A DNA stretch of 47,941 nucleotides, from positions 1 to 47,941 of IMG/VR virus record IMGVR_UViG_3300045747_000648. One strand, 5' to 3'. Position 1 is the stretch's first letter. Each line of letters opens with the position of its first letter. Below the pieces are notes generated by a model. It had not been told where the DNA came from and did no database searches. It worked only from the letters and a program-made list of their open reading frames with translations. A program made the translations under genes and the position numbers. This DNA is from a virus. This document shows positions 1 through 47,941 of the stretch, one piece after another.

Positions 1-59
1 TCGAACCTCCGGCCTCCTGGTCCCGAACCAGGCGCTCTGCCAGTCTGAGCTACACCTTG
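1..59 (-). tRNA. tRNA-Pro (anticodon CGG), 3' end cut by window edge
   Basis: The reverse complement starts CAAGGTG-TA-GCTC and has a 5-bp anticodon stem with loop TTCGGGA, giving CGG at positions 34-36. The T-arm is cut by the left edge. First of three proline tRNAs in a row. Confidence 0.9.
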
Positions 60-66
60 ATGAAGA

Positions 67-143
67 TGGTCAGCGTGAGAGGATTCGGACCTCCGGCCTC
101 CTGCACCCCAAGCAGGCGCTCTACCAAGCTGAGCTACACGCTG
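67..143 (-). tRNA. tRNA-Pro (GGG), CCA encoded
   Basis: Acceptor CAGCGTG pairs perfectly with its 3' strand at 71-77. The anticodon loop is TTGGGGT (GGG). The genome encodes the terminal CCA at 67-69. Confidence 0.92.
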
Positions 144-148
144 ATGAA

Positions 149-225
149 TGGTCAGGGCGAGAGGATTCGAACCTCCAACCTTCTGCTCCCAAAGCAGAAG
201 CTCCGCCAAGTTGAGCTACGCCCTG
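149..225 (-). tRNA. tRNA-Pro (UGG), CCA encoded
   Basis: Acceptor CAGGGCG, anticodon loop TTTGGGA (TGG), T-loop TTCGAAT. CCA is encoded. With its two neighbours it covers all proline codons. Confidence 0.92.
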
Positions 226-232
226 ATGCTAG

Positions 233-304
233 TGACGCGTACGGGACTCGAACCCGTCTCTTCAGCTTGAAAGGCTGAGGACCTCACCCGAAGTCAAACG
301 CGCC
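233..304 (-). tRNA. tRNA-Glu (UUC), no encoded CCA
   Basis: Acceptor GGCGCGT pairs with ACGCGTC (one G-U pair). The anticodon loop is CTTTCAA (TTC). The three bases after the discriminator are CTA rather than CCA, so the tail would have to be added after transcription. Confidence 0.88.
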
Positions 305-307
305 ATG

Positions 308-382
308 TGGTGACCCTGGGGGGAATCGAACCCGCCGTTGCCGGATTGAGAATCCAGTTTCCTACCTCTAGAAGACAGGGCC
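308..382 (-). tRNA. tRNA-Glu (CUC), CCA encoded
   Basis: Acceptor GGCCCTG pairs with CAGGGTC. Anticodon stem CTGGA/TCCGG holds loop TTCTCAA (CTC). CCA is encoded at 308-310. Confidence 0.9.
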
Positions 383-386
383 ATGC

Positions 387-461
387 TGGAGAGTCGCCAG
401 GGATTCGAACCCTGCTCATCGGTGTTGCAGACCGAGGCCATCCCAAGATGACTAGCGACTC
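387..461 (-). tRNA. tRNA-Cys (GCA), CCA encoded
   Basis: Acceptor GAGTCGC pairs with GCGACTC. The anticodon loop CTGCAAC gives GCA. The discriminator is U, the expected identity base for cysteine. CCA is encoded. Confidence 0.9.
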
Positions 462-467
462 GAGAAG

Positions 468-540
468 CTGCTGGGGCAGGACTCGAACCTGCACGTAGGG
501 CGGTTAACAGCCGCCTGCCTTGCCATTTGGCTACCCAGCA
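468..540 (-). tRNA. tRNA-Asn (GUU), no encoded CCA
   Basis: Acceptor TGCTGGG pairs with CCCAGCA. Stem GGCGG/CCGCC holds loop CTGTTAA (GTT). Discriminator G is typical for Asn. The next bases are CTT, so CCA is not encoded. Confidence 0.9.
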
Positions 541-546
541 ATGATG

Positions 547-622
547 TGGAGCCGACGGCGAGAGTCGAACTCGCGGCCTGCCGCTTACAAGGCGGCTGCT
601 CTGCCAACTGAGCTACGTCGGC
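547..622 (-). tRNA. tRNA-Thr (UGU), CCA encoded
   Basis: Acceptor GCCGACG has a perfect partner at 551-557. The loop CTTGTAA gives TGT. CCA is encoded at 547-549. Confidence 0.92.
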
Positions 623-626
623 GTGA

Positions 627-701
627 TGGAAGGGGTGGAAGGATTCGAACCTTCAACTCTCTGCTCCAGAGGCAGATGTTCTGCCGTTGAACTACACCCC
701 T
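627..701 (-). tRNA. tRNA-Gln (CUG), CCA encoded
   Basis: The acceptor AGGGGTG has a weak A1-U72 first pair, as expected for Gln tRNAs. The loop CTCTGGA gives CTG. CCA is encoded. Confidence 0.91.
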
Positions 702-708
702 ATGAACT

Positions 709-782
709 TGGATGGGGAGGCGGGAGTCGGACCCGCATAGCGGGATCCAAAGGCCCGCGTCTTGCCGTTAGACGACTCCCCA
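709..782 (-). tRNA. tRNA-Gln (UUG), CCA encoded
   Basis: The acceptor TGGGGAG and a U1-A72 first pair resemble E. coli tRNA-Gln. The loop CTTTGGA gives TTG. The loop-closing pair of the anticodon stem is a C-U mismatch. CCA is encoded. Confidence 0.88.
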
Positions 783-827
783 ACGAACTTGGTTCTGGTG
801 TGTCGGCTCCTGGGGCCGAAGCAGCTT

Positions 828-899
828 GTCGCCGCTCGAGGAGTTGCACCTCGCACCAGTCCAGGCCTCACGACCTGGAACTCTCTCGCTTTCATCGAC
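828..899 (-). other. degenerate tRNA-like element
   Basis: Read on the minus strand, GTCGATG at one end pairs with CGGCGAC at the other with one mismatch. Inside are a strong hairpin (CCAGG/CCTGG around an 8-base loop TCGTGAGG) and a T-arm-like hairpin CGAGG-TGCAACT-CCTCG. Only 14 bases lie between acceptor and anticodon stem, too few for a normal D-arm, and U33 is absent. It fills the one oversized gap between regular tRNA genes. I read it as a decayed or highly unusual tRNA; GUG (His) in the loop is possible but unproven. Confidence 0.35.
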
Positions 900-969
900 C
901 CTCTGGTTGGATTCGAACCAACGTCCGGCGGGTTCAAAGCCCGCTGCTCTGCCACTGAGCTACAGAGGA
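898..969 (-). tRNA. tRNA-Gln (UUG), second copy, no encoded CCA
   Basis: Acceptor TCCTCTG pairs with CAGAGGG (first pair a U-G wobble). The perfect anticodon stem GCGGG/CCCGC holds CTTTGAA (TTG). The bases after the discriminator are CGA. Its sequence differs clearly from the UUG gene at 709-782, so it is not a recent tandem copy. Confidence 0.88.
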
Positions 970-981
970 TACGAGAGAAGA

Positions 982-1055
982 TGGAGCGGGTAGAGGGACT
1001 CGGACCCTCGTCATCAGCTTGGAAGGCTGAGGTCCTACCATTGGACGATACCCAC
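982..1055 (-). tRNA. tRNA-Gly (UCC), CCA encoded
   Basis: Acceptor GTGGGTA pairs with TACCCGC. The anticodon stem TCAGC/GCTGA holds loop CTTCCAA (TCC). CCA is encoded. Confidence 0.92.
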
Positions 1056-1059
1056 ATGA

Positions 1060-1133
1060 TGGAGCGGCCACCGGGAATCGAACCCGGGTTCTCAGGATGG
1101 GAACCTGAAGTCTTGCCTCTAGACGACGGCCGC
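1060..1133 (-). tRNA. tRNA-Gly (CCC), CCA encoded
   Basis: Acceptor GCGGCCG pairs with TGGCCGC. The loop TTCCCAT gives CCC. CCA is encoded at 1060-1062. Confidence 0.92.
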
Positions 1134-1138
1134 ATGAA

Positions 1139-1213
1139 TGGTGGGTGTGGGGAGACTTGAACTCCCAGCTTGTCGGTTAAGAGCCGACTACTCTGCCATT
1201 GAGTTACACACCC
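1139..1213 (-). tRNA. tRNA-Lys (CUU), CCA encoded
   Basis: Acceptor GGGTGTG has a perfect partner. Stem GTCGG/CCGAC holds loop CTCTTAA (CTT). Discriminator A and CCA are encoded. Confidence 0.92.
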
Positions 1214-1220
1214 AGGAAAG

Positions 1221-1297
1221 TGGTGCACCTGGAGGGATTCGAACCCCCAACCATCTCCTTAAAAGGGAGATGCTCTTGTCCGTTGAGCTACAGGCGC
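1221..1297 (-). tRNA. tRNA-Lys (UUU), CCA encoded
   Basis: Acceptor GCGCCTG pairs with CAGGTGC. Stem TCTCC/GGAGA holds loop CTTTTAA (TTT). CCA is encoded. Confidence 0.92.
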
Positions 1298-1311
1298 GTG
1301 AGTACTACTGA

Positions 1312-1395
1312 GGGCGACTGGGCCGTCGAACACCGATGCGCCCCGCCCGGAGTCCCCAGGCACGGCATCACCAGCGCGGTGCGACCCAGTCGCCC
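1312..1395 (-). other. 84-nt element closed by an 11-bp perfect inverted repeat
   Basis: GGGCGACTGGG at one end and CCCAGTCGCCC at the other form an 11-bp stem enclosing 62 nt, inside the tRNA array where another tRNA would be expected. A small CACC/GGTG hairpin resembles a D-arm, but I find no standard anticodon arm or T-arm. It could be a small structured RNA or a diverged tRNA. The flanks 1298-1311 and 1396-1448 show nothing recognisable. Confidence 0.4.
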
Positions 1396-1448
1396 GCATC
1401 TTCACTGTCACTGCTATTCAGTTGTCAGAGAGCAACATCTACTGCGAG

Positions 1449-1531
1449 TGCCGCCGGAAGGAGTCGAACCTTCTTAGCCCGAGGGCATCTGGTTTACAGC
1501 CAGCCCGGGGACCGTCCCCGGCGTCGTCGGC
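1449..1531 (-). tRNA. tRNA-Tyr (GUA), long variable arm
   Basis: A class II tRNA of 83 nt. The loop is CTGTAAA (GTA), an extended variable arm pairs GCCC with GGGC, and the T-arm is GAAGG/CCTTC. Acceptor GCCGACG pairs with CGGCGGC with one A-G mismatch. Discriminator A. CCA is not encoded. Confidence 0.85.
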
Positions 1532-1535
1532 GTAC

Positions 1536-1609
1536 TGGAGCGGCTACCGGGAATCGAACCCGGGTTTCGAGCTTGGCAAGCTCGCGTCTTACCTCTGGAC
1601 CACAGCCGC
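1536..1609 (-). tRNA. tRNA-Gly (GCC), CCA encoded
   Basis: Acceptor GCGGCTG pairs with TAGCCGC. Stem CGAGC/GCTCG holds loop TTGCCAA (GCC). CCA is encoded. Confidence 0.92.
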
Positions 1610-1621
1610 GTGTTCTGTGAG

Positions 1622-1695
1622 AGCTCCGAGTGGGGATCGAACCCACGACCTCTGGTTTACGAAACCAGCGCTGCTGCCAGCTGAGCTACCGGAGC
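1622..1695 (-). tRNA. tRNA-Thr (CGU), no encoded CCA
   Basis: Acceptor GCTCCGG pairs with TCGGAGC. Stem CTGGT/ACCAG holds loop TTCGTAA (CGT). The bases after the discriminator are CTC. Confidence 0.9.
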
Positions 1696-1701
1696 GTGAA
1701 G

Positions 1702-1772
1702 CAGGTCCCGAGGGAATCGAACCCTCCCAGCCGGTTTTGGAGACCAGCTCGCCGCCTTGGACATGGGGACCT
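1702..1772 (-). tRNA. tRNA-Trp (CCA anticodon)
   Basis: Acceptor AGGTCCC has a perfect partner. Stem CTGGT/ACCGG holds loop CTCCAAA (CCA). Discriminator G is typical of Trp. The 3' CCA is not encoded. This is the first gene of the array in the direction of transcription, so its promoter should lie between 1773 and about 2060; I could not identify one. Confidence 0.9.
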
Positions 1773-1811
1773 ATCTCGGATGTCGTTTCATGTTGAGCCT
1801 CCAAACGCGAG

Positions 1812-1842
1812 AAGGCCGGGCACCTTTGGGGAGCCCGGCCTT
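1812..1842 (-). terminator. hairpin, possible terminator ahead of the tRNA array
   Basis: A 10-bp perfect inverted repeat (AAGGCCGGGC / GCCCGGCCTT) with an 11-nt loop and no clear U-tract. The surrounding 1773-2187 holds no convincing gene; short frames there overlap hairpins and lack Shine-Dalgarno sites. Confidence 0.5.
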
Positions 1843-2062
1843 AGAAGTTGCCCACCTTGGGTGGTTCTTCTATGGGCCGGGCCTGGTACCGTCGAACTTG
1901 GGGTTGAGGGCCTGGATGTGCTGCGGGGCGCACTCTTCGCGCAGATACACGGCGGCCGCCGCGGTCATGGAGACCGGCGAGCTGGACCACCGTGCTTGCG
2001 TCGAGAGCGTCATGGGACTGCACGATAGAGAAGGAGCTTCGAAGAGTCAAGGGGCAAAGAGA

Positions 2063-2088
2063 AAGGGAGCTCAGGACCGAGCTCCCCT
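2063..2088 (-). terminator. rho-independent terminator of the long minus-strand block
   Basis: The stem GGGAGCTC/GAGCTCCC is followed on the minus strand by the U-rich run TTTCTCTTT. It lies about 100 nt past the stop of the last gene of the minus block, the expected position for its terminator. Confidence 0.65.
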
Positions 2089-2187
2089 TCGTTCTCCCAG
2101 TAGGTGTGTCGTGCGGGCGAGCGGAGGTTTAGGTAGTTGCAGCCTCTCCGGTTGACCCTCGTCGCACAGTCCCTACGGCCCCGACGA

Positions 2188-2529
2188 TTACATAGCAGTC
2201 CGCATCAGCTGGGCCGAAGGAGCCGAAGGGTCCGCAACAGCGTACGTCCCGATGGTAGCAGGGGCGGGGTCGGGAAGCACGTACTGTGGAATCACCTTCT
2301 CGATGAGCTTCAGCTGGTCCTCCTTGGTGGTGCCTGCGAGGTGGACCTTGTTGTTGAGGTGGGCCGCCATCGCGTGGTGGATGGTGGCCCTGCGCTTCGC
2401 GTCCTTCAGGTCTCTCTGCGCTCGCCAGCCGAAGTTGGGCTGGTGCGATTCACCCCTCAGCACCTTGAGGGCCTTGATGACCTGTGTGTCCTTGCCGATG
2501 TCCTGCTTCAGCAGCTTGCGGTTCCACAT
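2188..2529 (-). CDS. hypothetical protein, 113 aa
   Basis: I do not recognise a family. The first two thirds are basic and probably helical, with alternating Lys/Arg and hydrophobic residues (KALKVLRGE, DLKDAKRRATIHHAMAAHL). The C-terminal third is Pro/Ala-rich and looks unstructured. The ATG start has GGGAG upstream. Its 5' end overlaps the tail of the PTH2-like gene by 80 nt, unusually long for this genome, so one of the two ends may be different in reality. It is the last gene before the terminator at 2063-2088. Confidence 0.7.
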   Translation of the reverse strand: MWNRKLLKQDIGKDTQVIKALKVLRGESHQPNFGWRAQRDLKDAKRRATIHHAMAAHLNNKVHLAGTTKEDQLKLIEKVIPQYVLPDPAPATIGTYAVADPSAPSAQLMRTAM

Positions 2530-2797
2530 GGCGTGCTCCCAGGAGAGGTAAGGAAGAGAGCGCCCTCTTCCCCTCCATCCAGGCCGCCGGCGGGATGCCG
2601 ATGGCCATCAGAGCCCCGTTCCATGGGGCGTCTGGCTCTCGAATGCTGTGGTGAGGGACACCGCGGCGCCTCAGCCGGTCCTCGACCTCGAGCAGGTGCT
2701 CCTCGTCACGCGCCGCGAGGGCGATGGCGTAGGTGTTGCTCGGGAGGTTGCCGGGAGAGGACTCGCCTGCTGCGTGGATCGTCTGGGCGACCGTCAC
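2450..2797 (-). CDS. PTH2-like peptidyl-tRNA hydrolase, N-terminus interrupted by an in-frame TAG
   Basis: Peptidyl-tRNA hydrolase 2 frees tRNAs from stalled peptidyl-tRNA, which fits a phage with many tRNA genes. Family hallmarks are the pattern VTVAQTIHAAGES after a first strand, a central helix EEHLLEVEDRLRRRGVPH, and NGALMAIGIPP near the end. From the GTG at 2797 the first strand is missing. Reading upstream in frame restores it (HYVVIRGDLPFG, from about 2834), but no ATG, GTG, TTG or CTG occurs before a TAG at 2849-2851. The next ATG in that frame is at 2884, preceded by AGGAAGG. Either TAG is read through, a +1 shift from ATG 2867 occurs, or the gene is broken. The last 27 residues overlap the next gene and may not be meaningful. 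Confidence 0.6.
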   Translation of the reverse strand: MTVAQTIHAAGESSPGNLPSNTYAIALAARDEEHLLEVEDRLRRRGVPHHSIREPDAPWNGALMAIGIPPAAWMEGKRALSSLPLLGARHVEPQAAEAGHRQGHTGHQGPQGAEG

Positions 2798-3018
2798 CCC
2801 GAAGGGGAGGTCACCGCGGATGACGACGTAGTGACGAAGGCTACAGGACTACTGAGGCGTCGCGCATGGAAGAAGCCTAGCCATCCTTCCTGCACTTGTC
2901 CAGCGAAGAGGTTGCCCCGTATCGGCGGGGCCACCCGGCGTCGTTCGGTATTGGCGAGGCCATTCGGACCTGCATCCAGAGGTGGCCACCCCAGGTCCTG
3001 TACGACGCTTCTGGCCTG

Positions 3019-3092
3019 ACCCCTCGATGGGAATCGAACCCACGACCAACCGACTGTAGTCGCCGGCCGCTCTGCCACTGAGCTACGAGGGG
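3019..3092 (-). tRNA. tRNA with extended anticodon arm, CUA at anticodon position (isotype uncertain)
   Basis: Normal acceptor (CCCCTCG/CGAGGGG), D-arm (GCTC/GAGC) and T-arm (GTGGG-TTCGATT-CCCAT) are present. The anticodon arm is 2 nt longer than in the other tRNAs here: a 6-bp stem GCCGGC/GTCGGT with 7-nt loop GACTACA, or a 5-bp stem with a 9-nt loop. In the 7-nt reading positions 34-36 are CTA, which would decode UAG, but position 33 is A instead of U. CCA is not encoded. It stands alone, 1.2 kb from the array and just upstream of the PTH2-like gene. The interval 2885-3018 holds no gene that I can see, only a 6-bp hairpin at 2914-2931. Confidence 0.7.
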
Positions 3093-3098
3093 ATGGAT

Positions 3099-3133
3099 GG
3101 GGCCAGCCTGCCATGCTGCCACAGGCTGGCCCC
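3099..3133 (-). terminator. strong hairpin between gene 3153-3335 and the lone tRNA
   Basis: A 12-bp perfect inverted repeat (GGGGCCAGCCTG / CAGGCTGGCCCC) with an 11-nt loop lies immediately downstream of the stop at 3153 and 7 nt before the tRNA 5' end. There is no U-tract, so it may act as a terminator or as a processing signal for the tRNA. Confidence 0.55.
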
Positions 3134-3152
3134 AGGTATCGCTACTTCTCAG

Positions 3153-3335
3153 CTAGGCCGTGGGGGCGACCTTCGCCTGGAGCTTCGCGAGCTTCTCGCC
3201 GACCTTCGCCGCCTTGGCGGTGAGGCGCTCCGTGGTCTTGCCGCTCTTCTCGACGGCCTTGGTGAGCACCTTCAGGTCCTTCGAGGCGGCGCGGATCTTC
3301 TGGTTCAGCGAGAGCTTCGTGGTGGACTTCGGCAT
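3153..3335 (-). CDS. small basic helical protein, 60 aa
   Basis: No family recognised. The sequence is rich in Lys, Ala and Thr and almost free of aromatic residues (LNQKIRAASKDLKVLTKAV, then ERLTAKAAKVGEKLAKL), forming two long amphipathic helices. A nucleic-acid-binding or coiled-coil role is possible. The ATG at 3335 was preferred over the one 11 codons upstream because AAGGAG stands 8 nt before it. Confidence 0.8.
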   Translation of the reverse strand: MPKSTTKLSLNQKIRAASKDLKVLTKAVEKSGKTTERLTAKAAKVGEKLAKLQAKVAPTA

Positions 3336-3382
3336 GGTGTAGTTCTCCTTCGGGTAGTGAACGGCCATCCGGGCCGTGCGGT

Positions 3383-3835
3383 CTACTTCTCGTCCGTTGC
3401 GTGGTCTACTGCTTCTGCGGCGTCTGCTTCCTGCTTCAGGAAGAGCTCATGAGCGAGCAGCATCTTCCTAGCATCTTCCAGGTCCGCTGCGTGATGAACG
3501 TAGTGGAGGTGGTAGAAGATGTTCCTTGGCTTCTCGGGATGCTTGCCGTCGATGACGACGATGAACTTCCCGGCGGCGATGGCGATCCCGAGCTCGGTGA
3601 AGCCTCCGGCCATGCCGACGTGGTTCAGCAGGAGGAAGGCCTCGGCAGAGGTGACTCCCTCGACATCCTTCTCCGCGCAGCCCTGGAGGTACGCCTCGAG
3701 CGCCAGGCCACGGAGGCCCTCAGCGTTCTCCACGGTCCAGTCGTGCGTGATGGTGTGCCCGTCGTCCCGAAGGGCGAGGTACGCCTCGTGCACAGCCTTG
3801 GTGTTCTCGAACTTCGTGCCAACGTAGATCCTCAC
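3383..3835 (-). CDS. nucleoside 2-deoxyribosyltransferase-like protein, 150 aa
   Basis: Enzymes of this superfamily cleave or exchange N-glycosidic bonds of nucleosides or nucleotides. Seen here: the opening strand MRIYVGTKFEN, the DDGHTITHDWT segment where the family has its early substrate loop, the phosphate- and sugar-binding part NHVGMAGGFTELGIAIAAGK with the expected catalytic Glu, and a following strand FIVVID. Length fits the family. The start is GTG, overlapping the stop of the upstream gene (GTGA), so translation is probably coupled. A role in nucleotide salvage or in altering host nucleotides is inferred. Confidence 0.8.
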   Translation of the reverse strand: MRIYVGTKFENTKAVHEAYLALRDDGHTITHDWTVENAEGLRGLALEAYLQGCAEKDVEGVTSAEAFLLLNHVGMAGGFTELGIAIAAGKFIVVIDGKHPEKPRNIFYHLHYVHHAADLEDARKMLLAHELFLKQEADAAEAVDHATDEK

Positions 3836-4050
3836 GTCTTACATCCCTTCGGAATGGCGGCGAGGCAGGCTGCGCACTGCTGCTCGGCCGGTGGCGGGTA
3901 GGGCTTCGGTCTTCCTTCTTGGATGGTGCCGATCCACTCGCGCCAGCAGAGCGAGGAGAAGACCATGCCCAGGTTGCTGTTCTTGGCGGTGCGAGTGAAG
4001 AGGTGGTAGGTGCGGTCCTCTCCCCCACCTCTTCTCCAGAAGGCCTTCAT
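3832..4050 (-). CDS. small Cys-containing protein, 72 aa
   Basis: Not recognised. The N-terminus is basic and aromatic (MKAFWRRGGGEDRTYHLF). The C-terminus has CAACLAAIPKGC, a possible half zinc site. It may be paired with the next gene, the deoxyribosyltransferase-like protein, because its TGA overlaps that gene's GTG. The ATG at 4050 is preceded by GAGGGAG. Confidence 0.72.
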   Translation of the reverse strand: MKAFWRRGGGEDRTYHLFTRTAKNSNLGMVFSSLCWREWIGTIQEGRPKPYPPPAEQQCAACLAAIPKGCKT

Positions 4051-4056
4051 GCTCCC

Positions 4057-4554
4057 TCAGTCGATGAGGCCATAGAGGCTGACCTCGTCGTGCTTGGGGG
4101 CCCTGGTGTTGAGGATGGAGCGCAGTTCCTTCTCGTTCTCCACCAGGTACTTCTCCACCGTGGTCTCGACAGGCCCCACGAAGACGATGAAGCGAGGCTT
4201 CCTCTCACCGATCCTCATGCCCTGAAGCGCAGGGAAGAGGTCTCCCAGCTGGATGCCCAACCCCACCTTCCCCTCCGAGACTTCCTTCTCGAAGAGGACT
4301 CCGATGACAGCCATGTCGGCTTCGTAGTCGGTGGTGTTGGGCCCGATGGAGAGGAAGAGAACCGTCTCGCCTGACTTGAAGGGAACCACCCGCCTGTTGG
4401 CAACCAGCGGGTGGTCCTTCACGACTCCAAGACGGAGCCCATCCTCGACGATCTTGCGGACCTGTCGCCGGATGGACTCCTCTTGGAACCCCTTCGCCCC
4501 TTCGACCCTCTCTCGGAAGCGGTCGACGGCGTGCTTCGTGACTGCAATCCTCAT
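4057..4554 (-). CDS. hypothetical protein, 165 aa, with N-terminal H-x3-RF-x2-R motif
   Basis: The N-terminus reads KHAVDRFRERV, like the H-R-F-R motif in several small toxin-like and phage protein families, but the rest does not match one I can name. A mixed alpha/beta body follows (VLFLSIGPNTTDYEADMAVIGVLFEKE and RFIVFVGPVETTVEKYL). The ATG overlaps the stop of the upstream gene (ATGA). Confidence 0.78.
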   Translation of the reverse strand: MRIAVTKHAVDRFRERVEGAKGFQEESIRRQVRKIVEDGLRLGVVKDHPLVANRRVVPFKSGETVLFLSIGPNTTDYEADMAVIGVLFEKEVSEGKVGLGIQLGDLFPALQGMRIGERKPRFIVFVGPVETTVEKYLVENEKELRSILNTRAPKHDEVSLYGLID

Positions 4555-4748
4555 CGCCCATCCCTGACCGTGACCGAGGAGTTGATGATCCGCGTGACGA
4601 TGGTCGACTTCTTGGTGCCCAACGGGATGACGATGCCGAGGATCCTGTCTGCGAACTCGACGAGCTGTGGCTCCGACATCCGGAGGAGGTCAGCGTCGGT
4701 GAGGGACAGGTAGGTGGTAGGGGCGACGGTGTTGGGGCGCCGACCCAT
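4551..4748 (-). CDS. hypothetical protein, 65 aa
   Basis: No firm family. The centre LLRMSEPQLVEFADRILGI followed by GTKKSTIVTRIIN resembles a short helix-extension-helix (SAP/HeH-like) fold, a fold often used for nucleic-acid binding. This is a weak resemblance. The stop overlaps the next ATG. A GAGGT lies about 13 nt before the start, a poor Shine-Dalgarno distance. Confidence 0.68.
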   Translation of the reverse strand: MGRRPNTVAPTTYLSLTDADLLRMSEPQLVEFADRILGIVIPLGTKKSTIVTRIINSSVTVRDGR

Positions 4749-4810
4749 GGGAGGAAGAACGACCTCAGTCTTCTCCTCTTCCTCCCTGGGGCTGGCGGCT
4801 GCCGACGCCC

Positions 4811-5773
4811 CTACGAGGGGTTTCCGGCGTACCTGTCGAGGTGGCGGGTGAACTCGGTGATGTTGGTCACCTTCGCCTCGGCCAGGACCGGCCCCAGGCT
4901 CGGGACCGCGCCGTACATGTGGTGGAGCGCGGCGAGCAGCCGGCCGGAGGTGATGAGCTCGTTCCGCTCCATCAGCTGGACGCGCTGCGCCATCTTCTCG
5001 AGGTCACCCGAGATGACGGTCAGCCCGCGGCCGAGCTCGACCACGAGGGCCTCCAGCCGCTGGATGGCGGCCAGGTCCGACCCGGCCACGGCGGGCGCCC
5101 CGCCCGTGGGGGCGTACTGCGGCGCCTGGGCGGGCGCCTGGATGGCCGGAGCCGCCTGGGGGACGTACGCCCCGGGGGCGGTCATCAGCGGCGCCTGGAT
5201 GGGCGCCGGCGAGGCCTGGGGGGCCATCTGCTGCGGGGCGGCCTGGGGCTGCGCCGCCTGGGCGGGGGCGCCGCCCGCCGCCGTCCGGCGCTTCCTGCCG
5301 GTCGTGGCGGCCGCCGGGGCCTCCTGCTGCTGCGGGGCACCCATGTGGGCCACCTGCTGGGCCGACGGGGGCGCCGCCGGCGCCATCTGCGGCGCGGCGT
5401 AGGCGGCGGCGGGGGCCATCTGCGGCGGGCCCGCCGGGGCGTACTGCTGCGGCGCCGCCTGCGGGACGCCGTTGCCCTGCACCCCACCCATCTGGGGCGT
5501 GGGGGCGCCCATCATCTGCGGCGCCGCGGCCGGGGCAGCCCCGCGGTCGTCGACGATGAGGCCCTTGCCGATCTCGTGGGCGATGATGGTGGTCTTCACC
5601 AGCTCGCGGTCCTCGAGGGTCTGCTGGTACGTCATCAGCGGCTGGTCGTTCGGGCCCTTGTAGACCATGTAGGCCAGGTTCCGGACGGCCACGAAGCGGG
5701 CGTTGTCGAGCTGCTGCTTGCGCTGGCTCGCCGTCATGCCCGGAGTGGGCGCGAGCTCGTTGTTCTCAGACAT
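4811..5773 (-). CDS. protein with long Pro/Ala/Gln low-complexity linker, 320 aa
   Basis: Two folded ends are joined by about 150 residues of Pro, Ala, Gln, Met and Gly (repeats such as PQMAPAA and QAAPQQ). The N-terminal 90 residues are helical (TASQRKQQLDNARFVAVRNLAYMVYKG). The C-terminal 90 look like a coiled coil (AIQRLEALVVELGRGL, ISGDLEKMAQRVQLME). The ATG at 5773 has AGAAGGAG 10 nt upstream; an earlier ATG in frame lacks one. Function unknown; an abundant scaffold or DNA-associated protein would fit. Two other minus-block genes have the same style of linker. Confidence 0.85.
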   Translation of the reverse strand: MSENNELAPTPGMTASQRKQQLDNARFVAVRNLAYMVYKGPNDQPLMTYQQTLEDRELVKTTIIAHEIGKGLIVDDRGAAPAAAPQMMGAPTPQMGGVQGNGVPQAAPQQYAPAGPPQMAPAAAYAAPQMAPAAPPSAQQVAHMGAPQQQEAPAAATTGRKRRTAAGGAPAQAAQPQAAPQQMAPQASPAPIQAPLMTAPGAYVPQAAPAIQAPAQAPQYAPTGGAPAVAGSDLAAIQRLEALVVELGRGLTVISGDLEKMAQRVQLMERNELITSGRLLAALHHMYGAVPSLGPVLAEAKVTNITEFTRHLDRYAGNPS

Positions 5774-5990
5774 CGTTCTCTCCTTCTGGTTGAGTGGTGG
5801 AGTCAAGCATCCCGCGAACCGCGGCACGCTCTCCGTGCTTCGACATCATGAACGCCCGAGCGCGGTAGACCGGCTCGGGGGCGGGCTTGAACAGGATGCA
5901 GGTGTGGCCGCTGAGCACGAGCTCGAGGTTCGTCTCTCGGCAGGTTCCCAGCTTGGTGCAGGCGAGGCACTCCCCTACCGCAGGCCTCAC
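5766..5990 (-). CDS. small Cys-cluster protein, 74 aa
   Basis: Unrecognised family with the cluster CLACTKLGTCRE followed by a Cys in GHTCILF, a likely four-Cys metal site. The C-terminus is helical (VYRARAFMMSKHGERAAVRGML). The GTG start overlaps the upstream stop (GTGA). The 3' end overlaps the next gene by 8 nt. Confidence 0.75.
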   Translation of the reverse strand: MRPAVGECLACTKLGTCRETNLELVLSGHTCILFKPAPEPVYRARAFMMSKHGERAAVRGMLDSTTQPEGENDV

Positions 5991-6325
5991 AGGAGGTCCT
6001 CGTTCACGCCGAAGCAGGCGGCGTGCTGTCCTTCGGTGCAGGGCCAGGTGGTGCAGTGCCCATCACAGCCGGGCAGCTGGCTCCTGGCGCGAGCCCAGTT
6101 CTCCTCGATGTGCTTCTGGAGCCTGAGCCGCGTCTCGGTGGTGCGAGAGACGTGGTCTGCGGTGAGGGGGATCCTTCCTGCCAGGATCCCCTCGAGGACG
6201 TCACGGGGAAGTCCCTTGCGGACTCTTCCGATGCCGCACCTCTTGATCATCTCGAGCAGCTCGGTCTCGTTGTAGGCGCGCATCTTCTCGCAGTCCTCGA
6301 CGATGAGCTGGTCAATCATCGACAT
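5987..6325 (-). CDS. hypothetical protein with Cys-rich C-terminus, about 112 aa
   Basis: Mostly helical, containing ETELLEMIKRCGIGRVRKGLPRD (split here only for description: a helix, then a basic turn), a dimerising-looking helix around TETRLRLQKHIEENWARA, and a Cys-rich tail CDGHCTTWPC...AACFG. The start chosen is the ATG at 6325, with AGAGG 6 nt upstream; ATG 6331 or 6319 are alternatives. It overlaps the upstream gene end by 14 nt. Confidence 0.72.
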   Translation of the reverse strand: MSMIDQLIVEDCEKMRAYNETELLEMIKRCGIGRVRKGLPRDVLEGILAGRIPLTADHVSRTTETRLRLQKHIEENWARARSQLPGCDGHCTTWPCTEGQHAACFGVNEDLL

Positions 6326-6782
6326 CTTCATCCTCTCTTGTCGTGAAGCGACGCCACCTTCCATACCACCCGGCACTGACCTTGTTGGCTCCGATGTCGA
6401 TGAGGACTTCGGAGGAGGGGCAGCTGGGGCAGAACGGGAAGGGCTTCGTTGAACAGAGGGCTCTCTCCACGGGCATGTAGTACTCGGGAGGGTACCCTCT
6501 CATTCGGTCTGTATCTGCCCGCCAGCGCGGGCAAGCTAGCAGTTCGTACGGGTCCAGAGGCTGAGACTTGAAGACTAAGGTGAACGTCGAATGCAGGCAG
6601 GTAGGGCAGGCCGGGTACGGTCTCGTGAGGCAGACCGCTCGGTGCTGCACCTGCGTGACCGTGGGGTCGTAGGGGTCGGGACGGCACGAGACGTTGATGC
6701 CGTTTCCCAGGACCCCTGTGTCCCTCTGACGCTCCCTCGTCTCCTCGTCACTCTCTGGCAGCAGAGTGTCGGGATCGATCAC
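6312..6782 (-). CDS. protein with repeated CxxC motifs, 156 aa
   Basis: Two similar halves each carry a phrase of the form R/C-x-T-(R/K)-P-(Y/F)-P-x-CP-x-CxxS (LTRPYPACPTCLHS and STKPFPFCPSCPSS), so the protein is probably an internal duplication built around two zinc-binding knuckles. Start is GTG with AGGAGA upstream. No function known. Confidence 0.75.
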   Translation of the reverse strand: MIDPDTLLPESDEETRERQRDTGVLGNGINVSCRPDPYDPTVTQVQHRAVCLTRPYPACPTCLHSTFTLVFKSQPLDPYELLACPRWRADTDRMRGYPPEYYMPVERALCSTKPFPFCPSCPSSEVLIDIGANKVSAGWYGRWRRFTTREDEDVDD

Positions 6783-6794
6783 ATGAGGGCTCTC

Positions 6795-7238
6795 CTAGAA
6801 GCCGAAGTCGAGCGGGTCGACTTCTTGAACGTAGACTTCCACCCGAGCGTTCTCGGGAATGGGGTCATGATGCTTCTCTTGGCTGCCTGCGAAGAAGCGC
6901 GAGTCGTCGATGTCGATGGCGTCGCGCACACAGTCCGTCAAGAGCTTGATTCGGTTGTCGAGGTCGATTCTCTTATACCGCTCTTTCGCTCTTCTTGAGG
7001 GAGCGACCTCGGGGTTGTTCCAGGACATGTTCAGGAGGTCCATGTAGAACCGGAGGTGCACCGCGTAGATGCCCCCTCTGTTCAGCCGGTTGACCTCGTG
7101 GAGGTGGTTCTGGGCGGAGTACTTGGAGAAGCTCTCGGCGAACTCACGAGCTCTCGCGGTCAGCTGCGTCCCCCGGAAGTAGATCTTGTTCGAGGTGGGA
7201 GGCAGTCCTGGGTAGACGATCTTCAGGATGGGGGACAC
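6795..7238 (-). CDS. RusA-like Holliday junction resolvase, 147 aa
   Basis: RusA-family endonucleases cut four-way DNA junctions. The match is to the family pattern: an N-terminal strand followed by PPTSNKIYFRG, a central strand HLRFYMDLLN, the acidic signature RIDLDNRIKLLTDCVRDAI, IDDSRFFAG containing the DD pair, a conserved K-H after it, and a final strand VEVYVQEV. The conserved Asp residues of the active site are present. The GTG start at 7238 has AGGAGA 6 nt upstream. Likely role: resolving recombination or replication intermediates before packaging. Confidence 0.86.
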   Translation of the reverse strand: MSPILKIVYPGLPPTSNKIYFRGTQLTARAREFAESFSKYSAQNHLHEVNRLNRGGIYAVHLRFYMDLLNMSWNNPEVAPSRRAKERYKRIDLDNRIKLLTDCVRDAIDIDDSRFFAGSQEKHHDPIPENARVEVYVQEVDPLDFGF

Positions 7239-7411
7239 TGGTTCTCCTGGGAGACCGGCGTCCCCTTCTTCAAGAGAGGCCCTGCGCACTCGGCGCAGAG
7301 GTAGAGCCGGTAGGTCTCTCTCGTGCTGTTGGGGGCGTCGCGGTAACCGGTCACCCAGATCACCGCGGGCTTGGTGGGGCGACAGGCCGCCCCGCACATG
7401 ATGTTAGGCAT
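7223..7411 (-). CDS. small zinc-finger-like protein, 62 aa
   Basis: CGAACR near the start and YLCAECAGPLLKKG later make a two-knuckle (treble-clef-like) zinc site. Function unknown. It overlaps resolvase 5' and upstream-gene 3' ends by 16 and 8 nt. The start could also be the second ATG four codons later; neither has a strong Shine-Dalgarno. Confidence 0.72.
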   Translation of the reverse strand: MPNIMCGAACRPTKPAVIWVTGYRDAPNSTRETYRLYLCAECAGPLLKKGTPVSQENQCPPS

Positions 7412-7646
7412 CGAGGGTAGCGAGCTCCTGGCGCAGACGTTCGAGGTCCTTGTAGCCAGGGATGCCCTCGAACGCCACCTTGGTGGGGGTGACCCCGTGC
7501 TGCCCGTTCATCTGGACGAAGACGTAGGTGATCCCCGCCGCTGAGGTCAGACGAACGAGCGCGTGCTTCCGCCCTTCCTGCACGAGCGAGGGGCGGAGCA
7601 CGGGCACGTACTGCGGGCCGTAGTACTTCTTCAGCCAGTCCTTCAT
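7404..7646 (-). CDS. hypothetical protein, 80 aa
   Basis: Not recognised. The core is made of short strands (HALVRLTSAAGITYVFVQMNG), the end is a helix (YKDLERLRQELATL). The ATG overlaps the stop of the upstream gene (ATGA). Confidence 0.75.
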   Translation of the reverse strand: MKDWLKKYYGPQYVPVLRPSLVQEGRKHALVRLTSAAGITYVFVQMNGQHGVTPTKVAFEGIPGYKDLERLRQELATLDA

Positions 7647-7858
7647 CTCTTGATCCCCAATCCGAGGGTTTCGGCAGCCGCTCTCACGGCGCCCTTGTCA
7701 GGCCAGTTGGCTTCAACGTACCGCAGGGCGTCCTCTTCCGTCATCGGCTCTTTCCTCTGGAGCGTGATGAGCTCCCGAGCATGCCGGGTCAGGGAGTCCA
7801 CCTCGTAGAGCCGAAGTTCCTTGCCGTCGGAGGTGAGGGTCCACACGGTCTGCTTCAT
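7643..7858 (-). CDS. hypothetical protein, 71 aa
   Basis: Begins with a beta hairpin (TVWTLTSDGKELRLYEV) followed by helices rich in charged residues. Unknown family. The ATG at 7858 was chosen because it overlaps the kinase stop in ATGA, as at most junctions here; an in-frame start 8 codons earlier is less likely. Confidence 0.75.
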   Translation of the reverse strand: MKQTVWTLTSDGKELRLYEVDSLTRHARELITLQRKEPMTEEDALRYVEANWPDKGAVRAAAETLGLGIKR

Positions 7859-8571
7859 CCGACAGACTCTACCCGCTCCCACGGCCAGTGGGGACGGATC
7901 TTGCGCATCAAGCTGTCGATGGCCGGGTAGTAGTAGAGAAGGCCGGCAGGGTTCTCGATGACGTAGTCGAAGTAGGAGTCGGAGACCTCCTTCTGCTCTG
8001 CCTCCGACGCGTGGCCAGCGATGCCCACACCGCCCTCATAGCCCTCGCGCTTGATGCGGATGAGGATGCCGCCAGCCTTCCTCACCGCTTCGAACTCGTT
8101 CTTGAAGCGCAGGTCCGAGAAGACAACCCCACCGATGAGGCCCTGGTCCTTCTCATGCTCTACGAGGCCTTCCTTCTCGGTGTATGTGCAGTAGCCCGTC
8201 TGGTTGAGCTCCTTGGCAATGCGGATGCCATACTCGATCCAGACGTCCTCGTAGCAGTTGCGCCCCCACTCCGTGCCCAAGGTCTGGAGCGCATAGCGAG
8301 GGGTGAGGAGGTCGTGCATGACGATCTTCAGCTCGGGATCAGACCCGACCTCGCGGGAGTTGCGCTGATAGCGGATGTCCCCGTGATCTCGCATTCCTCC
8401 GTAGAGCTGCTCGTCGGAGAAGCTGAAGATCTCCCGGCAGAACCGCTTCATCGGATCAGCGAGGCCGACTCGAATGAAGCGGTAGTTCTTCACGATGTGG
8501 TCGGCGAAGGTGTCCTTGCCGACTCTGGCCTGACCCGCCAGGCCGATGATGAGACCTCTGCTGTCGCTCAA
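7855..8571 (-). CDS. deoxynucleoside monophosphate kinase-like protein, 238 aa
   Basis: A P-loop kinase of the phage dNMP kinase type, which phosphorylates dNMPs for DNA synthesis. The Walker A GQARVGKDT lies at residues 13-21. It is followed by the LADPMKRFCREIF segment, a nucleotide-binding region typical of the family, the ALQTLGTEWGR motif around the middle, and DLRFKNEFEAVRKAGG near the end. The likely start is TTG at 8571, overlapping the upstream TGA and preceded by AAAGGA; no ATG or GTG fits. The enzyme belongs with the MazG-like and deoxyribosyltransferase-like genes in nucleotide metabolism. Confidence 0.84.
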   Translation of the reverse strand: MSDSRGLIIGLAGQARVGKDTFADHIVKNYRFIRVGLADPMKRFCREIFSFSDEQLYGGMRDHGDIRYQRNSREVGSDPELKIVMHDLLTPRYALQTLGTEWGRNCYEDVWIEYGIRIAKELNQTGYCTYTEKEGLVEHEKDQGLIGGVVFSDLRFKNEFEAVRKAGGILIRIKREGYEGGVGIAGHASEAEQKEVSDSYFDYVIENPAGLLYYYPAIDSLMRKIRPHWPWERVESVG

Positions 8572-8903
8572 GCTGTCATCCTTTGTGGACCTGACTTGGC
8601 CCACGCGGTGGTCTGGTTGTTGGGGGAGTAGGAGAGCCTGACGCGGCTCCCCTCCTGGATGCAGTTCCAGTCCCCGTGCATGAGGCCCTGGCGGTAGATC
8701 TTCTCGAGCTCCACCACCTGGTAGGAGACGAACTTCTTCGTGTCTGAAGAGGCGCCTTGGAGGTTGTCCCAGGCGCTCTCCAGGTCGGAGTCGGAGAGGT
8801 CCCGCATGATGCGGTGGGGGTCGATGGGCGTATCCGACCCGACCAGCTCCCACTCGATGATCTTCGACAACTGGTCCTGTCCCCGGCTGCTCACGTCGCC
8901 CAT
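8568..8903 (-). CDS. hypothetical protein, 111 aa
   Basis: Acidic and helical, with PHRIMRDLSDSDLESAWDNL and a central helix KKFVSYQVVELEKIYRQGL. Family unknown. ATG preceded by GGGGG. The stop overlaps the kinase TTG start, suggesting coupled translation. Confidence 0.75.
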   Translation of the reverse strand: MGDVSSRGQDQLSKIIEWELVGSDTPIDPHRIMRDLSDSDLESAWDNLQGASSDTKKFVSYQVVELEKIYRQGLMHGDWNCIQEGSRVRLSYSPNNQTTAWAKSGPQRMTA

Positions 8904-8911
8904 GGTTCCCC

Positions 8912-9508
8912 CTACGGCTGCGGCCTGCGCACGAACTGACGACCATGCACAGGAGTGCCGGCGACGTTGATCTCGCGCCGGTTGCGGTTCACTTCCTGAC
9001 CACGCTGCGTGATGCGCCGGGAGATGGTGTCCCAGTCCTTCTGCGCCTTGTCTCTCTCGCCCCTCACCACGGACCAGACGGTGAAGTGGTAGAGCTCCTG
9101 GTAGCTGGCCTCGACCACACGAGGATCGACCTCGACCTGGTCGTTCTTGTCGGAGTCGGTCAGCTTCTTCCCGTCGCTGTCGACGCGAAGGGTCAGGCGG
9201 ACGCGGGCCATGACCTTGCCGAGGTGGACCTCAGCCTGCTTCTTGTAGGCCGCGGCCAGCGTGAGCTCGGTGTCGAGGTAGCCACACCACCGAGACAGGT
9301 TGTTCAGCAAGTCGCCGAGGGCAGTGTCGTCCAGCGACGACAGATCGGCGGGCAGCTCCCCAGTCACGCCCTGGGGCCTTCCAGCGTGGATGATCCCCTT
9401 CTTCGCCACAGACTCGAGACCGTCCTTCACGGCGAGGGTCATACTCTCGTCGATGGTCTCGAAGGACTCAGGAGGAAGGAGATCGAGTCTTCCAAGGATA
9501 CCTGGCAT
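8912..9508 (-). CDS. hypothetical coiled-coil protein, 198 aa
   Basis: The central part ALGDLLNNLSRWCGYLDTEL and the long helix after it predict a coiled coil. The last 25 residues are basic with Asn/Arg (RGQEVNRNRREIN). The start at ATG 9508 has GGAGGTGAC immediately upstream. It lies directly after the Cas4-like nuclease gene, so a role in recombination is possible by position only. Confidence 0.78.
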   Translation of the reverse strand: MPGILGRLDLLPPESFETIDESMTLAVKDGLESVAKKGIIHAGRPQGVTGELPADLSSLDDTALGDLLNNLSRWCGYLDTELTLAAAYKKQAEVHLGKVMARVRLTLRVDSDGKKLTDSDKNDQVEVDPRVVEASYQELYHFTVWSVVRGERDKAQKDWDTISRRITQRGQEVNRNRREINVAGTPVHGRQFVRRPQP

Positions 9509-9509
9509 G

Positions 9510-10379
9510 TCACCTCCGCTTGGTGCGTTGAGCCTGGAAGGCCTTGTAGGCCTCACAGGAGAATGCGAACCCGCACTCCTCGCACCCGTAGCCCGTCGTC
9601 GCCGGCGGCTCCTGCTGCCGGGAGTAGTGGTCGACGAGCACGCGGGCCTTCGACTCCATGCCGCCCCAGATGATGGGGTCGAACTCGACAGGGAAGTCAG
9701 CGAGGTTGGAGTCGTTCTTGGAGAGGTAGAGGAAGACGACGACGGGCCTGTTGAGGACCGCCGAGTAGACCGTCGCCTGCTGCTTGTGCTCCGGCTTGGG
9801 GCGAGTGAGCTTGGCGAAGTTGTTGCTGTTCATCGTCTTGTACTCGTGAACGACCCCCACCTCGTAGATGGGCGCATTGGGGATGTCGTCGACGATCATG
9901 ATGCATTCGGCGTCGGCGGACCCCTCGATCATGAGCTCAGTCGCGAGCGGGTGGGAACCTTCCGTCATCCGGACTTCTGGGACGTACTGCGCCCCCCAGG
10001 CCCCATCCAAGCCGTAGTTCTGGAACATGCCGTGGACGGCGTGGCCCAGGTCGAAGATGAGGAGCAGGCGGTTGTTGTGCTTCTCATGCTCCTCCTTCCC
10101 CTCCATCTGCCAGTAGATCTTGAGGAGGCAGGAGTTGATGATCTGCGAGGGGTGGAGCCCGGCGTGGCGGGGCGTCTTCAGCACCCAGCCCTTCTTGTCG
10201 CACTTGTTGCAGGGCACCCACTTCCCCTCGTCGGGGATGGGCGGCCGGTTCTTCTTGTTCTGGAGGTAGCGGTAGAGCCGGTCCTTCACCTTCAGGTTCT
10301 GGAGGATGAGGGAGCGGATCTCGGGGCTGATCTGCACCCACTGGTCGATGGTGTGCAGCTGCACGACGGGGCGGGTCAC
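9510..10379 (-). CDS. Cas4-like PD-(D/E)XK exonuclease with Fe-S cysteines, 289 aa
   Basis: Cas4 and AddB/RecB-type nucleases are single-strand exonucleases with a 4Fe-4S cluster. Seen here: motif I GHAVHGMF (residues 112-119), Asp156 in SADAEC, the Glu-Tyr-Lys triad at 179-181, and a Q-x3-Y motif (Q201, Y205). The C-terminal cysteines C266, C269 and C275 plus an earlier C84 could bind the cluster. An extra CxxC at 57-60 may be a separate zinc site. The GTG at 10379 overlaps the upstream stop and has GGGAG upstream. It probably processes DNA ends for RecA-mediated recombination. No CRISPR array is seen. Confidence 0.85.
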   Translation of the reverse strand: MTRPVVQLHTIDQWVQISPEIRSLILQNLKVKDRLYRYLQNKKNRPPIPDEGKWVPCNKCDKKGWVLKTPRHAGLHPSQIINSCLLKIYWQMEGKEEHEKHNNRLLLIFDLGHAVHGMFQNYGLDGAWGAQYVPEVRMTEGSHPLATELMIEGSADAECIMIVDDIPNAPIYEVGVVHEYKTMNSNNFAKLTRPKPEHKQQATVYSAVLNRPVVVFLYLSKNDSNLADFPVEFDPIIWGGMESKARVLVDHYSRQQEPPATTGYGCEECGFAFSCEAYKAFQAQRTKRR

Positions 10380-10720
10380 GACTTGCTCCCGCTCTGGAAC
10401 ATCCGCAGCTGGAGGTAGTCGCTCCAGCCAAGGACGGCCAGCTTGGTGTTGAAGCCAGCTGGCCCCTGGAACTCGATCTGCATGACGGGACTCTCGCCCC
10501 CTTCGCGTGCCTCGAGGCAGATCTTCTGCCACTCGCGGAGCTTCAACGAGTACGAGCCGAAGACGGTGGTCTTGCACTCGGCCCTGACGTCGAGCGGGAC
10601 ACGGACATCGCTCTTGGCGAAGCCCGTTGCCCCACTGCCCTTCTGTACGCGGCCGCCGAGATCCTTGGCGGTGCGGCGCTCCTGAGCCTGGCTGCGTCGC
10701 TGATGGATAGTGCGGGCCAT
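10376..10720 (-). CDS. small PD-(D/E)XK endonuclease-like protein, 114 aa
   Basis: The pattern AKDLGGRVQKGSGATGFAKSD, then VRAECKTT, then LREWQKICLEA and VMQIEF matches small resolvase-like nucleases: Gly-rich loop, Asp, E-C-K catalytic triad, helix, strand. It may act as a Holliday junction or structure-specific nuclease. The start at ATG 10720 is chosen by where similarity begins; the Shine-Dalgarno is weak. The stop overlaps the Cas4-like gene. Confidence 0.72.
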   Translation of the reverse strand: MARTIHQRRSQAQERRTAKDLGGRVQKGSGATGFAKSDVRVPLDVRAECKTTVFGSYSLKLREWQKICLEAREGGESPVMQIEFQGPAGFNTKLAVLGWSDYLQLRMFQSGSKS

Positions 10721-10766
10721 GGTGAGAGGGAAGAGCTGGGCCGTGTGTCCCTTAGCTCCGTTAACC

Positions 10767-10780
10767 GGGTGCGCGCACCC
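10767..10780 (-). other. GC-rich palindrome in the leader of the nuclease pair
   Basis: GGGTGCGCGCACCC is a perfect 14-nt palindrome, 47 nt before ATG 10720. A second inverted repeat, GAGCTGGG / CCCAGCTC, encloses it (10733-10788). This 77-nt gap could fold into a terminator for the histone-like gene or a leader structure limiting nuclease expression. Confidence 0.4.
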
Positions 10781-10797
10781 AGCTCTCCCCAAGCTCT

Positions 10798-10983
10798 CTA
10801 GAGGTCCGTGGGCCTGACCGTCTTGCGGTCGTTGCCCTTGGCGCGCTCGACGGCGTGCGTGAGGAGCACCTCGACGGCCGCGTTGACGGCGTCGATGAGG
10901 CCCCCATCGCAGCGCAGGTCCTCCCCGCCCTTGGCCCTGATGAACTCCTTGACCCGCGTCTCGATGACGATGCTGGAAGCCAT
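10798..10983 (-). CDS. histone-fold-like small protein, 61 aa
   Basis: The arrangement fits a minimal histone fold: a short helix (ETRVKEFIRAKGG), a loop, a long central helix (LIDAVNAAVEVLLTHAVERA), and the ending NDRKTVRPTDL. The last segment corresponds to the conserved archaeal and bacterial histone pattern A-x-x-x-x-RKTV-x-x-DI, with Arg, Thr and Asp in place. Length is just under the 65-70 residues of typical single histones, so the C-terminal helix is cut short. ATG with AGGA upstream. It lies between recA-like and nuclease genes; DNA binding or compaction is inferred. Confidence 0.68.
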   Translation of the reverse strand: MASSIVIETRVKEFIRAKGGEDLRCDGGLIDAVNAAVEVLLTHAVERAKGNDRKTVRPTDL

Positions 10984-10987
10984 AGTG

Positions 10988-12340
10988 CTAGTCCTCTCCT
11001 TCGAACATGGTTGCGTAGTTGACGTTGATGTCCGCCCTCTGGAGGCAGACGGTGCGGATGTAGTTCATGTAGCTGTTCGGGTCACCAGCCTCCGCTCTGG
11101 CGAGAACGTCCTCCTCCAACATCATGGCGAACTTGCCCTTGCTGTTCGCCTTCAGCAGCTCCTCGCCGTTCGGGCCGACGAGCGTGTGCCACGAGCCACT
11201 CACCTGAACGATGCCGTACGTCGATCCCACCGTGGCATAGTCGAGGTAGAAGTTGGCGTTGTTGACCGGGATGATGGGCTCGGAGGGGTGGTTGCGCTCC
11301 TTGTGGAACTGGTAGATGTAGCGGCCCCGCTCCCCCTCGTGGATGCCTGCCTTCCCCTTCTTGATCTCCCAGTTGACGTCCTTGCCCCAGACGTCCTTCG
11401 CCTGCTGCTGGCCGATGGCGCTGGGGAACATCATCTCCTTGCCGTGGGCGGCGCCGGAGGTGACGAACAGGTCCACGAACTTCGCGTGCTCGAGCGCGTT
11501 GCCGCCCGAAGACTTGTAGGCCTTGTTGGGGTTCTTGATGTCGTCCCGGATCTGGTTGATGCCGATGACGCAGGTGTCGCGGGACTCCCCCTCGCTGGTC
11601 CTCATGGTGAGGAGGGCGTTCAGCTTGTGGAGGAACTGGGTGTTGGGCCCAGCTGTGCCGGCGTAGGTCTTCTCCCGCAGCGACTCCGACTCCGCCTCGG
11701 CGCCCGACATGATGGAGCCGAAGGAGTTGATGACGACCAGGTGGTACACCCGGCTCTCGATGCCGCGGAGGATGATGTCGTAGAGGTCCTCGACCGCGTA
11801 GCCGTGAGCCTCGTGGATCTCGCCGATGGAGTGCTTGAGCTGGGCCCGGTACTCCTTCGTGAACGGAGGACGTCCGTTGGCAACGTTGGCACGGTCGAGC
11901 GTCTCGATGTCCCCGTCAGAGAGCGCCACGGCGCAGCCCACCTTCTGGGCCTGCGTGCGGTCGGCACGCATCTCGGTCTGCGCGAGGAGGACGTGGAGCT
12001 TCTTCCCCAGGATTCCCTGCAACTGGCGGATGGTCTGCCAGACGAGGTAGTCCTTGCCGGCGTTCTTGGGGCCGATGACCTGGGAGATGGCCCCAGCGGG
12101 CCAGCCTCCCCCCAGCTTGATGTCGAGGGAGAGGATGCCGGTTGGCAGCCTCTTCGTGTAGTACGGCAGCGAGTAGTCGCTGGCGAGGCAGAGCTCGGCG
12201 CGACCGTCCATCTTGTCGTCCACGTACTCGAGCAGGGCCGCGGCACGGCTGGCCCTGCTCGCGGTCGGCTCCTTCTGCTTGGTTGCCCGGACCTTCGCCT
12301 TGGGCAAAGACTTCTCCGCACCCTTCTTCTTCGGGGGCAT
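10988..12340 (-). CDS. RecA-like recombinase, 450 aa
   Basis: A RecA/UvsX-type strand-exchange ATPase. Walker A is GPKNAGKD at 90-97, where Thr/Ser after Lys is replaced by Asp. The Walker B strand is HLVVINSFGSIMSG, with Asn in the usual Asp place. Then come a disordered loop region (SLREKTYAGTAGPN) and INQIRDDI, equivalent to the RecA stretch with the loop-2 sensor. The N-terminal 30 residues are Lys-rich and probably mobile. ATG with AGGAGAG upstream. It is longer than bacterial RecA (about 350). Partners would be the Cas4-like nuclease and UvsW-like helicase in the same block. Confidence 0.88.
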   Translation of the reverse strand: MPPKKKGAEKSLPKAKVRATKQKEPTASRASRAAALLEYVDDKMDGRAELCLASDYSLPYYTKRLPTGILSLDIKLGGGWPAGAISQVIGPKNAGKDYLVWQTIRQLQGILGKKLHVLLAQTEMRADRTQAQKVGCAVALSDGDIETLDRANVANGRPPFTKEYRAQLKHSIGEIHEAHGYAVEDLYDIILRGIESRVYHLVVINSFGSIMSGAEAESESLREKTYAGTAGPNTQFLHKLNALLTMRTSEGESRDTCVIGINQIRDDIKNPNKAYKSSGGNALEHAKFVDLFVTSGAAHGKEMMFPSAIGQQQAKDVWGKDVNWEIKKGKAGIHEGERGRYIYQFHKERNHPSEPIIPVNNANFYLDYATVGSTYGIVQVSGSWHTLVGPNGEELLKANSKGKFAMMLEEDVLARAEAGDPNSYMNYIRTVCLQRADINVNYATMFEGED

Positions 12341-12360
12341 CTACTCTCCTGGGTTGGGGG

Positions 12361-12540
12361 TTACGGCTTCTTCTCGAAGGACTCCTCGACGATCTTCTCG
12401 AAGGGCGCCGTTCCGCAGTTCGGGCAGTGAGGGAACCCATCGTTCATGTGCTCGACGGTCCGACCACACTTCGGGCACGTGTTGTCGGTGCCCGCCGTCT
12501 TCGTCTTCTCGTCGTCCAACACCACCGCGTACTTGTCCAT
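12361..12540 (-). CDS. zinc-ribbon protein, 59 aa
   Basis: The frame from ATG 12540 to TAA 12361 encodes MDKYAVVLDDEKTK, then CPKCGRTVEH and CPNCGTAPFEK. These two CPxCG knuckles, 17 residues apart, make a classic zinc ribbon. GAGGTG precedes the ATG. It sits between the HU-like and RecA-like genes and is short enough to be missed by length filters. Such ribbons often bind nucleic acid or polymerases; its role is unknown. Confidence 0.8.
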   Translation of the reverse strand: MDKYAVVLDDEKTKTAGTDNTCPKCGRTVEHMNDGFPHCPNCGTAPFEKIVEESFEKKP

Positions 12541-12543
12541 GGG

Positions 12544-12792
12544 TCACCTCAGGCTGCGACTCTGACGGAAGCGGATCTTACGACGGAGGGCTGACTTCTT
12601 GCCCTCCCCGAACAGCTCCTTCGGCTTCAGGTCGACGTGGTAGAAGGCACCAAAGCCAGGGAGAGTAACAGACTCCCCAGCTCTGATGGCCTCGATGATG
12701 CTGACGGGAAGCACCTCGAGGACGGCAGCAACGATCCGCCTCGGGAGCTTCGTCCTCTTCCCGATGTCTACGACCAGCTCTGACCGGGTCAT
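12544..12792 (-). CDS. HU/IHF-family DNA-binding protein, 82 aa
   Basis: N-terminal helices MTRSELVVDIGKRTKLPRRI and VLEVLPVSIIEAIRAGE, then the hallmark VTLPGFGAFYH (HU has GFGxF). The beta-arm region is altered: the usual GRNP tip is replaced by LFGEGKKS, and the end is strongly basic (RRKIRFRQSRSLR). It would dimerise and bend DNA. Start ATG 12792 is preceded by GAGGGAG; a GTG two codons earlier lies inside the GTGTACA palindrome. Its presence beside a histone-fold-like gene gives the phage two different architectural proteins. Confidence 0.88.
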   Translation of the reverse strand: MTRSELVVDIGKRTKLPRRIVAAVLEVLPVSIIEAIRAGESVTLPGFGAFYHVDLKPKELFGEGKKSALRRKIRFRQSRSLR

Positions 12793-12812
12793 GTACACTC
12801 CCTCGTGTACAC
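12793..12812. promoter_or_regulatory. TGTACAC/GTGTACA dyad upstream of the HU-like gene
   Basis: TGTACAC, 6 bases, GTGTACA: a 7-bp perfect inverted repeat that covers the Shine-Dalgarno of the HU-like gene and touches the polymerase stop at 12812. Related GTGTA/TACAC palindromes occur at 19399-19410 and 46695-46702. It could be a repressor operator, or an RNA hairpin hiding the ribosome-binding site. Confidence 0.4.
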
Positions 12813-14785
12813 TACTTGGCCTCGGCCCACGAGTAGCCGCAGTGCGCGGACACCGGGAGGCCGACAGTCAGGGGCTCGCCGAACGGGTTCGACATGATCT
12901 CGCCGACCCTCTTGAGCGCACGCACCTCGATCTCCGGATCGTCGGGGACCTCGAAGATGAGCTCGTCGTGGATCTGGAGCAGCATCACCACGCCCAGAGA
13001 CCTCAGCTCCGGGTCGTTCTCCGCCACGATCATGGAGTACTTGCAAGCCTCAGCAGCGGTGCCCTGAATCTCCGAGTTGACGCCCTGCCGTTCAGCAGCG
13101 GCCCTGTCGCGCCGGCTCATGTTGGCGAGGTCGCCGAAGCGACGGGGGCGACCCGTGATGGTGATGACCTGGCCGAACTGCGCCATGCAGTCCTTCACCT
13201 CCTGGATGTGGACCTCCACGTCGGGGTAGACGGCCAGCCACTTCTTGATGAGACCCCACCCCTCCTCCTCGGTCACGAGCTTCTTGGTCTCTCGCGTCAG
13301 CTTGCGAGCCAGCTTGGGGCCGCCGATGCCGTAGACGATGCCGAAGCCGGTGGACTTGTTGTTCTGGCGCTTGAGGAGAAGCTCGACGATCTCCGGCGTG
13401 TGCTGGTCCTTCGGCGCCTTCTTGGCACGCACCACGTCGTCGTAGGGGATGCCCTCGATCTCGGCAGTGGTGAGGCTGTGGATGTCCATGCCGTTGTTGA
13501 TGGCGTTCCGCATCTTCTCCGACTTGCTGAAGTGCGCCAGCAGGCGCATCTCGAGCTGCTCGTAGTCGGCGACCAGGAGCTTCTTGTTGGCTCCGGGGAT
13601 GAAGGCCTCGCGGATCTTGAACTCGTCCTCGTCAGGGCGAGGGATGTTCTGGAGGTTGGGCTCGGAGGAAGAGAGGCGACCGGTGACGGTGCCGCTCTGG
13701 TTCAGAGTGGTGTGGATGCGGCACTCGGAGTCGAGCCAGTTGGAGAGGCCCTCCACGTAGGTGCCGTAGATCTTGGCGATGCTTCGGTAGATGAGGAGCT
13801 TCTCGGCCCACTCGTTTCCCTGGCCAGCCCACTCCTCGAGCGCTTCGGCGTCCGTGGAGGGCTGCTTGTTCCCGCTCTTCCCGCCCTTGGTGTACGAGAC
13901 GATGGGAAGCTGGAGGGTGTCGAAGAAGAGCTTCTGGAGCTGCTTCGGGGACTTCGGATTGAAGACTCCGCCGACGAGGTGGTTGAAGTCCCGCTCGATG
14001 GCCGTCATCCTCTCTTCCATCGGGCCCTTCAGGGACAGCAGGTAGCCCTTGTCCACCGTGATGCCGCGGCGCTCCATCTTGTAGAGCACCTTCGTGAAGG
14101 GGACCTCGACGCGGTAGTAGTAGTCCTTGAGGGAGCCCCACTGGAGGCTGGTCCTGCTCAGGAGCTCGTCGAAGTGGTGACGCAGGATGGTTGAGTCGTA
14201 AGCGTCAAGACTCGCGTAGTCGATGGCGCGGTCGAAGGCATCCATGCCCTTCTGCCCCTCGACGACCTCGCGGATCATGGCGCCCACCGTCTTGCGCGTC
14301 TCTCCCTTCTTGGCCACCGGGATCTTCCCGAAGGTCTCCTCGAAGGTCGGCACGTGGCGGTTGAAGTGGTCGAACATGCACTCCTTGAGGCCGTGCCGTC
14401 CGGTGTTGTTCTCGTTGTAGAGCCAGCTCTGGATGACCGTGCACCGGAGCTCGCCAGCGTTGACGATGTCGATGCCCGAGTTGGCGAGCATGTGCATGTC
14501 GAACTTGACGTTGGTGAGGTCGAAGTTGACCTCAGGGTTCTCGAGGATCGGTGCCTTGAAGAGGCCCAGGAACTTCCTGTCGAGGCAGATGCGCGTCTCG
14601 CCATCAGACAGCGACCAGATGATGACGTAGTCGCGGAGGCGATCGAGGCCAGACGTCTCGGTGTCGAGACCCAGGCCACCGTTCTTGCGGTGCGAGATGA
14701 GGTAGCGGTCGATCCACCGGCGAGCTTCGTACTCGGTGTCGATGAAGTGCGGCTCTGGGATGGTGAGGTCGAAGGCGTGAGGCAT
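12812..14785 (-). CDS. family A DNA polymerase with 3'-5' exonuclease, 657 aa
   Basis: The replicative polymerase. Exonuclease motif I is DTETSGLD with Asp41 and Glu43; FDLTNVKFDMHM follows as motif II. Polymerase motif A is VADYEQLEMRLLAHFS, motif B is KSTGFGIVYGIGG with Lys, Phe and Tyr in the O-helix positions, and motif C is LQIHDELIFEV. The nucleotide-selecting residue is Phe, as in E. coli Pol I rather than Tyr of T7. No 5' nuclease domain is present. ATG with GAGGA upstream. Primase and helicase are encoded just upstream in the same block. Confidence 0.95.
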   Translation of the reverse strand: MPHAFDLTIPEPHFIDTEYEARRWIDRYLISHRKNGGLGLDTETSGLDRLRDYVIIWSLSDGETRICLDRKFLGLFKAPILENPEVNFDLTNVKFDMHMLANSGIDIVNAGELRCTVIQSWLYNENNTGRHGLKECMFDHFNRHVPTFEETFGKIPVAKKGETRKTVGAMIREVVEGQKGMDAFDRAIDYASLDAYDSTILRHHFDELLSRTSLQWGSLKDYYYRVEVPFTKVLYKMERRGITVDKGYLLSLKGPMEERMTAIERDFNHLVGGVFNPKSPKQLQKLFFDTLQLPIVSYTKGGKSGNKQPSTDAEALEEWAGQGNEWAEKLLIYRSIAKIYGTYVEGLSNWLDSECRIHTTLNQSGTVTGRLSSSEPNLQNIPRPDEDEFKIREAFIPGANKKLLVADYEQLEMRLLAHFSKSEKMRNAINNGMDIHSLTTAEIEGIPYDDVVRAKKAPKDQHTPEIVELLLKRQNNKSTGFGIVYGIGGPKLARKLTRETKKLVTEEEGWGLIKKWLAVYPDVEVHIQEVKDCMAQFGQVITITGRPRRFGDLANMSRRDRAAAERQGVNSEIQGTAAEACKYSMIVAENDPELRSLGVVMLLQIHDELIFEVPDDPEIEVRALKRVGEIMSNPFGEPLTVGLPVSAHCGYSWAEAK

Positions 14786-14803
14786 GTGTCCTCAGAAGAG
14801 AAG

Positions 14804-14831
14804 AAGGGGCGGCCCGTGAGAGCCGCCCCTT
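14804..14831 (-). terminator. rho-independent terminator between gene 14851-16224 and DNA polymerase
   Basis: A 10-bp stem (AAGGGGCGGC / GCCGCCCCTT) with an 8-nt loop is followed on the minus strand by the pyrimidine-rich CTTCTTCTCTTC. The tail ends within the polymerase leader, so the polymerase may receive only read-through transcription or have its own promoter. Confidence 0.7.
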
Positions 14832-14850
14832 CAGGTTCACTGCGCTGTGG

Positions 14851-16224
14851 CTACGTCCCCGGCGGACGGCCGAAGTTCGGCTGCATCATCGGCTGGGGAG
14901 CCGCCGGCCCGGGCGCCGGAGGCGGACCGACCGGCGGGTACTGCTGCGCCGGGTACGCGCCGGGGGCCTGCTGGTAGCCCTGGCCCGGAGGCGGACCCAT
15001 CTGCTGCATCGGCGCCTGCTGGTAGCCGCCCGGCGCCTGCTGGTAGCCCTGCGCCGGGGCGGGGCCGTTGCCCTGGAGATCCAGCTCCTTCATCTGCTCG
15101 GAGAGGGTCTTCGGGGCGAAGAGCGCGGCGAAGTCGTACGGCTTCGCGAGCTCGGCGAGGAGCGCGTCCGGGGTCTTGTTGCCCAGCAGCGGCGCCGGGA
15201 CCCGGGCGAAGAACTCCTGGATGGCCTCGTGACGGTGGAGGACCAGCGTGCTGGCGGTCTGCTCGCCCTGCCGCATCCCCCAGAGCACCCGGCTGAACAT
15301 CGTGTGCTGCGCCGGCTGCCGGTTGGCCGTCTCGCACACCTCGCAGGCCACGACCTCCTCGAGGAAGACGGGGCGGTTGCAGCGGAGGCACGGGTAGGGC
15401 CGGCTGACGGCCTCCTTGATCTGCTCGTCGGTCCGGGTGTCCTGGGTCATGTCGATGACCATGGACTGGCACGACGGGCACTTGAAGCCGTCGGTGATGA
15501 GCTGCGACCCGTCGTTGCCGCACAGCGAGGAGATGGTGGCATCCCACCCGATGAGCGCCTGGAGGTGGTTCTTCCCCATCTTCAGGTACCGACGCTTCCC
15601 GAAGAACGTCTGGATGTCCTGCGGCCGGTAGTTGGGCCACGGGTTCTGCGGGTCGATGATGGGCGCCTCGTTCCTCTGCACGCGGCAGAAGTTGCAGGTG
15701 CGGCCCTCGCACTCGTTGTCGATCATCATGGGCTCAGCCGGGCGGTTGCCGTAGGCCTGCTTCATGACGATGCCACCAGTGCGGCGATCGAGCAGCGGGT
15801 GCTTGTGGTACAGCGCGAGGTGCACGATCCCCATGACCGTCTGGTAGGAGGCCGGCGAGACGGACCGGTCACCCTGGTCGATGGCGGCGCACCCGGCGCA
15901 GGGCTGCGGGGAGTGGGGGTTGGTGCCCGCGGAGCAGACGCTCTTGGGGAACCGCTCCGTCCCGTTCTTCATGACCTGCCGGGTGTGCTCGAGGAAGCGG
16001 TAGTACTCCTTCTTGACCTCCTTCGGGCGCCCGGTGGCGGCGTCGATCTCGATCTCCTCGGGGGCCGGGTTCGAGTCGACGTACTCGGCCTTGATGAGGA
16101 TGAAGGGGGTGGAGGTGGTCGTGGGGAGCTTCAGCTGCTCGTAGAAGTTCCCCTTGCGGCCCTTGCCCCCAGTCCTCTTGGTGTCGTTCTGGAGGGAACG
16201 GCGGAACGGCGTGGTCATCGGCAT
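14851..16224 (-). CDS. multi-zinc-knuckle protein with Pro/Gln/Gly tail, 457 aa (ssDNA-binding candidate)
   Basis: The N-terminal 130 residues contain strands (TPFILIKAEYVDSNPA). Cys pairs follow: CSAGT...PCAGC, CEGRTCNFC, CPSCQS and CLRCN...CEVC, enough for about two zinc sites. The last 70 residues are Gln/Pro/Gly repeats such as GYQQAPGGYQQAP ending PNFGRPPGT, similar to the flexible acidic or Gly-rich tails of SSBs but not acidic. Position between polymerase and primase suggests a single-strand binding or replication accessory protein; this is inference. ATG 16224 with GAGGAG upstream; it overlaps the primase end by 10 nt. Confidence 0.82.
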   Translation of the reverse strand: MPMTTPFRRSLQNDTKRTGGKGRKGNFYEQLKLPTTTSTPFILIKAEYVDSNPAPEEIEIDAATGRPKEVKKEYYRFLEHTRQVMKNGTERFPKSVCSAGTNPHSPQPCAGCAAIDQGDRSVSPASYQTVMGIVHLALYHKHPLLDRRTGGIVMKQAYGNRPAEPMMIDNECEGRTCNFCRVQRNEAPIIDPQNPWPNYRPQDIQTFFGKRRYLKMGKNHLQALIGWDATISSLCGNDGSQLITDGFKCPSCQSMVIDMTQDTRTDEQIKEAVSRPYPCLRCNRPVFLEEVVACEVCETANRQPAQHTMFSRVLWGMRQGEQTASTLVLHRHEAIQEFFARVPAPLLGNKTPDALLAELAKPYDFAALFAPKTLSEQMKELDLQGNGPAPAQGYQQAPGGYQQAPMQQMGPPPGQGYQQAPGAYPAQQYPPVGPPPAPGPAAPQPMMQPNFGRPPGT

Positions 16225-17306
16225 TGCGTGGATCTCCTCGTCTGGTGGAAGTAGTCGGAGTACGAGATGGTGTTCTCCGCGAGAGTGCGGAGGGCGTCCA
16301 GCTCGTAGTCGTCTGGCTGCGTCTTCTGGGTCTCGTCTTGCACGGCGGCAAGTACGTCGGCCTCTGGGTACTGCATCACTCTGACCTTGCTGCGCATCGG
16401 GAGCCAAAGACGCTCGCCGACGTTGAGGGTGGCCTCTCTTCCAGGAGCATCGTTGTCCAGGAAGAGGACGATGGGACACCCGAAGCGGTGGATCATGCGC
16501 TGCTGCACTTCTGAGATGTAAGAACCCATGAGCGCCACCGTGTTCCAGAAGCCTGCCATCTTCATCCACATGCAGGCCTTGAACCCTTCGACGATGAACA
16601 CCCTAGCTGTCGGGTCTGACGCCGACATGACGCGTGGGTAGACGTTGTCGAGGTTCCACAGGAAGTTGTGGTTCTCGCAAACGTAGCTCGGGTGCACCTC
16701 ATCGAAGCCCTCTCCAAAGTCTCCAGGGAAGAACTTGCCGTTCACTGCCTTGCCGCCTTGGTAGACCTTGTACTTTGGCTGCACGCCCTTGCTGATGGCG
16801 CCGCCAGAGATGCCTGCAAGGTTCCCGTAGAGGTCACGCAGTGGGTACGTGACTCTCTGCGCCTTCGCGTCGAAGCCGACGTCCATCTCCTTGAGCAGCC
16901 TCGGATCGAAGCCGTCTTGGATGAGGGTGGTCGGCTCGTTGTCGAAGATGCCGAGGATGGACTCTGCGAGGATGGGCTTAGCCTCGAAAGGATCGCTGAT
17001 GGCGAAGAGGTTCTTCTTCTTCCTCTCGGCCTGCTCGACGTTCCTCTGGAGGATGTCTGCGACTCCTTGCGTCTCGGAGTCGATCTGCTGCCGGGTGAGT
17101 CCGACCTTCTTCAGCAGCTTCTTCAACGAGCCTGCTTCGTGGCAGGTGAAGCAGTGATAGACCCCCTTCTCTACGTTCACAGAGAACGAAGGGGTCTTCT
17201 CCTCCCCTCCTTTGTGGAAGGGGCAGGTCGTTGTGTAGTTGTCCCTCCCTGACGGCTTCAGCTTGGGAAGGTGGCGCTGGAAGATCGCTAGGATCCTGTC
17301 GCGCAT
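16215..17306 (-). CDS. DnaG-type primase, 363 aa
   Basis: Makes RNA primers. The zinc-binding domain is CPFHKGGEEKTPSFSV ... HCFTCHEAGS with C28, H31, C52 and C55 (CHC2 type). The Toprim core has RVFIVEGFKACM, with the catalytic Glu, and LFLDNDAPGR, with the Asp pair. The protein is shorter than bacterial DnaG (about 580) and has only a short helical C-terminus after the catalytic core, so a helicase-binding domain is reduced or absent. ATG with AAGAG upstream; 7 nt separate it from the helicase gene. Confidence 0.93.
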   Translation of the reverse strand: MRDRILAIFQRHLPKLKPSGRDNYTTTCPFHKGGEEKTPSFSVNVEKGVYHCFTCHEAGSLKKLLKKVGLTRQQIDSETQGVADILQRNVEQAERKKKNLFAISDPFEAKPILAESILGIFDNEPTTLIQDGFDPRLLKEMDVGFDAKAQRVTYPLRDLYGNLAGISGGAISKGVQPKYKVYQGGKAVNGKFFPGDFGEGFDEVHPSYVCENHNFLWNLDNVYPRVMSASDPTARVFIVEGFKACMWMKMAGFWNTVALMGSYISEVQQRMIHRFGCPIVLFLDNDAPGREATLNVGERLWLPMRSKVRVMQYPEADVLAAVQDETQKTQPDDYELDALRTLAENTISYSDYFHQTRRSTQCR

Positions 17307-17313
17307 CTCTTGC

Positions 17314-18750
17314 TCACAGCGGGACCTTGGGGTCCTTCAGGGTCCCATCGCTACGGAAGGAGCTCGTCCTGAAGCGTGCAACTGGACGAGGCCCGGCAGA
17401 GCCGCCACCGCTGGGCGCCTCTCCGTAGTTCGATCTCTCGTCGGCATCGAGCCCGGTGAGGACCTTGCGCAACTCGAAGGTGTGTCCGGGGTCTGCCCGG
17501 ATGACCATGCCCTCGAAGACACCGGACTCTCGAACGCCAGGAGCGGTGATGAGGAGGTCGACCACCTTCTTCTTCAGCACCGGGTCGACGTGGAACTTCT
17601 TCGAGACCCGGAAGACGCAGTCAGCATCCATGCCGATGGAGTCGGCAAAGGCGAGCTCTGTGAGGTCCTCGCCATGCGACTGCTCTGCGGACCGCTTCGC
17701 TTGAGTGATGCCCACGACGGGGATGTCGAAGCGGCGAGCGGTGAGCTTCAAGTCCTGCGAGATGTGGGAGATGTTCTTCCAGTCGATGCTGCGGGACTTG
17801 GTGCGGTCATCCTTCATCAGGTACATGCCGTCGACGAAGGCGATGTCAGGCTCGGTCTCTTCGATCTTCGCCTGGAGCCACGAGACGCCACCACCATCCT
17901 CTGCGTCTCGGTCGGTGGTGACGATGAAGAACGGATTGCGGCCACCGTTCTTGGTGCCGGCGTACTTCTCATCCTCGACGAGGTCTGCAAGAACCCCGAA
18001 GAGGTGGTCCCGAACCTGGGGCTGGAGCCGGCCGTTGAGGTACTCGTGGTAGTCGACCTGGGCCAGGATGCATGCAGCGCGGCCCAGGATCTCGTCGTGC
18101 GACATCTCCCGTGAGTAGAAGAGCACCCTGCGCCTGGAGTCGACGTAGGCCGACACCGCGATCTTGAGAGCCCACCAGGTCTTCATCGACTTGGGGCGGC
18201 CGTAGACCACGATGAAGTTCTGCCTCTTCATCCCCTGCGTGGCCTCGTTGAGTGGGTCCCAGGGGTAAGGGATGCCGATGACACCCTTCGACCCCTGCAC
18301 CATCTCGTAGCGGGCCTTCAGCATGTTGTAGGCTGCCGCCATCGAGAAGTCCTCGCTCTGATCCGCCAGCGCGGATAGGCCAGGAGTTGCTGCTCGGAGA
18401 TCTGCCAGAGCTTCCAGCGGGTTCGTGCTCACCGTCATCATCAGACGCTCGGCGAGCATCTGAACCTCTACGGCGATCTTCCCCTTGCGAAGGATCTCGG
18501 TGAGGACGGCAACGTCGTCATTCGAGTTGAAGAAGGGGAAGGCACGGAACTGCTGTTGAACCAGCTCTCGGCTTGGAACGCTGCCAGCGGTTGCGGTCGC
18601 GTGGTAGATGTCTCTGATGAAGCGGTAGACCTCCTGCCCTTCTGGCGTGAAGAAGTACGACTCGTCGATCTTCGCCTTCTCGAGGATGCGGAACTCTCGC
18701 GTCTCGATGACCTTGGACAGCAATGCGTGTTCGATGTTGTTGTCGTGCAC
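17314..18750 (-). CDS. DnaB-type replicative helicase, 478 aa
   Basis: The N-terminal helical domain (EHALLSKVIETREFRIL) resembles the DnaB N-domain. The RecA-like motor has Walker A GRPKSMKTW, where the usual Gly before Lys is Met; the strand RVLFYSREMSHDEI (motif 1a, with Glu); Walker B IAFVDGMYLM; and GITQAKRSA for motif H3. The arginine-finger region and a disordered C-terminus follow. It should unwind DNA at the fork with the adjacent primase. GTG start with an excellent AGGAGG upstream. Confidence 0.92.
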   Translation of the reverse strand: MHDNNIEHALLSKVIETREFRILEKAKIDESYFFTPEGQEVYRFIRDIYHATATAGSVPSRELVQQQFRAFPFFNSNDDVAVLTEILRKGKIAVEVQMLAERLMMTVSTNPLEALADLRAATPGLSALADQSEDFSMAAAYNMLKARYEMVQGSKGVIGIPYPWDPLNEATQGMKRQNFIVVYGRPKSMKTWWALKIAVSAYVDSRRRVLFYSREMSHDEILGRAACILAQVDYHEYLNGRLQPQVRDHLFGVLADLVEDEKYAGTKNGGRNPFFIVTTDRDAEDGGGVSWLQAKIEETEPDIAFVDGMYLMKDDRTKSRSIDWKNISHISQDLKLTARRFDIPVVGITQAKRSAEQSHGEDLTELAFADSIGMDADCVFRVSKKFHVDPVLKKKVVDLLITAPGVRESGVFEGMVIRADPGHTFELRKVLTGLDADERSNYGEAPSGGGSAGPRPVARFRTSSFRSDGTLKDPKVPL

Positions 18751-18779
18751 GGTCCCTCCTGAGGACCCATCAAAGCATC

Positions 18780-18810
18780 GGGGGCTGACCTCGTGTGGAA
18801 GTCAGCCCCC
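18780..18810 (-). terminator. hairpin between gene 18839-19156 and the helicase
   Basis: Perfect 10-bp stem GGGGGCTGAC / GTCAGCCCCC with an 11-nt loop. There is only a weak U-stretch on the minus side (GATGCTTTG). It lies 30 nt upstream of the helicase start and may attenuate transcription into the helicase, primase and polymerase genes. Confidence 0.6.
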
Positions 18811-18838
18811 TTATGCCACCTTCGAATGTGGATTCGAA

Positions 18839-19156
18839 CTACAGACTGGTCACCCCTTCTGCTGGTGGCTCGATGACCGTGTCGGTACTGCCCGTGGTGG
18901 GCACTCCGGCGAAGACCGTCTGGGCGATGTCGAGCTCCGCGCTCTTCAGCAGCTCGCTGAGTAGCCGCAGAGTGCGCTCGCTCCAGCCGCTGTTCATGTG
19001 GCCTGCTCCGAAGCGCAGGCCCTCTGCCGCACTCGCCAAGGCGTACTTCACCGTCATCATCGGCCCGGAGGCCTCCGACGGCGCTGAGATGGCGTTGACC
19101 TGCAACTCCCCGACCTGGATGGAGTCGATGCGGCACTTCTCGGCAACCGTGATCAC
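18839..19156 (-). CDS. hypothetical protein, 105 aa
   Basis: No family recognised. The N-terminal half has strands (KCRIDSIQVGELQVNAI), the middle helices (MMTVKYALASAAEGLRFG, SERTLRLLSELLKSAELD). GTG start overlaps the upstream stop. Confidence 0.7.
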   Translation of the reverse strand: MITVAEKCRIDSIQVGELQVNAISAPSEASGPMMTVKYALASAAEGLRFGAGHMNSGWSERTLRLLSELLKSAELDIAQTVFAGVPTTGSTDTVIEPPAEGVTSL

Positions 19157-19371
19157 CCAATGACCTCTCTGTAGTTGGCGATGACTGCCTTGCGAATCAG
19201 GGGCGTGATGTGGTGGGTGCGTTCGAGCGAGTCCTTCAGGCCAGTGAGCAGGTGCTTGCGCCCTTCTGGCAGTTGGCTCGGGTCGAGGTTCAGCATTCGG
19301 CCCAAGAGGTACAGGGCCGCATCGACGTCACGCTTCTCGATGAATCTCTCGATGACGATGGTTTCGGACAC
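19153..19371 (-). CDS. hypothetical helical protein, 72 aa
   Basis: Short helical protein (DVDAALYLLGRMLNLDPSQL; HLLTGLKDSLERT). Unknown role. GTG start with a strong GGAGGTGACTC upstream. It begins a transcription segment after a 70-nt gap that carries a GTGTA-TG-TACAC dyad. Confidence 0.72.
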   Translation of the reverse strand: MSETIVIERFIEKRDVDAALYLLGRMLNLDPSQLPEGRKHLLTGLKDSLERTHHITPLIRKAVIANYREVIG

Positions 19372-19398
19372 GAGTCACCTCCATTGGTTGGTGACACA

Positions 19399-19410
19399 GT
19401 GTATGTACAC
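19399..19410. promoter_or_regulatory. GTGTA-TG-TACAC dyad in the gap upstream of gene 19153-19371
   Basis: Five-base arms, the same words as the dyad at 12793-12812. The gap 19372-19452 holds nothing else that I can assign. Confidence 0.35.
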
Positions 19411-19452
19411 CAGTTCCTGTACTTTGTTCCACCCAGATGGGTAGTTTCTCTT

Positions 19453-19836
19453 CTACCTGTACGTTCCCTGGGCCTTCGACTCCATCAGCTGCTTGAAGGC
19501 CAGCTCGGCCTGGGCACGCTGCTCGAGGGCGTAACTGCGAGCCAAGTCGCCGGCGATGCCGATGGCCTTGTCGATGCTGACCTCGTCCTGGTTGCAGGTG
19601 AGGGACACGCTGCACATGGCGGAGGTGCCGGTGCCGAACTCCTTGATGCCGAAGTCGGAGCTCACTGTCACCCGAGCCTTGCCGTCTCCTGCGACCTTCG
19701 CGATCTCGTCCATGATGCTCCTTGGGATCTCTCTCGGGTCGACCTGGAAGGCCTCGCCCGAGCTGATGTTGTGGTCCTTGTTGACTGCCTCGCGGGAGCC
19801 AACGATCTTGACGTCCTGTCTGAAGACCTCGCTCAT
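19453..19836 (-). CDS. hypothetical protein, 127 aa
   Basis: Begins MSEVFRQDVKIVG. The centre is a beta domain (KARVTVSSDFGIKEFGTG, AMCSVSLTCNQDE) and the end a helix (YALEQRAQAELAFKQLMES). Similar small phage proteins exist but I cannot name a function. ATG 19836 has AGGAAGAAG upstream and overlaps the upstream stop (ATGA). Confidence 0.75.
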   Translation of the reverse strand: MSEVFRQDVKIVGSREAVNKDHNISSGEAFQVDPREIPRSIMDEIAKVAGDGKARVTVSSDFGIKEFGTGTSAMCSVSLTCNQDEVSIDKAIGIAGDLARSYALEQRAQAELAFKQLMESKAQGTYR

Positions 19837-19982
19837 GTCTTCTTCCTGTCCTGCTGTGGCTTGTGGATGTGCACCTTCTGCTGCGTCAGCCGGACGTGCT
19901 TGGTGGCCTCGCAAGTCTCGGCGACGTGCTTGAGCAGGTTCGGGGCGGGCTCTTTGCAGTAGGGGCACGGGTACGTCTTCAT
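19833..19982 (-). CDS. small zinc-finger protein, 49 aa
   Basis: MKTYPCPYCKEPAPNLLKH, then H and C in VAETCEATKHV: a CxxC...H...C or C2H2-like single finger with a basic tail (KVHIHKPQQDRKK). The ATG at 19982 was chosen over an upstream start because the finger begins there. It overlaps its neighbour by ATGA. Confidence 0.72.
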   Translation of the reverse strand: MKTYPCPYCKEPAPNLLKHVAETCEATKHVRLTQQKVHIHKPQQDRKKT

Positions 19983-19984
19983 GG

Positions 19985-20200
19985 CTAGTCGATGTCTCCG
20001 GCTTCGACGCTGGTCAAGGAGTAGTTGTCGTACCAGCGCCTCCCGCAAGCGACACACGAGACACGCTGGTTGGCGTAGGAGCCGTCTACCTCGACGCTCT
20101 GACCTTCGATGTCCGGCGAACCACAGAAGGGACAGACGTGTGGCTTCTTGAGATGGTCGGCCTTCTGCTTCTCGGTGAGGTCGACCTTCTTGGTCGTCAC
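19985..20200 (-). CDS. zinc-ribbon protein, 71 aa
   Basis: VCPFCGSPDIEGQ and VSCVACGRRWYDNY give two knuckles spaced as in TFIIS-like or Lar-like zinc ribbons, ending in the aromatic strand typical of that fold. It might act on host nucleases or polymerase, but there is no direct evidence. The GTG at 20200 overlaps the stop of the MazG-like gene (GTGA). Confidence 0.75.
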   Translation of the reverse strand: MTTKKVDLTEKQKADHLKKPHVCPFCGSPDIEGQSVEVDGSYANQRVSCVACGRRWYDNYSLTSVEAGDID

Positions 20201-20481
20201 TTTGGACTCACGCAGACATCGAGGGCGAAGCGCATCCCCATGGCGGCTACCTGGATGGCCTCCTCGAGGATCTTCTTCTTGTGGGCCTCCCGGTCGTTGA
20301 AGGGGATCTTCGCAGGGTTGACCTTCACGAGATCCCACAGCTCGTCCAGTTCCTCGAGGATGATGGCGTAGCCCTCGTGGGCGCTGTTGAAGGAGCCGTG
20401 GAGGGCGGTGGCCCGCTTCAGCTCGGCGATGGCGAGGCTGGCCACCAGCTTGAGCGCCAGATCGTCTCCGGTGTCGGCCAT
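20197..20481 (-). CDS. MazG-like NTP pyrophosphohydrolase, 94 aa
   Basis: All-alpha NTP pyrophosphatases hydrolyse non-standard or excess NTPs. The signature here is GSFNSAHEGYAIILEELDEL, containing the metal-binding E-E-x-x-E/D cluster, and later EEAIQVAAMGMRFALD with a second E/D pair. Length suits a single-domain phage MazG homologue. The ATG has GGAGAAG upstream. It sits with DNA repair and nucleotide genes. Confidence 0.82.
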   Translation of the reverse strand: MADTGDDLALKLVASLAIAELKRATALHGSFNSAHEGYAIILEELDELWDLVKVNPAKIPFNDREAHKKKILEEAIQVAAMGMRFALDVCVSPK

Positions 20482-21081
20482 CTACTTCTCCGCCTTCTTG
20501 TCGCCGAGGAACGCGAGGACCTTGGGGCCCTTCACCTGGGGCGTCCCCTCCTTCTCGTCGTAGGCCACGTCGATGATCTTCTGGAAGCCGTTGCCCTTGA
20601 GCCAGGCGTAGACGCCGGCGTAGTCGACCTCCGTCACCTGCTGGACGAGCTTCTCCTCCTTGCCGTCCTTGTTCAGCTGCTTCAGGTCGAGGAGGCGCTC
20701 GTAGATGCCGTTCTCCTTGCACAGGCGAACGAGGTCGTCCGTGTTGAAGGCACGGAAGGTGACGGAGGTGGTCTTGAAGGGGCCCGCGGTCAGCACCGTG
20801 CCTGCCCCCTCCGGCCCGCGCTGCTTGGTGATGTTCAGCGTCACCTTCTGGCGGAGCTCGTCCTGCGCCGTCTTCAGCGCCACGTTGCGCTCCTCGAGGG
20901 CCTTCTTCACCATCCCCACGAGGACAGCGTACTGGCGCTTCTGCTCCTCCACGGGGAGCCCCGCGAGGTCTTCGAAGAACGTTCCAAGCAGCCAGTTCTC
21001 CTCGAGCTCCGTGTACTTCATGTCCGCCTGGTTGAAGGCCTCGAGGGCCAAGTCATGCGGAGTCTTCACTGCTTCTGTCAT
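20482..21081 (-). CDS. hypothetical protein, 199 aa
   Basis: Helical N-terminal half with a coiled-coil-like stretch (GMVKKALEERNVALKTAQDE), then a mixed domain with KVTLNITKQRGPEGAGT and helices of the type DLVRLCKENGIYERLLDL. Family unknown. ATG with AGGTGG upstream. The start overlaps the stop of the glycosylase gene. Confidence 0.8.
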   Translation of the reverse strand: MTEAVKTPHDLALEAFNQADMKYTELEENWLLGTFFEDLAGLPVEEQKRQYAVLVGMVKKALEERNVALKTAQDELRQKVTLNITKQRGPEGAGTVLTAGPFKTTSVTFRAFNTDDLVRLCKENGIYERLLDLKQLNKDGKEEKLVQQVTEVDYAGVYAWLKGNGFQKIIDVAYDEKEGTPQVKGPKVLAFLGDKKAEK

Positions 21082-21986
21082 CGTCCACCTCTGCGCTTGG
21101 GGATGGGGGTGCCGTAGTACTGGAGCCGGAGGAAGTCGACCATCCGCATCGCCATGCGGAGGTCCCTCCGGGTCTTCATGTACAGGCCGTCGGGGTTGGT
21201 GAAGTCAGCGATCCTCCCCAAGTAGCTGGGATGAAGGATCGGCATGACCGGGTAGTGGATCTCGGCCGCCTTGCCGTAGTAGGTGGCGCTGAAGACCTGC
21301 CCGCGAGACTTGGTGATCTGGGCAGAGAGCTTCCGCGTCACGGCCATGAGCGCCGTGTTCCCGCAGGCGATGATGAGGAGCGGGTCCACGATGTAGATGA
21401 TGTTCAGCAGCCGCTCCCAGCAGGCCTTCATCTCGGGGAGGTTCGGCTGCCGGTTCTCTGGGGGCTGGCAGGAGATGACGTTGGTGATGGCGAACTCCTT
21501 CTCTCGCCAGTCCAAGATCTTCTGGTTGAACTGCTCGGTGGTCTCCCTGGTCCTCTTGCCGTCGTGGTAGCCCTCCCAGAGCCTCTGGATCTCGGGGTCG
21601 TCCGAGACGGAGGCGAGCAGCATGTTGAGGAGCTGGCCGGACTTCCCGATGAAGGGGATCGACTCCTGCATCTCCTCCTCGCCGGGAGCCTCCCCCACGA
21701 TGAGGACCTTGGCGTCCGGGTTCCCAGAGAAGAAGACGATCTCCTCATGGCCGAGAGCGCACTTCGCCTTACCGAGGTCGCAGCGCTGGCAGCCGTACCA
21801 CATGGAGAAGAGCTGCTCGAGCTGCTCCCCCTTCGTCTGCCCGGGGAAGTTGAAGAGCTTGAGGGGGTTCTCCTTGGACAGGGCCTCCTCCATCGGTGAG
21901 TTGATGTCGAAGGTCTTCGCGGGACGGCCGCGTCCCTTCTTCCCTCGCGGCGGCGCGTAGGGGATGACGAACGGGAAGTCCGCCAT
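21078..21986 (-). CDS. uracil-DNA glycosylase family 4/5-like protein, 302 aa
   Basis: Removes uracil from DNA; this family also includes the N-terminal domain of SPO1 DNA polymerase. Motif 1 is LIVGEAPGEEEMQE, followed by PFIGKSGQLLNMLL. ITNVISCQPPENRQP, LIIACGNTALMA and the final VMPILHPSYLGR (motif 2, with His) are typical. Cys residues in YGCQRCDLGKAKC and the later SCQPP and KACW could hold the family Fe-S cluster. The first 45 residues are Pro/Arg-rich and extra. ATG with AGGG upstream. Confidence 0.88.
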   Translation of the reverse strand: MADFPFVIPYAPPRGKKGRGRPAKTFDINSPMEEALSKENPLKLFNFPGQTKGEQLEQLFSMWYGCQRCDLGKAKCALGHEEIVFFSGNPDAKVLIVGEAPGEEEMQESIPFIGKSGQLLNMLLASVSDDPEIQRLWEGYHDGKRTRETTEQFNQKILDWREKEFAITNVISCQPPENRQPNLPEMKACWERLLNIIYIVDPLLIIACGNTALMAVTRKLSAQITKSRGQVFSATYYGKAAEIHYPVMPILHPSYLGRIADFTNPDGLYMKTRRDLRMAMRMVDFLRLQYYGTPIPKRRGGR

Positions 21987-21989
21987 TCC

Positions 21990-22421
21990 CTACACCCTCT
22001 GCCCGATGCCCGGAGGTGGCTGCATCTCGGGCAGGATGATGCCGGCCTCCTTGGCGCGCTTCTGCTCCTGCTCCTTGAAGTAGCGAGCGTAGAGCGCCAT
22101 CATCCGGAGCCGCGACTCGGGGCTGACGTCGGTGAGCTTGTAGAAGACCACCGGCCAGAAGGTGATCTCCCCGGAGCTGATGAGGTCGATGTCCAGCAGA
22201 AGGATGTCGATGCGCAGGTTGCCCGGCTCCACCTTCTGGAGGCGGAGGACCCGACGCGGGTTCTTGAGCTTCACCCGGACCGGGGCCGCGCCGTCGTCCA
22301 CGTACTCGACGAGCTCCCCGACGTACTGCTCGGTGGCGCAGGTCAGGACGCAGAGCTTCTCGGGATCGACGTCGTTCTTGACCAGGTCCTCGAGGATGGC
22401 CTGCATCATTGCGTCATTCAT
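21990..22421 (-). CDS. hypothetical protein, 143 aa
   Basis: Begins with helices, then a beta-rich core (QYVGELVEYVDDGAAPVRVK, LRIDILLLDIDL) that could be an Sm-like or OB-like barrel, and ends with a charged helix and Pro-rich tail. Not assignable. The ATG has GAGGAAG upstream and lies 8 nt inside the helicase 3' end. Confidence 0.75.
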   Translation of the reverse strand: MNDAMMQAILEDLVKNDVDPEKLCVLTCATEQYVGELVEYVDDGAAPVRVKLKNPRRVLRLQKVEPGNLRIDILLLDIDLISSGEITFWPVVFYKLTDVSPESRLRMMALYARYFKEQEQKRAKEAGIILPEMQPPPGIGQRV

Positions 22422-23877
22422 CGGTGTCTTCCTCTTCCTTGGCGAGTTCCTGCATGGTGTTGCGGTAGACCTCCATCAGCTCGGGCGGCAGCTGGCGAGG
22501 CGCGTCGTTGGGCTTCACAGTGCTGAAGGGGTAGTTCCATGTCTTCAGCTCGTGCTTCAGCGACTGGCAGAGCTTCTTCAGTGGAGGAGCAAGCCAGTCC
22601 TCGAAGATGACCACCACCGGCTTCTTCTTGCCCGGCAGCGGCCTCTGGATGCGACCGAAGGACTGCTGAAGCGCGTTCTTCGACTTGTAGGGTGTGAGCT
22701 GGATGAGGGTGTCGAGGCGGTCATCGTCGATGCCCTCGTTCCCCAGCTTGGCGATGGCGAAGCAGAGCTGGCTGTTGCGGAGCACGTTCATCCGGTCCTT
22801 GGTCTCGGAGACGATGAGGCCAGAGCCGGGGAAGAGCGCGTGCAGGAGCTTGAGCTGCACCTTCGAGTGGGACAGGGCGATGATCTTCCTGCCGGCATCC
22901 AGCGCCGTCTTGATGTGCCAGTACCTGAAGACGTTGGCCGTCAGGTCGTTGGCCAGCAAGGTGCGAAGGACGGAGACGTTGATGGTGTTGCTTGCCGACC
23001 TCGCCTTCTCGTAGTCGATGCTGGCAGGCGTCTGCTGGAAGTAGATGTCCGGAATGATGCGCTGAGCGAGGTCGGAGTAGAAGGGCTCCCCGATGTTGTA
23101 GCGGTAGATGGGATCGAGGCCGTCCTCCCGCTCCGCAGTGGCGGTGAGGCCAATACGGTCTCCATAGAACGGCTTCGCCGTGATGGAGAACTTCGGAGCA
23201 CCGATGCGGTGCACCTCGTCGTAGATGACGAGGCCGAAGTAGCGGAAGAACTCCTCGGGCAACGCCCCGTCCTCGATGCGACGGTACAGGGTGGTGACGA
23301 GAGCTAAGGTGATCGGGTGCGCCCACTTGCAGACCGCACCCTGCACCAGCCCCAGCTCCCCTTCGAACTTGAGGCCCGGCTTCAGGCCCTTCTCCTCGTT
23401 GCCGTAGATCGACTCGACCCACTGCGTGAGGATGCCGGTGTCCGGCACGACGACGAGAGTGGGCACGCCTCGCTGAGCGACCTTCTTCAGCGACAGCTTG
23501 GTCTTCCCCTTCCCGCAGGCCAGGTTGAGGATCCCGTTGTCGTGCAGCTTGAGGGCTTCCCAGGCCCTCACCTGCTCCTCGTCCCGGGGGACGACGAGGT
23601 CCTCGAACTCGACCCTCTGGAAGCTGGGGCGCAGGTCGACGAACGGGAAGTCGTAGAGCGCGTACTGCGCTGACGGGAGGAACTCTCTCGGGCAGATGAT
23701 GTGGGTGGAGGACTCGTCCCAGAGTCGGAGCAAGATGTTGGCCTGCTCCGACTCGCTGTAGACCGTGAACTCAAGCGCCCGCTGAACCGGCCCCTCCCTG
23801 ATACCGCTCTTCGGGAGCCAGAGGCTGTTCGACAGGTACGCCTTGTTGGCTTCCTTCGGTACGAAGTTCAGTTCCAT
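22414..23877 (-). CDS. SF2 DNA helicase, UvsW/XPB-like, 487 aa
   Basis: Superfamily 2 translocases of this type remodel branched DNA at forks and recombination intermediates. Motifs in order: Q-like region, Walker A ACGKGKTKLSL, motif Ia LVVVPDTGIL, DEVH box in VIYDEVHRIG, motif III GLTATAERED, motif IV IIALSHSKVQL, motif V region LIQLTPYKSKNAL, and motif VI QQSFGRIQRP with the arginine fingers. A T4 UvsW-like role with the RecA-like protein is inferred. No clear Shine-Dalgarno at ATG 23877. Confidence 0.9.
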   Translation of the reverse strand: MELNFVPKEANKAYLSNSLWLPKSGIREGPVQRALEFTVYSESEQANILLRLWDESSTHIICPREFLPSAQYALYDFPFVDLRPSFQRVEFEDLVVPRDEEQVRAWEALKLHDNGILNLACGKGKTKLSLKKVAQRGVPTLVVVPDTGILTQWVESIYGNEEKGLKPGLKFEGELGLVQGAVCKWAHPITLALVTTLYRRIEDGALPEEFFRYFGLVIYDEVHRIGAPKFSITAKPFYGDRIGLTATAEREDGLDPIYRYNIGEPFYSDLAQRIIPDIYFQQTPASIDYEKARSASNTINVSVLRTLLANDLTANVFRYWHIKTALDAGRKIIALSHSKVQLKLLHALFPGSGLIVSETKDRMNVLRNSQLCFAIAKLGNEGIDDDRLDTLIQLTPYKSKNALQQSFGRIQRPLPGKKKPVVVIFEDWLAPPLKKLCQSLKHELKTWNYPFSTVKPNDAPRQLPPELMEVYRNTMQELAKEEEDTDE

Positions 23878-23916
23878 GGCGGCGGACTCTAACAGAGAGG
23901 GAGGACATCGTCTGTA

Positions 23917-24486
23917 CTACTTGGGAGGCTGCGCAGGCGTCATCGGAGTGACATCCTGCTGCGGCGCTCCCATCTGAGGCGCGGACTCCGGCCAGATCCA
24001 CTGGCGCGTCGCCAGGTGGAGCTGCCACGTGAGACTGCGAAGCGCGTCGATCATCATGTTCTTCCCGAGACGCTCGACGAACGTCTCCTCTCCGAGCTGC
24101 GGGATCATCGGCGGTGGAGATGCCGCCATGGCGTAGTACATCGGATCCGTCAGCCAGCCGTAGCCGTACTGCGGAGGGGCCGGGAAGATCCCAGCTGGCT
24201 GCGGCTGCTGCCTGACCTGCACCTGCTGGGGCGGCTGCTGGTACGACTGGACCTGCAAGGGGGCCTGGCTCGCCATCGGAGGAGGCGGAACCTGGTACCC
24301 GACCGGCTGCTGATAGCCCACCGGCTGGGGCGGAGCAACAGCCTGGTAGTTCCTGGCGCGGACAAGGGTGTCCCGGCAGGACGACATGACCGTGCAGCTC
24401 CGGCACTCCCGGGTGTTCGGGTTGTGGAACCTCTCGTCTCCGAAGCACCTCGGTTGGGCGGACTGGCCACCGAACTGATACGACAT
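23917..24486 (-). CDS. protein with Cys cluster, Pro/Gln linker and C-terminal helix, 189 aa
   Basis: First gene of the long minus operon. The N-terminal part has CFGDERFHNPNTRECRSC and a following CRDTL, a probable zinc site. The middle 90 residues are Pro/Gln/Val/Tyr repeats (PVGYQQPVGYQVPPPP). The end is a helix with many aromatic residues (LRSLTWQLHLATRQWIWP). ATG 24486 has a very strong AGGAGG, and the promoter-like motif at 24527-24558 lies 41 nt upstream. Being first and strongly expressed, it may be an early protein. Confidence 0.8.
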   Translation of the reverse strand: MSYQFGGQSAQPRCFGDERFHNPNTRECRSCTVMSSCRDTLVRARNYQAVAPPQPVGYQQPVGYQVPPPPMASQAPLQVQSYQQPPQQVQVRQQPQPAGIFPAPPQYGYGWLTDPMYYAMAASPPPMIPQLGEETFVERLGKNMMIDALRSLTWQLHLATRQWIWPESAPQMGAPQQDVTPMTPAQPPK

Positions 24487-24526
24487 GACACCTCCTGGTT
24501 TGGGGTAACTACGCAACGTCAGACGC

Positions 24527-24558
24527 CTTATCCCAACGACTCGCTGAGACTTTCCTTG
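24527..24558 (-). promoter_or_regulatory. bipartite promoter-like motif, site 1
   Basis: On the plus strand CTTAT-N16-GACTTTCCTTG; on the minus strand CAAGGAAAGTC-N16-ATAAG. Same elements and same spacing as at 31729-31760 and 46501-46532. On the minus strand it is spaced like a -35/-10 pair, 41 nt before ATG 24486. Confidence 0.6.
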
Positions 24559-24585
24559 TCATGGAAGGGCCCCAACGCCTACACT
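24556..24585 (+). promoter_or_regulatory. sigma-70-like promoter for the first virion block
   Basis: TTGTCA, 18 bases, TACACT. Transcription would start near 24592, about 40 nt before ATG 24632. Its -35 shares the TTG of the minus-strand motif, so the two divergent promoters overlap. Confidence 0.55.
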
Positions 24586-24631
24586 CGGTCCACGGACGAG
24601 TCCCTCTCCGCGCGCCCGAAGGAGCACGACG

Positions 24632-25852
24632 ATGAAGACCGCAGGGGTGATGTTCGACTTCTACGACGACCCGACAGGTTCGGTCTTGAAGTCCGTGTTC
24701 CCGGACGCCGAGAAGCTTCCGGAGGTCGTGAAGACCGCGCACATCCTCAACTCCGAAGAGCGTGACGTCCTCCGCGACGATGCCTACGCCCTCGTGATGC
24801 ACAACGAGGGGCAGGTCCTCCGCAAGTTCGCCTGCGTGGACCCCGGCAACACGCTGCTCTCCCTCGTCTACTTCGAGAAGACGGCTGGCATCCTCCCGAA
24901 GGATGCGCGAGACGCGGCCTACGCGAGCATCATCGCCCGCGCCGAGGAGTTCGGCCTGCTCGAGAAGGAGGCCGTCAAGAAGGAAGACGAGGACGAGGCT
25001 CCCAAGAAGGACGAGCCGCGCGGCTCCGGGAAGCACCCCCAGCGGAAGCGGGACTCGATGAGCCAGCCCTTCGCCGGCGACGACGCCGACTGGGCCGAGC
25101 GGACCAACCTCCGGTCCATCCAGGCCGGCGGGCCGTCCTCGGGCCGGGTGGGCGAGGCCCTCGCCAACCTGAACACCAAGACCGCCTCGGTGGACGTCTC
25201 CGGCGCGCAGGAGGTCCGCTTCGTGAAGCAGGCCGCCACGCACCACGCCCTCGGCCACAGGTTCCCCCTCGACAGCTACGCCGACATCCGGGCCGCCGTC
25301 GACTACTTCAAGCAGAGCTGGCCGGACTTCCAGCCGCCCGAGCGGCACGAGTTCGCCGTGAAGGTGGCCAGCCGGGCCGAGGCCATCGGCCTCGAGGTGC
25401 CGGAGCTGATGGCCCGCTACGGCTCCACCGCCTACGCCCCCGACGTCGAGGCCCACCTCGCCAACCGGAAGGCCAACTGCGAGAAGCAGTACCACGAGGT
25501 CTACGACGCCCTGAAGGAGAAGCGCGCCGAGATCGAGCCGGAGCACTTCGCCGCTCTGCTCGCCAAGGTCGACACCACCACCGGGCTGAACTGGCACTGG
25601 GGCGGTGCGGTCTCCGACCCCTGGCTGGCCACCTTCGGCGGCACGACCCAGTCCGAGAAGACGGCCTTCGGCTGGGAGGGCGGCGGCTACACGGTCGACG
25701 CCGAGAAGCTCCAGGAGGCGGCCGCCAGCGGCGCCCTCAAGGGCAACTTCACCGACGACGTCGTGGCGGCCTTCGAGAAGGACCCGGTCACCATCTTCTC
25801 CTCGATGCCCGACGACACCAAGCTCATCATGGCCCGGCTGGCCTCGGAGTAG
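24632..25852 (+). CDS. first protein of the virion block, 406 aa, unknown
   Basis: Three parts: an N-terminal 115 residues of alpha/beta type (MFDFYDDPTGSVLKSVFPDA), a charged disordered stretch with Glu/Lys runs (KKEDEDEAPKKDEPRGSGK), and a helical C-terminal domain containing AATHHALGHRFPLDSYADIR and PERHEFAVKVASRAEAIGLE. Function not recognised; expression with portal suggests a virion or assembly protein. AAGGAG lies 8 nt before the ATG. Confidence 0.85.
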   Translation: MKTAGVMFDFYDDPTGSVLKSVFPDAEKLPEVVKTAHILNSEERDVLRDDAYALVMHNEGQVLRKFACVDPGNTLLSLVYFEKTAGILPKDARDAAYASIIARAEEFGLLEKEAVKKEDEDEAPKKDEPRGSGKHPQRKRDSMSQPFAGDDADWAERTNLRSIQAGGPSSGRVGEALANLNTKTASVDVSGAQEVRFVKQAATHHALGHRFPLDSYADIRAAVDYFKQSWPDFQPPERHEFAVKVASRAEAIGLEVPELMARYGSTAYAPDVEAHLANRKANCEKQYHEVYDALKEKRAEIEPEHFAALLAKVDTTTGLNWHWGGAVSDPWLATFGGTTQSEKTAFGWEGGGYTVDAEKLQEAAASGALKGNFTDDVVAAFEKDPVTIFSSMPDDTKLIMARLASE

Positions 25853-25855
25853 GGC

Positions 25856-26158
25856 ATGCACCGTCAGACTCTCGCTGCCTTCGCGGACGAGCTCGAGAAG
25901 ATCTCCTTCATCTCCCCGGCAGCCGACCTCGCGGGTCTCGGCATCCTCGCGGTGCCGGGCGTGAAGCACCTGATGAAGAAGCCGAAGGGCACCGCGCAGG
26001 ACAAGAAGGAGCGCAACACGGCGAAGTACGAGACCGCTGGCCTCGCCACGCTGGGCGGCTCCGTCCTCGCCAAGGACCACCACGAGCTGGGGGCGGGCCT
26101 GAAGAAGGGCATCGGCGCGGCGAAGAACTTCGCAGGCAAGGCTCTCCGGCACGCATGA
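25856..26158 (+). CDS. small virion-block protein with N-terminal AAFADELEKI motif, 100 aa
   Basis: Residues 6-16 read LAAFADELEKI, nearly identical to YAAFADEMDKI in the gene at 27078. A hydrophobic segment (PAADLAGLGILAVPGV) and a basic Gly/Ala-rich rest follow. Unknown function; the shared motif may be a sorting or docking signal. ATG three bases after the previous stop, with GGAG upstream. Its stop overlaps the next ATG. Confidence 0.78.
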   Translation: MHRQTLAAFADELEKISFISPAADLAGLGILAVPGVKHLMKKPKGTAQDKKERNTAKYETAGLATLGGSVLAKDHHELGAGLKKGIGAAKNFAGKALRHA

Positions 26159-27081
26159 CCCCTGAGGAGCGACTCACGGACCTGCTGGCGGGTGCCCGTC
26201 CGACGGCGCCCACGGAGGGGTCCAGCCTCGAGGCGGCGATGCGGAGGGCGGAGCCGGAAGGGTTCAGCCCCGTCACCATCCGCACGCTCTTCTTCCATCA
26301 GGACGTCCACCCGGTGGTCCTCGACTTCGCCCTGCTCCGCACCTTCGGGGTGGCGTGGCACGGATGGGAAGCAGAGACCATCTGGGCGGAGGTCCACCGT
26401 GCCTTCAAGACTCAGGTCTCCGAGATCGTTCGGGCCAAGGTGATGGCAGTGAAGACCTGCCACGTCTCCACCGGTCCCTGGGAGAGCTGGCAGGTCTTCG
26501 AGAAGGTCATCCAGGTCCTCAACAACAACCTCCCGCGATGGGACCTGATGCAGGCGCCCGGCCTCGAGCAGCTCTACGCCGGCATCGACATCATGGACAC
26601 GCTGGACAAGAAGCCCTTCTCCGACGAGGTGAAGCTCTACATCGCCGCGGCGTGCCACAACGAGGACGTCCTCTTCCTCCCGCCGCCTCTCGACCTCGTG
26701 CAGGTCGAGGTGAGCCAGCCCCACTACGTCTGCCAGGACTGCGGCAACGAGGACTCGGCCCTCTTCCACGACGGCATCTGCGACACCTGCACGGAGAAGT
26801 GGACGCAGGGGACGATGGGCGGCCGCCCCGACACGGAGCTGCTGTCGCAGGGCAAGGGGCGCAACCTGAAGACCGTGCTGCGCTTCGACCCCGACGCGAC
26901 CCAGACGCTCTGGGACTCCGTGAAGGGGAAGAAGACCGCCGACGTGGCTGACCTCCTCGACGAGACGCCCGAGGGCACGCAGGTGGCGAAGCTCCTCATG
27001 GCGCGCGACTACATGAACATCCGGCGGCGCCAGCTGGCTGATCAGCTCACCTCGCTCAAGTCCTGGCTGGGGGCGGCATGA
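26155..27081 (+). CDS. virion-block protein with zinc ribbon, 308 aa, unknown
   Basis: Helical N-terminal two thirds (DFALLRTFGVAWHGWEAETI; FEKVIQVLNNNLPRWDLMQA). A zinc ribbon CQDCGNEDS...CDTCTEKW follows, then a helical C-terminus with MARDYMNIRRRQLADQL. It overlaps its neighbours by ATGA on both sides, upstream of the portal. Could be a head-assembly or portal-associated protein. Confidence 0.8.
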   Translation: MTPEERLTDLLAGARPTAPTEGSSLEAAMRRAEPEGFSPVTIRTLFFHQDVHPVVLDFALLRTFGVAWHGWEAETIWAEVHRAFKTQVSEIVRAKVMAVKTCHVSTGPWESWQVFEKVIQVLNNNLPRWDLMQAPGLEQLYAGIDIMDTLDKKPFSDEVKLYIAAACHNEDVLFLPPPLDLVQVEVSQPHYVCQDCGNEDSALFHDGICDTCTEKWTQGTMGGRPDTELLSQGKGRNLKTVLRFDPDATQTLWDSVKGKKTADVADLLDETPEGTQVAKLLMARDYMNIRRRQLADQLTSLKSWLGAA

Positions 27082-27620
27082 AGATCGCCTCGATGGTGAA
27101 GTACACGGAGAAGGGCAAGCTGGTGAAGAAGGCCCAGTACGCTGCCTTCGCCGACGAGATGGACAAGATCGCCGGCACCTGGATGACCAACGTCGGCAGC
27201 AAGATCGTCAAGGCGGTCAAGGCGGCGCCGAGAGACTCGATGCACGCCGTCACCGACTTCGCCAAGCGCCCGATGCAGTCCATGAAGGAGGGCTGGAAGG
27301 CCACCTGGGATCCGAAGCTCGGCAAGGGCGGGGGCAAGCTCTCTGGTGGCCTCATGCTGGCCGGCACGGCCGCCAGCGTGGCAGGTGCCGTGCCCAAGAA
27401 AGATCCGACTGGTCGGCAGGAGAGCCGGATGACTCGCGGCATGCGCGCCGGTGCGGGGTTCGCCACCGGCCTCGCCGCTGCCAAGCACGGCATCATCCCA
27501 GGCATTGCGTTGGGTGTGGCGGGGGATGTCGCCGCAGGCTACGCTGGCCGCCGCATCGACAAGATGCGAAAGTACGCTCCCCCGGGCGCGGTGCAGGCCC
27601 CACCACCTGAAAGCACTTGA
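27078..27620 (+). CDS. Gly-rich, partly hydrophobic virion-block protein, 180 aa
   Basis: Residues 21-31 repeat the AAFADEMDKI motif. The C-terminal half has two Gly/Ala-rich hydrophobic stretches (LSGGLMLAGTAASVAGAV and GIIPGIALGVAGDVAAGYAG) with glycine-zipper spacing, as in membrane-inserting or pore-forming peptides. It could be an internal virion protein ejected with the DNA. ATG overlaps the preceding TGA; its own TGA overlaps the portal ATG. Confidence 0.8.
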   Translation: MKIASMVKYTEKGKLVKKAQYAAFADEMDKIAGTWMTNVGSKIVKAVKAAPRDSMHAVTDFAKRPMQSMKEGWKATWDPKLGKGGGKLSGGLMLAGTAASVAGAVPKKDPTGRQESRMTRGMRAGAGFATGLAAAKHGIIPGIALGVAGDVAAGYAGRRIDKMRKYAPPGAVQAPPPEST

Positions 27621-29692
27621 TGGCCTACGACAACTTGTCACTCGGCTTCGGTGGGACGTCGCGCTTCAGCGGGCAGCGCGGCCGCACGGCCGATGGCATG
27701 GGGCGCTCTGGCGTCCGCTACCCGTCGCCCTTCTTCGACCTCGGCCAGACCTACCTGCCGCCGGACCAGAAGAAGCTGCTGCACTGGTGCCGCTTCTACT
27801 ACCTGACGAACCCCCTCATCAACTCGGTCGTGCACAAGATGGCGGAGTACCCCATCACCGAGATCATCATCGACGAGAAGGACCAGCAGGTGAAGGAGAA
27901 GTGGGAGGAGATGCTGGGCAGCCACCTGCGCTACCGGCCCTTCCAGATCGAAGTGGGGATCGACTACTTCGCCTACGGCATCTGCATCACCACCATCCAC
28001 TTCCCCTTCACGAAGTGGCTCCAGTGCCGCAACTGCAAGCACAAGGTGCAGGCGAAGAAGACCGTCTACAAGTGGCGCAACCTGGACTACATCATCCAGT
28101 GCGACAAGTGCGGGACGACGGCGCCGGCGAAGGTGCAGGACTTCTACGAGAAGGACCTGCGCCGCATCCGCCTCATGCGGTGGAATCCGGAGTACGTCCA
28201 CGTCGACCCTGGCTTCGCCGGCACGGACCCCGTCTACACCTTCGAGCTCCCGCTCCAGGTCCGCAACGACCTGCTGCTCGGCAAGAAGACCCTGCTCGAC
28301 ACCATCCCCGACGTCTTCGTCGAGGCGCTCCGGCGCAACAAGTTCGTCCGCTTCGCCGACGAGAACATCTTCGTCTTCAAGCGCCCCATCATCAGCCAGA
28401 AGGACAACGGCTGGGGGATGCCGCTGATCTTCCCCGTCCTCAAGGACACCTTCTACCTCCAGGTGCTGCGCAAGGCGCAGGAGGCCATCGCGCAGGAGCA
28501 CATCGTCCCGCTGCGCATCCTCTTCCCGCAGGCAGGCTCCAACACCTCGGATCCCTACACCACGATCAACCTCGACTCCTGGAAGAGCCGGGTCGAGGGT
28601 GAGATCGCGAAGTGGAAGTACGACAACAACTACATCCCCATCCTGCCTCTCCCGATCGGCAACGAGACCATCGGCGGCGATGGGAAGGCGCTCATGCTGC
28701 ACCAGGAGATGCAGGCCTGGTCCGACCAGATCGTGGCCGGCATGGGCGTGCCCCGGGAGTTCGTCTTCGGCGGCCTCCAGTACAGCGGCTCCAACGTCTC
28801 CATGCGGATGCTGGAGAACTCCTTCATCGGCTACCGCGTCGACCACGAGAACATGCTCAACAACTTCGTGATCCGGCGCATCGCCAACTACATGGGCTGG
28901 AAGCCCGTGCGCGCCCACATGAAGCGCTTCAAGATGGCGGACGACCTCCAGCGCACCGCCTTCCTCTTCCAGCTCAACCAGGCGCAGAAGATCTCCGACG
29001 TCACCTTGCTCCAGGAGGCTGATCAGGATCCTGCGGTCGAGGAGCAGAGGAAGAACATCGAGATGGACCGCCAGCTCGAGTACCAGCGCAAGATGGCGAT
29101 CGCGCAGGCTCAGGTGCAGGCGGAAGCCCAGGCCATCCAGATGAAGGCCCAGGCCGAGGTGCAGCAGGAGATGATGGCCAAGGGCATGGCCATGCCGGGT
29201 GCCGAGGGTCAGCCGGGTCAGCCGGGCGTGCCTGGGCAGCCTGGTGCAGAAGGCGCGCAGCCAGGGATGCCTGGGCAACCTGGCGCCGAGGGTGGCCAGC
29301 AGGGCGAGATGATGGAGGGGTCGCAGGCGGCGCCAGGGATGCCTGACAATGCCTCCGTGTCTCCCGCGAACGCGCAGCAGGCCCCGACGGAGGGCGTGCC
29401 TCAGGAGATGCAGAGCCCCATCACGCAGGGCCAGACCGGCGGAGGGATGAACCTCCTCTACCTCGGCCGCCGCGCGGTGGTCGCCATCCACGAGCTCGAG
29501 CAGCAGGACCCTTCCGGAGCGAAGAAGTCTCTCACGCTCCAGACGATGAAGATGTCGAACCCCCAGCTCTACTCCGTCGTCATCCGGATGCTCCAGAGCG
29601 AGCAGGGCTCCCAGGCCAATCCGCTCAGCCCGACGCAGAGCCCCCTCCCACAGCAGAAGCCCGAGAGGCGCCAGTCGCCCGTCGGTGTCTAG
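27620..29692 (+). CDS. portal protein, 690 aa, with zinc ribbon and collagen-like stretch
   Basis: Portal proteins form the dodecameric DNA channel of the head. Support: an N-terminal helical stem region (LHWCRFYYLTNPLINSVVHK), the core segment GMGVPREFVFGGLQYSGSNV with MRMLENSF and a following helix pair typical of phage portals, and size. Unusual additions are a zinc ribbon CRNCKHKV...CDKCGT at about residues 136-160, and a Gly-Pro-Gln tail around residues 525-560 with collagen-like G-x-y repeats (GQPGQPGVPGQPG). ATG 27620 overlaps the previous stop (TGATG). Confidence 0.87.
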   Translation: MAYDNLSLGFGGTSRFSGQRGRTADGMGRSGVRYPSPFFDLGQTYLPPDQKKLLHWCRFYYLTNPLINSVVHKMAEYPITEIIIDEKDQQVKEKWEEMLGSHLRYRPFQIEVGIDYFAYGICITTIHFPFTKWLQCRNCKHKVQAKKTVYKWRNLDYIIQCDKCGTTAPAKVQDFYEKDLRRIRLMRWNPEYVHVDPGFAGTDPVYTFELPLQVRNDLLLGKKTLLDTIPDVFVEALRRNKFVRFADENIFVFKRPIISQKDNGWGMPLIFPVLKDTFYLQVLRKAQEAIAQEHIVPLRILFPQAGSNTSDPYTTINLDSWKSRVEGEIAKWKYDNNYIPILPLPIGNETIGGDGKALMLHQEMQAWSDQIVAGMGVPREFVFGGLQYSGSNVSMRMLENSFIGYRVDHENMLNNFVIRRIANYMGWKPVRAHMKRFKMADDLQRTAFLFQLNQAQKISDVTLLQEADQDPAVEEQRKNIEMDRQLEYQRKMAIAQAQVQAEAQAIQMKAQAEVQQEMMAKGMAMPGAEGQPGQPGVPGQPGAEGAQPGMPGQPGAEGGQQGEMMEGSQAAPGMPDNASVSPANAQQAPTEGVPQEMQSPITQGQTGGGMNLLYLGRRAVVAIHELEQQDPSGAKKSLTLQTMKMSNPQLYSVVIRMLQSEQGSQANPLSPTQSPLPQQKPERRQSPVGV

Positions 29693-29701
29693 AGGTGGGG
29701 A

Positions 29702-30196
29702 GTGTCCAAGGTCGAGGTGTTCTACGCACGGGAGCGCGCGCTCCCTGAGGGCGATCTCTCCGTCTGGGAGTACGTCGTCGAGCAGGGAGATGGCCAGGTC
29801 GTGCTGGCCGGCTACTGCGCGGGGTGGGAGGAGTACACCCTCGAGGAGTTCAACAAGAAGCACGGCGTCTACTACGGCAAGGGGTTCTACGAGCAGCAGG
29901 AGGCTCGCCGGAAGTGGCAGCAGAAGTACCACCTCGACGGGCACACCACGCGGGAGTACGCGCAGCTGTGCCACCGCGAGTACCGTCTCGACCAAGAGAT
30001 CTCGATCGCACCTCTCCGCGGGCACCAGAGGGTGAACAAGCACCTCTGCGGTGTGTGCTCGGAGCCTGCAACCTTCCTCGCAGAGTTCGTGGGGGGACAG
30101 CCCCAGTTCTACCTCTGCGAAGACCACGCGAACCGTGAGTGTGTCGACCTGCTCTTCCCTCCAGAGGTCTCGCCACAGCGCATCGTCTTCTACTGA
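29702..30196 (+). CDS. hypothetical protein with C-terminal zinc site, 164 aa
   Basis: Charged N-terminal region with many Tyr/Trp (DLSVWEYVVEQGDGQ, GWEEYTLEEFNKKHG) and C-terminal CGVCSEPATFL...FYLCEDHANRE, a CxxC...CxxH zinc site. Unknown role. GTG start with GGGGA upstream. Last gene of this plus block, meeting the minus island end-to-end. Confidence 0.75.
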   Translation: MSKVEVFYARERALPEGDLSVWEYVVEQGDGQVVLAGYCAGWEEYTLEEFNKKHGVYYGKGFYEQQEARRKWQQKYHLDGHTTREYAQLCHREYRLDQEISIAPLRGHQRVNKHLCGVCSEPATFLAEFVGGQPQFYLCEDHANRECVDLLFPPEVSPQRIVFY

Positions 30197-30214
30197 AGGC
30201 TAAGAGAAGAGCCT
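30197..30214. terminator. weak hairpin between convergent genes
   Basis: AGGCT and AGCCT around an A/G-rich 8-nt loop in the 30-nt space between converging genes ending at 30196 and 30227. Confidence 0.3.
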
Positions 30215-30226
30215 CCGACTCCTCTC

Positions 30227-30445
30227 TCACTTCGGTTCCTGCGGGAAGCAGGGGAGCAGATCCATCAGGTCGTCGTAGAGGCTTGCCGACTGGTCTCGAA
30301 GGCGCGTGAGTCGAGCTACCAAGGCCGGAGGGGCTCCCTGGTAGCTCGCTCGCTGGACGAGGTCGTTGAGGACCTTCACCTGGTCCTTCATGTAGTCGCC
30401 CTGGTCGATGATGTCTTCCCTCCAGATCTGGTCGCCCTGACTCAT
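30227..30445 (-). CDS. hypothetical helical protein, 72 aa
   Basis: Probably two antiparallel helices (YMKDQVKVLNDLVQRASYQ and LVARLTRLRDQSASLYDDLM). Unknown. ATG overlaps the stop of the upstream gene. Last gene of the minus island. Confidence 0.75.
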   Translation of the reverse strand: MSQGDQIWREDIIDQGDYMKDQVKVLNDLVQRASYQGAPPALVARLTRLRDQSASLYDDLMDLLPCFPQEPK

Positions 30446-30900
30446 GAGTCTGGGTCTCCGATCCTCCGCTCCAAGCTTTCGTCGCTCATCATCTCTTCCG
30501 CGCGCTCCATCGCCATGGTGTCGAGCATCTCCATGAACTGCTCGGGCATGATGTGGTCTGCGACGAGTTCCATGATGCAGGTGGTGTGGATGGTGACCGT
30601 CTCGTGTTCGTCCGGTCGCTTCTCTGGATCGGAGACGAGCATCTTCAGGCCCGTCTGCGGGCTCCGTCCGACGATGCCGAAGAACAACTCGATGCCGTCG
30701 TCGTTGTTGTCGATGCGGCTTTCACACACGAAGCACACGACATCGTCTGGCTCGTCCACTTCCTGCTGCGTGGGCAGTGGGTGGCACGGGATTGGCGGTG
30801 GCGGAAGGTAAGCAGAAGGCGGGTAGTACGGGGCGGGAGCAGGAGGCAGGGGTGCTGGTTGTCCTGCTGCCCTGGGGTAGAACGGCGGAGGGTTAGCCAT
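30442..30900 (-). CDS. protein with Pro-rich N-terminus and Cys motif, 152 aa
   Basis: The first 45 residues are proline/tyrosine-rich (YYPPSAYLPPPPIPCHPLP). The rest is acidic with CFVCESRID and a following HTTCIMEL, a possible zinc site, and Met-rich helices (MEMLDTMAMERAEEMM). No family known. ATG with GGAGG upstream. Confidence 0.77.
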   Translation of the reverse strand: MANPPPFYPRAAGQPAPLPPAPAPYYPPSAYLPPPPIPCHPLPTQQEVDEPDDVVCFVCESRIDNNDDGIELFFGIVGRSPQTGLKMLVSDPEKRPDEHETVTIHTTCIMELVADHIMPEQFMEMLDTMAMERAEEMMSDESLERRIGDPDS

Positions 30901-30917
30901 GTGCCTCCGCGAGTAGG

Positions 30918-30936
30918 GCAGGGAACCAGACCCTGC
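30918..30936 (-). other. small hairpin in the gap between two island genes
   Basis: GCAGGG/CCCTGC with a 7-nt loop in the 51-nt space 30901-30951. Confidence 0.3.
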
Positions 30937-30951
30937 GGCTCGACGTGATCA

Positions 30952-31437
30952 TCAGCGTGCTCTCCGTAGAACGAGTTGGAGTAGGGAGGATCCTCGACCA
31001 CAGGACATGCAGCCGGGGAGCAGGCGCTTGTCTGGGTCGTAGTCCTCATCGCCTGGGGCCAGAGAAGGGTCTCGGCCGGCGTGATAGAAGCCTGCGATGT
31101 TGCGTTCCACTCTGGGGTTGTCCTTCTCATACCTCCAAGACTCGTCGAGGCAGATGAAGCACTCCCAGCTAGGGGTCCAGCCTTTGTCGACTTCGCCTGC
31201 GATCCACTGCTGGAGCAAGTCACAGCTCAGGCAGTCGAAGGCCTGGCCACACAGCAGCTCTTGGAAGACTCGATGCTCTTCGATGTACAGCGGGTTGCCC
31301 TCAGCATCCACCTCCACCTGCTCGTTCTCTCGGAGGAGAGCGCGGCCACCCACGATGGGGAGACCGAGTGGCGTGAACTGCCCTCCGTTGGAACGGAAGT
31401 AGAGAGGACAGGCCGCCGTCTTGGTGGGGTGGTCCAT
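30952..31437 (-). CDS. protein with several CxxC motifs, 161 aa
   Basis: A beta-rich start (YFRSNGGQFTPLGLPIVGG) is followed by CLSC, CFIC and CMSC, giving a likely multi-zinc architecture. Function unknown. ATG 31437 lies 3 nt past the stop of the tiny gene before it, with AGGG upstream. Confidence 0.75.
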   Translation of the reverse strand: MDHPTKTAACPLYFRSNGGQFTPLGLPIVGGRALLRENEQVEVDAEGNPLYIEEHRVFQELLCGQAFDCLSCDLLQQWIAGEVDKGWTPSWECFICLDESWRYEKDNPRVERNIAGFYHAGRDPSLAPGDEDYDPDKRLLPGCMSCGRGSSLLQLVLRRAR

Positions 31438-31440
31438 CGA

Positions 31441-31554
31441 CTACCCTGCGACGTAGCCCATCTTCCTCGAGATCATGTTCAGCAGCGCCTGCGTGACGCG
31501 CTGGACCATCAGCGAGAAGATGCGGCCGAGGAACGAGAAGATGAAGAGACGCAT
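31441..31554 (-). CDS. tiny hydrophobic/amphipathic protein, 37 aa
   Basis: Starts MRLFIFSFLGRIFSLMV and continues as an amphipathic helix with basic residues ending in SRKMGYVAG. The ATG is nested in the 3' end of the previous small gene in another frame, with CGGAG upstream. Membrane interaction is likely; a lysis-related or peptide-toxin role is possible but unproven. Confidence 0.6.
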   Translation of the reverse strand: MRLFIFSFLGRIFSLMVQRVTQALLNMISRKMGYVAG

Positions 31555-31682
31555 GTTGGAAGCTCCGGGACAGGTTCGGGTTCGGGGTGAGGCGGTTGAG
31601 AGGACTTGGGCGGTGGGAACATCTTGCCGAGAAGTGCGTCCTGCTTCTCGTCCTCCCACATCGACGACTGCGTCGGTAGCAT
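31509..31682 (-). CDS. small Pro-rich protein, 57 aa
   Basis: Reads MLPTQSSMWEDEKQDALLGK, then a Pro-rich segment with HPEPEPVPE, and ends Ser-rich. A very strong AAAGGAGGTG precedes ATG 31682, the best reason to accept it. It is the first gene after the promoter-like motif at 31729-31760 and overlaps the 37-residue gene by 46 nt. Confidence 0.62.
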   Translation of the reverse strand: MLPTQSSMWEDEKQDALLGKMFPPPKSSQPPHPEPEPVPELPTCVSSSSRSSAASSR

Positions 31683-31728
31683 CGCACCTCCTTTCGGCGT
31701 GAGAGCCTAACATCTGCTCCGACAAGTC

Positions 31729-31760
31729 CTTATGCCGAGAGAGTTCGCGGACTTTCGTTG
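31729..31760 (-). promoter_or_regulatory. bipartite promoter-like motif, site 2
   Basis: Plus strand CTTAT-N16-GACTTTCGTTG, the same as site 1 in 15 of 16 defined positions. On the minus strand its ATAAG box is 47 nt before ATG 31682. Confidence 0.6.
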
Positions 31761-31787
31761 ACGTAGTTGCTCATCGACCGCTATCCT
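31758..31787 (+). promoter_or_regulatory. sigma-70-like promoter for the fused RNA polymerase
   Basis: TTGACG, 18 bases, TATCCT; start expected near 31794, leaving a leader of about 83 nt. As at 24556-24585 the -35 overlaps the minus-strand motif. A host-type promoter would let the phage polymerase be made by host RNAP. Confidence 0.6.
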
Positions 31788-31876
31788 CGGACCAACTAGA
31801 GGCCGCGAAGACCTCGCATGCGACGAGGTAGCGTACTCTGGAGCTCCGTCAGCTCCCTTTCGCGAAGGGCAGACCC

Positions 31877-34800
31877 TTGGACGACCACATCTCTCCTGAG
31901 CAGTCCTTCGAGACGCTCAAGAAGAACACGCTCGAAGCCATCCAGTCCTACTTCCCCGACGGCAAGTACGCCGGCAGGAAGCAGACCGTCCACCTCACCA
32001 ACCTCCGCGTCGAGGACAACCTCAAGTCCGACGACGTGTCCTCGCAGACTGCGATCAAGGACAAGGACGGCACGTGGGGCGTGCAGGTCAAGGCCGACAT
32101 GAAGCTCGTGGACAACGCCACGGGCAAGGTGCTCGACGAGACCAAGGGCTCCGTCCTCGCCAAGCTGCCCAAGCTGACCAACCGCTACAGCTACATCGTC
32201 AACGGGAGTGAGTACCAGGTCGACCACCTGTTCCGCCTGAAGAGCGGCATCTACGCCCGGGTGCAGGACAACGGCGAGCTCGAGTCGGAGTTCAACCTGG
32301 CGAAGGGCAGCCGCCCCTTCTCGGTCCACCTCGACCCCGTGAAGCGCAAGCTGTCGATGAAGTACGGCAACTCCCACATCCCGCTCTACCCCGTCATGAA
32401 GAGTCTCGGGGTGGCTGACGACGACATCGAGAAGAGCTGGGGCAAGGCGCTCTTCGACGCCAACAAGCCGAAGACCGACGAGAAGTTCAAGGGCTCTCTC
32501 AGCAAGCTCGTGAAGCTGGTGTCCGAGGAGCCTGTCCCTGCGGACCTCTCGGCAGACGACCTGCACAAGCACGTCAACTCCTTCTTCAACCAGATCTCCG
32601 TTCGTCCCGACACCACCAAGCTCACGCTGGGCGAGGCCCACGAGGCGGTGACGGGGAAGACCCTGCTCCAGGCGGCGCACAAGCTGCTGGGCGTCTCGCG
32701 CGGCACGCACCAGCCTGATGACCGAGACAGCCTGGCCTTCAAGGAGACGGCCAGCATCGAGGACTTCATCCCCGAGAAGATCCTGCGCGCCGGCTCCCGT
32801 ACCATCCGGCCCCGGTTGCGGCAGACCATCGACCAGAAGCAGTCGGTCCGCGACATCGTCGCCTCCAACCTCTTCGGCCGTCCGGTGGAGGAGTTCTTCA
32901 CCAAGGGCGGCTCGGTGGCAGAGCGGTCGGAGCAGACCAACCCCATCCAGATGCTCTCGGCGCACCGCAAGACCACGCTGATGTCGAGGGACTTCGGCGG
33001 CATCAAGAGCGACAACTCACTCACCGAGGGCATGCAGACCATCAACCAGAGCCACTTCGGCTTCCTGGATCCGATGCACACGCCAGAGGGTGAGAGGATC
33101 GGCATCACCCTCCACCTCGCTTCCCACGTCCGGAAGAACGGGAAGGACCTCGAGATCCCCGTCTTCGACACCCACACCGGCAAGCCCGCCTGGGTGAACG
33201 CCGTCGACTTCCACGGGGCTGACGCAGTCCTTCCTGACCAGGTGACGTGGGTCGACGGGAAGCCCAAGCCGATCGCGGCCACGGTACGCACCAAGGCTGC
33301 CGGCGGGGACATCGTCGACAAGCCCTTCAAGGACGCGCGCTACGTCATGCCCTCCACCAAGGGCATGTGGAACTACTCCTCCAACCTCGTCCCCTTCCTG
33401 TCGGCCGACAACGGCAACCGCATCATGATGGCCGACAAGCAGATGGAGCAGGCGCTCGGCCTGAAGCACCGAGAGGTCCCGCTGGTCCAGTCGAAGACGG
33501 ACCACCCCGGAGACCCCGACCACACCTTCGAGAAGTTCCTGGGGCACTTCATCGCTTCGCGCTCCCCTGCCGCGGGGAAGATCTCGTCCATCAAGGGCGA
33601 CGTCGTCCACATCGCGGGCGACGACGGCAAGAAGCACGAGGTCCACCTCTACAACAACTTCCCCCTGAACGATGCGAAGGGGATGCTGCACTCGGACCTG
33701 GTGATGAAGGTCGGCGACAAGGTCCGCAAGGGCCAGGTGGTGGCCGACAACAACTTCACCAAGGACGGCAGCCTCGCCATCGGCACCAACCTCCGGGTCG
33801 GCTACATCCCGTACAAGGGCTACAACTTCGAAGACGGCATCGTCATCTCGGAGTGCGCGGCGAAGAAGCTGACCTCCGAGCACCTGCACAAGAAGATCGT
33901 CGAGATCGACCCCGACAACGACCACATCGGCAAGGCGAAGTACCAGGCGTGGGCCATCTCGGAGTCGCAGGCCATGCCGAAGGAGTACCTCGACGCCCTG
34001 GAGGACAACGGCGTCGTGAAGGTTGGCACCAAGGTGAAGCCCGGCCAGGTGCTGGTCGCTGCCATCGGGAAGAACGACACCAAGAAGGCGTCGCTCATGG
34101 CGGCCTACGGCAACAAGCGCGCCTTCAAGCCGGTGAAGAACAAGTCGATGGTCTGGGACGAGGACCACGAGGGGACGGTCACCAAGGTGGTGCACGACCC
34201 CCAGGGCCGCGGCGTCCGCGTCTACGTCCGCACCGACGAGCCCGTCGTCATCGGCGACAAGCTCACTGGCCGGCACGGCAACAAGGGCATCGTCTCGCTG
34301 ATCCTCCCGGACCACGAGATGCCCTTCACCAAGAACGTGAAGGGGGAGCGCGAGCCTCTCCACGTCCTGCTCAACCCCTCAGGCATCCCCTCCCGCATCA
34401 ACCCCGGCCAGATGCTGGAGACGGCTGCGGGGAAGATCGCCGAGAAGACGGGCAAGCCCTACATCGTCGACAACTTCGGGGACCCCCACTCCGACCACCG
34501 CACCAAGCTGGAGAAGGAGCTGAAGACGCACGGCCTCTCCGACGAGGAGACGGTCTACGACCCGAGCGACACCCGGCGAGCACTCGGCTCCGTGCTGGTC
34601 GGGCCCCAGTACGTTCTGAAGCTGAAGCACCAGGTGGAGAAGAAGCTCTCGGCTCGAGGCGGCGGCACGGACGTCAACGGTCGCAAGCTCGCCAACGACA
34701 CCGACCAGCAGCCCGTGAAGGGCGGAGAGCACGGCGGCCAGGGCTTCGGCGCGCTCGAGATGTACTCGCTGCTCGGGCACAACGCTCGCCACAACATCCG

Positions 34801-37800
34801 GGAGATGTCGACCTACAAGAGCGACAACCAGGACATGCTCTTCTGGAACATGATCCAGAACGGGCACGAGCCGCCGCCCCCACAGGTCCCCTTCAGCTAC
34901 AAGAAGTTCGAGGGGCTGCTGCGCGGGCTCGGCGTCAACGTGACGAAGGATGGAACCTCCATCCGCATCCACCCCATCACCAACAAGGAAGTCCTCCGCC
35001 TCACCGGGAACCGGGAGCTGAAGGACGCTGCCAAGACCCTTCGCTCCAAGGACCTGAAGCCAGTGCCGGGCGGGCTCTTCGATGAGCAGCTGACCGGCGG
35101 CCTCGACGGCGACAAGTGGTCCCACATCAAGCTCGACGAGCCGGTGCCCAACCCCATCTTCTGTGGCGGCGGCAACAAGCCCGGTCCCGTCCCCGTCCTC
35201 ATCGGCCTCAAGATGAAGGAGTTCGAGGACGTGATGATGGGGAAGAGGGAGATCGCCGGGCTGACCGGTGGCAAGGCAGTCGAGGCGGCGCTCAAGAAGA
35301 TCGACGTCAACAAGGAGGTCGACTCCCTCAAGCGCGAGCTCCCCAGTCTGCGGGCGGACGAGCTCGACCGGGCCAACAAGAAGCTCAAGTACCTCCTCGC
35401 CCTGAAGGACCTGAACCTCAAGCCCCACGACGCGTACATGATGCACTACGTCCCCGTGGTGCCTCCGAAGTTCCGTCCTGCCTCGGCCACCCCGTCTGGC
35501 GACGTGAACTACTCCCCGCTCAACGGGCACTACAAGAACATCAGCCTCATCAACGAGCACCTCCGCAACTTCGACTCGGCCCACTTCGACGAGAAGCATC
35601 GGCAGCCGCTCCGCACCCAGCTCTGGGATGCGATGAAGGCGCTCCAGGCCGTGGGCACCCACCGCGAGGTCTACGACACGGACCAGAGCGGCAACCGGGC
35701 GCTGAAGGGCATCCTCGACATCATCGGCGGCAAGCCGGGTGAGGAGCAGCCGAAGGAGGGCTACTTCCAGTCCAAGCTGGTGAAGCGCCGGCAGAACCTC
35801 TCCGTTCGCTCCACCATCGTCCCCGAGCCGAAGCTGGGCATCGACGAGGTCGGCCTGCCCAAGGGCGCAGCGATGGAGATGTACAAGCCCTACGTCGTGG
35901 CTCAGCTCCAGAAGTGGAACTTCCATCCCCTGGCGGCGCAGGACGAGATCAAGAAGATGACCCCCATCGCCTTCCGGGCGCTGGAGAAGGTCGTGGTGGA
36001 TCGCCCCCTGCTCCTGAAGCGTGACCCGGTGCTCCACAAGTTCGGGGTCATGGCCTTCAAGCCGAAGCTGGTGGAGGGCAAGGCCATCCAGATCCACCCG
36101 CTGGTCTGCGGCGGCTTCAACGCCGACTTCGACGGCGACACCATGGCAGGCACCATCCCGATGTCCCGGGAGGCTGTGGAGGAGGCGAAGAAGCTCTTCC
36201 CGTCTGCCAACCTCTTCAGCCCCACCAACTACGGGGCCATGTACCTCCCGGCCAACGAGGCGCTGCTCGGGCTCCACCTCCTCTCGAAGTGGGGCAAGAA
36301 GACAGGCAAGACGTTCGCCAGCACGACCGAGCTCAACAAGGCCGTGGACGAGGGTCATGCCGAGGTCACCGACGTCGTCCACGTGAAGGGCATGAAGGAG
36401 CCCACCACGCTGGGTCGGCTGCTGCTCGAGTCGCGCCTCCCTCGAGGCTACTCCCAGAACACGAAGGTGCTTCACGACAGCGGGTTCGAGTTCTCGAAGA
36501 AGGAGCTGAGGAAGATGGCTCCGGAGATCGCCAACAAGCACCGGGACCATTACGCCAACACCGTCGACTCCCTGAAGAACCTCGGCAACGAGTGGTCCTA
36601 CAAGATGGGCTTCTCCATCGGCCTCAAGGACCTGAAGACCATCCCGCAGCGCGACGCCATCATCGGCAGGGCTGAGAAGAAGGTGCACGACCTGGCGAGC
36701 AAGGGCGACGCGCATGACGCCGACGTCATTCGCATCTACCAGGGCGCCACGGGGGAGATCGAGGAGGCCCAGAAGCTCCTGCATGGGGGCGCCACGCAGG
36801 GGAACCACCGCCTCGCCCAGATGGTCTTCTCCGGAGCTCGAGGCGACGCCTCCCAGCTCCGCCAGATGATCGCGGCTCCGATGCTGGTGGAGAGCTCCTC
36901 CGGCAAGGTGGTGCCCTACCCGCTCAAGCGGTCCTTCGCGGAGGGCCTCGACGTCGGGGACTTCTGGATGTACCAGCACGGCGCACGCAAGGGCATGATC
37001 CAGAAGGGCCGCGGCACCGCAGACCCTGGCGCCATCACCAAGGACATCATCAACGCCTCCATGTCGACCCTCATCGTCTCGCCGGACTGCGGGACGAAGG
37101 AGGGCGTCCACATGAAGGTCACCGACGAGGACATCCACGACCGCTACCTGGCGGCCCCCTACAAGCTGAAGGACGGCTCGAACATCAAGGCGGGTGAGCT
37201 CCTCACGCCGGCTGTCCTCTCTCGCCTCAAGAACTCGAAGATCGAGACGGTCTCCGTCCGCAGTGCGCTGAAGTGCGCCCACGGGGACGGGCTGTGCTCG
37301 AAGTGCTTCGGCCTGAACGAGTCCGGTGCCCTCCACGACAACGGGACCAACATCGGCATCCTGGCCAGCCAGGCCATGGGCGAGCCCTCGACCCAGCTCT
37401 CGATGCGGGCCTTCCACACGGGCGGCGTGGCCGGCTCGGCTGCGGGCAAGTCCATCGACGCCATCACCCGCCTGCGCAACCTCCTCGAGATGCCGAAGAG
37501 GATCCGGGACGAGGCCACCGTGTCGATGGCGACAGGCAAGGTCAGCGCCGTTCGCAAGGACCCCGCCGGCGGTGCCGACGTCATCGTCACGAGCTACCAC
37601 AACGACCAGCCGGTGGAGACGAAGCACTACATCCCTCGGCACCTCATCGACGAAGAGGTCAAGGTGGGGTCGCTGGTGAAGAGGGGCGACAAGCTCTCGG
37701 GCGGGTTCGTGAACCCTCACCGCCTGCTCGAGGCGACGAAGAGCATCCACGCCGTGCAGAACTACCTGACCGACGAGCTCCACGACGGGCTGTTCAAGGG

Positions 37801-38191
37801 GCTCGGGGTGCGGCGCAGGAACATCGAAGTGGCCGTCCGCAACATCACCAACCTGACCAAGGTGAAGGACCCGGGCCACTCCGAGTGGCTGCCGGGAGAC
37901 ATCCTTCCTCGTTCCGTGGTCGAGGAGCACAACAGGACGAAGGGGGAGAAGGAGGCTCCGGTCATCCACGAGCCACTCCTCAAGGGCGTCGGAGAGATCC
38001 CGCACAACATCACCACCGACTGGATGGCGCGGCTCAACTACCAGAACCTCCACTCGACGGTGCGCGGCGCGGCCGCCATGGCCCAGAAGTCCAACATCCA
38101 CGGGAGCCACCCCATCCCCGGGCTGGCGTATGGTGCGGAGTTCGGGAAGCCCCCTGCTGACCTGAAGGCCAAGAAGCCCCACGTGTACTAG
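31877..38191 (+). CDS. single-chain RNA polymerase: beta fused to beta-prime, 2104 aa
   Basis: A multisubunit-type RNA polymerase in one chain. Beta part: TNPIQMLSAHRK (about 354), PMHTPEGERIGI (about 398), YNFEDGIVISE (about 648), GRHGNKGIVS (about 797) and GGQGFGALEMYSLL (about 950). It ends PFSYKKFEGLLRGLGV near 1005-1020, the counterpart of the beta C-terminus. Beta-prime follows almost at once: IRIHPITNKEVLRL, PGGLFDEQLTGG (about 1064), VPVVPPKFRP (about 1190), catalytic NADFDGD at 1415-1421, GARGDASQLRQ, the bridge-helix/trigger-loop region GARKGMIQKGRGTADPG, the four-Cys second zinc site (CGTKEG, CAHGDGLCSKC) and MRAFHTGG with the trigger-loop His near 1847. The first zinc ribbon of beta-prime is absent. 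TTG start with AAGGG 7 nt upstream. No alpha or sigma is seen nearby. Confidence 0.95.
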   Translation: MDDHISPEQSFETLKKNTLEAIQSYFPDGKYAGRKQTVHLTNLRVEDNLKSDDVSSQTAIKDKDGTWGVQVKADMKLVDNATGKVLDETKGSVLAKLPKLTNRYSYIVNGSEYQVDHLFRLKSGIYARVQDNGELESEFNLAKGSRPFSVHLDPVKRKLSMKYGNSHIPLYPVMKSLGVADDDIEKSWGKALFDANKPKTDEKFKGSLSKLVKLVSEEPVPADLSADDLHKHVNSFFNQISVRPDTTKLTLGEAHEAVTGKTLLQAAHKLLGVSRGTHQPDDRDSLAFKETASIEDFIPEKILRAGSRTIRPRLRQTIDQKQSVRDIVASNLFGRPVEEFFTKGGSVAERSEQTNPIQMLSAHRKTTLMSRDFGGIKSDNSLTEGMQTINQSHFGFLDPMHTPEGERIGITLHLASHVRKNGKDLEIPVFDTHTGKPAWVNAVDFHGADAVLPDQVTWVDGKPKPIAATVRTKAAGGDIVDKPFKDARYVMPSTKGMWNYSSNLVPFLSADNGNRIMMADKQMEQALGLKHREVPLVQSKTDHPGDPDHTFEKFLGHFIASRSPAAGKISSIKGDVVHIAGDDGKKHEVHLYNNFPLNDAKGMLHSDLVMKVGDKVRKGQVVADNNFTKDGSLAIGTNLRVGYIPYKGYNFEDGIVISECAAKKLTSEHLHKKIVEIDPDNDHIGKAKYQAWAISESQAMPKEYLDALEDNGVVKVGTKVKPGQVLVAAIGKNDTKKASLMAAYGNKRAFKPVKNKSMVWDEDHEGTVTKVVHDPQGRGVRVYVRTDEPVVIGDKLTGRHGNKGIVSLILPDHEMPFTKNVKGEREPLHVLLNPSGIPSRINPGQMLETAAGKIAEKTGKPYIVDNFGDPHSDHRTKLEKELKTHGLSDEETVYDPSDTRRALGSVLVGPQYVLKLKHQVEKKLSARGGGTDVNGRKLANDTDQQPVKGGEHGGQGFGALEMYSLLGHNARHNIREMSTYKSDNQDMLFWNMIQNGHEPPPPQVPFSYKKFEGLLRGLGVNVTKDGTSIRIHPITNKEVLRLTGNRELKDAAKTLRSKDLKPVPGGLFDEQLTGGLDGDKWSHIKLDEPVPNPIFCGGGNKPGPVPVLIGLKMKEFEDVMMGKREIAGLTGGKAVEAALKKIDVNKEVDSLKRELPSLRADELDRANKKLKYLLALKDLNLKPHDAYMMHYVPVVPPKFRPASATPSGDVNYSPLNGHYKNISLINEHLRNFDSAHFDEKHRQPLRTQLWDAMKALQAVGTHREVYDTDQSGNRALKGILDIIGGKPGEEQPKEGYFQSKLVKRRQNLSVRSTIVPEPKLGIDEVGLPKGAAMEMYKPYVVAQLQKWNFHPLAAQDEIKKMTPIAFRALEKVVVDRPLLLKRDPVLHKFGVMAFKPKLVEGKAIQIHPLVCGGFNADFDGDTMAGTIPMSREAVEEAKKLFPSANLFSPTNYGAMYLPANEALLGLHLLSKWGKKTGKTFASTTELNKAVDEGHAEVTDVVHVKGMKEPTTLGRLLLESRLPRGYSQNTKVLHDSGFEFSKKELRKMAPEIANKHRDHYANTVDSLKNLGNEWSYKMGFSIGLKDLKTIPQRDAIIGRAEKKVHDLASKGDAHDADVIRIYQGATGEIEEAQKLLHGGATQGNHRLAQMVFSGARGDASQLRQMIAAPMLVESSSGKVVPYPLKRSFAEGLDVGDFWMYQHGARKGMIQKGRGTADPGAITKDIINASMSTLIVSPDCGTKEGVHMKVTDEDIHDRYLAAPYKLKDGSNIKAGELLTPAVLSRLKNSKIETVSVRSALKCAHGDGLCSKCFGLNESGALHDNGTNIGILASQAMGEPSTQLSMRAFHTGGVAGSAAGKSIDAITRLRNLLEMPKRIRDEATVSMATGKVSAVRKDPAGGADVIVTSYHNDQPVETKHYIPRHLIDEEVKVGSLVKRGDKLSGGFVNPHRLLEATKSIHAVQNYLTDELHDGLFKGLGVRRRNIEVAVRNITNLTKVKDPGHSEWLPGDILPRSVVEEHNRTKGEKEAPVIHEPLLKGVGEIPHNITTDWMARLNYQNLHSTVRGAAAMAQKSNIHGSHPIPGLAYGAEFGKPPADLKAKKPHVY

Positions 38192-38194
38192 CCC

Positions 38195-39283
38195 ATGTCC
38201 CTCTTCCGCAGGCAGCTCGATGATGCAACCGTTCAGCGGGCCAGGGTGCTCGACGTGAACGTCACCAACTACACCCTCGTGGTGCAGACGGAGCTGACGC
38301 AGAAGACACTGGCCTGGGTCTCTTGGTCATCCCCCTACATGCACCCCCACAACGGCGAGGGGATCTACTTCATGCCGGAGGTGGGGTCCATCTGCTGGCT
38401 CATGGAGCCATCGGACGGCGGGATGCCCTTCGTGGTGGGCTGGACCTCGCTGCCCGGGAAGGATCGCAGTCACCGCAACCGGAGACTCGATCTCAACCCG
38501 GGGGACATCTACCTCGGCACCCGTGACGAGAACCACATCCTCCTGCGCCGCGGCGGCGTGGTGGAGATCGGGGCCACCCCTCTGGCCCAGCGCCTCTTCC
38601 TCCCAATCAACAACATGATCAAGGACCTCTGCGCGAACTACTCGCTCCAGACCCTGGGCGGAGAGCTGAAGTGGACCGTCGGCATCCCCGAAGAGAACAG
38701 CTACGGGGACCAGCAGACGACCTTCACCATCAACGCCAAGGAGAAGGCCACCGACGTCGAGCACGTGGCTACGGTCCAAATCGGTTCCCACGGAGCTGAC
38801 GAACCTACTATCCTGAGTCTGGTTCTCCGTGCGTCGGGAGATGCAGGCGCAATCGCCAACCTCACGGTCACGGGGAAGAAGTCCGGGGACTTGGACCTGA
38901 AGTCCGAGGGCAAGATCACCTGGAAGGTGACGGGAGACGTGAAGGTGGATGCCAAGAACATCACGCTCACCGCCAAGCAGAAGGCGGCCCTCATCGGCAC
39001 GCAGGTTGCCGAGATGACCGGCGGGCTGGTGAACATCACCTCCAAGTCCGGAGCCGTCGCAGTTGCGGCTGCCGGCGGGATGGTGGTCTCCACCTCTGGG
39101 GCTGGTCCCGCTCTCACAGCGGGGAAGGGTGCTACGGAGAAGGTGCTGCTGGCCACTCCGGAGCTTCTCGCCTGGCTTCAGTCCCACGTCCACAACATCA
39201 TCGCGCCGGTCCCGAACACCCCGACGAGTACCCCTGTTCCTCCCCTCGTCGGCCGCCCCGCCAACAACCTGAAGGCTTCGTAG
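38195..39283 (+). CDS. baseplate/tail spike protein (gp5/gp45/VgrG-like), 362 aa
   Basis: The N-terminal 100 residues form an OB-like domain (VQRARVLDVNVTNYTLVVQT, then PEVGSICWLMEPSDGGMPFVVGW). A middle region and a repetitive beta stretch follow (GKITWKVTGDVKVDAKNITL, TAKQKAALIGTQVAEMTGG), as in the triple-stranded needle of membrane-piercing spikes. The end SHVHNIIAP has the H-x-H apex motif that binds iron in several spikes, followed by a Pro/Thr-rich tail. It starts 3 nt after the RNAP stop, so the two are co-transcribed and perhaps translationally coupled. Confidence 0.83.
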   Translation: MSLFRRQLDDATVQRARVLDVNVTNYTLVVQTELTQKTLAWVSWSSPYMHPHNGEGIYFMPEVGSICWLMEPSDGGMPFVVGWTSLPGKDRSHRNRRLDLNPGDIYLGTRDENHILLRRGGVVEIGATPLAQRLFLPINNMIKDLCANYSLQTLGGELKWTVGIPEENSYGDQQTTFTINAKEKATDVEHVATVQIGSHGADEPTILSLVLRASGDAGAIANLTVTGKKSGDLDLKSEGKITWKVTGDVKVDAKNITLTAKQKAALIGTQVAEMTGGLVNITSKSGAVAVAAAGGMVVSTSGAGPALTAGKGATEKVLLATPELLAWLQSHVHNIIAPVPNTPTSTPVPPLVGRPANNLKAS

Positions 39284-39293
39284 AGAGGATGTC

Positions 39294-41462
39294 ATGGACC
39301 TGTACCTCGACCAGACCCCGAAGAAGGAAGAGGGCCACGAGAAGACTGCGGCCTTCGCCGCGCGCCTCTCGGAGTCGCCGGAGAACTGGCCGCAGGAGCT
39401 GACCAGCGAGCTCTTCAAGCAGCTCCCCTACCTCTCCGACTACGACCTGAACGTGAACCTCGACCGCGCCGACTCGCAGCGCGGCTTCGCCTTCGGGTAC
39501 GCCGACGTCTCGAGCCGCACCGAGCGGCCCGACATCGAGCACGGCGACATGGGCATCCCGCACCTCCGCATCCCGGTCATCGGGATCGAGCGCCAGGTGA
39601 AGCCCTTCTCGGTCTTCCTCGACGGCGACAGCGTCTACCCGCTGACCGAGGAGCGGGTCCGCGAGACCCTCTTCAACCCCTCGACCTTCGATCTCTCGGC
39701 GACGGTTCCCCGCGATCCCAGCCTCATCGAGCCGCTCATGCCCCCGCAGCGCTCCAGCATGGGCCAGGGTGGTGAGACGAAGATGGCTTCCGCCAGGAGC
39801 CTGCTGCACGCCATCGCCCCCACCATCTCCGAGCGCGACGCCAAGGCCTTCATCGAGAAGGTCGCCAACGACGCCCACCTCCGCGCTGGCCTCAAGCGCG
39901 CCGGCGTGGTCGAGGACCTGGTCGAGATCTTCGACAAGACCAAGCGCGCCTCCGCCAACGACCGCTTCGCCTTCATCGCCGAGCAGATCCAGCCGACGGT
40001 GGTCACCCTCCAGAAGCTTCCCGGCGGGGAGTTCCTGGTGAAGCACGCCAACGTCGGGGCGGTGAACCCCGTCACCCTGCGCGGCGAGGCCGTGCCCGAG
40101 GAGGAGGCTGCCGAGGCCATCGGTCCCGAGGCCGCGCAGGCCATGGTGCCGGGGCAGGTCGCCACCATGACCGCCGAGCCCATCGAGCTCGAGGAGGCCT
40201 TCGAGCAGGTGGCGAAGCCCATCGAGACCTTCGGCGAGTACAAGGTCATGGACACCATGGAGAACCAGATCATGGGCTGGGTCTTCCCCATGACGCTGGC
40301 CTGGGACGGCAACTTCACCAAGCAGCCGCTGGCCCTCTTCACCAACGGCTCTGCCTACGCGCTCCAGGACTCCATCGTGGGCGACATGGTGGGCAAGAGC
40401 ACCAACCTGCCGGCCGAGACCAAGCCGGTGGGCGAGGGCGTCCTCTTCACCACCCAGGGCGGCAACGCCATCTGCACCCAGCCCATCACCATCCGCTCGG
40501 CCATGTCCGGCCCCGACGGCTCCCCGACGCTGGTCGCCCTCGACATGATGGGCCAGCACCTCCAGATCTCCTTCTCGGACGGCCTCTCCCAGCCGCAGCG
40601 CATCAGCGATGTGGAGTACGCCTTCCCGAAGACCTGGAACTTCATGCGCCTGAACAACCAGACCCAGCTCCAGGGTGGTGGGCAGGACATGGGCGAGGAC
40701 CCGGCGATGCAGGAGGGCCAGGGCGGCCAGAGCGACGGCGCCCCCAAGCCTCCGGCCAAGAAGCCCGCCGCGGGCAAGCCCGGCGAGAAGAAGGACGCCA
40801 AGGGCGAGAAGAAGCCCGAGAAGAAGGAGAGCAAGCCGGCCGAGAAGAAGGAGAAGCCCACCGTGCAGGTGAACGTGGGCGAGGCGGCCAAGAAGGAGAA
40901 GACCTCCGCCACCCTCTTCTTCAACGGCGCCTTCCAGCTCCAGGGCGGCTGCGGCCTCGACAAGCTGGCGACCGAGTTCCGCTACGACCTCTCCCCGGTC
41001 GATGCCGAGTGCATGCTCGGCCTCCTCGGGGTGGACGGCCTCGTGGCCAAGGCCAAGGTGGCCGAGGCTCGGAGGACCGGCTCGGTGAAGCTGGCGGGCC
41101 TGAAGACCATCACCACCCTCGGCGAGAAGTACCAGGGCGCCACCAAGACCGCGGCCGCGCTGATGGCCGACATGCCGAACCTCCGGGTCGACCTCACCAA
41201 GGAGGCGGCGGAGCTCCAGGACCAGAGCTCGGTCAACAACGTGCTGGCCCTGAACTTCATCAACCCGGAGAACCTGTCGACCTTCATCGACTACATCCCG
41301 GAGCTCGAGCAGACCAGCGAGAAGCTCTCCGAGATGCTGCTCTTCTCCTACCTCGGCATGAACGAGTTGCCCGAGGGCCCGATGGAGCGCAGCATCAAGA
41401 ACATCGAGAACGTCATCTCCGGCCTGAAGAGCGTGGCGGAGACTGGGCCCCGAGAGGACTGA
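39294..41462 (+). CDS. large virion protein candidate with Lys/Pro/Glu-rich linker, 722 aa
   Basis: Three regions: residues 1-160 (tail-like beta content: FGYADVSSRTERPDIEHGDM), a helical middle, then a beta domain (QIMGWVFPMTLAWDGNFTKQ, VGEGVLFTTQGGNAICTQPI). At about 475-525 a highly charged linker of Lys, Glu and Pro (KPPAKKPAAGKPGEKKDAKG) is followed by a C-terminal domain with FFNGAFQLQGGCG. No family identified. Its size and place after the spike suggest a tail or internal virion protein. AGAGGA stands before ATG 39294. Confidence 0.82.
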   Translation: MDLYLDQTPKKEEGHEKTAAFAARLSESPENWPQELTSELFKQLPYLSDYDLNVNLDRADSQRGFAFGYADVSSRTERPDIEHGDMGIPHLRIPVIGIERQVKPFSVFLDGDSVYPLTEERVRETLFNPSTFDLSATVPRDPSLIEPLMPPQRSSMGQGGETKMASARSLLHAIAPTISERDAKAFIEKVANDAHLRAGLKRAGVVEDLVEIFDKTKRASANDRFAFIAEQIQPTVVTLQKLPGGEFLVKHANVGAVNPVTLRGEAVPEEEAAEAIGPEAAQAMVPGQVATMTAEPIELEEAFEQVAKPIETFGEYKVMDTMENQIMGWVFPMTLAWDGNFTKQPLALFTNGSAYALQDSIVGDMVGKSTNLPAETKPVGEGVLFTTQGGNAICTQPITIRSAMSGPDGSPTLVALDMMGQHLQISFSDGLSQPQRISDVEYAFPKTWNFMRLNNQTQLQGGGQDMGEDPAMQEGQGGQSDGAPKPPAKKPAAGKPGEKKDAKGEKKPEKKESKPAEKKEKPTVQVNVGEAAKKEKTSATLFFNGAFQLQGGCGLDKLATEFRYDLSPVDAECMLGLLGVDGLVAKAKVAEARRTGSVKLAGLKTITTLGEKYQGATKTAAALMADMPNLRVDLTKEAAELQDQSSVNNVLALNFINPENLSTFIDYIPELEQTSEKLSEMLLFSYLGMNELPEGPMERSIKNIENVISGLKSVAETGPRED

Positions 41463-41463
41463 G

Positions 41464-42321
41464 ATGCCATCGAAGCACCCTGCGGCGAACTTCCTGAAGT
41501 ACCTCATCATTCAGGACCGCACCATCCCAGACGCCATGATCCAGAGGCGGCTGGAGGAGTGGGGCTTCCTCTCAGCGGACCCCACGCTGCTGCCCATCAT
41601 GAAGGCCGAGATCCCCGCCCCGCCGGCGGGGTTCAACCCGGCTGACCGCACGCACAGGCCCAGCGTGAGGTACCTGCGCGAGCAGCAGGTCTACGAGATG
41701 TTCCACCCCAACGATGCGCTCAACCAGGCGCTCGACCTGCTCAGCTTCCCTGACCAGCGGCTGGTGGCGGAGCAGCTGCTGCTCTCCCGTCTCGACCTCA
41801 AGCTCACCTGCAAGCTGGTGAACGCCAAGCAGAACTGGCACCTGACGGAAGAGGGGCTGGCGATGTACCGGCACTACTTCTGGAACGTGCCGTCCATGAC
41901 CTTCGACGAGTGGGGGCGCTTCCTCTTCAGCCGCACCTCCTACTACGAGCGGTACATGAGCCTGCTCACGGCGCCTCCGAAGCTGGCCTTCTACCACCTC
42001 CGCATCGACCAGCAGATCGACTCGAAGCGGATGATCGAGGACGTGCAGCGCATCGCCCACGAGGCGCTCCTCGAGGTGAGGGAGAAGCCGGGCGTCCCCA
42101 TCGACAAGGTGAAGAGCATCAACCTGCTGGGCAAGGTGGTCATCGAGGCGCACAACGCCCTCGCCACCTCCGACATGGCGCTGAAGGACACCCTCAAGCA
42201 GTTCGAGCAGTGGCGCATGGAGCACCCGCAGATCACGCCTCCGTCCTTGCTCAAGCTGGCCCCAGCGGGTAACTTCTCTGGCTCGGGCATGGAAGACAAG
42301 AAGTCAGACCTCAAGAACTAG
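41464..42321 (+). CDS. hypothetical protein, 285 aa
   Basis: Helical throughout: FLKYLIIQDRTIPDAMIQRR at the start, then a central HLTEEGLAMYRHYFWN, FDEWGRFLFSRTSYYERYMS, and a final long helix. The order HTH-like N-terminus plus oligomerising helices recalls small terminase subunits, but the match is too weak to name. ATG one base after the previous stop. Confidence 0.78.
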   Translation: MPSKHPAANFLKYLIIQDRTIPDAMIQRRLEEWGFLSADPTLLPIMKAEIPAPPAGFNPADRTHRPSVRYLREQQVYEMFHPNDALNQALDLLSFPDQRLVAEQLLLSRLDLKLTCKLVNAKQNWHLTEEGLAMYRHYFWNVPSMTFDEWGRFLFSRTSYYERYMSLLTAPPKLAFYHLRIDQQIDSKRMIEDVQRIAHEALLEVREKPGVPIDKVKSINLLGKVVIEAHNALATSDMALKDTLKQFEQWRMEHPQITPPSLLKLAPAGNFSGSGMEDKKSDLKN

Positions 42322-42329
42322 GAGGCGAC

Positions 42330-42794
42330 ATGAGCTGGGTGGAGCGCAACGAGGCGACCGGGAAGACCGGCGCCAAGGACTCGAAGGACCTCGACGCTGA
42401 GAGGCTGGCCGGTCTCCCCATCATCACCAAGGAAGCGGACAAGGGCGCGATGCCGTTCGAGCCCGTCCGCTTCACGCCGGTGCGGAGCCCCGGCTGCTAT
42501 GAGGCGCAGTTCGCCAAGCGGGACAGCGACGTCATCCTCCACTTCTGGCCGCCGGGCTACAACCAGGCGAAGAGGGACGAGAAGCCGCTGCCTCCCTTCA
42601 AGACGGGCTTCGAGCTCAACCTGAAGGCCATCATGATCTCGGAGTTCGGGAAGGAGAGGGTCCTCTTCCACAACGACCGCGACACCATGGGCGCCTGGTT
42701 CGTCCAGGTGAAGGGCCTGGGCGAGAAGCACTTCTACAGGGACCTCGTGAAGGTCGCCTGCGAGAAGCTGCACTACTCGCTCGGCGGGACCTGA
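42330..42794 (+). CDS. hypothetical protein, 154 aa
   Basis: A beta-rich domain (VRFTPVRSPGCYEAQFAKRD; HFWPPGYNQ) and alpha/beta end with FYRDLVKVACEKLHYSL. Unknown family. AGGAGG is directly upstream of the ATG. Last gene of the second plus block. Confidence 0.78.
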   Translation: MSWVERNEATGKTGAKDSKDLDAERLAGLPIITKEADKGAMPFEPVRFTPVRSPGCYEAQFAKRDSDVILHFWPPGYNQAKRDEKPLPPFKTGFELNLKAIMISEFGKERVLFHNDRDTMGAWFVQVKGLGEKHFYRDLVKVACEKLHYSLGGT

Positions 42795-42799
42795 GAGGT

Positions 42800-42832
42800 A
42801 AGGGGAGGAGGGCCCCGGAGAGCCCTCCCCTT
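42800..42832. terminator. bidirectional terminator between converging genes
   Basis: AAGGGGAGG and CCTCCCCTT pair over 9 bp, with T-runs on each outer side (CTT on plus, and CTT on minus). It occupies the 39-nt space between genes ending at 42794 (+) and 42834 (-). Confidence 0.7.
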
Positions 42833-42833
42833 G

Positions 42834-43418
42834 CTACGACGCCCGACTCTGGCGCGTCGTAGCGATAGCCGTCTCAGCGGCCTCGAGGAACACGTTGAGC
42901 TGGGGCAGGAACTGCACCATCTCGCGGTACCCCTTCAGGCGCTCCTTGCACCCGTGGATGATGCGGAGCTCCTGCTGGATCAGCTGGTTGCGCTGCTCCT
43001 GCGACGACAGGGCGGAGAGGATGCCGGTGTAGCCCCTCTTGCCGTCATCCCTGGTCGTCGTGACGATGGCCCTCTTCGACCGCTGCGGGCCGGGGTCGTC
43101 GATGTAGGTGACTCGGATCACTCGGACGAGAGCTCTCGCCTGAGCGAGCCAGTGCTTCTCGGCTGCCGTGCGGATGTCCCAGTCGAAGTAGTCGTGCAGC
43201 GGAGACCGCTCCTTCTTGGCCTCCTTGACGACGACCTGCGGCGTGACGTTGTGCTTGCCATAGACCAGCTCGAGTCGGCTCAGCTCTCGGGCGTAGATCT
43301 TCCCCTTCCGTCCAGTGACGATCAGGGTCGGCGGGATCAGTGGGTCAGCGGCAGCGGCAGCGCGGCTGGCAGCCAAAGCGGCCACCCTCTGCGCAACTCT
43401 CGTGCGGGACGAGGGCAT
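42834..43418 (-). CDS. hypothetical protein, 194 aa
   Basis: After an Arg/Ala-rich N-terminus come LIVTGRKGKIYARELSRLEL, a basic helix, DYFDWDIRTAAEKHWLAQAR and a C-terminal coiled coil (QEQRNQLIQQELRIIHG). Related proteins are common in phages without a known role. ATG 43418 shares one base with the TGA of the gene before it. Confidence 0.78.
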   Translation of the reverse strand: MPSSRTRVAQRVAALAASRAAAAADPLIPPTLIVTGRKGKIYARELSRLELVYGKHNVTPQVVVKEAKKERSPLHDYFDWDIRTAAEKHWLAQARALVRVIRVTYIDDPGPQRSKRAIVTTTRDDGKRGYTGILSALSSQEQRNQLIQQELRIIHGCKERLKGYREMVQFLPQLNVFLEAAETAIATTRQSRAS

Positions 43419-44155
43419 CACGCCACCCGGAACCGACCGAAGGAGCCGCCCTTCTCGGGCCGCCACTCGGAGAGCCCGACCGAGAAGCCGGCCGTGTTCA
43501 GGAGGTTGGCGATCTCCTCGAGGGTGATGACCCGCGTGTTGAACTCCACGGGGACCTCGATCTTCCAGTTCTCGAACGAGCCGCGGAAGCGGATGTCCGG
43601 GGCGCCGTTCGGGAGGCGGACGACGTCCTGCCGCATGTACGGCACGGCCGGCTTGCCCGTCTTGGCGTCGAGGATGGGCAGGTAGTAGCCCACCACGTGG
43701 AAGGTGCCACGGGCCTTGGTCATCGGGATGCCCAAGTCCTGCCGGCAGGCCGCCACGGAAGCCAGCTTCAGCGCGTTGCCCGGGATGCCAAAGGTGGCAC
43801 CGACGGCGTAGGTCCGCTCGCCCTTCTTCTGGAGCTTCGGCTCCTTGCCGTCGATGACGTAGAGGCTGCCGAGGAAGTCGTTCTCCGGCACCTTCGCCTC
43901 GCGCCCCTGCTTCGGCTTCTTCATGTGAGTGTCGAGGATCTGCTGGATGGACTTCTCGGGGAACCGGTTGGTGCACAGCTCGGTCTCGCCCACGATGGTC
44001 AGGGTCGCCTGGCCGATCTTGAGGGAGGGGATGGTGACCCGCTCCTCGACCGTCTTGCCCGCCTTCTTGCCCTTGCCCTTCGACTGCACCTCGAGGACCT
44101 GATCGACCTGCTCGTTCGTCAGCTCGCTGCCCGTCTTGCTCTTACCGTCCAACAT
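43418..44155 (-). CDS. conserved phage protein, 245 aa, unknown
   Basis: Begins with a Lys/Gly-rich flexible stretch (KSKGKGKKAGKTVEERV). Beta strands follow (SLKIGQATLTIVGETELC), then GIPGNALKLASVAACR, FHVVGYYLPILDAKTGKPAV, and the end SVGLSEWRPEKGGSFGRFRV. This last motif recurs in many phage hypothetical proteins. AAGGAG stands 9 nt before ATG 44155. Role unknown; nucleic-acid binding is conceivable. Confidence 0.82.
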   Translation of the reverse strand: MLDGKSKTGSELTNEQVDQVLEVQSKGKGKKAGKTVEERVTIPSLKIGQATLTIVGETELCTNRFPEKSIQQILDTHMKKPKQGREAKVPENDFLGSLYVIDGKEPKLQKKGERTYAVGATFGIPGNALKLASVAACRQDLGIPMTKARGTFHVVGYYLPILDAKTGKPAVPYMRQDVVRLPNGAPDIRFRGSFENWKIEVPVEFNTRVITLEEIANLLNTAGFSVGLSEWRPEKGGSFGRFRVA

Positions 44156-44186
44156 GGTGATGCTCCTTGTGGTGCTCCCGAGGGAG

Positions 44187-44195
44187 CTTTCGTTG
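44187..44195 (-). promoter_or_regulatory. partial copy of the -35-like element (CAACGAAAG)
   Basis: CTTTCGTTG on the plus strand equals the right half of the bipartite motif, 32 nt before ATG 44155. The partner box is CTTGT at 16-nt spacing and overlaps the Shine-Dalgarno, so this is doubtful as a working promoter of the same kind. A GCTCCC/GGGAGC palindrome lies between the two. Confidence 0.25.
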
Positions 44196-44210
44196 TGGGT
44201 GAAACAACAA

Positions 44211-44240
44211 CGCCCCAAGTCTGTGCGAGCACTTGGGGCG
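44211..44240 (-). terminator. rho-independent terminator at the end of the GACTGCC array
   Basis: CGCCCCAAGT / ACTTGGGGCG, a 10-bp perfect stem with a 10-nt loop, followed on the minus strand by TTGTTGTTTC. It faces a minus-strand transcript coming from the gene-free region, which suggests that region is transcribed. Confidence 0.72.
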
Positions 44241-44298
44241 CTTCGTACGTACGGCCCAGCCATTCCACTACATAGGCGGCCTAGCCGCACCCAGCGTT

Positions 44299-45111
44299 GA
44301 CTGCCTCTACTATCCACGCCTAGCGAACAACTAGACCAGCCGTGACTGCCCAACCACTACGCAACACGCTACGCCAAAGGAGGCCCAGCCTAATCTCGAC
44401 TGCCTGACCATCCCTTGCTTCTCGTTTACGTGCCCGACCTCATCGAGCCGTTCCCGTCCTCGACTGCCTCGTTGCGACTTACCCATCAGAGACGCGACCT
44501 TCCGCAATCGCGCCTAGCCTAGACTGCCACTCTACGCCCGGGTTCGCCTTTGCATGACTCAACAAGTACTGCCATGACTGCCATGACGGTCGAAGCCCAT
44601 GCTTCCAGGCTCCGCCTAACCTCTACTGACGCACCCCACTACTCCGGGCCGATACGGACGTCGCAGTACCTGGACTGCCTGTCCACTACGGACCATTCCC
44701 AACGTGGCAGTTCCACAGCTCGACGTGACTTGCAGTGACTGCACCACCAGTCCGTTCCTTGAGTTGCCATTACCTGCCTTGCGTTGACTGCGTCACCCCG
44801 CTCGACCATGCCAATCCGCAACCGACCACTGCTCAACTCGACGGGACTGCCGTTCCATTCCGCGACCGGATGCGACTCTCCAATCCTTGCCCTGCTATGA
44901 CTGCGCCACCACGTCTCGTGGCGCCGGACGTTGCCCAACCTTGACTTGACGGCCTCTCCTGCCCGCTCCACGACCATCCGGACCGGTCGGGACCTAACGC
45001 TGCCTGGACTGCCGGGACTCTCCAAACTAAGCCCATCCCCGACTAACCAAGACTGCCTCGCCATTCCTTGCATGAACAAGACTCGTCTTACCAATCCTCT
45101 CCAGGACTGCC
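44299..45111 (-). repeat. array of about 16 degenerate units with core GGCAGTC (plus strand GACTGCC)
   Basis: Exact GACTGCC starts at 44299, 44344, 44398, 44462, 44522, 44576, 44673, 44845, 45007, 45051 and 45105. One-mismatch versions are at 44737, 44786 and 44899, and weaker ones at about 44625 and 44948. Spacings are 44-64 bp and fall close to 44, 49, 54, 59 and 64. Between cores the sequence differs in every unit, with C far above G on the plus strand. The region 44241-45191 has no convincing gene and no CRISPR-like long repeats. A terminator bounds it at 44211-44240 and an ATAAG box at 45192-45196. Confidence 0.75.
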
Positions 45112-45191
45112 ACACCACACCAATACAGGTACAAGTAGTACCTGCCATGACGTTGCAGGGCATGAGTAACATCGCATTACCTTGACATCTT

Positions 45192-45199
45192 CTTATCCC
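45192..45199 (-). promoter_or_regulatory. possible promoter box reading into the GACTGCC array
   Basis: Minus strand GGGATAAG; with two further bases it matches the box at 46501-46510 exactly (CTTATCCCTA on plus). A -35 like CAANGAAAG is not visible at the usual distance, so this rests on one half of the motif. Confidence 0.35.
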
Positions 45200-45223
45200 T
45201 ACTACTGAGGGTGAATGGTAAGG

Positions 45224-45245
45224 GGGAGGGGTCGCCGCCCCTCCC
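45224..45245 (-). terminator. terminator of the RNase HII operon
   Basis: GGGAGGGG/CCCCTCCC with a 6-nt loop, starting just after the stop at 45248 on the minus strand and followed by CTT. Confidence 0.65.
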
Positions 45246-45247
45246 GC

Positions 45248-45532
45248 CTACGCCGCCCGGCTCTTGCCGAGCAGCGCCTGCTCCATCTCCTGCTGGGTCT
45301 TCAGAATCTCCTTCAGGTGGTTGTCCAGCTTGTCCATGCGCTGGAAGAGAGACCCGAGCTGGCAGCGCATCATGTAGAGCATCTTCACGAGGGGCCAGCT
45401 CAAGAGGCCAGCCCTCACGTAGGCGCCGCAGTCCTCACAGAGGGCGAGCGGCGCTTCCTTCGAGACCCAGTCTTCCTGCCCCAGCTCCACCGGGGCGTCG
45501 CAGAGGAGACAGGGCTGCACGCAGTTGCTCAT
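45248..45532 (-). CDS. zinc-knuckle plus coiled-coil protein, 94 aa
   Basis: CLLCDAPVELGQ and LCEDCGAYVRAG form a zinc ribbon. A membrane-free helix with Met (VKMLYMMRCQLGSLFQRMDK) runs into a coiled coil (HLKEILKTQQEMEQALL). Unknown role. ATG 45532 overlaps the upstream stop (ATGA). Confidence 0.76.
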   Translation of the reverse strand: MSNCVQPCLLCDAPVELGQEDWVSKEAPLALCEDCGAYVRAGLLSWPLVKMLYMMRCQLGSLFQRMDKLDNHLKEILKTQQEMEQALLGKSRAA

Positions 45533-45750
45533 GGCAGCGTCACCCTCGCCGCGATCCGCTCCGGCTTGCATGGCTGGGCGGCACAGAAGACGCGGAGCTT
45601 CTGGTGCTCCACATCGAAGCCGTACCACCAGCCAGACGGTGCCGCGATGACCTTCTTGTCGGTGTGGTCGAAGCTGGCATGCGCGACGTTCACCGTGTGG
45701 GAGTAGTTGCAGTTGCTGCACTGGAACATCACGACATTGGAAACGCTCAT
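45529..45750 (-). CDS. small zinc-binding protein, 73 aa
   Basis: CSNCNYSHTVNVAH near the start and CAAQPCKPE near the end give four Cys in a ribbon-like layout, with a beta core (GWWYGFDVEHQKLRVFC). Function unknown. AAGGAAG upstream; ATG overlaps the RNase HII stop. Confidence 0.76.
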   Translation of the reverse strand: MSVSNVVMFQCSNCNYSHTVNVAHASFDHTDKKVIAAPSGWWYGFDVEHQKLRVFCAAQPCKPERIAARVTLP

Positions 45751-46358
45751 GGCTTCCTTCCCATCACCTTCCGGCAGTAGCGCCAGCGATGGAGGTACTT
45801 GGTGGTGTCCTGCTTGTCGATGAGCAGGCCGTAAGCGTGAATGGCCTTCTCGTGGTCTGGGCTCCCGTAGCCCTTGTTGTCTTCGAAGTGGTACTCGGGG
45901 AACTGCTTGCCGTAGTCCACCATCATCGTGTCTCGCAGGTGCTTGGCGATCATGCTGGCCGCGGAGACTTCGATGTGGTTCACGTCGGCCTTGGGCTCGA
46001 CGATCTGCTTGCCGCCGTACCTGCCAACGTGGTTGCTGCCGTCCACGATGAGCGTGGCTGGTGGCACCTTCAGCTCGGCGAGTGCTCGGGCGTAACAGAG
46101 CTGAAGCGCCGAGCTGACTCCCAGGGTGTCGATCTCCCAGGGCCACGCCCACCCCATGCCCACGTCCTCGCAGACGGAGATGAGAACGGGGTAGGCGGCG
46201 GCACGCTGCTTCTCGGTGGTCTGCTTCGAGTCCTTGATGCCAGCCGGAAGCAGGCCTCGAGTGTTGTCGTTGAAGACGGCTACGACAGAGATGATGGGTC
46301 CCGCCCAGCTGCCGTAGCCGACCTCGTCGATCCCTCCGACGCCCTTTCCATAGGTCAC
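45747..46358 (-). CDS. rnhB: ribonuclease HII, 203 aa
   Basis: Cleaves RNA in RNA-DNA hybrids, for instance primers and misincorporated ribonucleotides. Motifs: GIDEVGYGSWAGP with the Asp-Glu catalytic pair, IKDSKQTTEKQR (the DSK motif), ATLIVDGSNHV with the third Asp, and EVSAASMIAKHLRD with the fourth acidic residue and the conserved SAAS-x-x-AK stretch. Length is normal for RNase HII. GTG start overlaps the upstream stop. It may remove primers laid by the phage primase, since the phage polymerase lacks a 5' nuclease. Confidence 0.93.
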   Translation of the reverse strand: MTYGKGVGGIDEVGYGSWAGPIISVVAVFNDNTRGLLPAGIKDSKQTTEKQRAAAYPVLISVCEDVGMGWAWPWEIDTLGVSSALQLCYARALAELKVPPATLIVDGSNHVGRYGGKQIVEPKADVNHIEVSAASMIAKHLRDTMMVDYGKQFPEYHFEDNKGYGSPDHEKAIHAYGLLIDKQDTTKYLHRWRYCRKVMGRKP

Positions 46359-46483
46359 CGGAGACGTTCTCCCTGCCTTCTTCCATTGGCGAGGCCGTCC
46401 GCGTAGCCCGCGATGGCGCCACTGATGGTGCCGAGGAAGATGCCAATCAGGATTCCGATTCCAACTCCGTCAGCAAAGGTCAT
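46355..46483 (-). CDS. tiny membrane protein, 42 aa
   Basis: MTFADGVGIGILIGIFLGTI continues as a Gly-rich transmembrane helix (SGAIAGYADG) and ends with a basic tail (RRQGERLR), an N-out/C-in type single-pass protein. GGAGG precedes ATG 46483 and the promoter-like motif lies 18 nt further upstream. The stop overlaps the RNase HII GTG. A holin-like role is possible, but only the topology supports it. Confidence 0.68.
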   Translation of the reverse strand: MTFADGVGIGILIGIFLGTISGAIAGYADGLANGRRQGERLR

Positions 46484-46500
46484 GTGTGTTCCTCCAGCAC

Positions 46501-46532
46501 CTTATCCCTACGGCGCCGAGTTCCTTTCTTTG
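46501..46532 (-). promoter_or_regulatory. bipartite promoter-like motif, site 3
   Basis: Plus strand CTTAT-N16-TCCTTTCTTTG: CTTAT and CTTTCNTTG at the same distance as in sites 1 and 2, only the GA in front is changed. On the minus strand the ATAAG box is 18 nt before ATG 46483. Confidence 0.5.
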
Positions 46533-46813
46533 CCCAACCGCTGCTTCATCCCCACGTCGAAGCGCATGTCGAGCTCGGTGAAGGAGGGGCGGCCGACCAT
46601 GATGCAGTCGTTCTTGGCCGCGTACATCATGACGATGTTCCACGCCAGCATCCGGCTCTTCGGCGGAAGAGTGGACGCGAAGTGGATGCGAACCGTGTAC
46701 ACTAACTGGTTGACGGACTTCTGGGTCTCGAAGGATGCTGGCGTTCCAGCGGCTCTCCCGAGAGAGTCGGTGACGCTGGGGATCCAGGACAGGGATGGCG
46801 GCAGCACGACCAC
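46508..46813 (-). CDS. possible small protein, about 101 aa, start uncertain
   Basis: An open frame ends at 46508 and reads LPPSLSWIPSVTDSLGRAAG, then VYTVRIHFASTLPPKSRMLA and GRPSFTELDMRFDVGMKQRL. The composition is protein-like with a GC-rich third position. GTG starts at 46813, 46807 and 46702 are possible, and none has a good Shine-Dalgarno. The 3' end contains site 3 of the promoter motif. It may be a real divergent neighbour of the terminase or a chance frame. Confidence 0.45.
   Translation of the reverse strand: MVVLPPSLSWIPSVTDSLGRAAGTPASFETQKSVNQLVYTVRIHFASTLPPKSRMLAWNIVMMYAAKNDCIMVGRPSFTELDMRFDVGMKQRLGKERNSAP
46695..46702. promoter_or_regulatory. GTGTACAC palindrome upstream of the terminase
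   Basis: A perfect 8-bp palindrome sharing its words with the dyads at 12793-12812 and 19399-19410. It lies 8 bp before a TTGACG box. Confidence 0.35.
46710..46739 (+). promoter_or_regulatory. weak sigma-70-like promoter for the terminase
   Basis: TTGACG, 18 bases, GATGCT: same -35 and spacing as the RNAP promoter but a poor -10. It lies about 95 nt before ATG 46832. Confidence 0.35.
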
Positions 46814-46831
46814 AGGGTAGCAGGGAGAGTG

Positions 46832-47941
46832 ATGCAAGTCCTCAGCGCAGAAGAGTTCATGCGGAACTACTCCAGCAACGTCGTGATGGTGAACGGCGAG
46901 CCGGAGATCCCTGAGGAGTGGGACTACGAGCCCGCGATCCCCGAGGAGTACATCGACCAGGAGGAGCTCGCCAAGAGACGGGCCGACCTCATCAACATCT
47001 CCCCGTCCCAGTTCACCGAGTTCGCCGTCCGCATCCCCGACAAGGAGAGCCAGAAGCACGTCAACTTCAGCTTCGCCGGGCGTGAGTACCTCCGCCTTCC
47101 GTATGACACACCGGCCAGGCGCACCCTCTTCAAGTGCGGCCGCCAGGTGGAGAAGAGCACGCTGCTGGGCAACCGCACGCTCTCCTACTGCTGCGTCATC
47201 AACGCCTTCAACGTCCTCTACGTCTCGCCCACCAACCAGCAGACCAAGACCTTCTCCCGGGACCGGCTCAAGGAGCCGATGGAGACCAGCGATGTCTTGA
47301 AGAGCTGGACCACCACCAAGCTCTCGGACAACGTCTTCGAGAAGCAGTTCATCAACCGCTCGAAGGTCACGCTCCGCTACGCCTACCACCACGCCGACCG
47401 AGTCCGCGGCATCCCCGCGGACATGATCGAGATCGACGAGATCCAGGACATCAACACCGACAACATCCCCATCATCGAGGAGTGCGCGTCCCACTCCCCC
47501 TACAAGATCTTCACCTACTCAGGGACGCCGAAGACCCTCGACAACGCCATCGAGAAGTACTGGAACGACTTCAGCACCCAGAACGAGTGGGTGGTTCCTT
47601 GCGAGAGGCACGGGACTCCGAACGACCCCTCGAGCTGGCACTGGAACATCCTCACGGAAGAGAGCATCGGGAAGAAGGGCCTCGTCTGCGACAAGTGCCA
47701 CGAGGTCATCAACCCCACACACCCCAGTGCTCAGTGGGCCTCCCTCTACCCGGAGATCCGCAGGCCGGCGCAGGACGGGGGCCTGGGTGACAAGGCCTTC
47801 GAGGGCTTCCGCATCCCGCAGCTGATGGTGCCGTGGCTGAAGTGGGACGACATCCTGGTGAAGTTCCAGACGTACCCGCGCGGCCGCTTCTACAACGAGG
47901 TGCTCGGTCTCTCGTACGACTCGGGCACCCGCCCCCTGATG
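46832..47941 (+). CDS. terminase large subunit, N-terminal 370 residues (runs off the window)
   Basis: The packaging motor ATPase. The frame from ATG 46832 (AGGGAGAGTG upstream) is open to the window end. Walker A is FKCGRQVEKSTLLG, with Glu where most P-loops have Gly; the strand FNVLYVSPTNQQTKTFSRDR follows (adenine/motif Ia region). Walker B is MIEIDEIQDI with the catalytic Glu. The coupling motif is FTYSGTPKTLDNAI. A zinc site, CERHGTPN...CDKCHEV, is inserted after it. The nuclease domain lies beyond the edge. Confidence 0.92.
   Translation, partial: MQVLSAEEFMRNYSSNVVMVNGEPEIPEEWDYEPAIPEEYIDQEELAKRRADLINISPSQFTEFAVRIPDKESQKHVNFSFAGREYLRLPYDTPARRTLFKCGRQVEKSTLLGNRTLSYCCVINAFNVLYVSPTNQQTKTFSRDRLKEPMETSDVLKSWTTTKLSDNVFEKQFINRSKVTLRYAYHHADRVRGIPADMIEIDEIQDINTDNIPIIEECASHSPYKIFTYSGTPKTLDNAIEKYWNDFSTQNEWVVPCERHGTPNDPSSWHWNILTEESIGKKGLVCDKCHEVINPTHPSAQWASLYPEIRRPAQDGGLGDKAFEGFRIPQLMVPWLKWDDILVKFQTYPRGRFYNEVLGLSYDSGTRPLM

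Follow-up and report, generated by a model that had tools for sequence, protein, structure and literature searches.

The window, the whole stretch of 47,941 nucleotides of the IMG/VR virus record IMGVR_UViG_3300045747_000648, encodes a beta-like and a beta-prime-like RNA polymerase (RNAP) part in a single reading frame of 2104 codons with zero internal stops (Table 1); by its sequence, this enzyme is placed far from cellular RNAP, in a distinct phage clade. New here are a sigma-like gene that co-occurs with the fused RNAP and a strand-biased intergenic motif. The phage of the window probably delivers a fused core and sigma enzyme with its virion for early transcription; the wider proposal, a virion-delivered two-polypeptide holoenzyme (fused core plus dedicated sigma, without alpha and omega) with its own conserved promoter in a widespread tailed-phage family, seems somewhat likelier true than false.

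The fused reading frame

The Pfam domains follow each other along the chain in the order Rpb2_3, Rpb2_6, Rpb1_1, Rpb1_2, Rpb1_3, Rpb1_5 (Rpb1_1 under its cut-off); together with the catalytic motifs and the RpoB/RpoC fold, they are features of the multi-subunit-type (two double-psi beta-barrel) RNAPs. The alignment with E. coli beta runs to its end at residues 1019-1028, and that with beta-prime begins directly after it, from beta-prime residue 19; the junction therefore lies at approximately residues 1019-1028 with next to no linker, in agreement with the ordered single chain described in the first-pass annotation. The whole chain was too long for one structural model and was folded as halves (AlphaFold pLDDT 84.6 and 88.1); Foldseek matched the beta half to RpoB (TMq 0.52, beta core) and the beta-prime half to RpoC (TMq 0.80), so that two of the checks that the annotation had proposed, HMM search and structure prediction, came out in its favor. 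Its canonical catalytic motifs are likewise borne out by residues that are invariant in 65 members, in E. coli numbering D814, K1065, K1073, R1106, and R678 of beta, and R425, N458, D460/D462/D464, R780, F935, and H936 of beta-prime. A flap-tip-like helix and the clamp helices, presumably the docking site of sigma region 2, are kept in the alignment; the N-terminal zinc ribbon of beta-prime is missing. At the rifampicin-contact positions, the chain differs from E. coli by H526 to A, R529 to K, S531 to T, and R540 to S.

Table 1. Features of the window, in order of position.
Feature	Position	Strand	Evidence and remarks
Promoter-like motif GGTATAAG, A at -17	6972..6979	-	Motif search
Promoter-like motif GGCATAAG	18810..18817	-	Motif search; 60 bases upstream of DnaB-like helicase gene
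Promoter-like motif GGGATAAG	24527..24534	-	Motif search; upstream of helicase cluster
Portal gene, phrog_2833	27620..29692	+	Homolog of Arash gp204; upstream of RNAP in 70 loci
Promoter-like motif GGCATAAG	31729..31736	-	Motif search; divergent from RNAP gene
Fused beta/beta-prime RNAP gene	31877..38191	+	2104 aa, TTG start; ORF and Pfam evidence; frame intact in relatives
Beta-like part, ~residues 1-1025	31877..34951	+	Alignment to E. coli RpoB; Foldseek match to RpoB
Beta-prime-like part, ~residues 1026-2104	34952..38188	+	Alignment; Foldseek match to RpoC; without N-terminal zinc ribbon
Clamp-helix region, ~residues 1214-1260	35516..35656	+	Alignment; helices in model
Catalytic NADFDGD, residues 1415-1421	36119..36139	+	Asn and the three Asp identical in all 65 members
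Bridge helix, ~residues 1693-1728	36953..37060	+	Alignment; one long helix in model
Second zinc site of beta-prime	37088..37306	+	Alignment; Cys 1738, 1800, 1807, 1810 kept
Trigger loop GEPSTQLSMRAFHTGG	37379..37426	+	Alignment; His1847 = E. coli H936
Baseplate/spike-like gene	38195..39283	+	Homolog of Arash gp238, weak PF04717; follows RNAP in 73 loci at a median gap of 1 base
Promoter-like motif GGGATAAG, A at -17	45192..45199	-	Motif search
Promoter-like motif GGGATAAG, A at -17	46501..46508	-	Motif search
Terminase large subunit	46859..47941	+	Homolog of Arash gp1; cut by window end

As the window consists of one metagenomic fragment, its fused frame might be suspected to be an assembly or sequencing artefact of one contig; yet the same fusion point is found in dozens of independent contigs, in two MAG contigs, and in the chains of Salmonella phage Arash (OQ632216) and Vibrio phage D69, which leaves this explanation with virtually no probability. 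The frame is unbroken in relatives at 95% (L002 and L003), 87% (L004, with the start lost at the contig end), and 65% identity (L005), and the RNAP is one fused ORF in each of the remaining non-truncated loci checked; a missed stop or frameshift, for which the annotation had singled out positions 34900-35000, is thus ruled out in practice.

The chain had also been described as about 700 residues shorter than bacterial beta plus beta-prime, which holds against E. coli (2749 aa) but not against several bacterial pairs that sum to 2345-2450 aa; three E. coli segments (117, 110, and 186 aa), which we take to be lineage-specific inserts, account for most of the E. coli length gap in the alignment. 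The supposed closeness to cellular RNAP was not supported: the chain shares 25% identity with E. coli, fails the curated NCBIfam cut-offs for the RpoB/RpoC and fusion equivalogs (the best-scoring model, NF007172 for the Helicobacter-type rpoB-rpoC fusion, reached 566 bits, with the cut-off at 5372), and falls into a phage clade separate from 25 bacterial references, with a branch of SH-aLRT 100 splitting cells from phages in a tree without archaeal or Helicobacter rows. Nor is the enzyme the rarity it had seemed; its relatives number in the hundreds and are encoded by at least 485 IMG/VR stretches. Two database entries, “Staphylococcus phage SA 1306 Kay” and “Enterococcus phage Efs 1-1-1,” were rejected as members; they carry ordinary rpoB and rpoC that branch beside Bacillota, probably as bacterial contamination.

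The sigma-like protein and the promoter-like motif

A divergent sigma-70-like protein is encoded in 20 of 22 related records (18 of the 20 contigs, plus Arash and D69); as four of the matches had built the profile, 16 of 18 independent records carry the family. The profile finds sigma factors in the PDB at 1e-16, and regions 2-4 of the protein are recognized by sigma profiles or structures, as expected of the sigma-70 family. The gene was seen in the relatives and not in the window itself; the copy closest to the window (in G001) has a weak score by itself, and the Pfam models for sigma region 2 and region 4 alone missed most of the sigma homologs. Region-4-like matches in G001, G003, and G004 (L009-L011) were, on reading, unlike sigma factors. 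Arash carries a second sigma factor, gp196. For alpha and omega, no gene matched above cut-off in the 22 related records (positive controls were found in 13/14 and 14/14); the partner search that the annotation had suggested thus yielded a sigma-like protein, in relatives, and no alpha or omega.

In 86 loci, the motif A(N16)GGNATAAG was observed 113 times against 24.2 expected, with 104 occurrences opposite the RNAP strand and 9 on it; it was unenriched in bacterial control contigs (26 observed, 46.7 expected). Its intergenic enrichment is significant in seven genomes (p 5e-7 to 2e-16); it stands mainly before replication and metabolic genes, is sparse on the strand bearing the structural genes, and keeps the same core in genomes of 52-64% G+C, Arash among them. 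A clear A at -17 was not seen in Arash, and the motif was unenriched in D69, a phage with RNAP as well as sigma.

Probable early transcription and its alternatives

The fused chain would form the catalytic core of an RNA polymerase of bacterial type that the phage itself encodes. The RNAP gene sits inside the structural gene block, between portal and spike genes as annotated, and its protein is probably made late; it would be packaged in the virion with the dedicated sigma-70-like factor, and both would enter the cell along with the phage DNA, where the enzyme would transcribe the opposite-strand early genes of replication and nucleotide metabolism, starting at A-N16-GG(C/G/T)ATAAG promoters. 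Joining the two parts in cis would enable the core to assemble with neither alpha nor omega. The packaging that the annotation had considered is suggested by homology to gp206 and gp216 of Arash, which were found in particles; the Arash study lists 3516 spectra for gp206, 1210 for gp216, and 467 for the sigma factor gp010 (PMC10585845). The presence of both RNAP and sigma in the Arash virion makes it probable that the fused RNAP is injected and starts expression of the earliest phage genes.

An enzyme made after infection for middle or late genes, with host RNAP reading the early genes and the virion copies being carry-over, would agree with the position of the gene in the structural block and with the lack of motif enrichment in D69, and the Arash authors themselves raise that abundant enzymes may simply carry over into purified particles; in their data, however, no virion protein was detected more often than gp206, which had 128 unique peptides and exceeded the major capsid protein in spectra (PMC10585845), and the motif avoids the structural-gene strand, which makes this course of infection unlikely. 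Because the motif lies mainly on the opposite, replication and metabolic strand, the late-gene use envisaged by the annotation is less likely than early-gene use. It is rather unlikely, too, that GGNATAAG serves host RNAP as a promoter, with or without a phage sigma, and is unconnected to the phage polymerase: a loose resemblance to a -10 element and the second sigma factor of Arash would suit such a role, but the core is constant across the G+C range given above, is unenriched in bacterial contigs, and co-occurs with the RNAP/sigma pair, D69 excepted. That the single-chain core works in the cell with alpha, omega, or sigma subunits taken from the host would be compatible with the retained clamp and flap-tip-like helices and with the failure to find phage alpha or omega; it appears quite improbable given the nearly constant co-occurrence of a dedicated sigma-like gene and the distance of the enzyme from cellular RNAP in the tree.

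Relation to known polymerases

The RNAPs of Arash (gp206 plus gp216, 32% identity to the window chain) and of the Vibrio phages D69, D181, and D148 belong to the same lineage (~29-32% identity for the group), with a portal gene upstream and a homologous terminase and sigma-like protein. Unlike the window chain, Arash encodes the C-terminal third of beta-prime in a separate gene, and its active site reads AADYDGD instead of NADFDGD and is accompanied by an altered trigger loop. The annotation of gp206 is “beta” only, and the accessible part of the Arash study does not mention a fusion (PMC10585845); no description of a fused RNAP in this lineage was found in the literature searched, with subscription papers, preprints, and supplements outside the search. 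The mReC lineage (Weinheimer and Aylward, 2020, PMC7481178) is similarly detectable with cellular models, has NADxDGD, forms a clade apart from cellular RNAP, and comes from IMG/VR; it may overlap the present family. The mReC capsid marker PF07068 had no match in the 22 records (the positive control, Rhizobium phage TM21B, was found); in the mReC paper, just 8 of the 97 contigs had MCPs, and its text is silent on a fused chain (PMC7481178). The terminase criterion of mReC is PF03237; the terminase here scores best with PF05876 and gives a PF03237 score under the cut-off.

Cobetia phage Carin-5 (PV155638) also combines phage beta, beta-prime, and an adjacent sigma gene; its beta and beta-prime are two genes, however, on a very long, distant tree branch. 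The jumbo-phage (phiKZ/AR9) RNAPs are likewise beta/beta-prime homologs with a virion form for early genes, but each consists of four or five separate chains, and they have no sigma homologs, in contrast to the one chain plus sigma found here (PMC7598289). The Helicobacter-type rpoB-rpoC fusion has the same order, beta then beta-prime in one chain; the window chain differs from it by the missing beta-prime N-terminal zinc ribbon and by its phage clade. One-chain phage RNAPs also include YonO and the crAss-like enzyme, the latter virion-packaged. Both are reported to be far more divergent, crAss being without a recognizable COG0085/0086 match (PMC7481178); the window chain aligns domain by domain to bacterial RNAP.

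The family, being large, also bears on the deep origin that has been claimed for phage RNAPs. If it is confirmed, a natural one-chain core that can be aligned to bacterial RNAP would be a tool for questions of beta/beta-prime assembly, and of the functions for which alpha, omega, and the zinc ribbon are required. With a co-occurring sigma and a promoter-like motif, the targets of these phage RNAPs become directly testable, and with Arash an isolated relative exists for such tests.

Architecture of the fused polymerase

On the linear, 47,941-base IMG/VR fragment, the fused RNA polymerase (RNAP) carries Pfam domains in the order Rpb2_3, Rpb2_6, Rpb1_1 (below its cut-off), Rpb1_2, Rpb1_3 and Rpb1_5. 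Solved bacterial beta-prime chains align with its C-terminal half (phmmer, E to 2.2e-118), and its top NCBIfam model was the Helicobacter-type fusion NF007172 (566 bits vs. a cut-off of 5372). Identity to E. coli K-12 RpoB/RpoC was 25% over 2010 aligned residues; the beta part ends near residue 1025, and the equivalent of beta-prime residue 19 comes at once. E. coli beta 229-345, beta 939-1048 and beta-prime 943-1128, which we take to be lineage-specific inserts, have no counterpart. The beta-prime N-terminal zinc ribbon (C70-C88), missing from all phage rows shown in the alignment, is a real loss; zinc site 2 of beta-prime is retained. Among 65 family members, the catalytic Asp triad, N458, R425, R780, F935 and H936 of beta-prime and D814, K1065, K1073, R1106 and R678 of beta are invariant; bridge-helix T786, K789 and A791 are different or variable. 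AlphaFold predictions reached pLDDT 84.6 and pTM 0.76 for residues 281-1480, and 88.1 and 0.85 for residues 905-2104; Foldseek matched RpoB (E 1.4e-52, TMq 0.52) and RpoC (E 2.3e-68, TMq 0.80).

Features of the window and of related records
Record	Feature	Position	Strand	Remarks
Window	fused RNAP	31877-38191	+	2104 codons open from TTG
Window	tRNA genes	67-1771 and 3018-3092	-	17 clustered, plus a separate one with anticodon CTA (called tRNA-Pyl)
G001	sigma-like protein	50434-51297	+	homologue of Arash gp010
L015 (Vibrio phage D181)	group I intron (Rfam RF00028)	4314-4594		inside beta part of RNAP gene
L030 (IMGVR_UViG_3300009514_000017)	fused RNAP	7983-16871		2962 aa; two intein-like inserts with LAGLIDADG domains
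L077	fused RNAP	7980-15389		intein-like insert of ~407 aa with LAGLIDADG domain
L234 and L235 (contig G023, 55.8 kb)	divergent phage beta	12847-14790 and 6898-9608		over at least three frames

Spread and phylogeny of the fusion

The beta/beta-prime fusion is real and common among related phages. An initial IMG/VR scan yielded four relatives (65-95% identity), one of which loses its start at a contig end; a profile scan returned 550 stretches, at least 485 of them encoding relatives. At every inspected locus that is complete within its contig (the best 79 of the profile scan, plus loci from earlier scans) the RNAP occupies one frame, usually of about 2060-2240 aa, which, with the open frame of the window, bears out the single chain proposed in the first-pass annotation. 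Locus L039 carries a split RNAP, a different form. Among the matches listed from the genome collection, the fused form is confined to two MAG contigs (L113, L114), and the others listed resemble ordinary bacterial loci.

The RNAPs of L030 and L077 are longer than usual because of their inserts, one directly behind the catalytic NADFDGD (L030), another directly after the trigger-loop histidine (L077). The split beta of G023 has ~31% identity to the fused form. Two GenBank records named as Staphylococcus/Enterococcus phages (OR844998, OR846602; L040, L041) were rejected as sources of phage RNAP; they carry ordinary bacterial rpoB-rpoC, probably bacterial contamination.

A tree of 22 fused phage sequences, Arash, D69, Cobetia phage Carin-5 (a very long branch) and 25 bacterial references (1919 columns, LG+C20, quick search) separated fused phages with Arash/D69 from bacteria, each group with SH-aLRT 100; with a support of 67, Arash/D69 may lie either outside or inside the fused group. 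Since the tree is unrooted and without archaeal rows, we make no claim on deep origin.

Cultured relatives and partner subunits

One-chain and multi-subunit phage RNAPs are already known. The present contigs may belong to the described mReC lineage; the text of the mReC paper (PMC7481178) does not speak of a fusion in mReC, and the mReC capsid marker PF07068 was not found in 22 related records. The 198-kb contig G001, whose RNAP is 95% identical to that of the window, has portal, terminase, major capsid, tail genes and the sigma-like protein in common with Salmonella phage Arash. The Arash gene order is portal, a small gene, gp206 (1525 aa; beta together with the first part of beta-prime), intervening genes, and gp216 (the C-terminal third of beta-prime); Vibrio phage D69 has the same plan. 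The RNAP intron of D181 adjoins a homing endonuclease ORF; the equivalent stretch of D69 is one uninterrupted frame. According to the Arash study, the virion contains 116 reported proteins, with gp206 at the top spectrum count (3516), gp216 at 1210 and sigma gp010 at 467; early transcription or carry-over was proposed there (PMC10585845).

Alpha-, omega- and sigma-like partners had been suggested for a search, and only the last was found. The sigma-like gene is known from relatives and lies outside the window. A profile built from four proteins (G001, G010, G019, Arash) matched strongly in 18 of 20 contigs, Arash and D69, and in 16 of 18 records once its sources were left out; it also matched PDB sigma factors (7.7e-17), and gave no strong match in Rhizobium phage TM21B. 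Neither alpha (PF01193) nor, above cut-off, omega (PF01192) was matched in 22 records, several of them incomplete; positive controls matched. A second, different sigma-factor gene occurs in D69 (VPHD69_0246) and Arash (gp196).

A CTA tRNA also occurs in the related contig G004. Amber recoding across the whole genome is unlikely, because TAG is a frequent stop in the window's phage, ending 25 of its 56 called genes.

A strand-biased, promoter-like motif and the proposed role

In G001, k-mer counts in the sequence preceding genes picked out GGCATAA(G); GG(C/G)ATAAG has 14 minus-strand copies in this contig, each with A at -17, and none on the plus strand. Unsupervised counts returned GGCATAA in G008, GGGATAA in G006, GGTATAA in G012 and Arash, and TATAAGA in G009. 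In seven genomes, with genes called by a simple purpose-made caller, the motif was enriched in intergenic sequence at p values from 5e-7 to 2e-16; D69 was not enriched for it, and Arash lacked a clear A at -17. In 86 loci, A(N16)GGNATAAG was observed 113 times (24.2 expected), 104 of them on the strand opposite the RNAP, counts that are not all independent because some loci are near-identical; 1.46 Mb of bacterial control contigs gave 26 (46.7 expected). All six copies in the window lie on the minus strand, one of them 60 bases upstream of a DnaB-like helicase gene.

The structural strand carries the RNAP and sigma genes, and most replication genes are encoded on the opposite one, preceded by the motif. 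Such a layout would be expected of a late-made, packaged, early-acting polymerase, of which N4 and phiKZ provide examples. In the window's phage, we infer from this layout that the fused RNAP would be made late, would be packaged, and would then act early.
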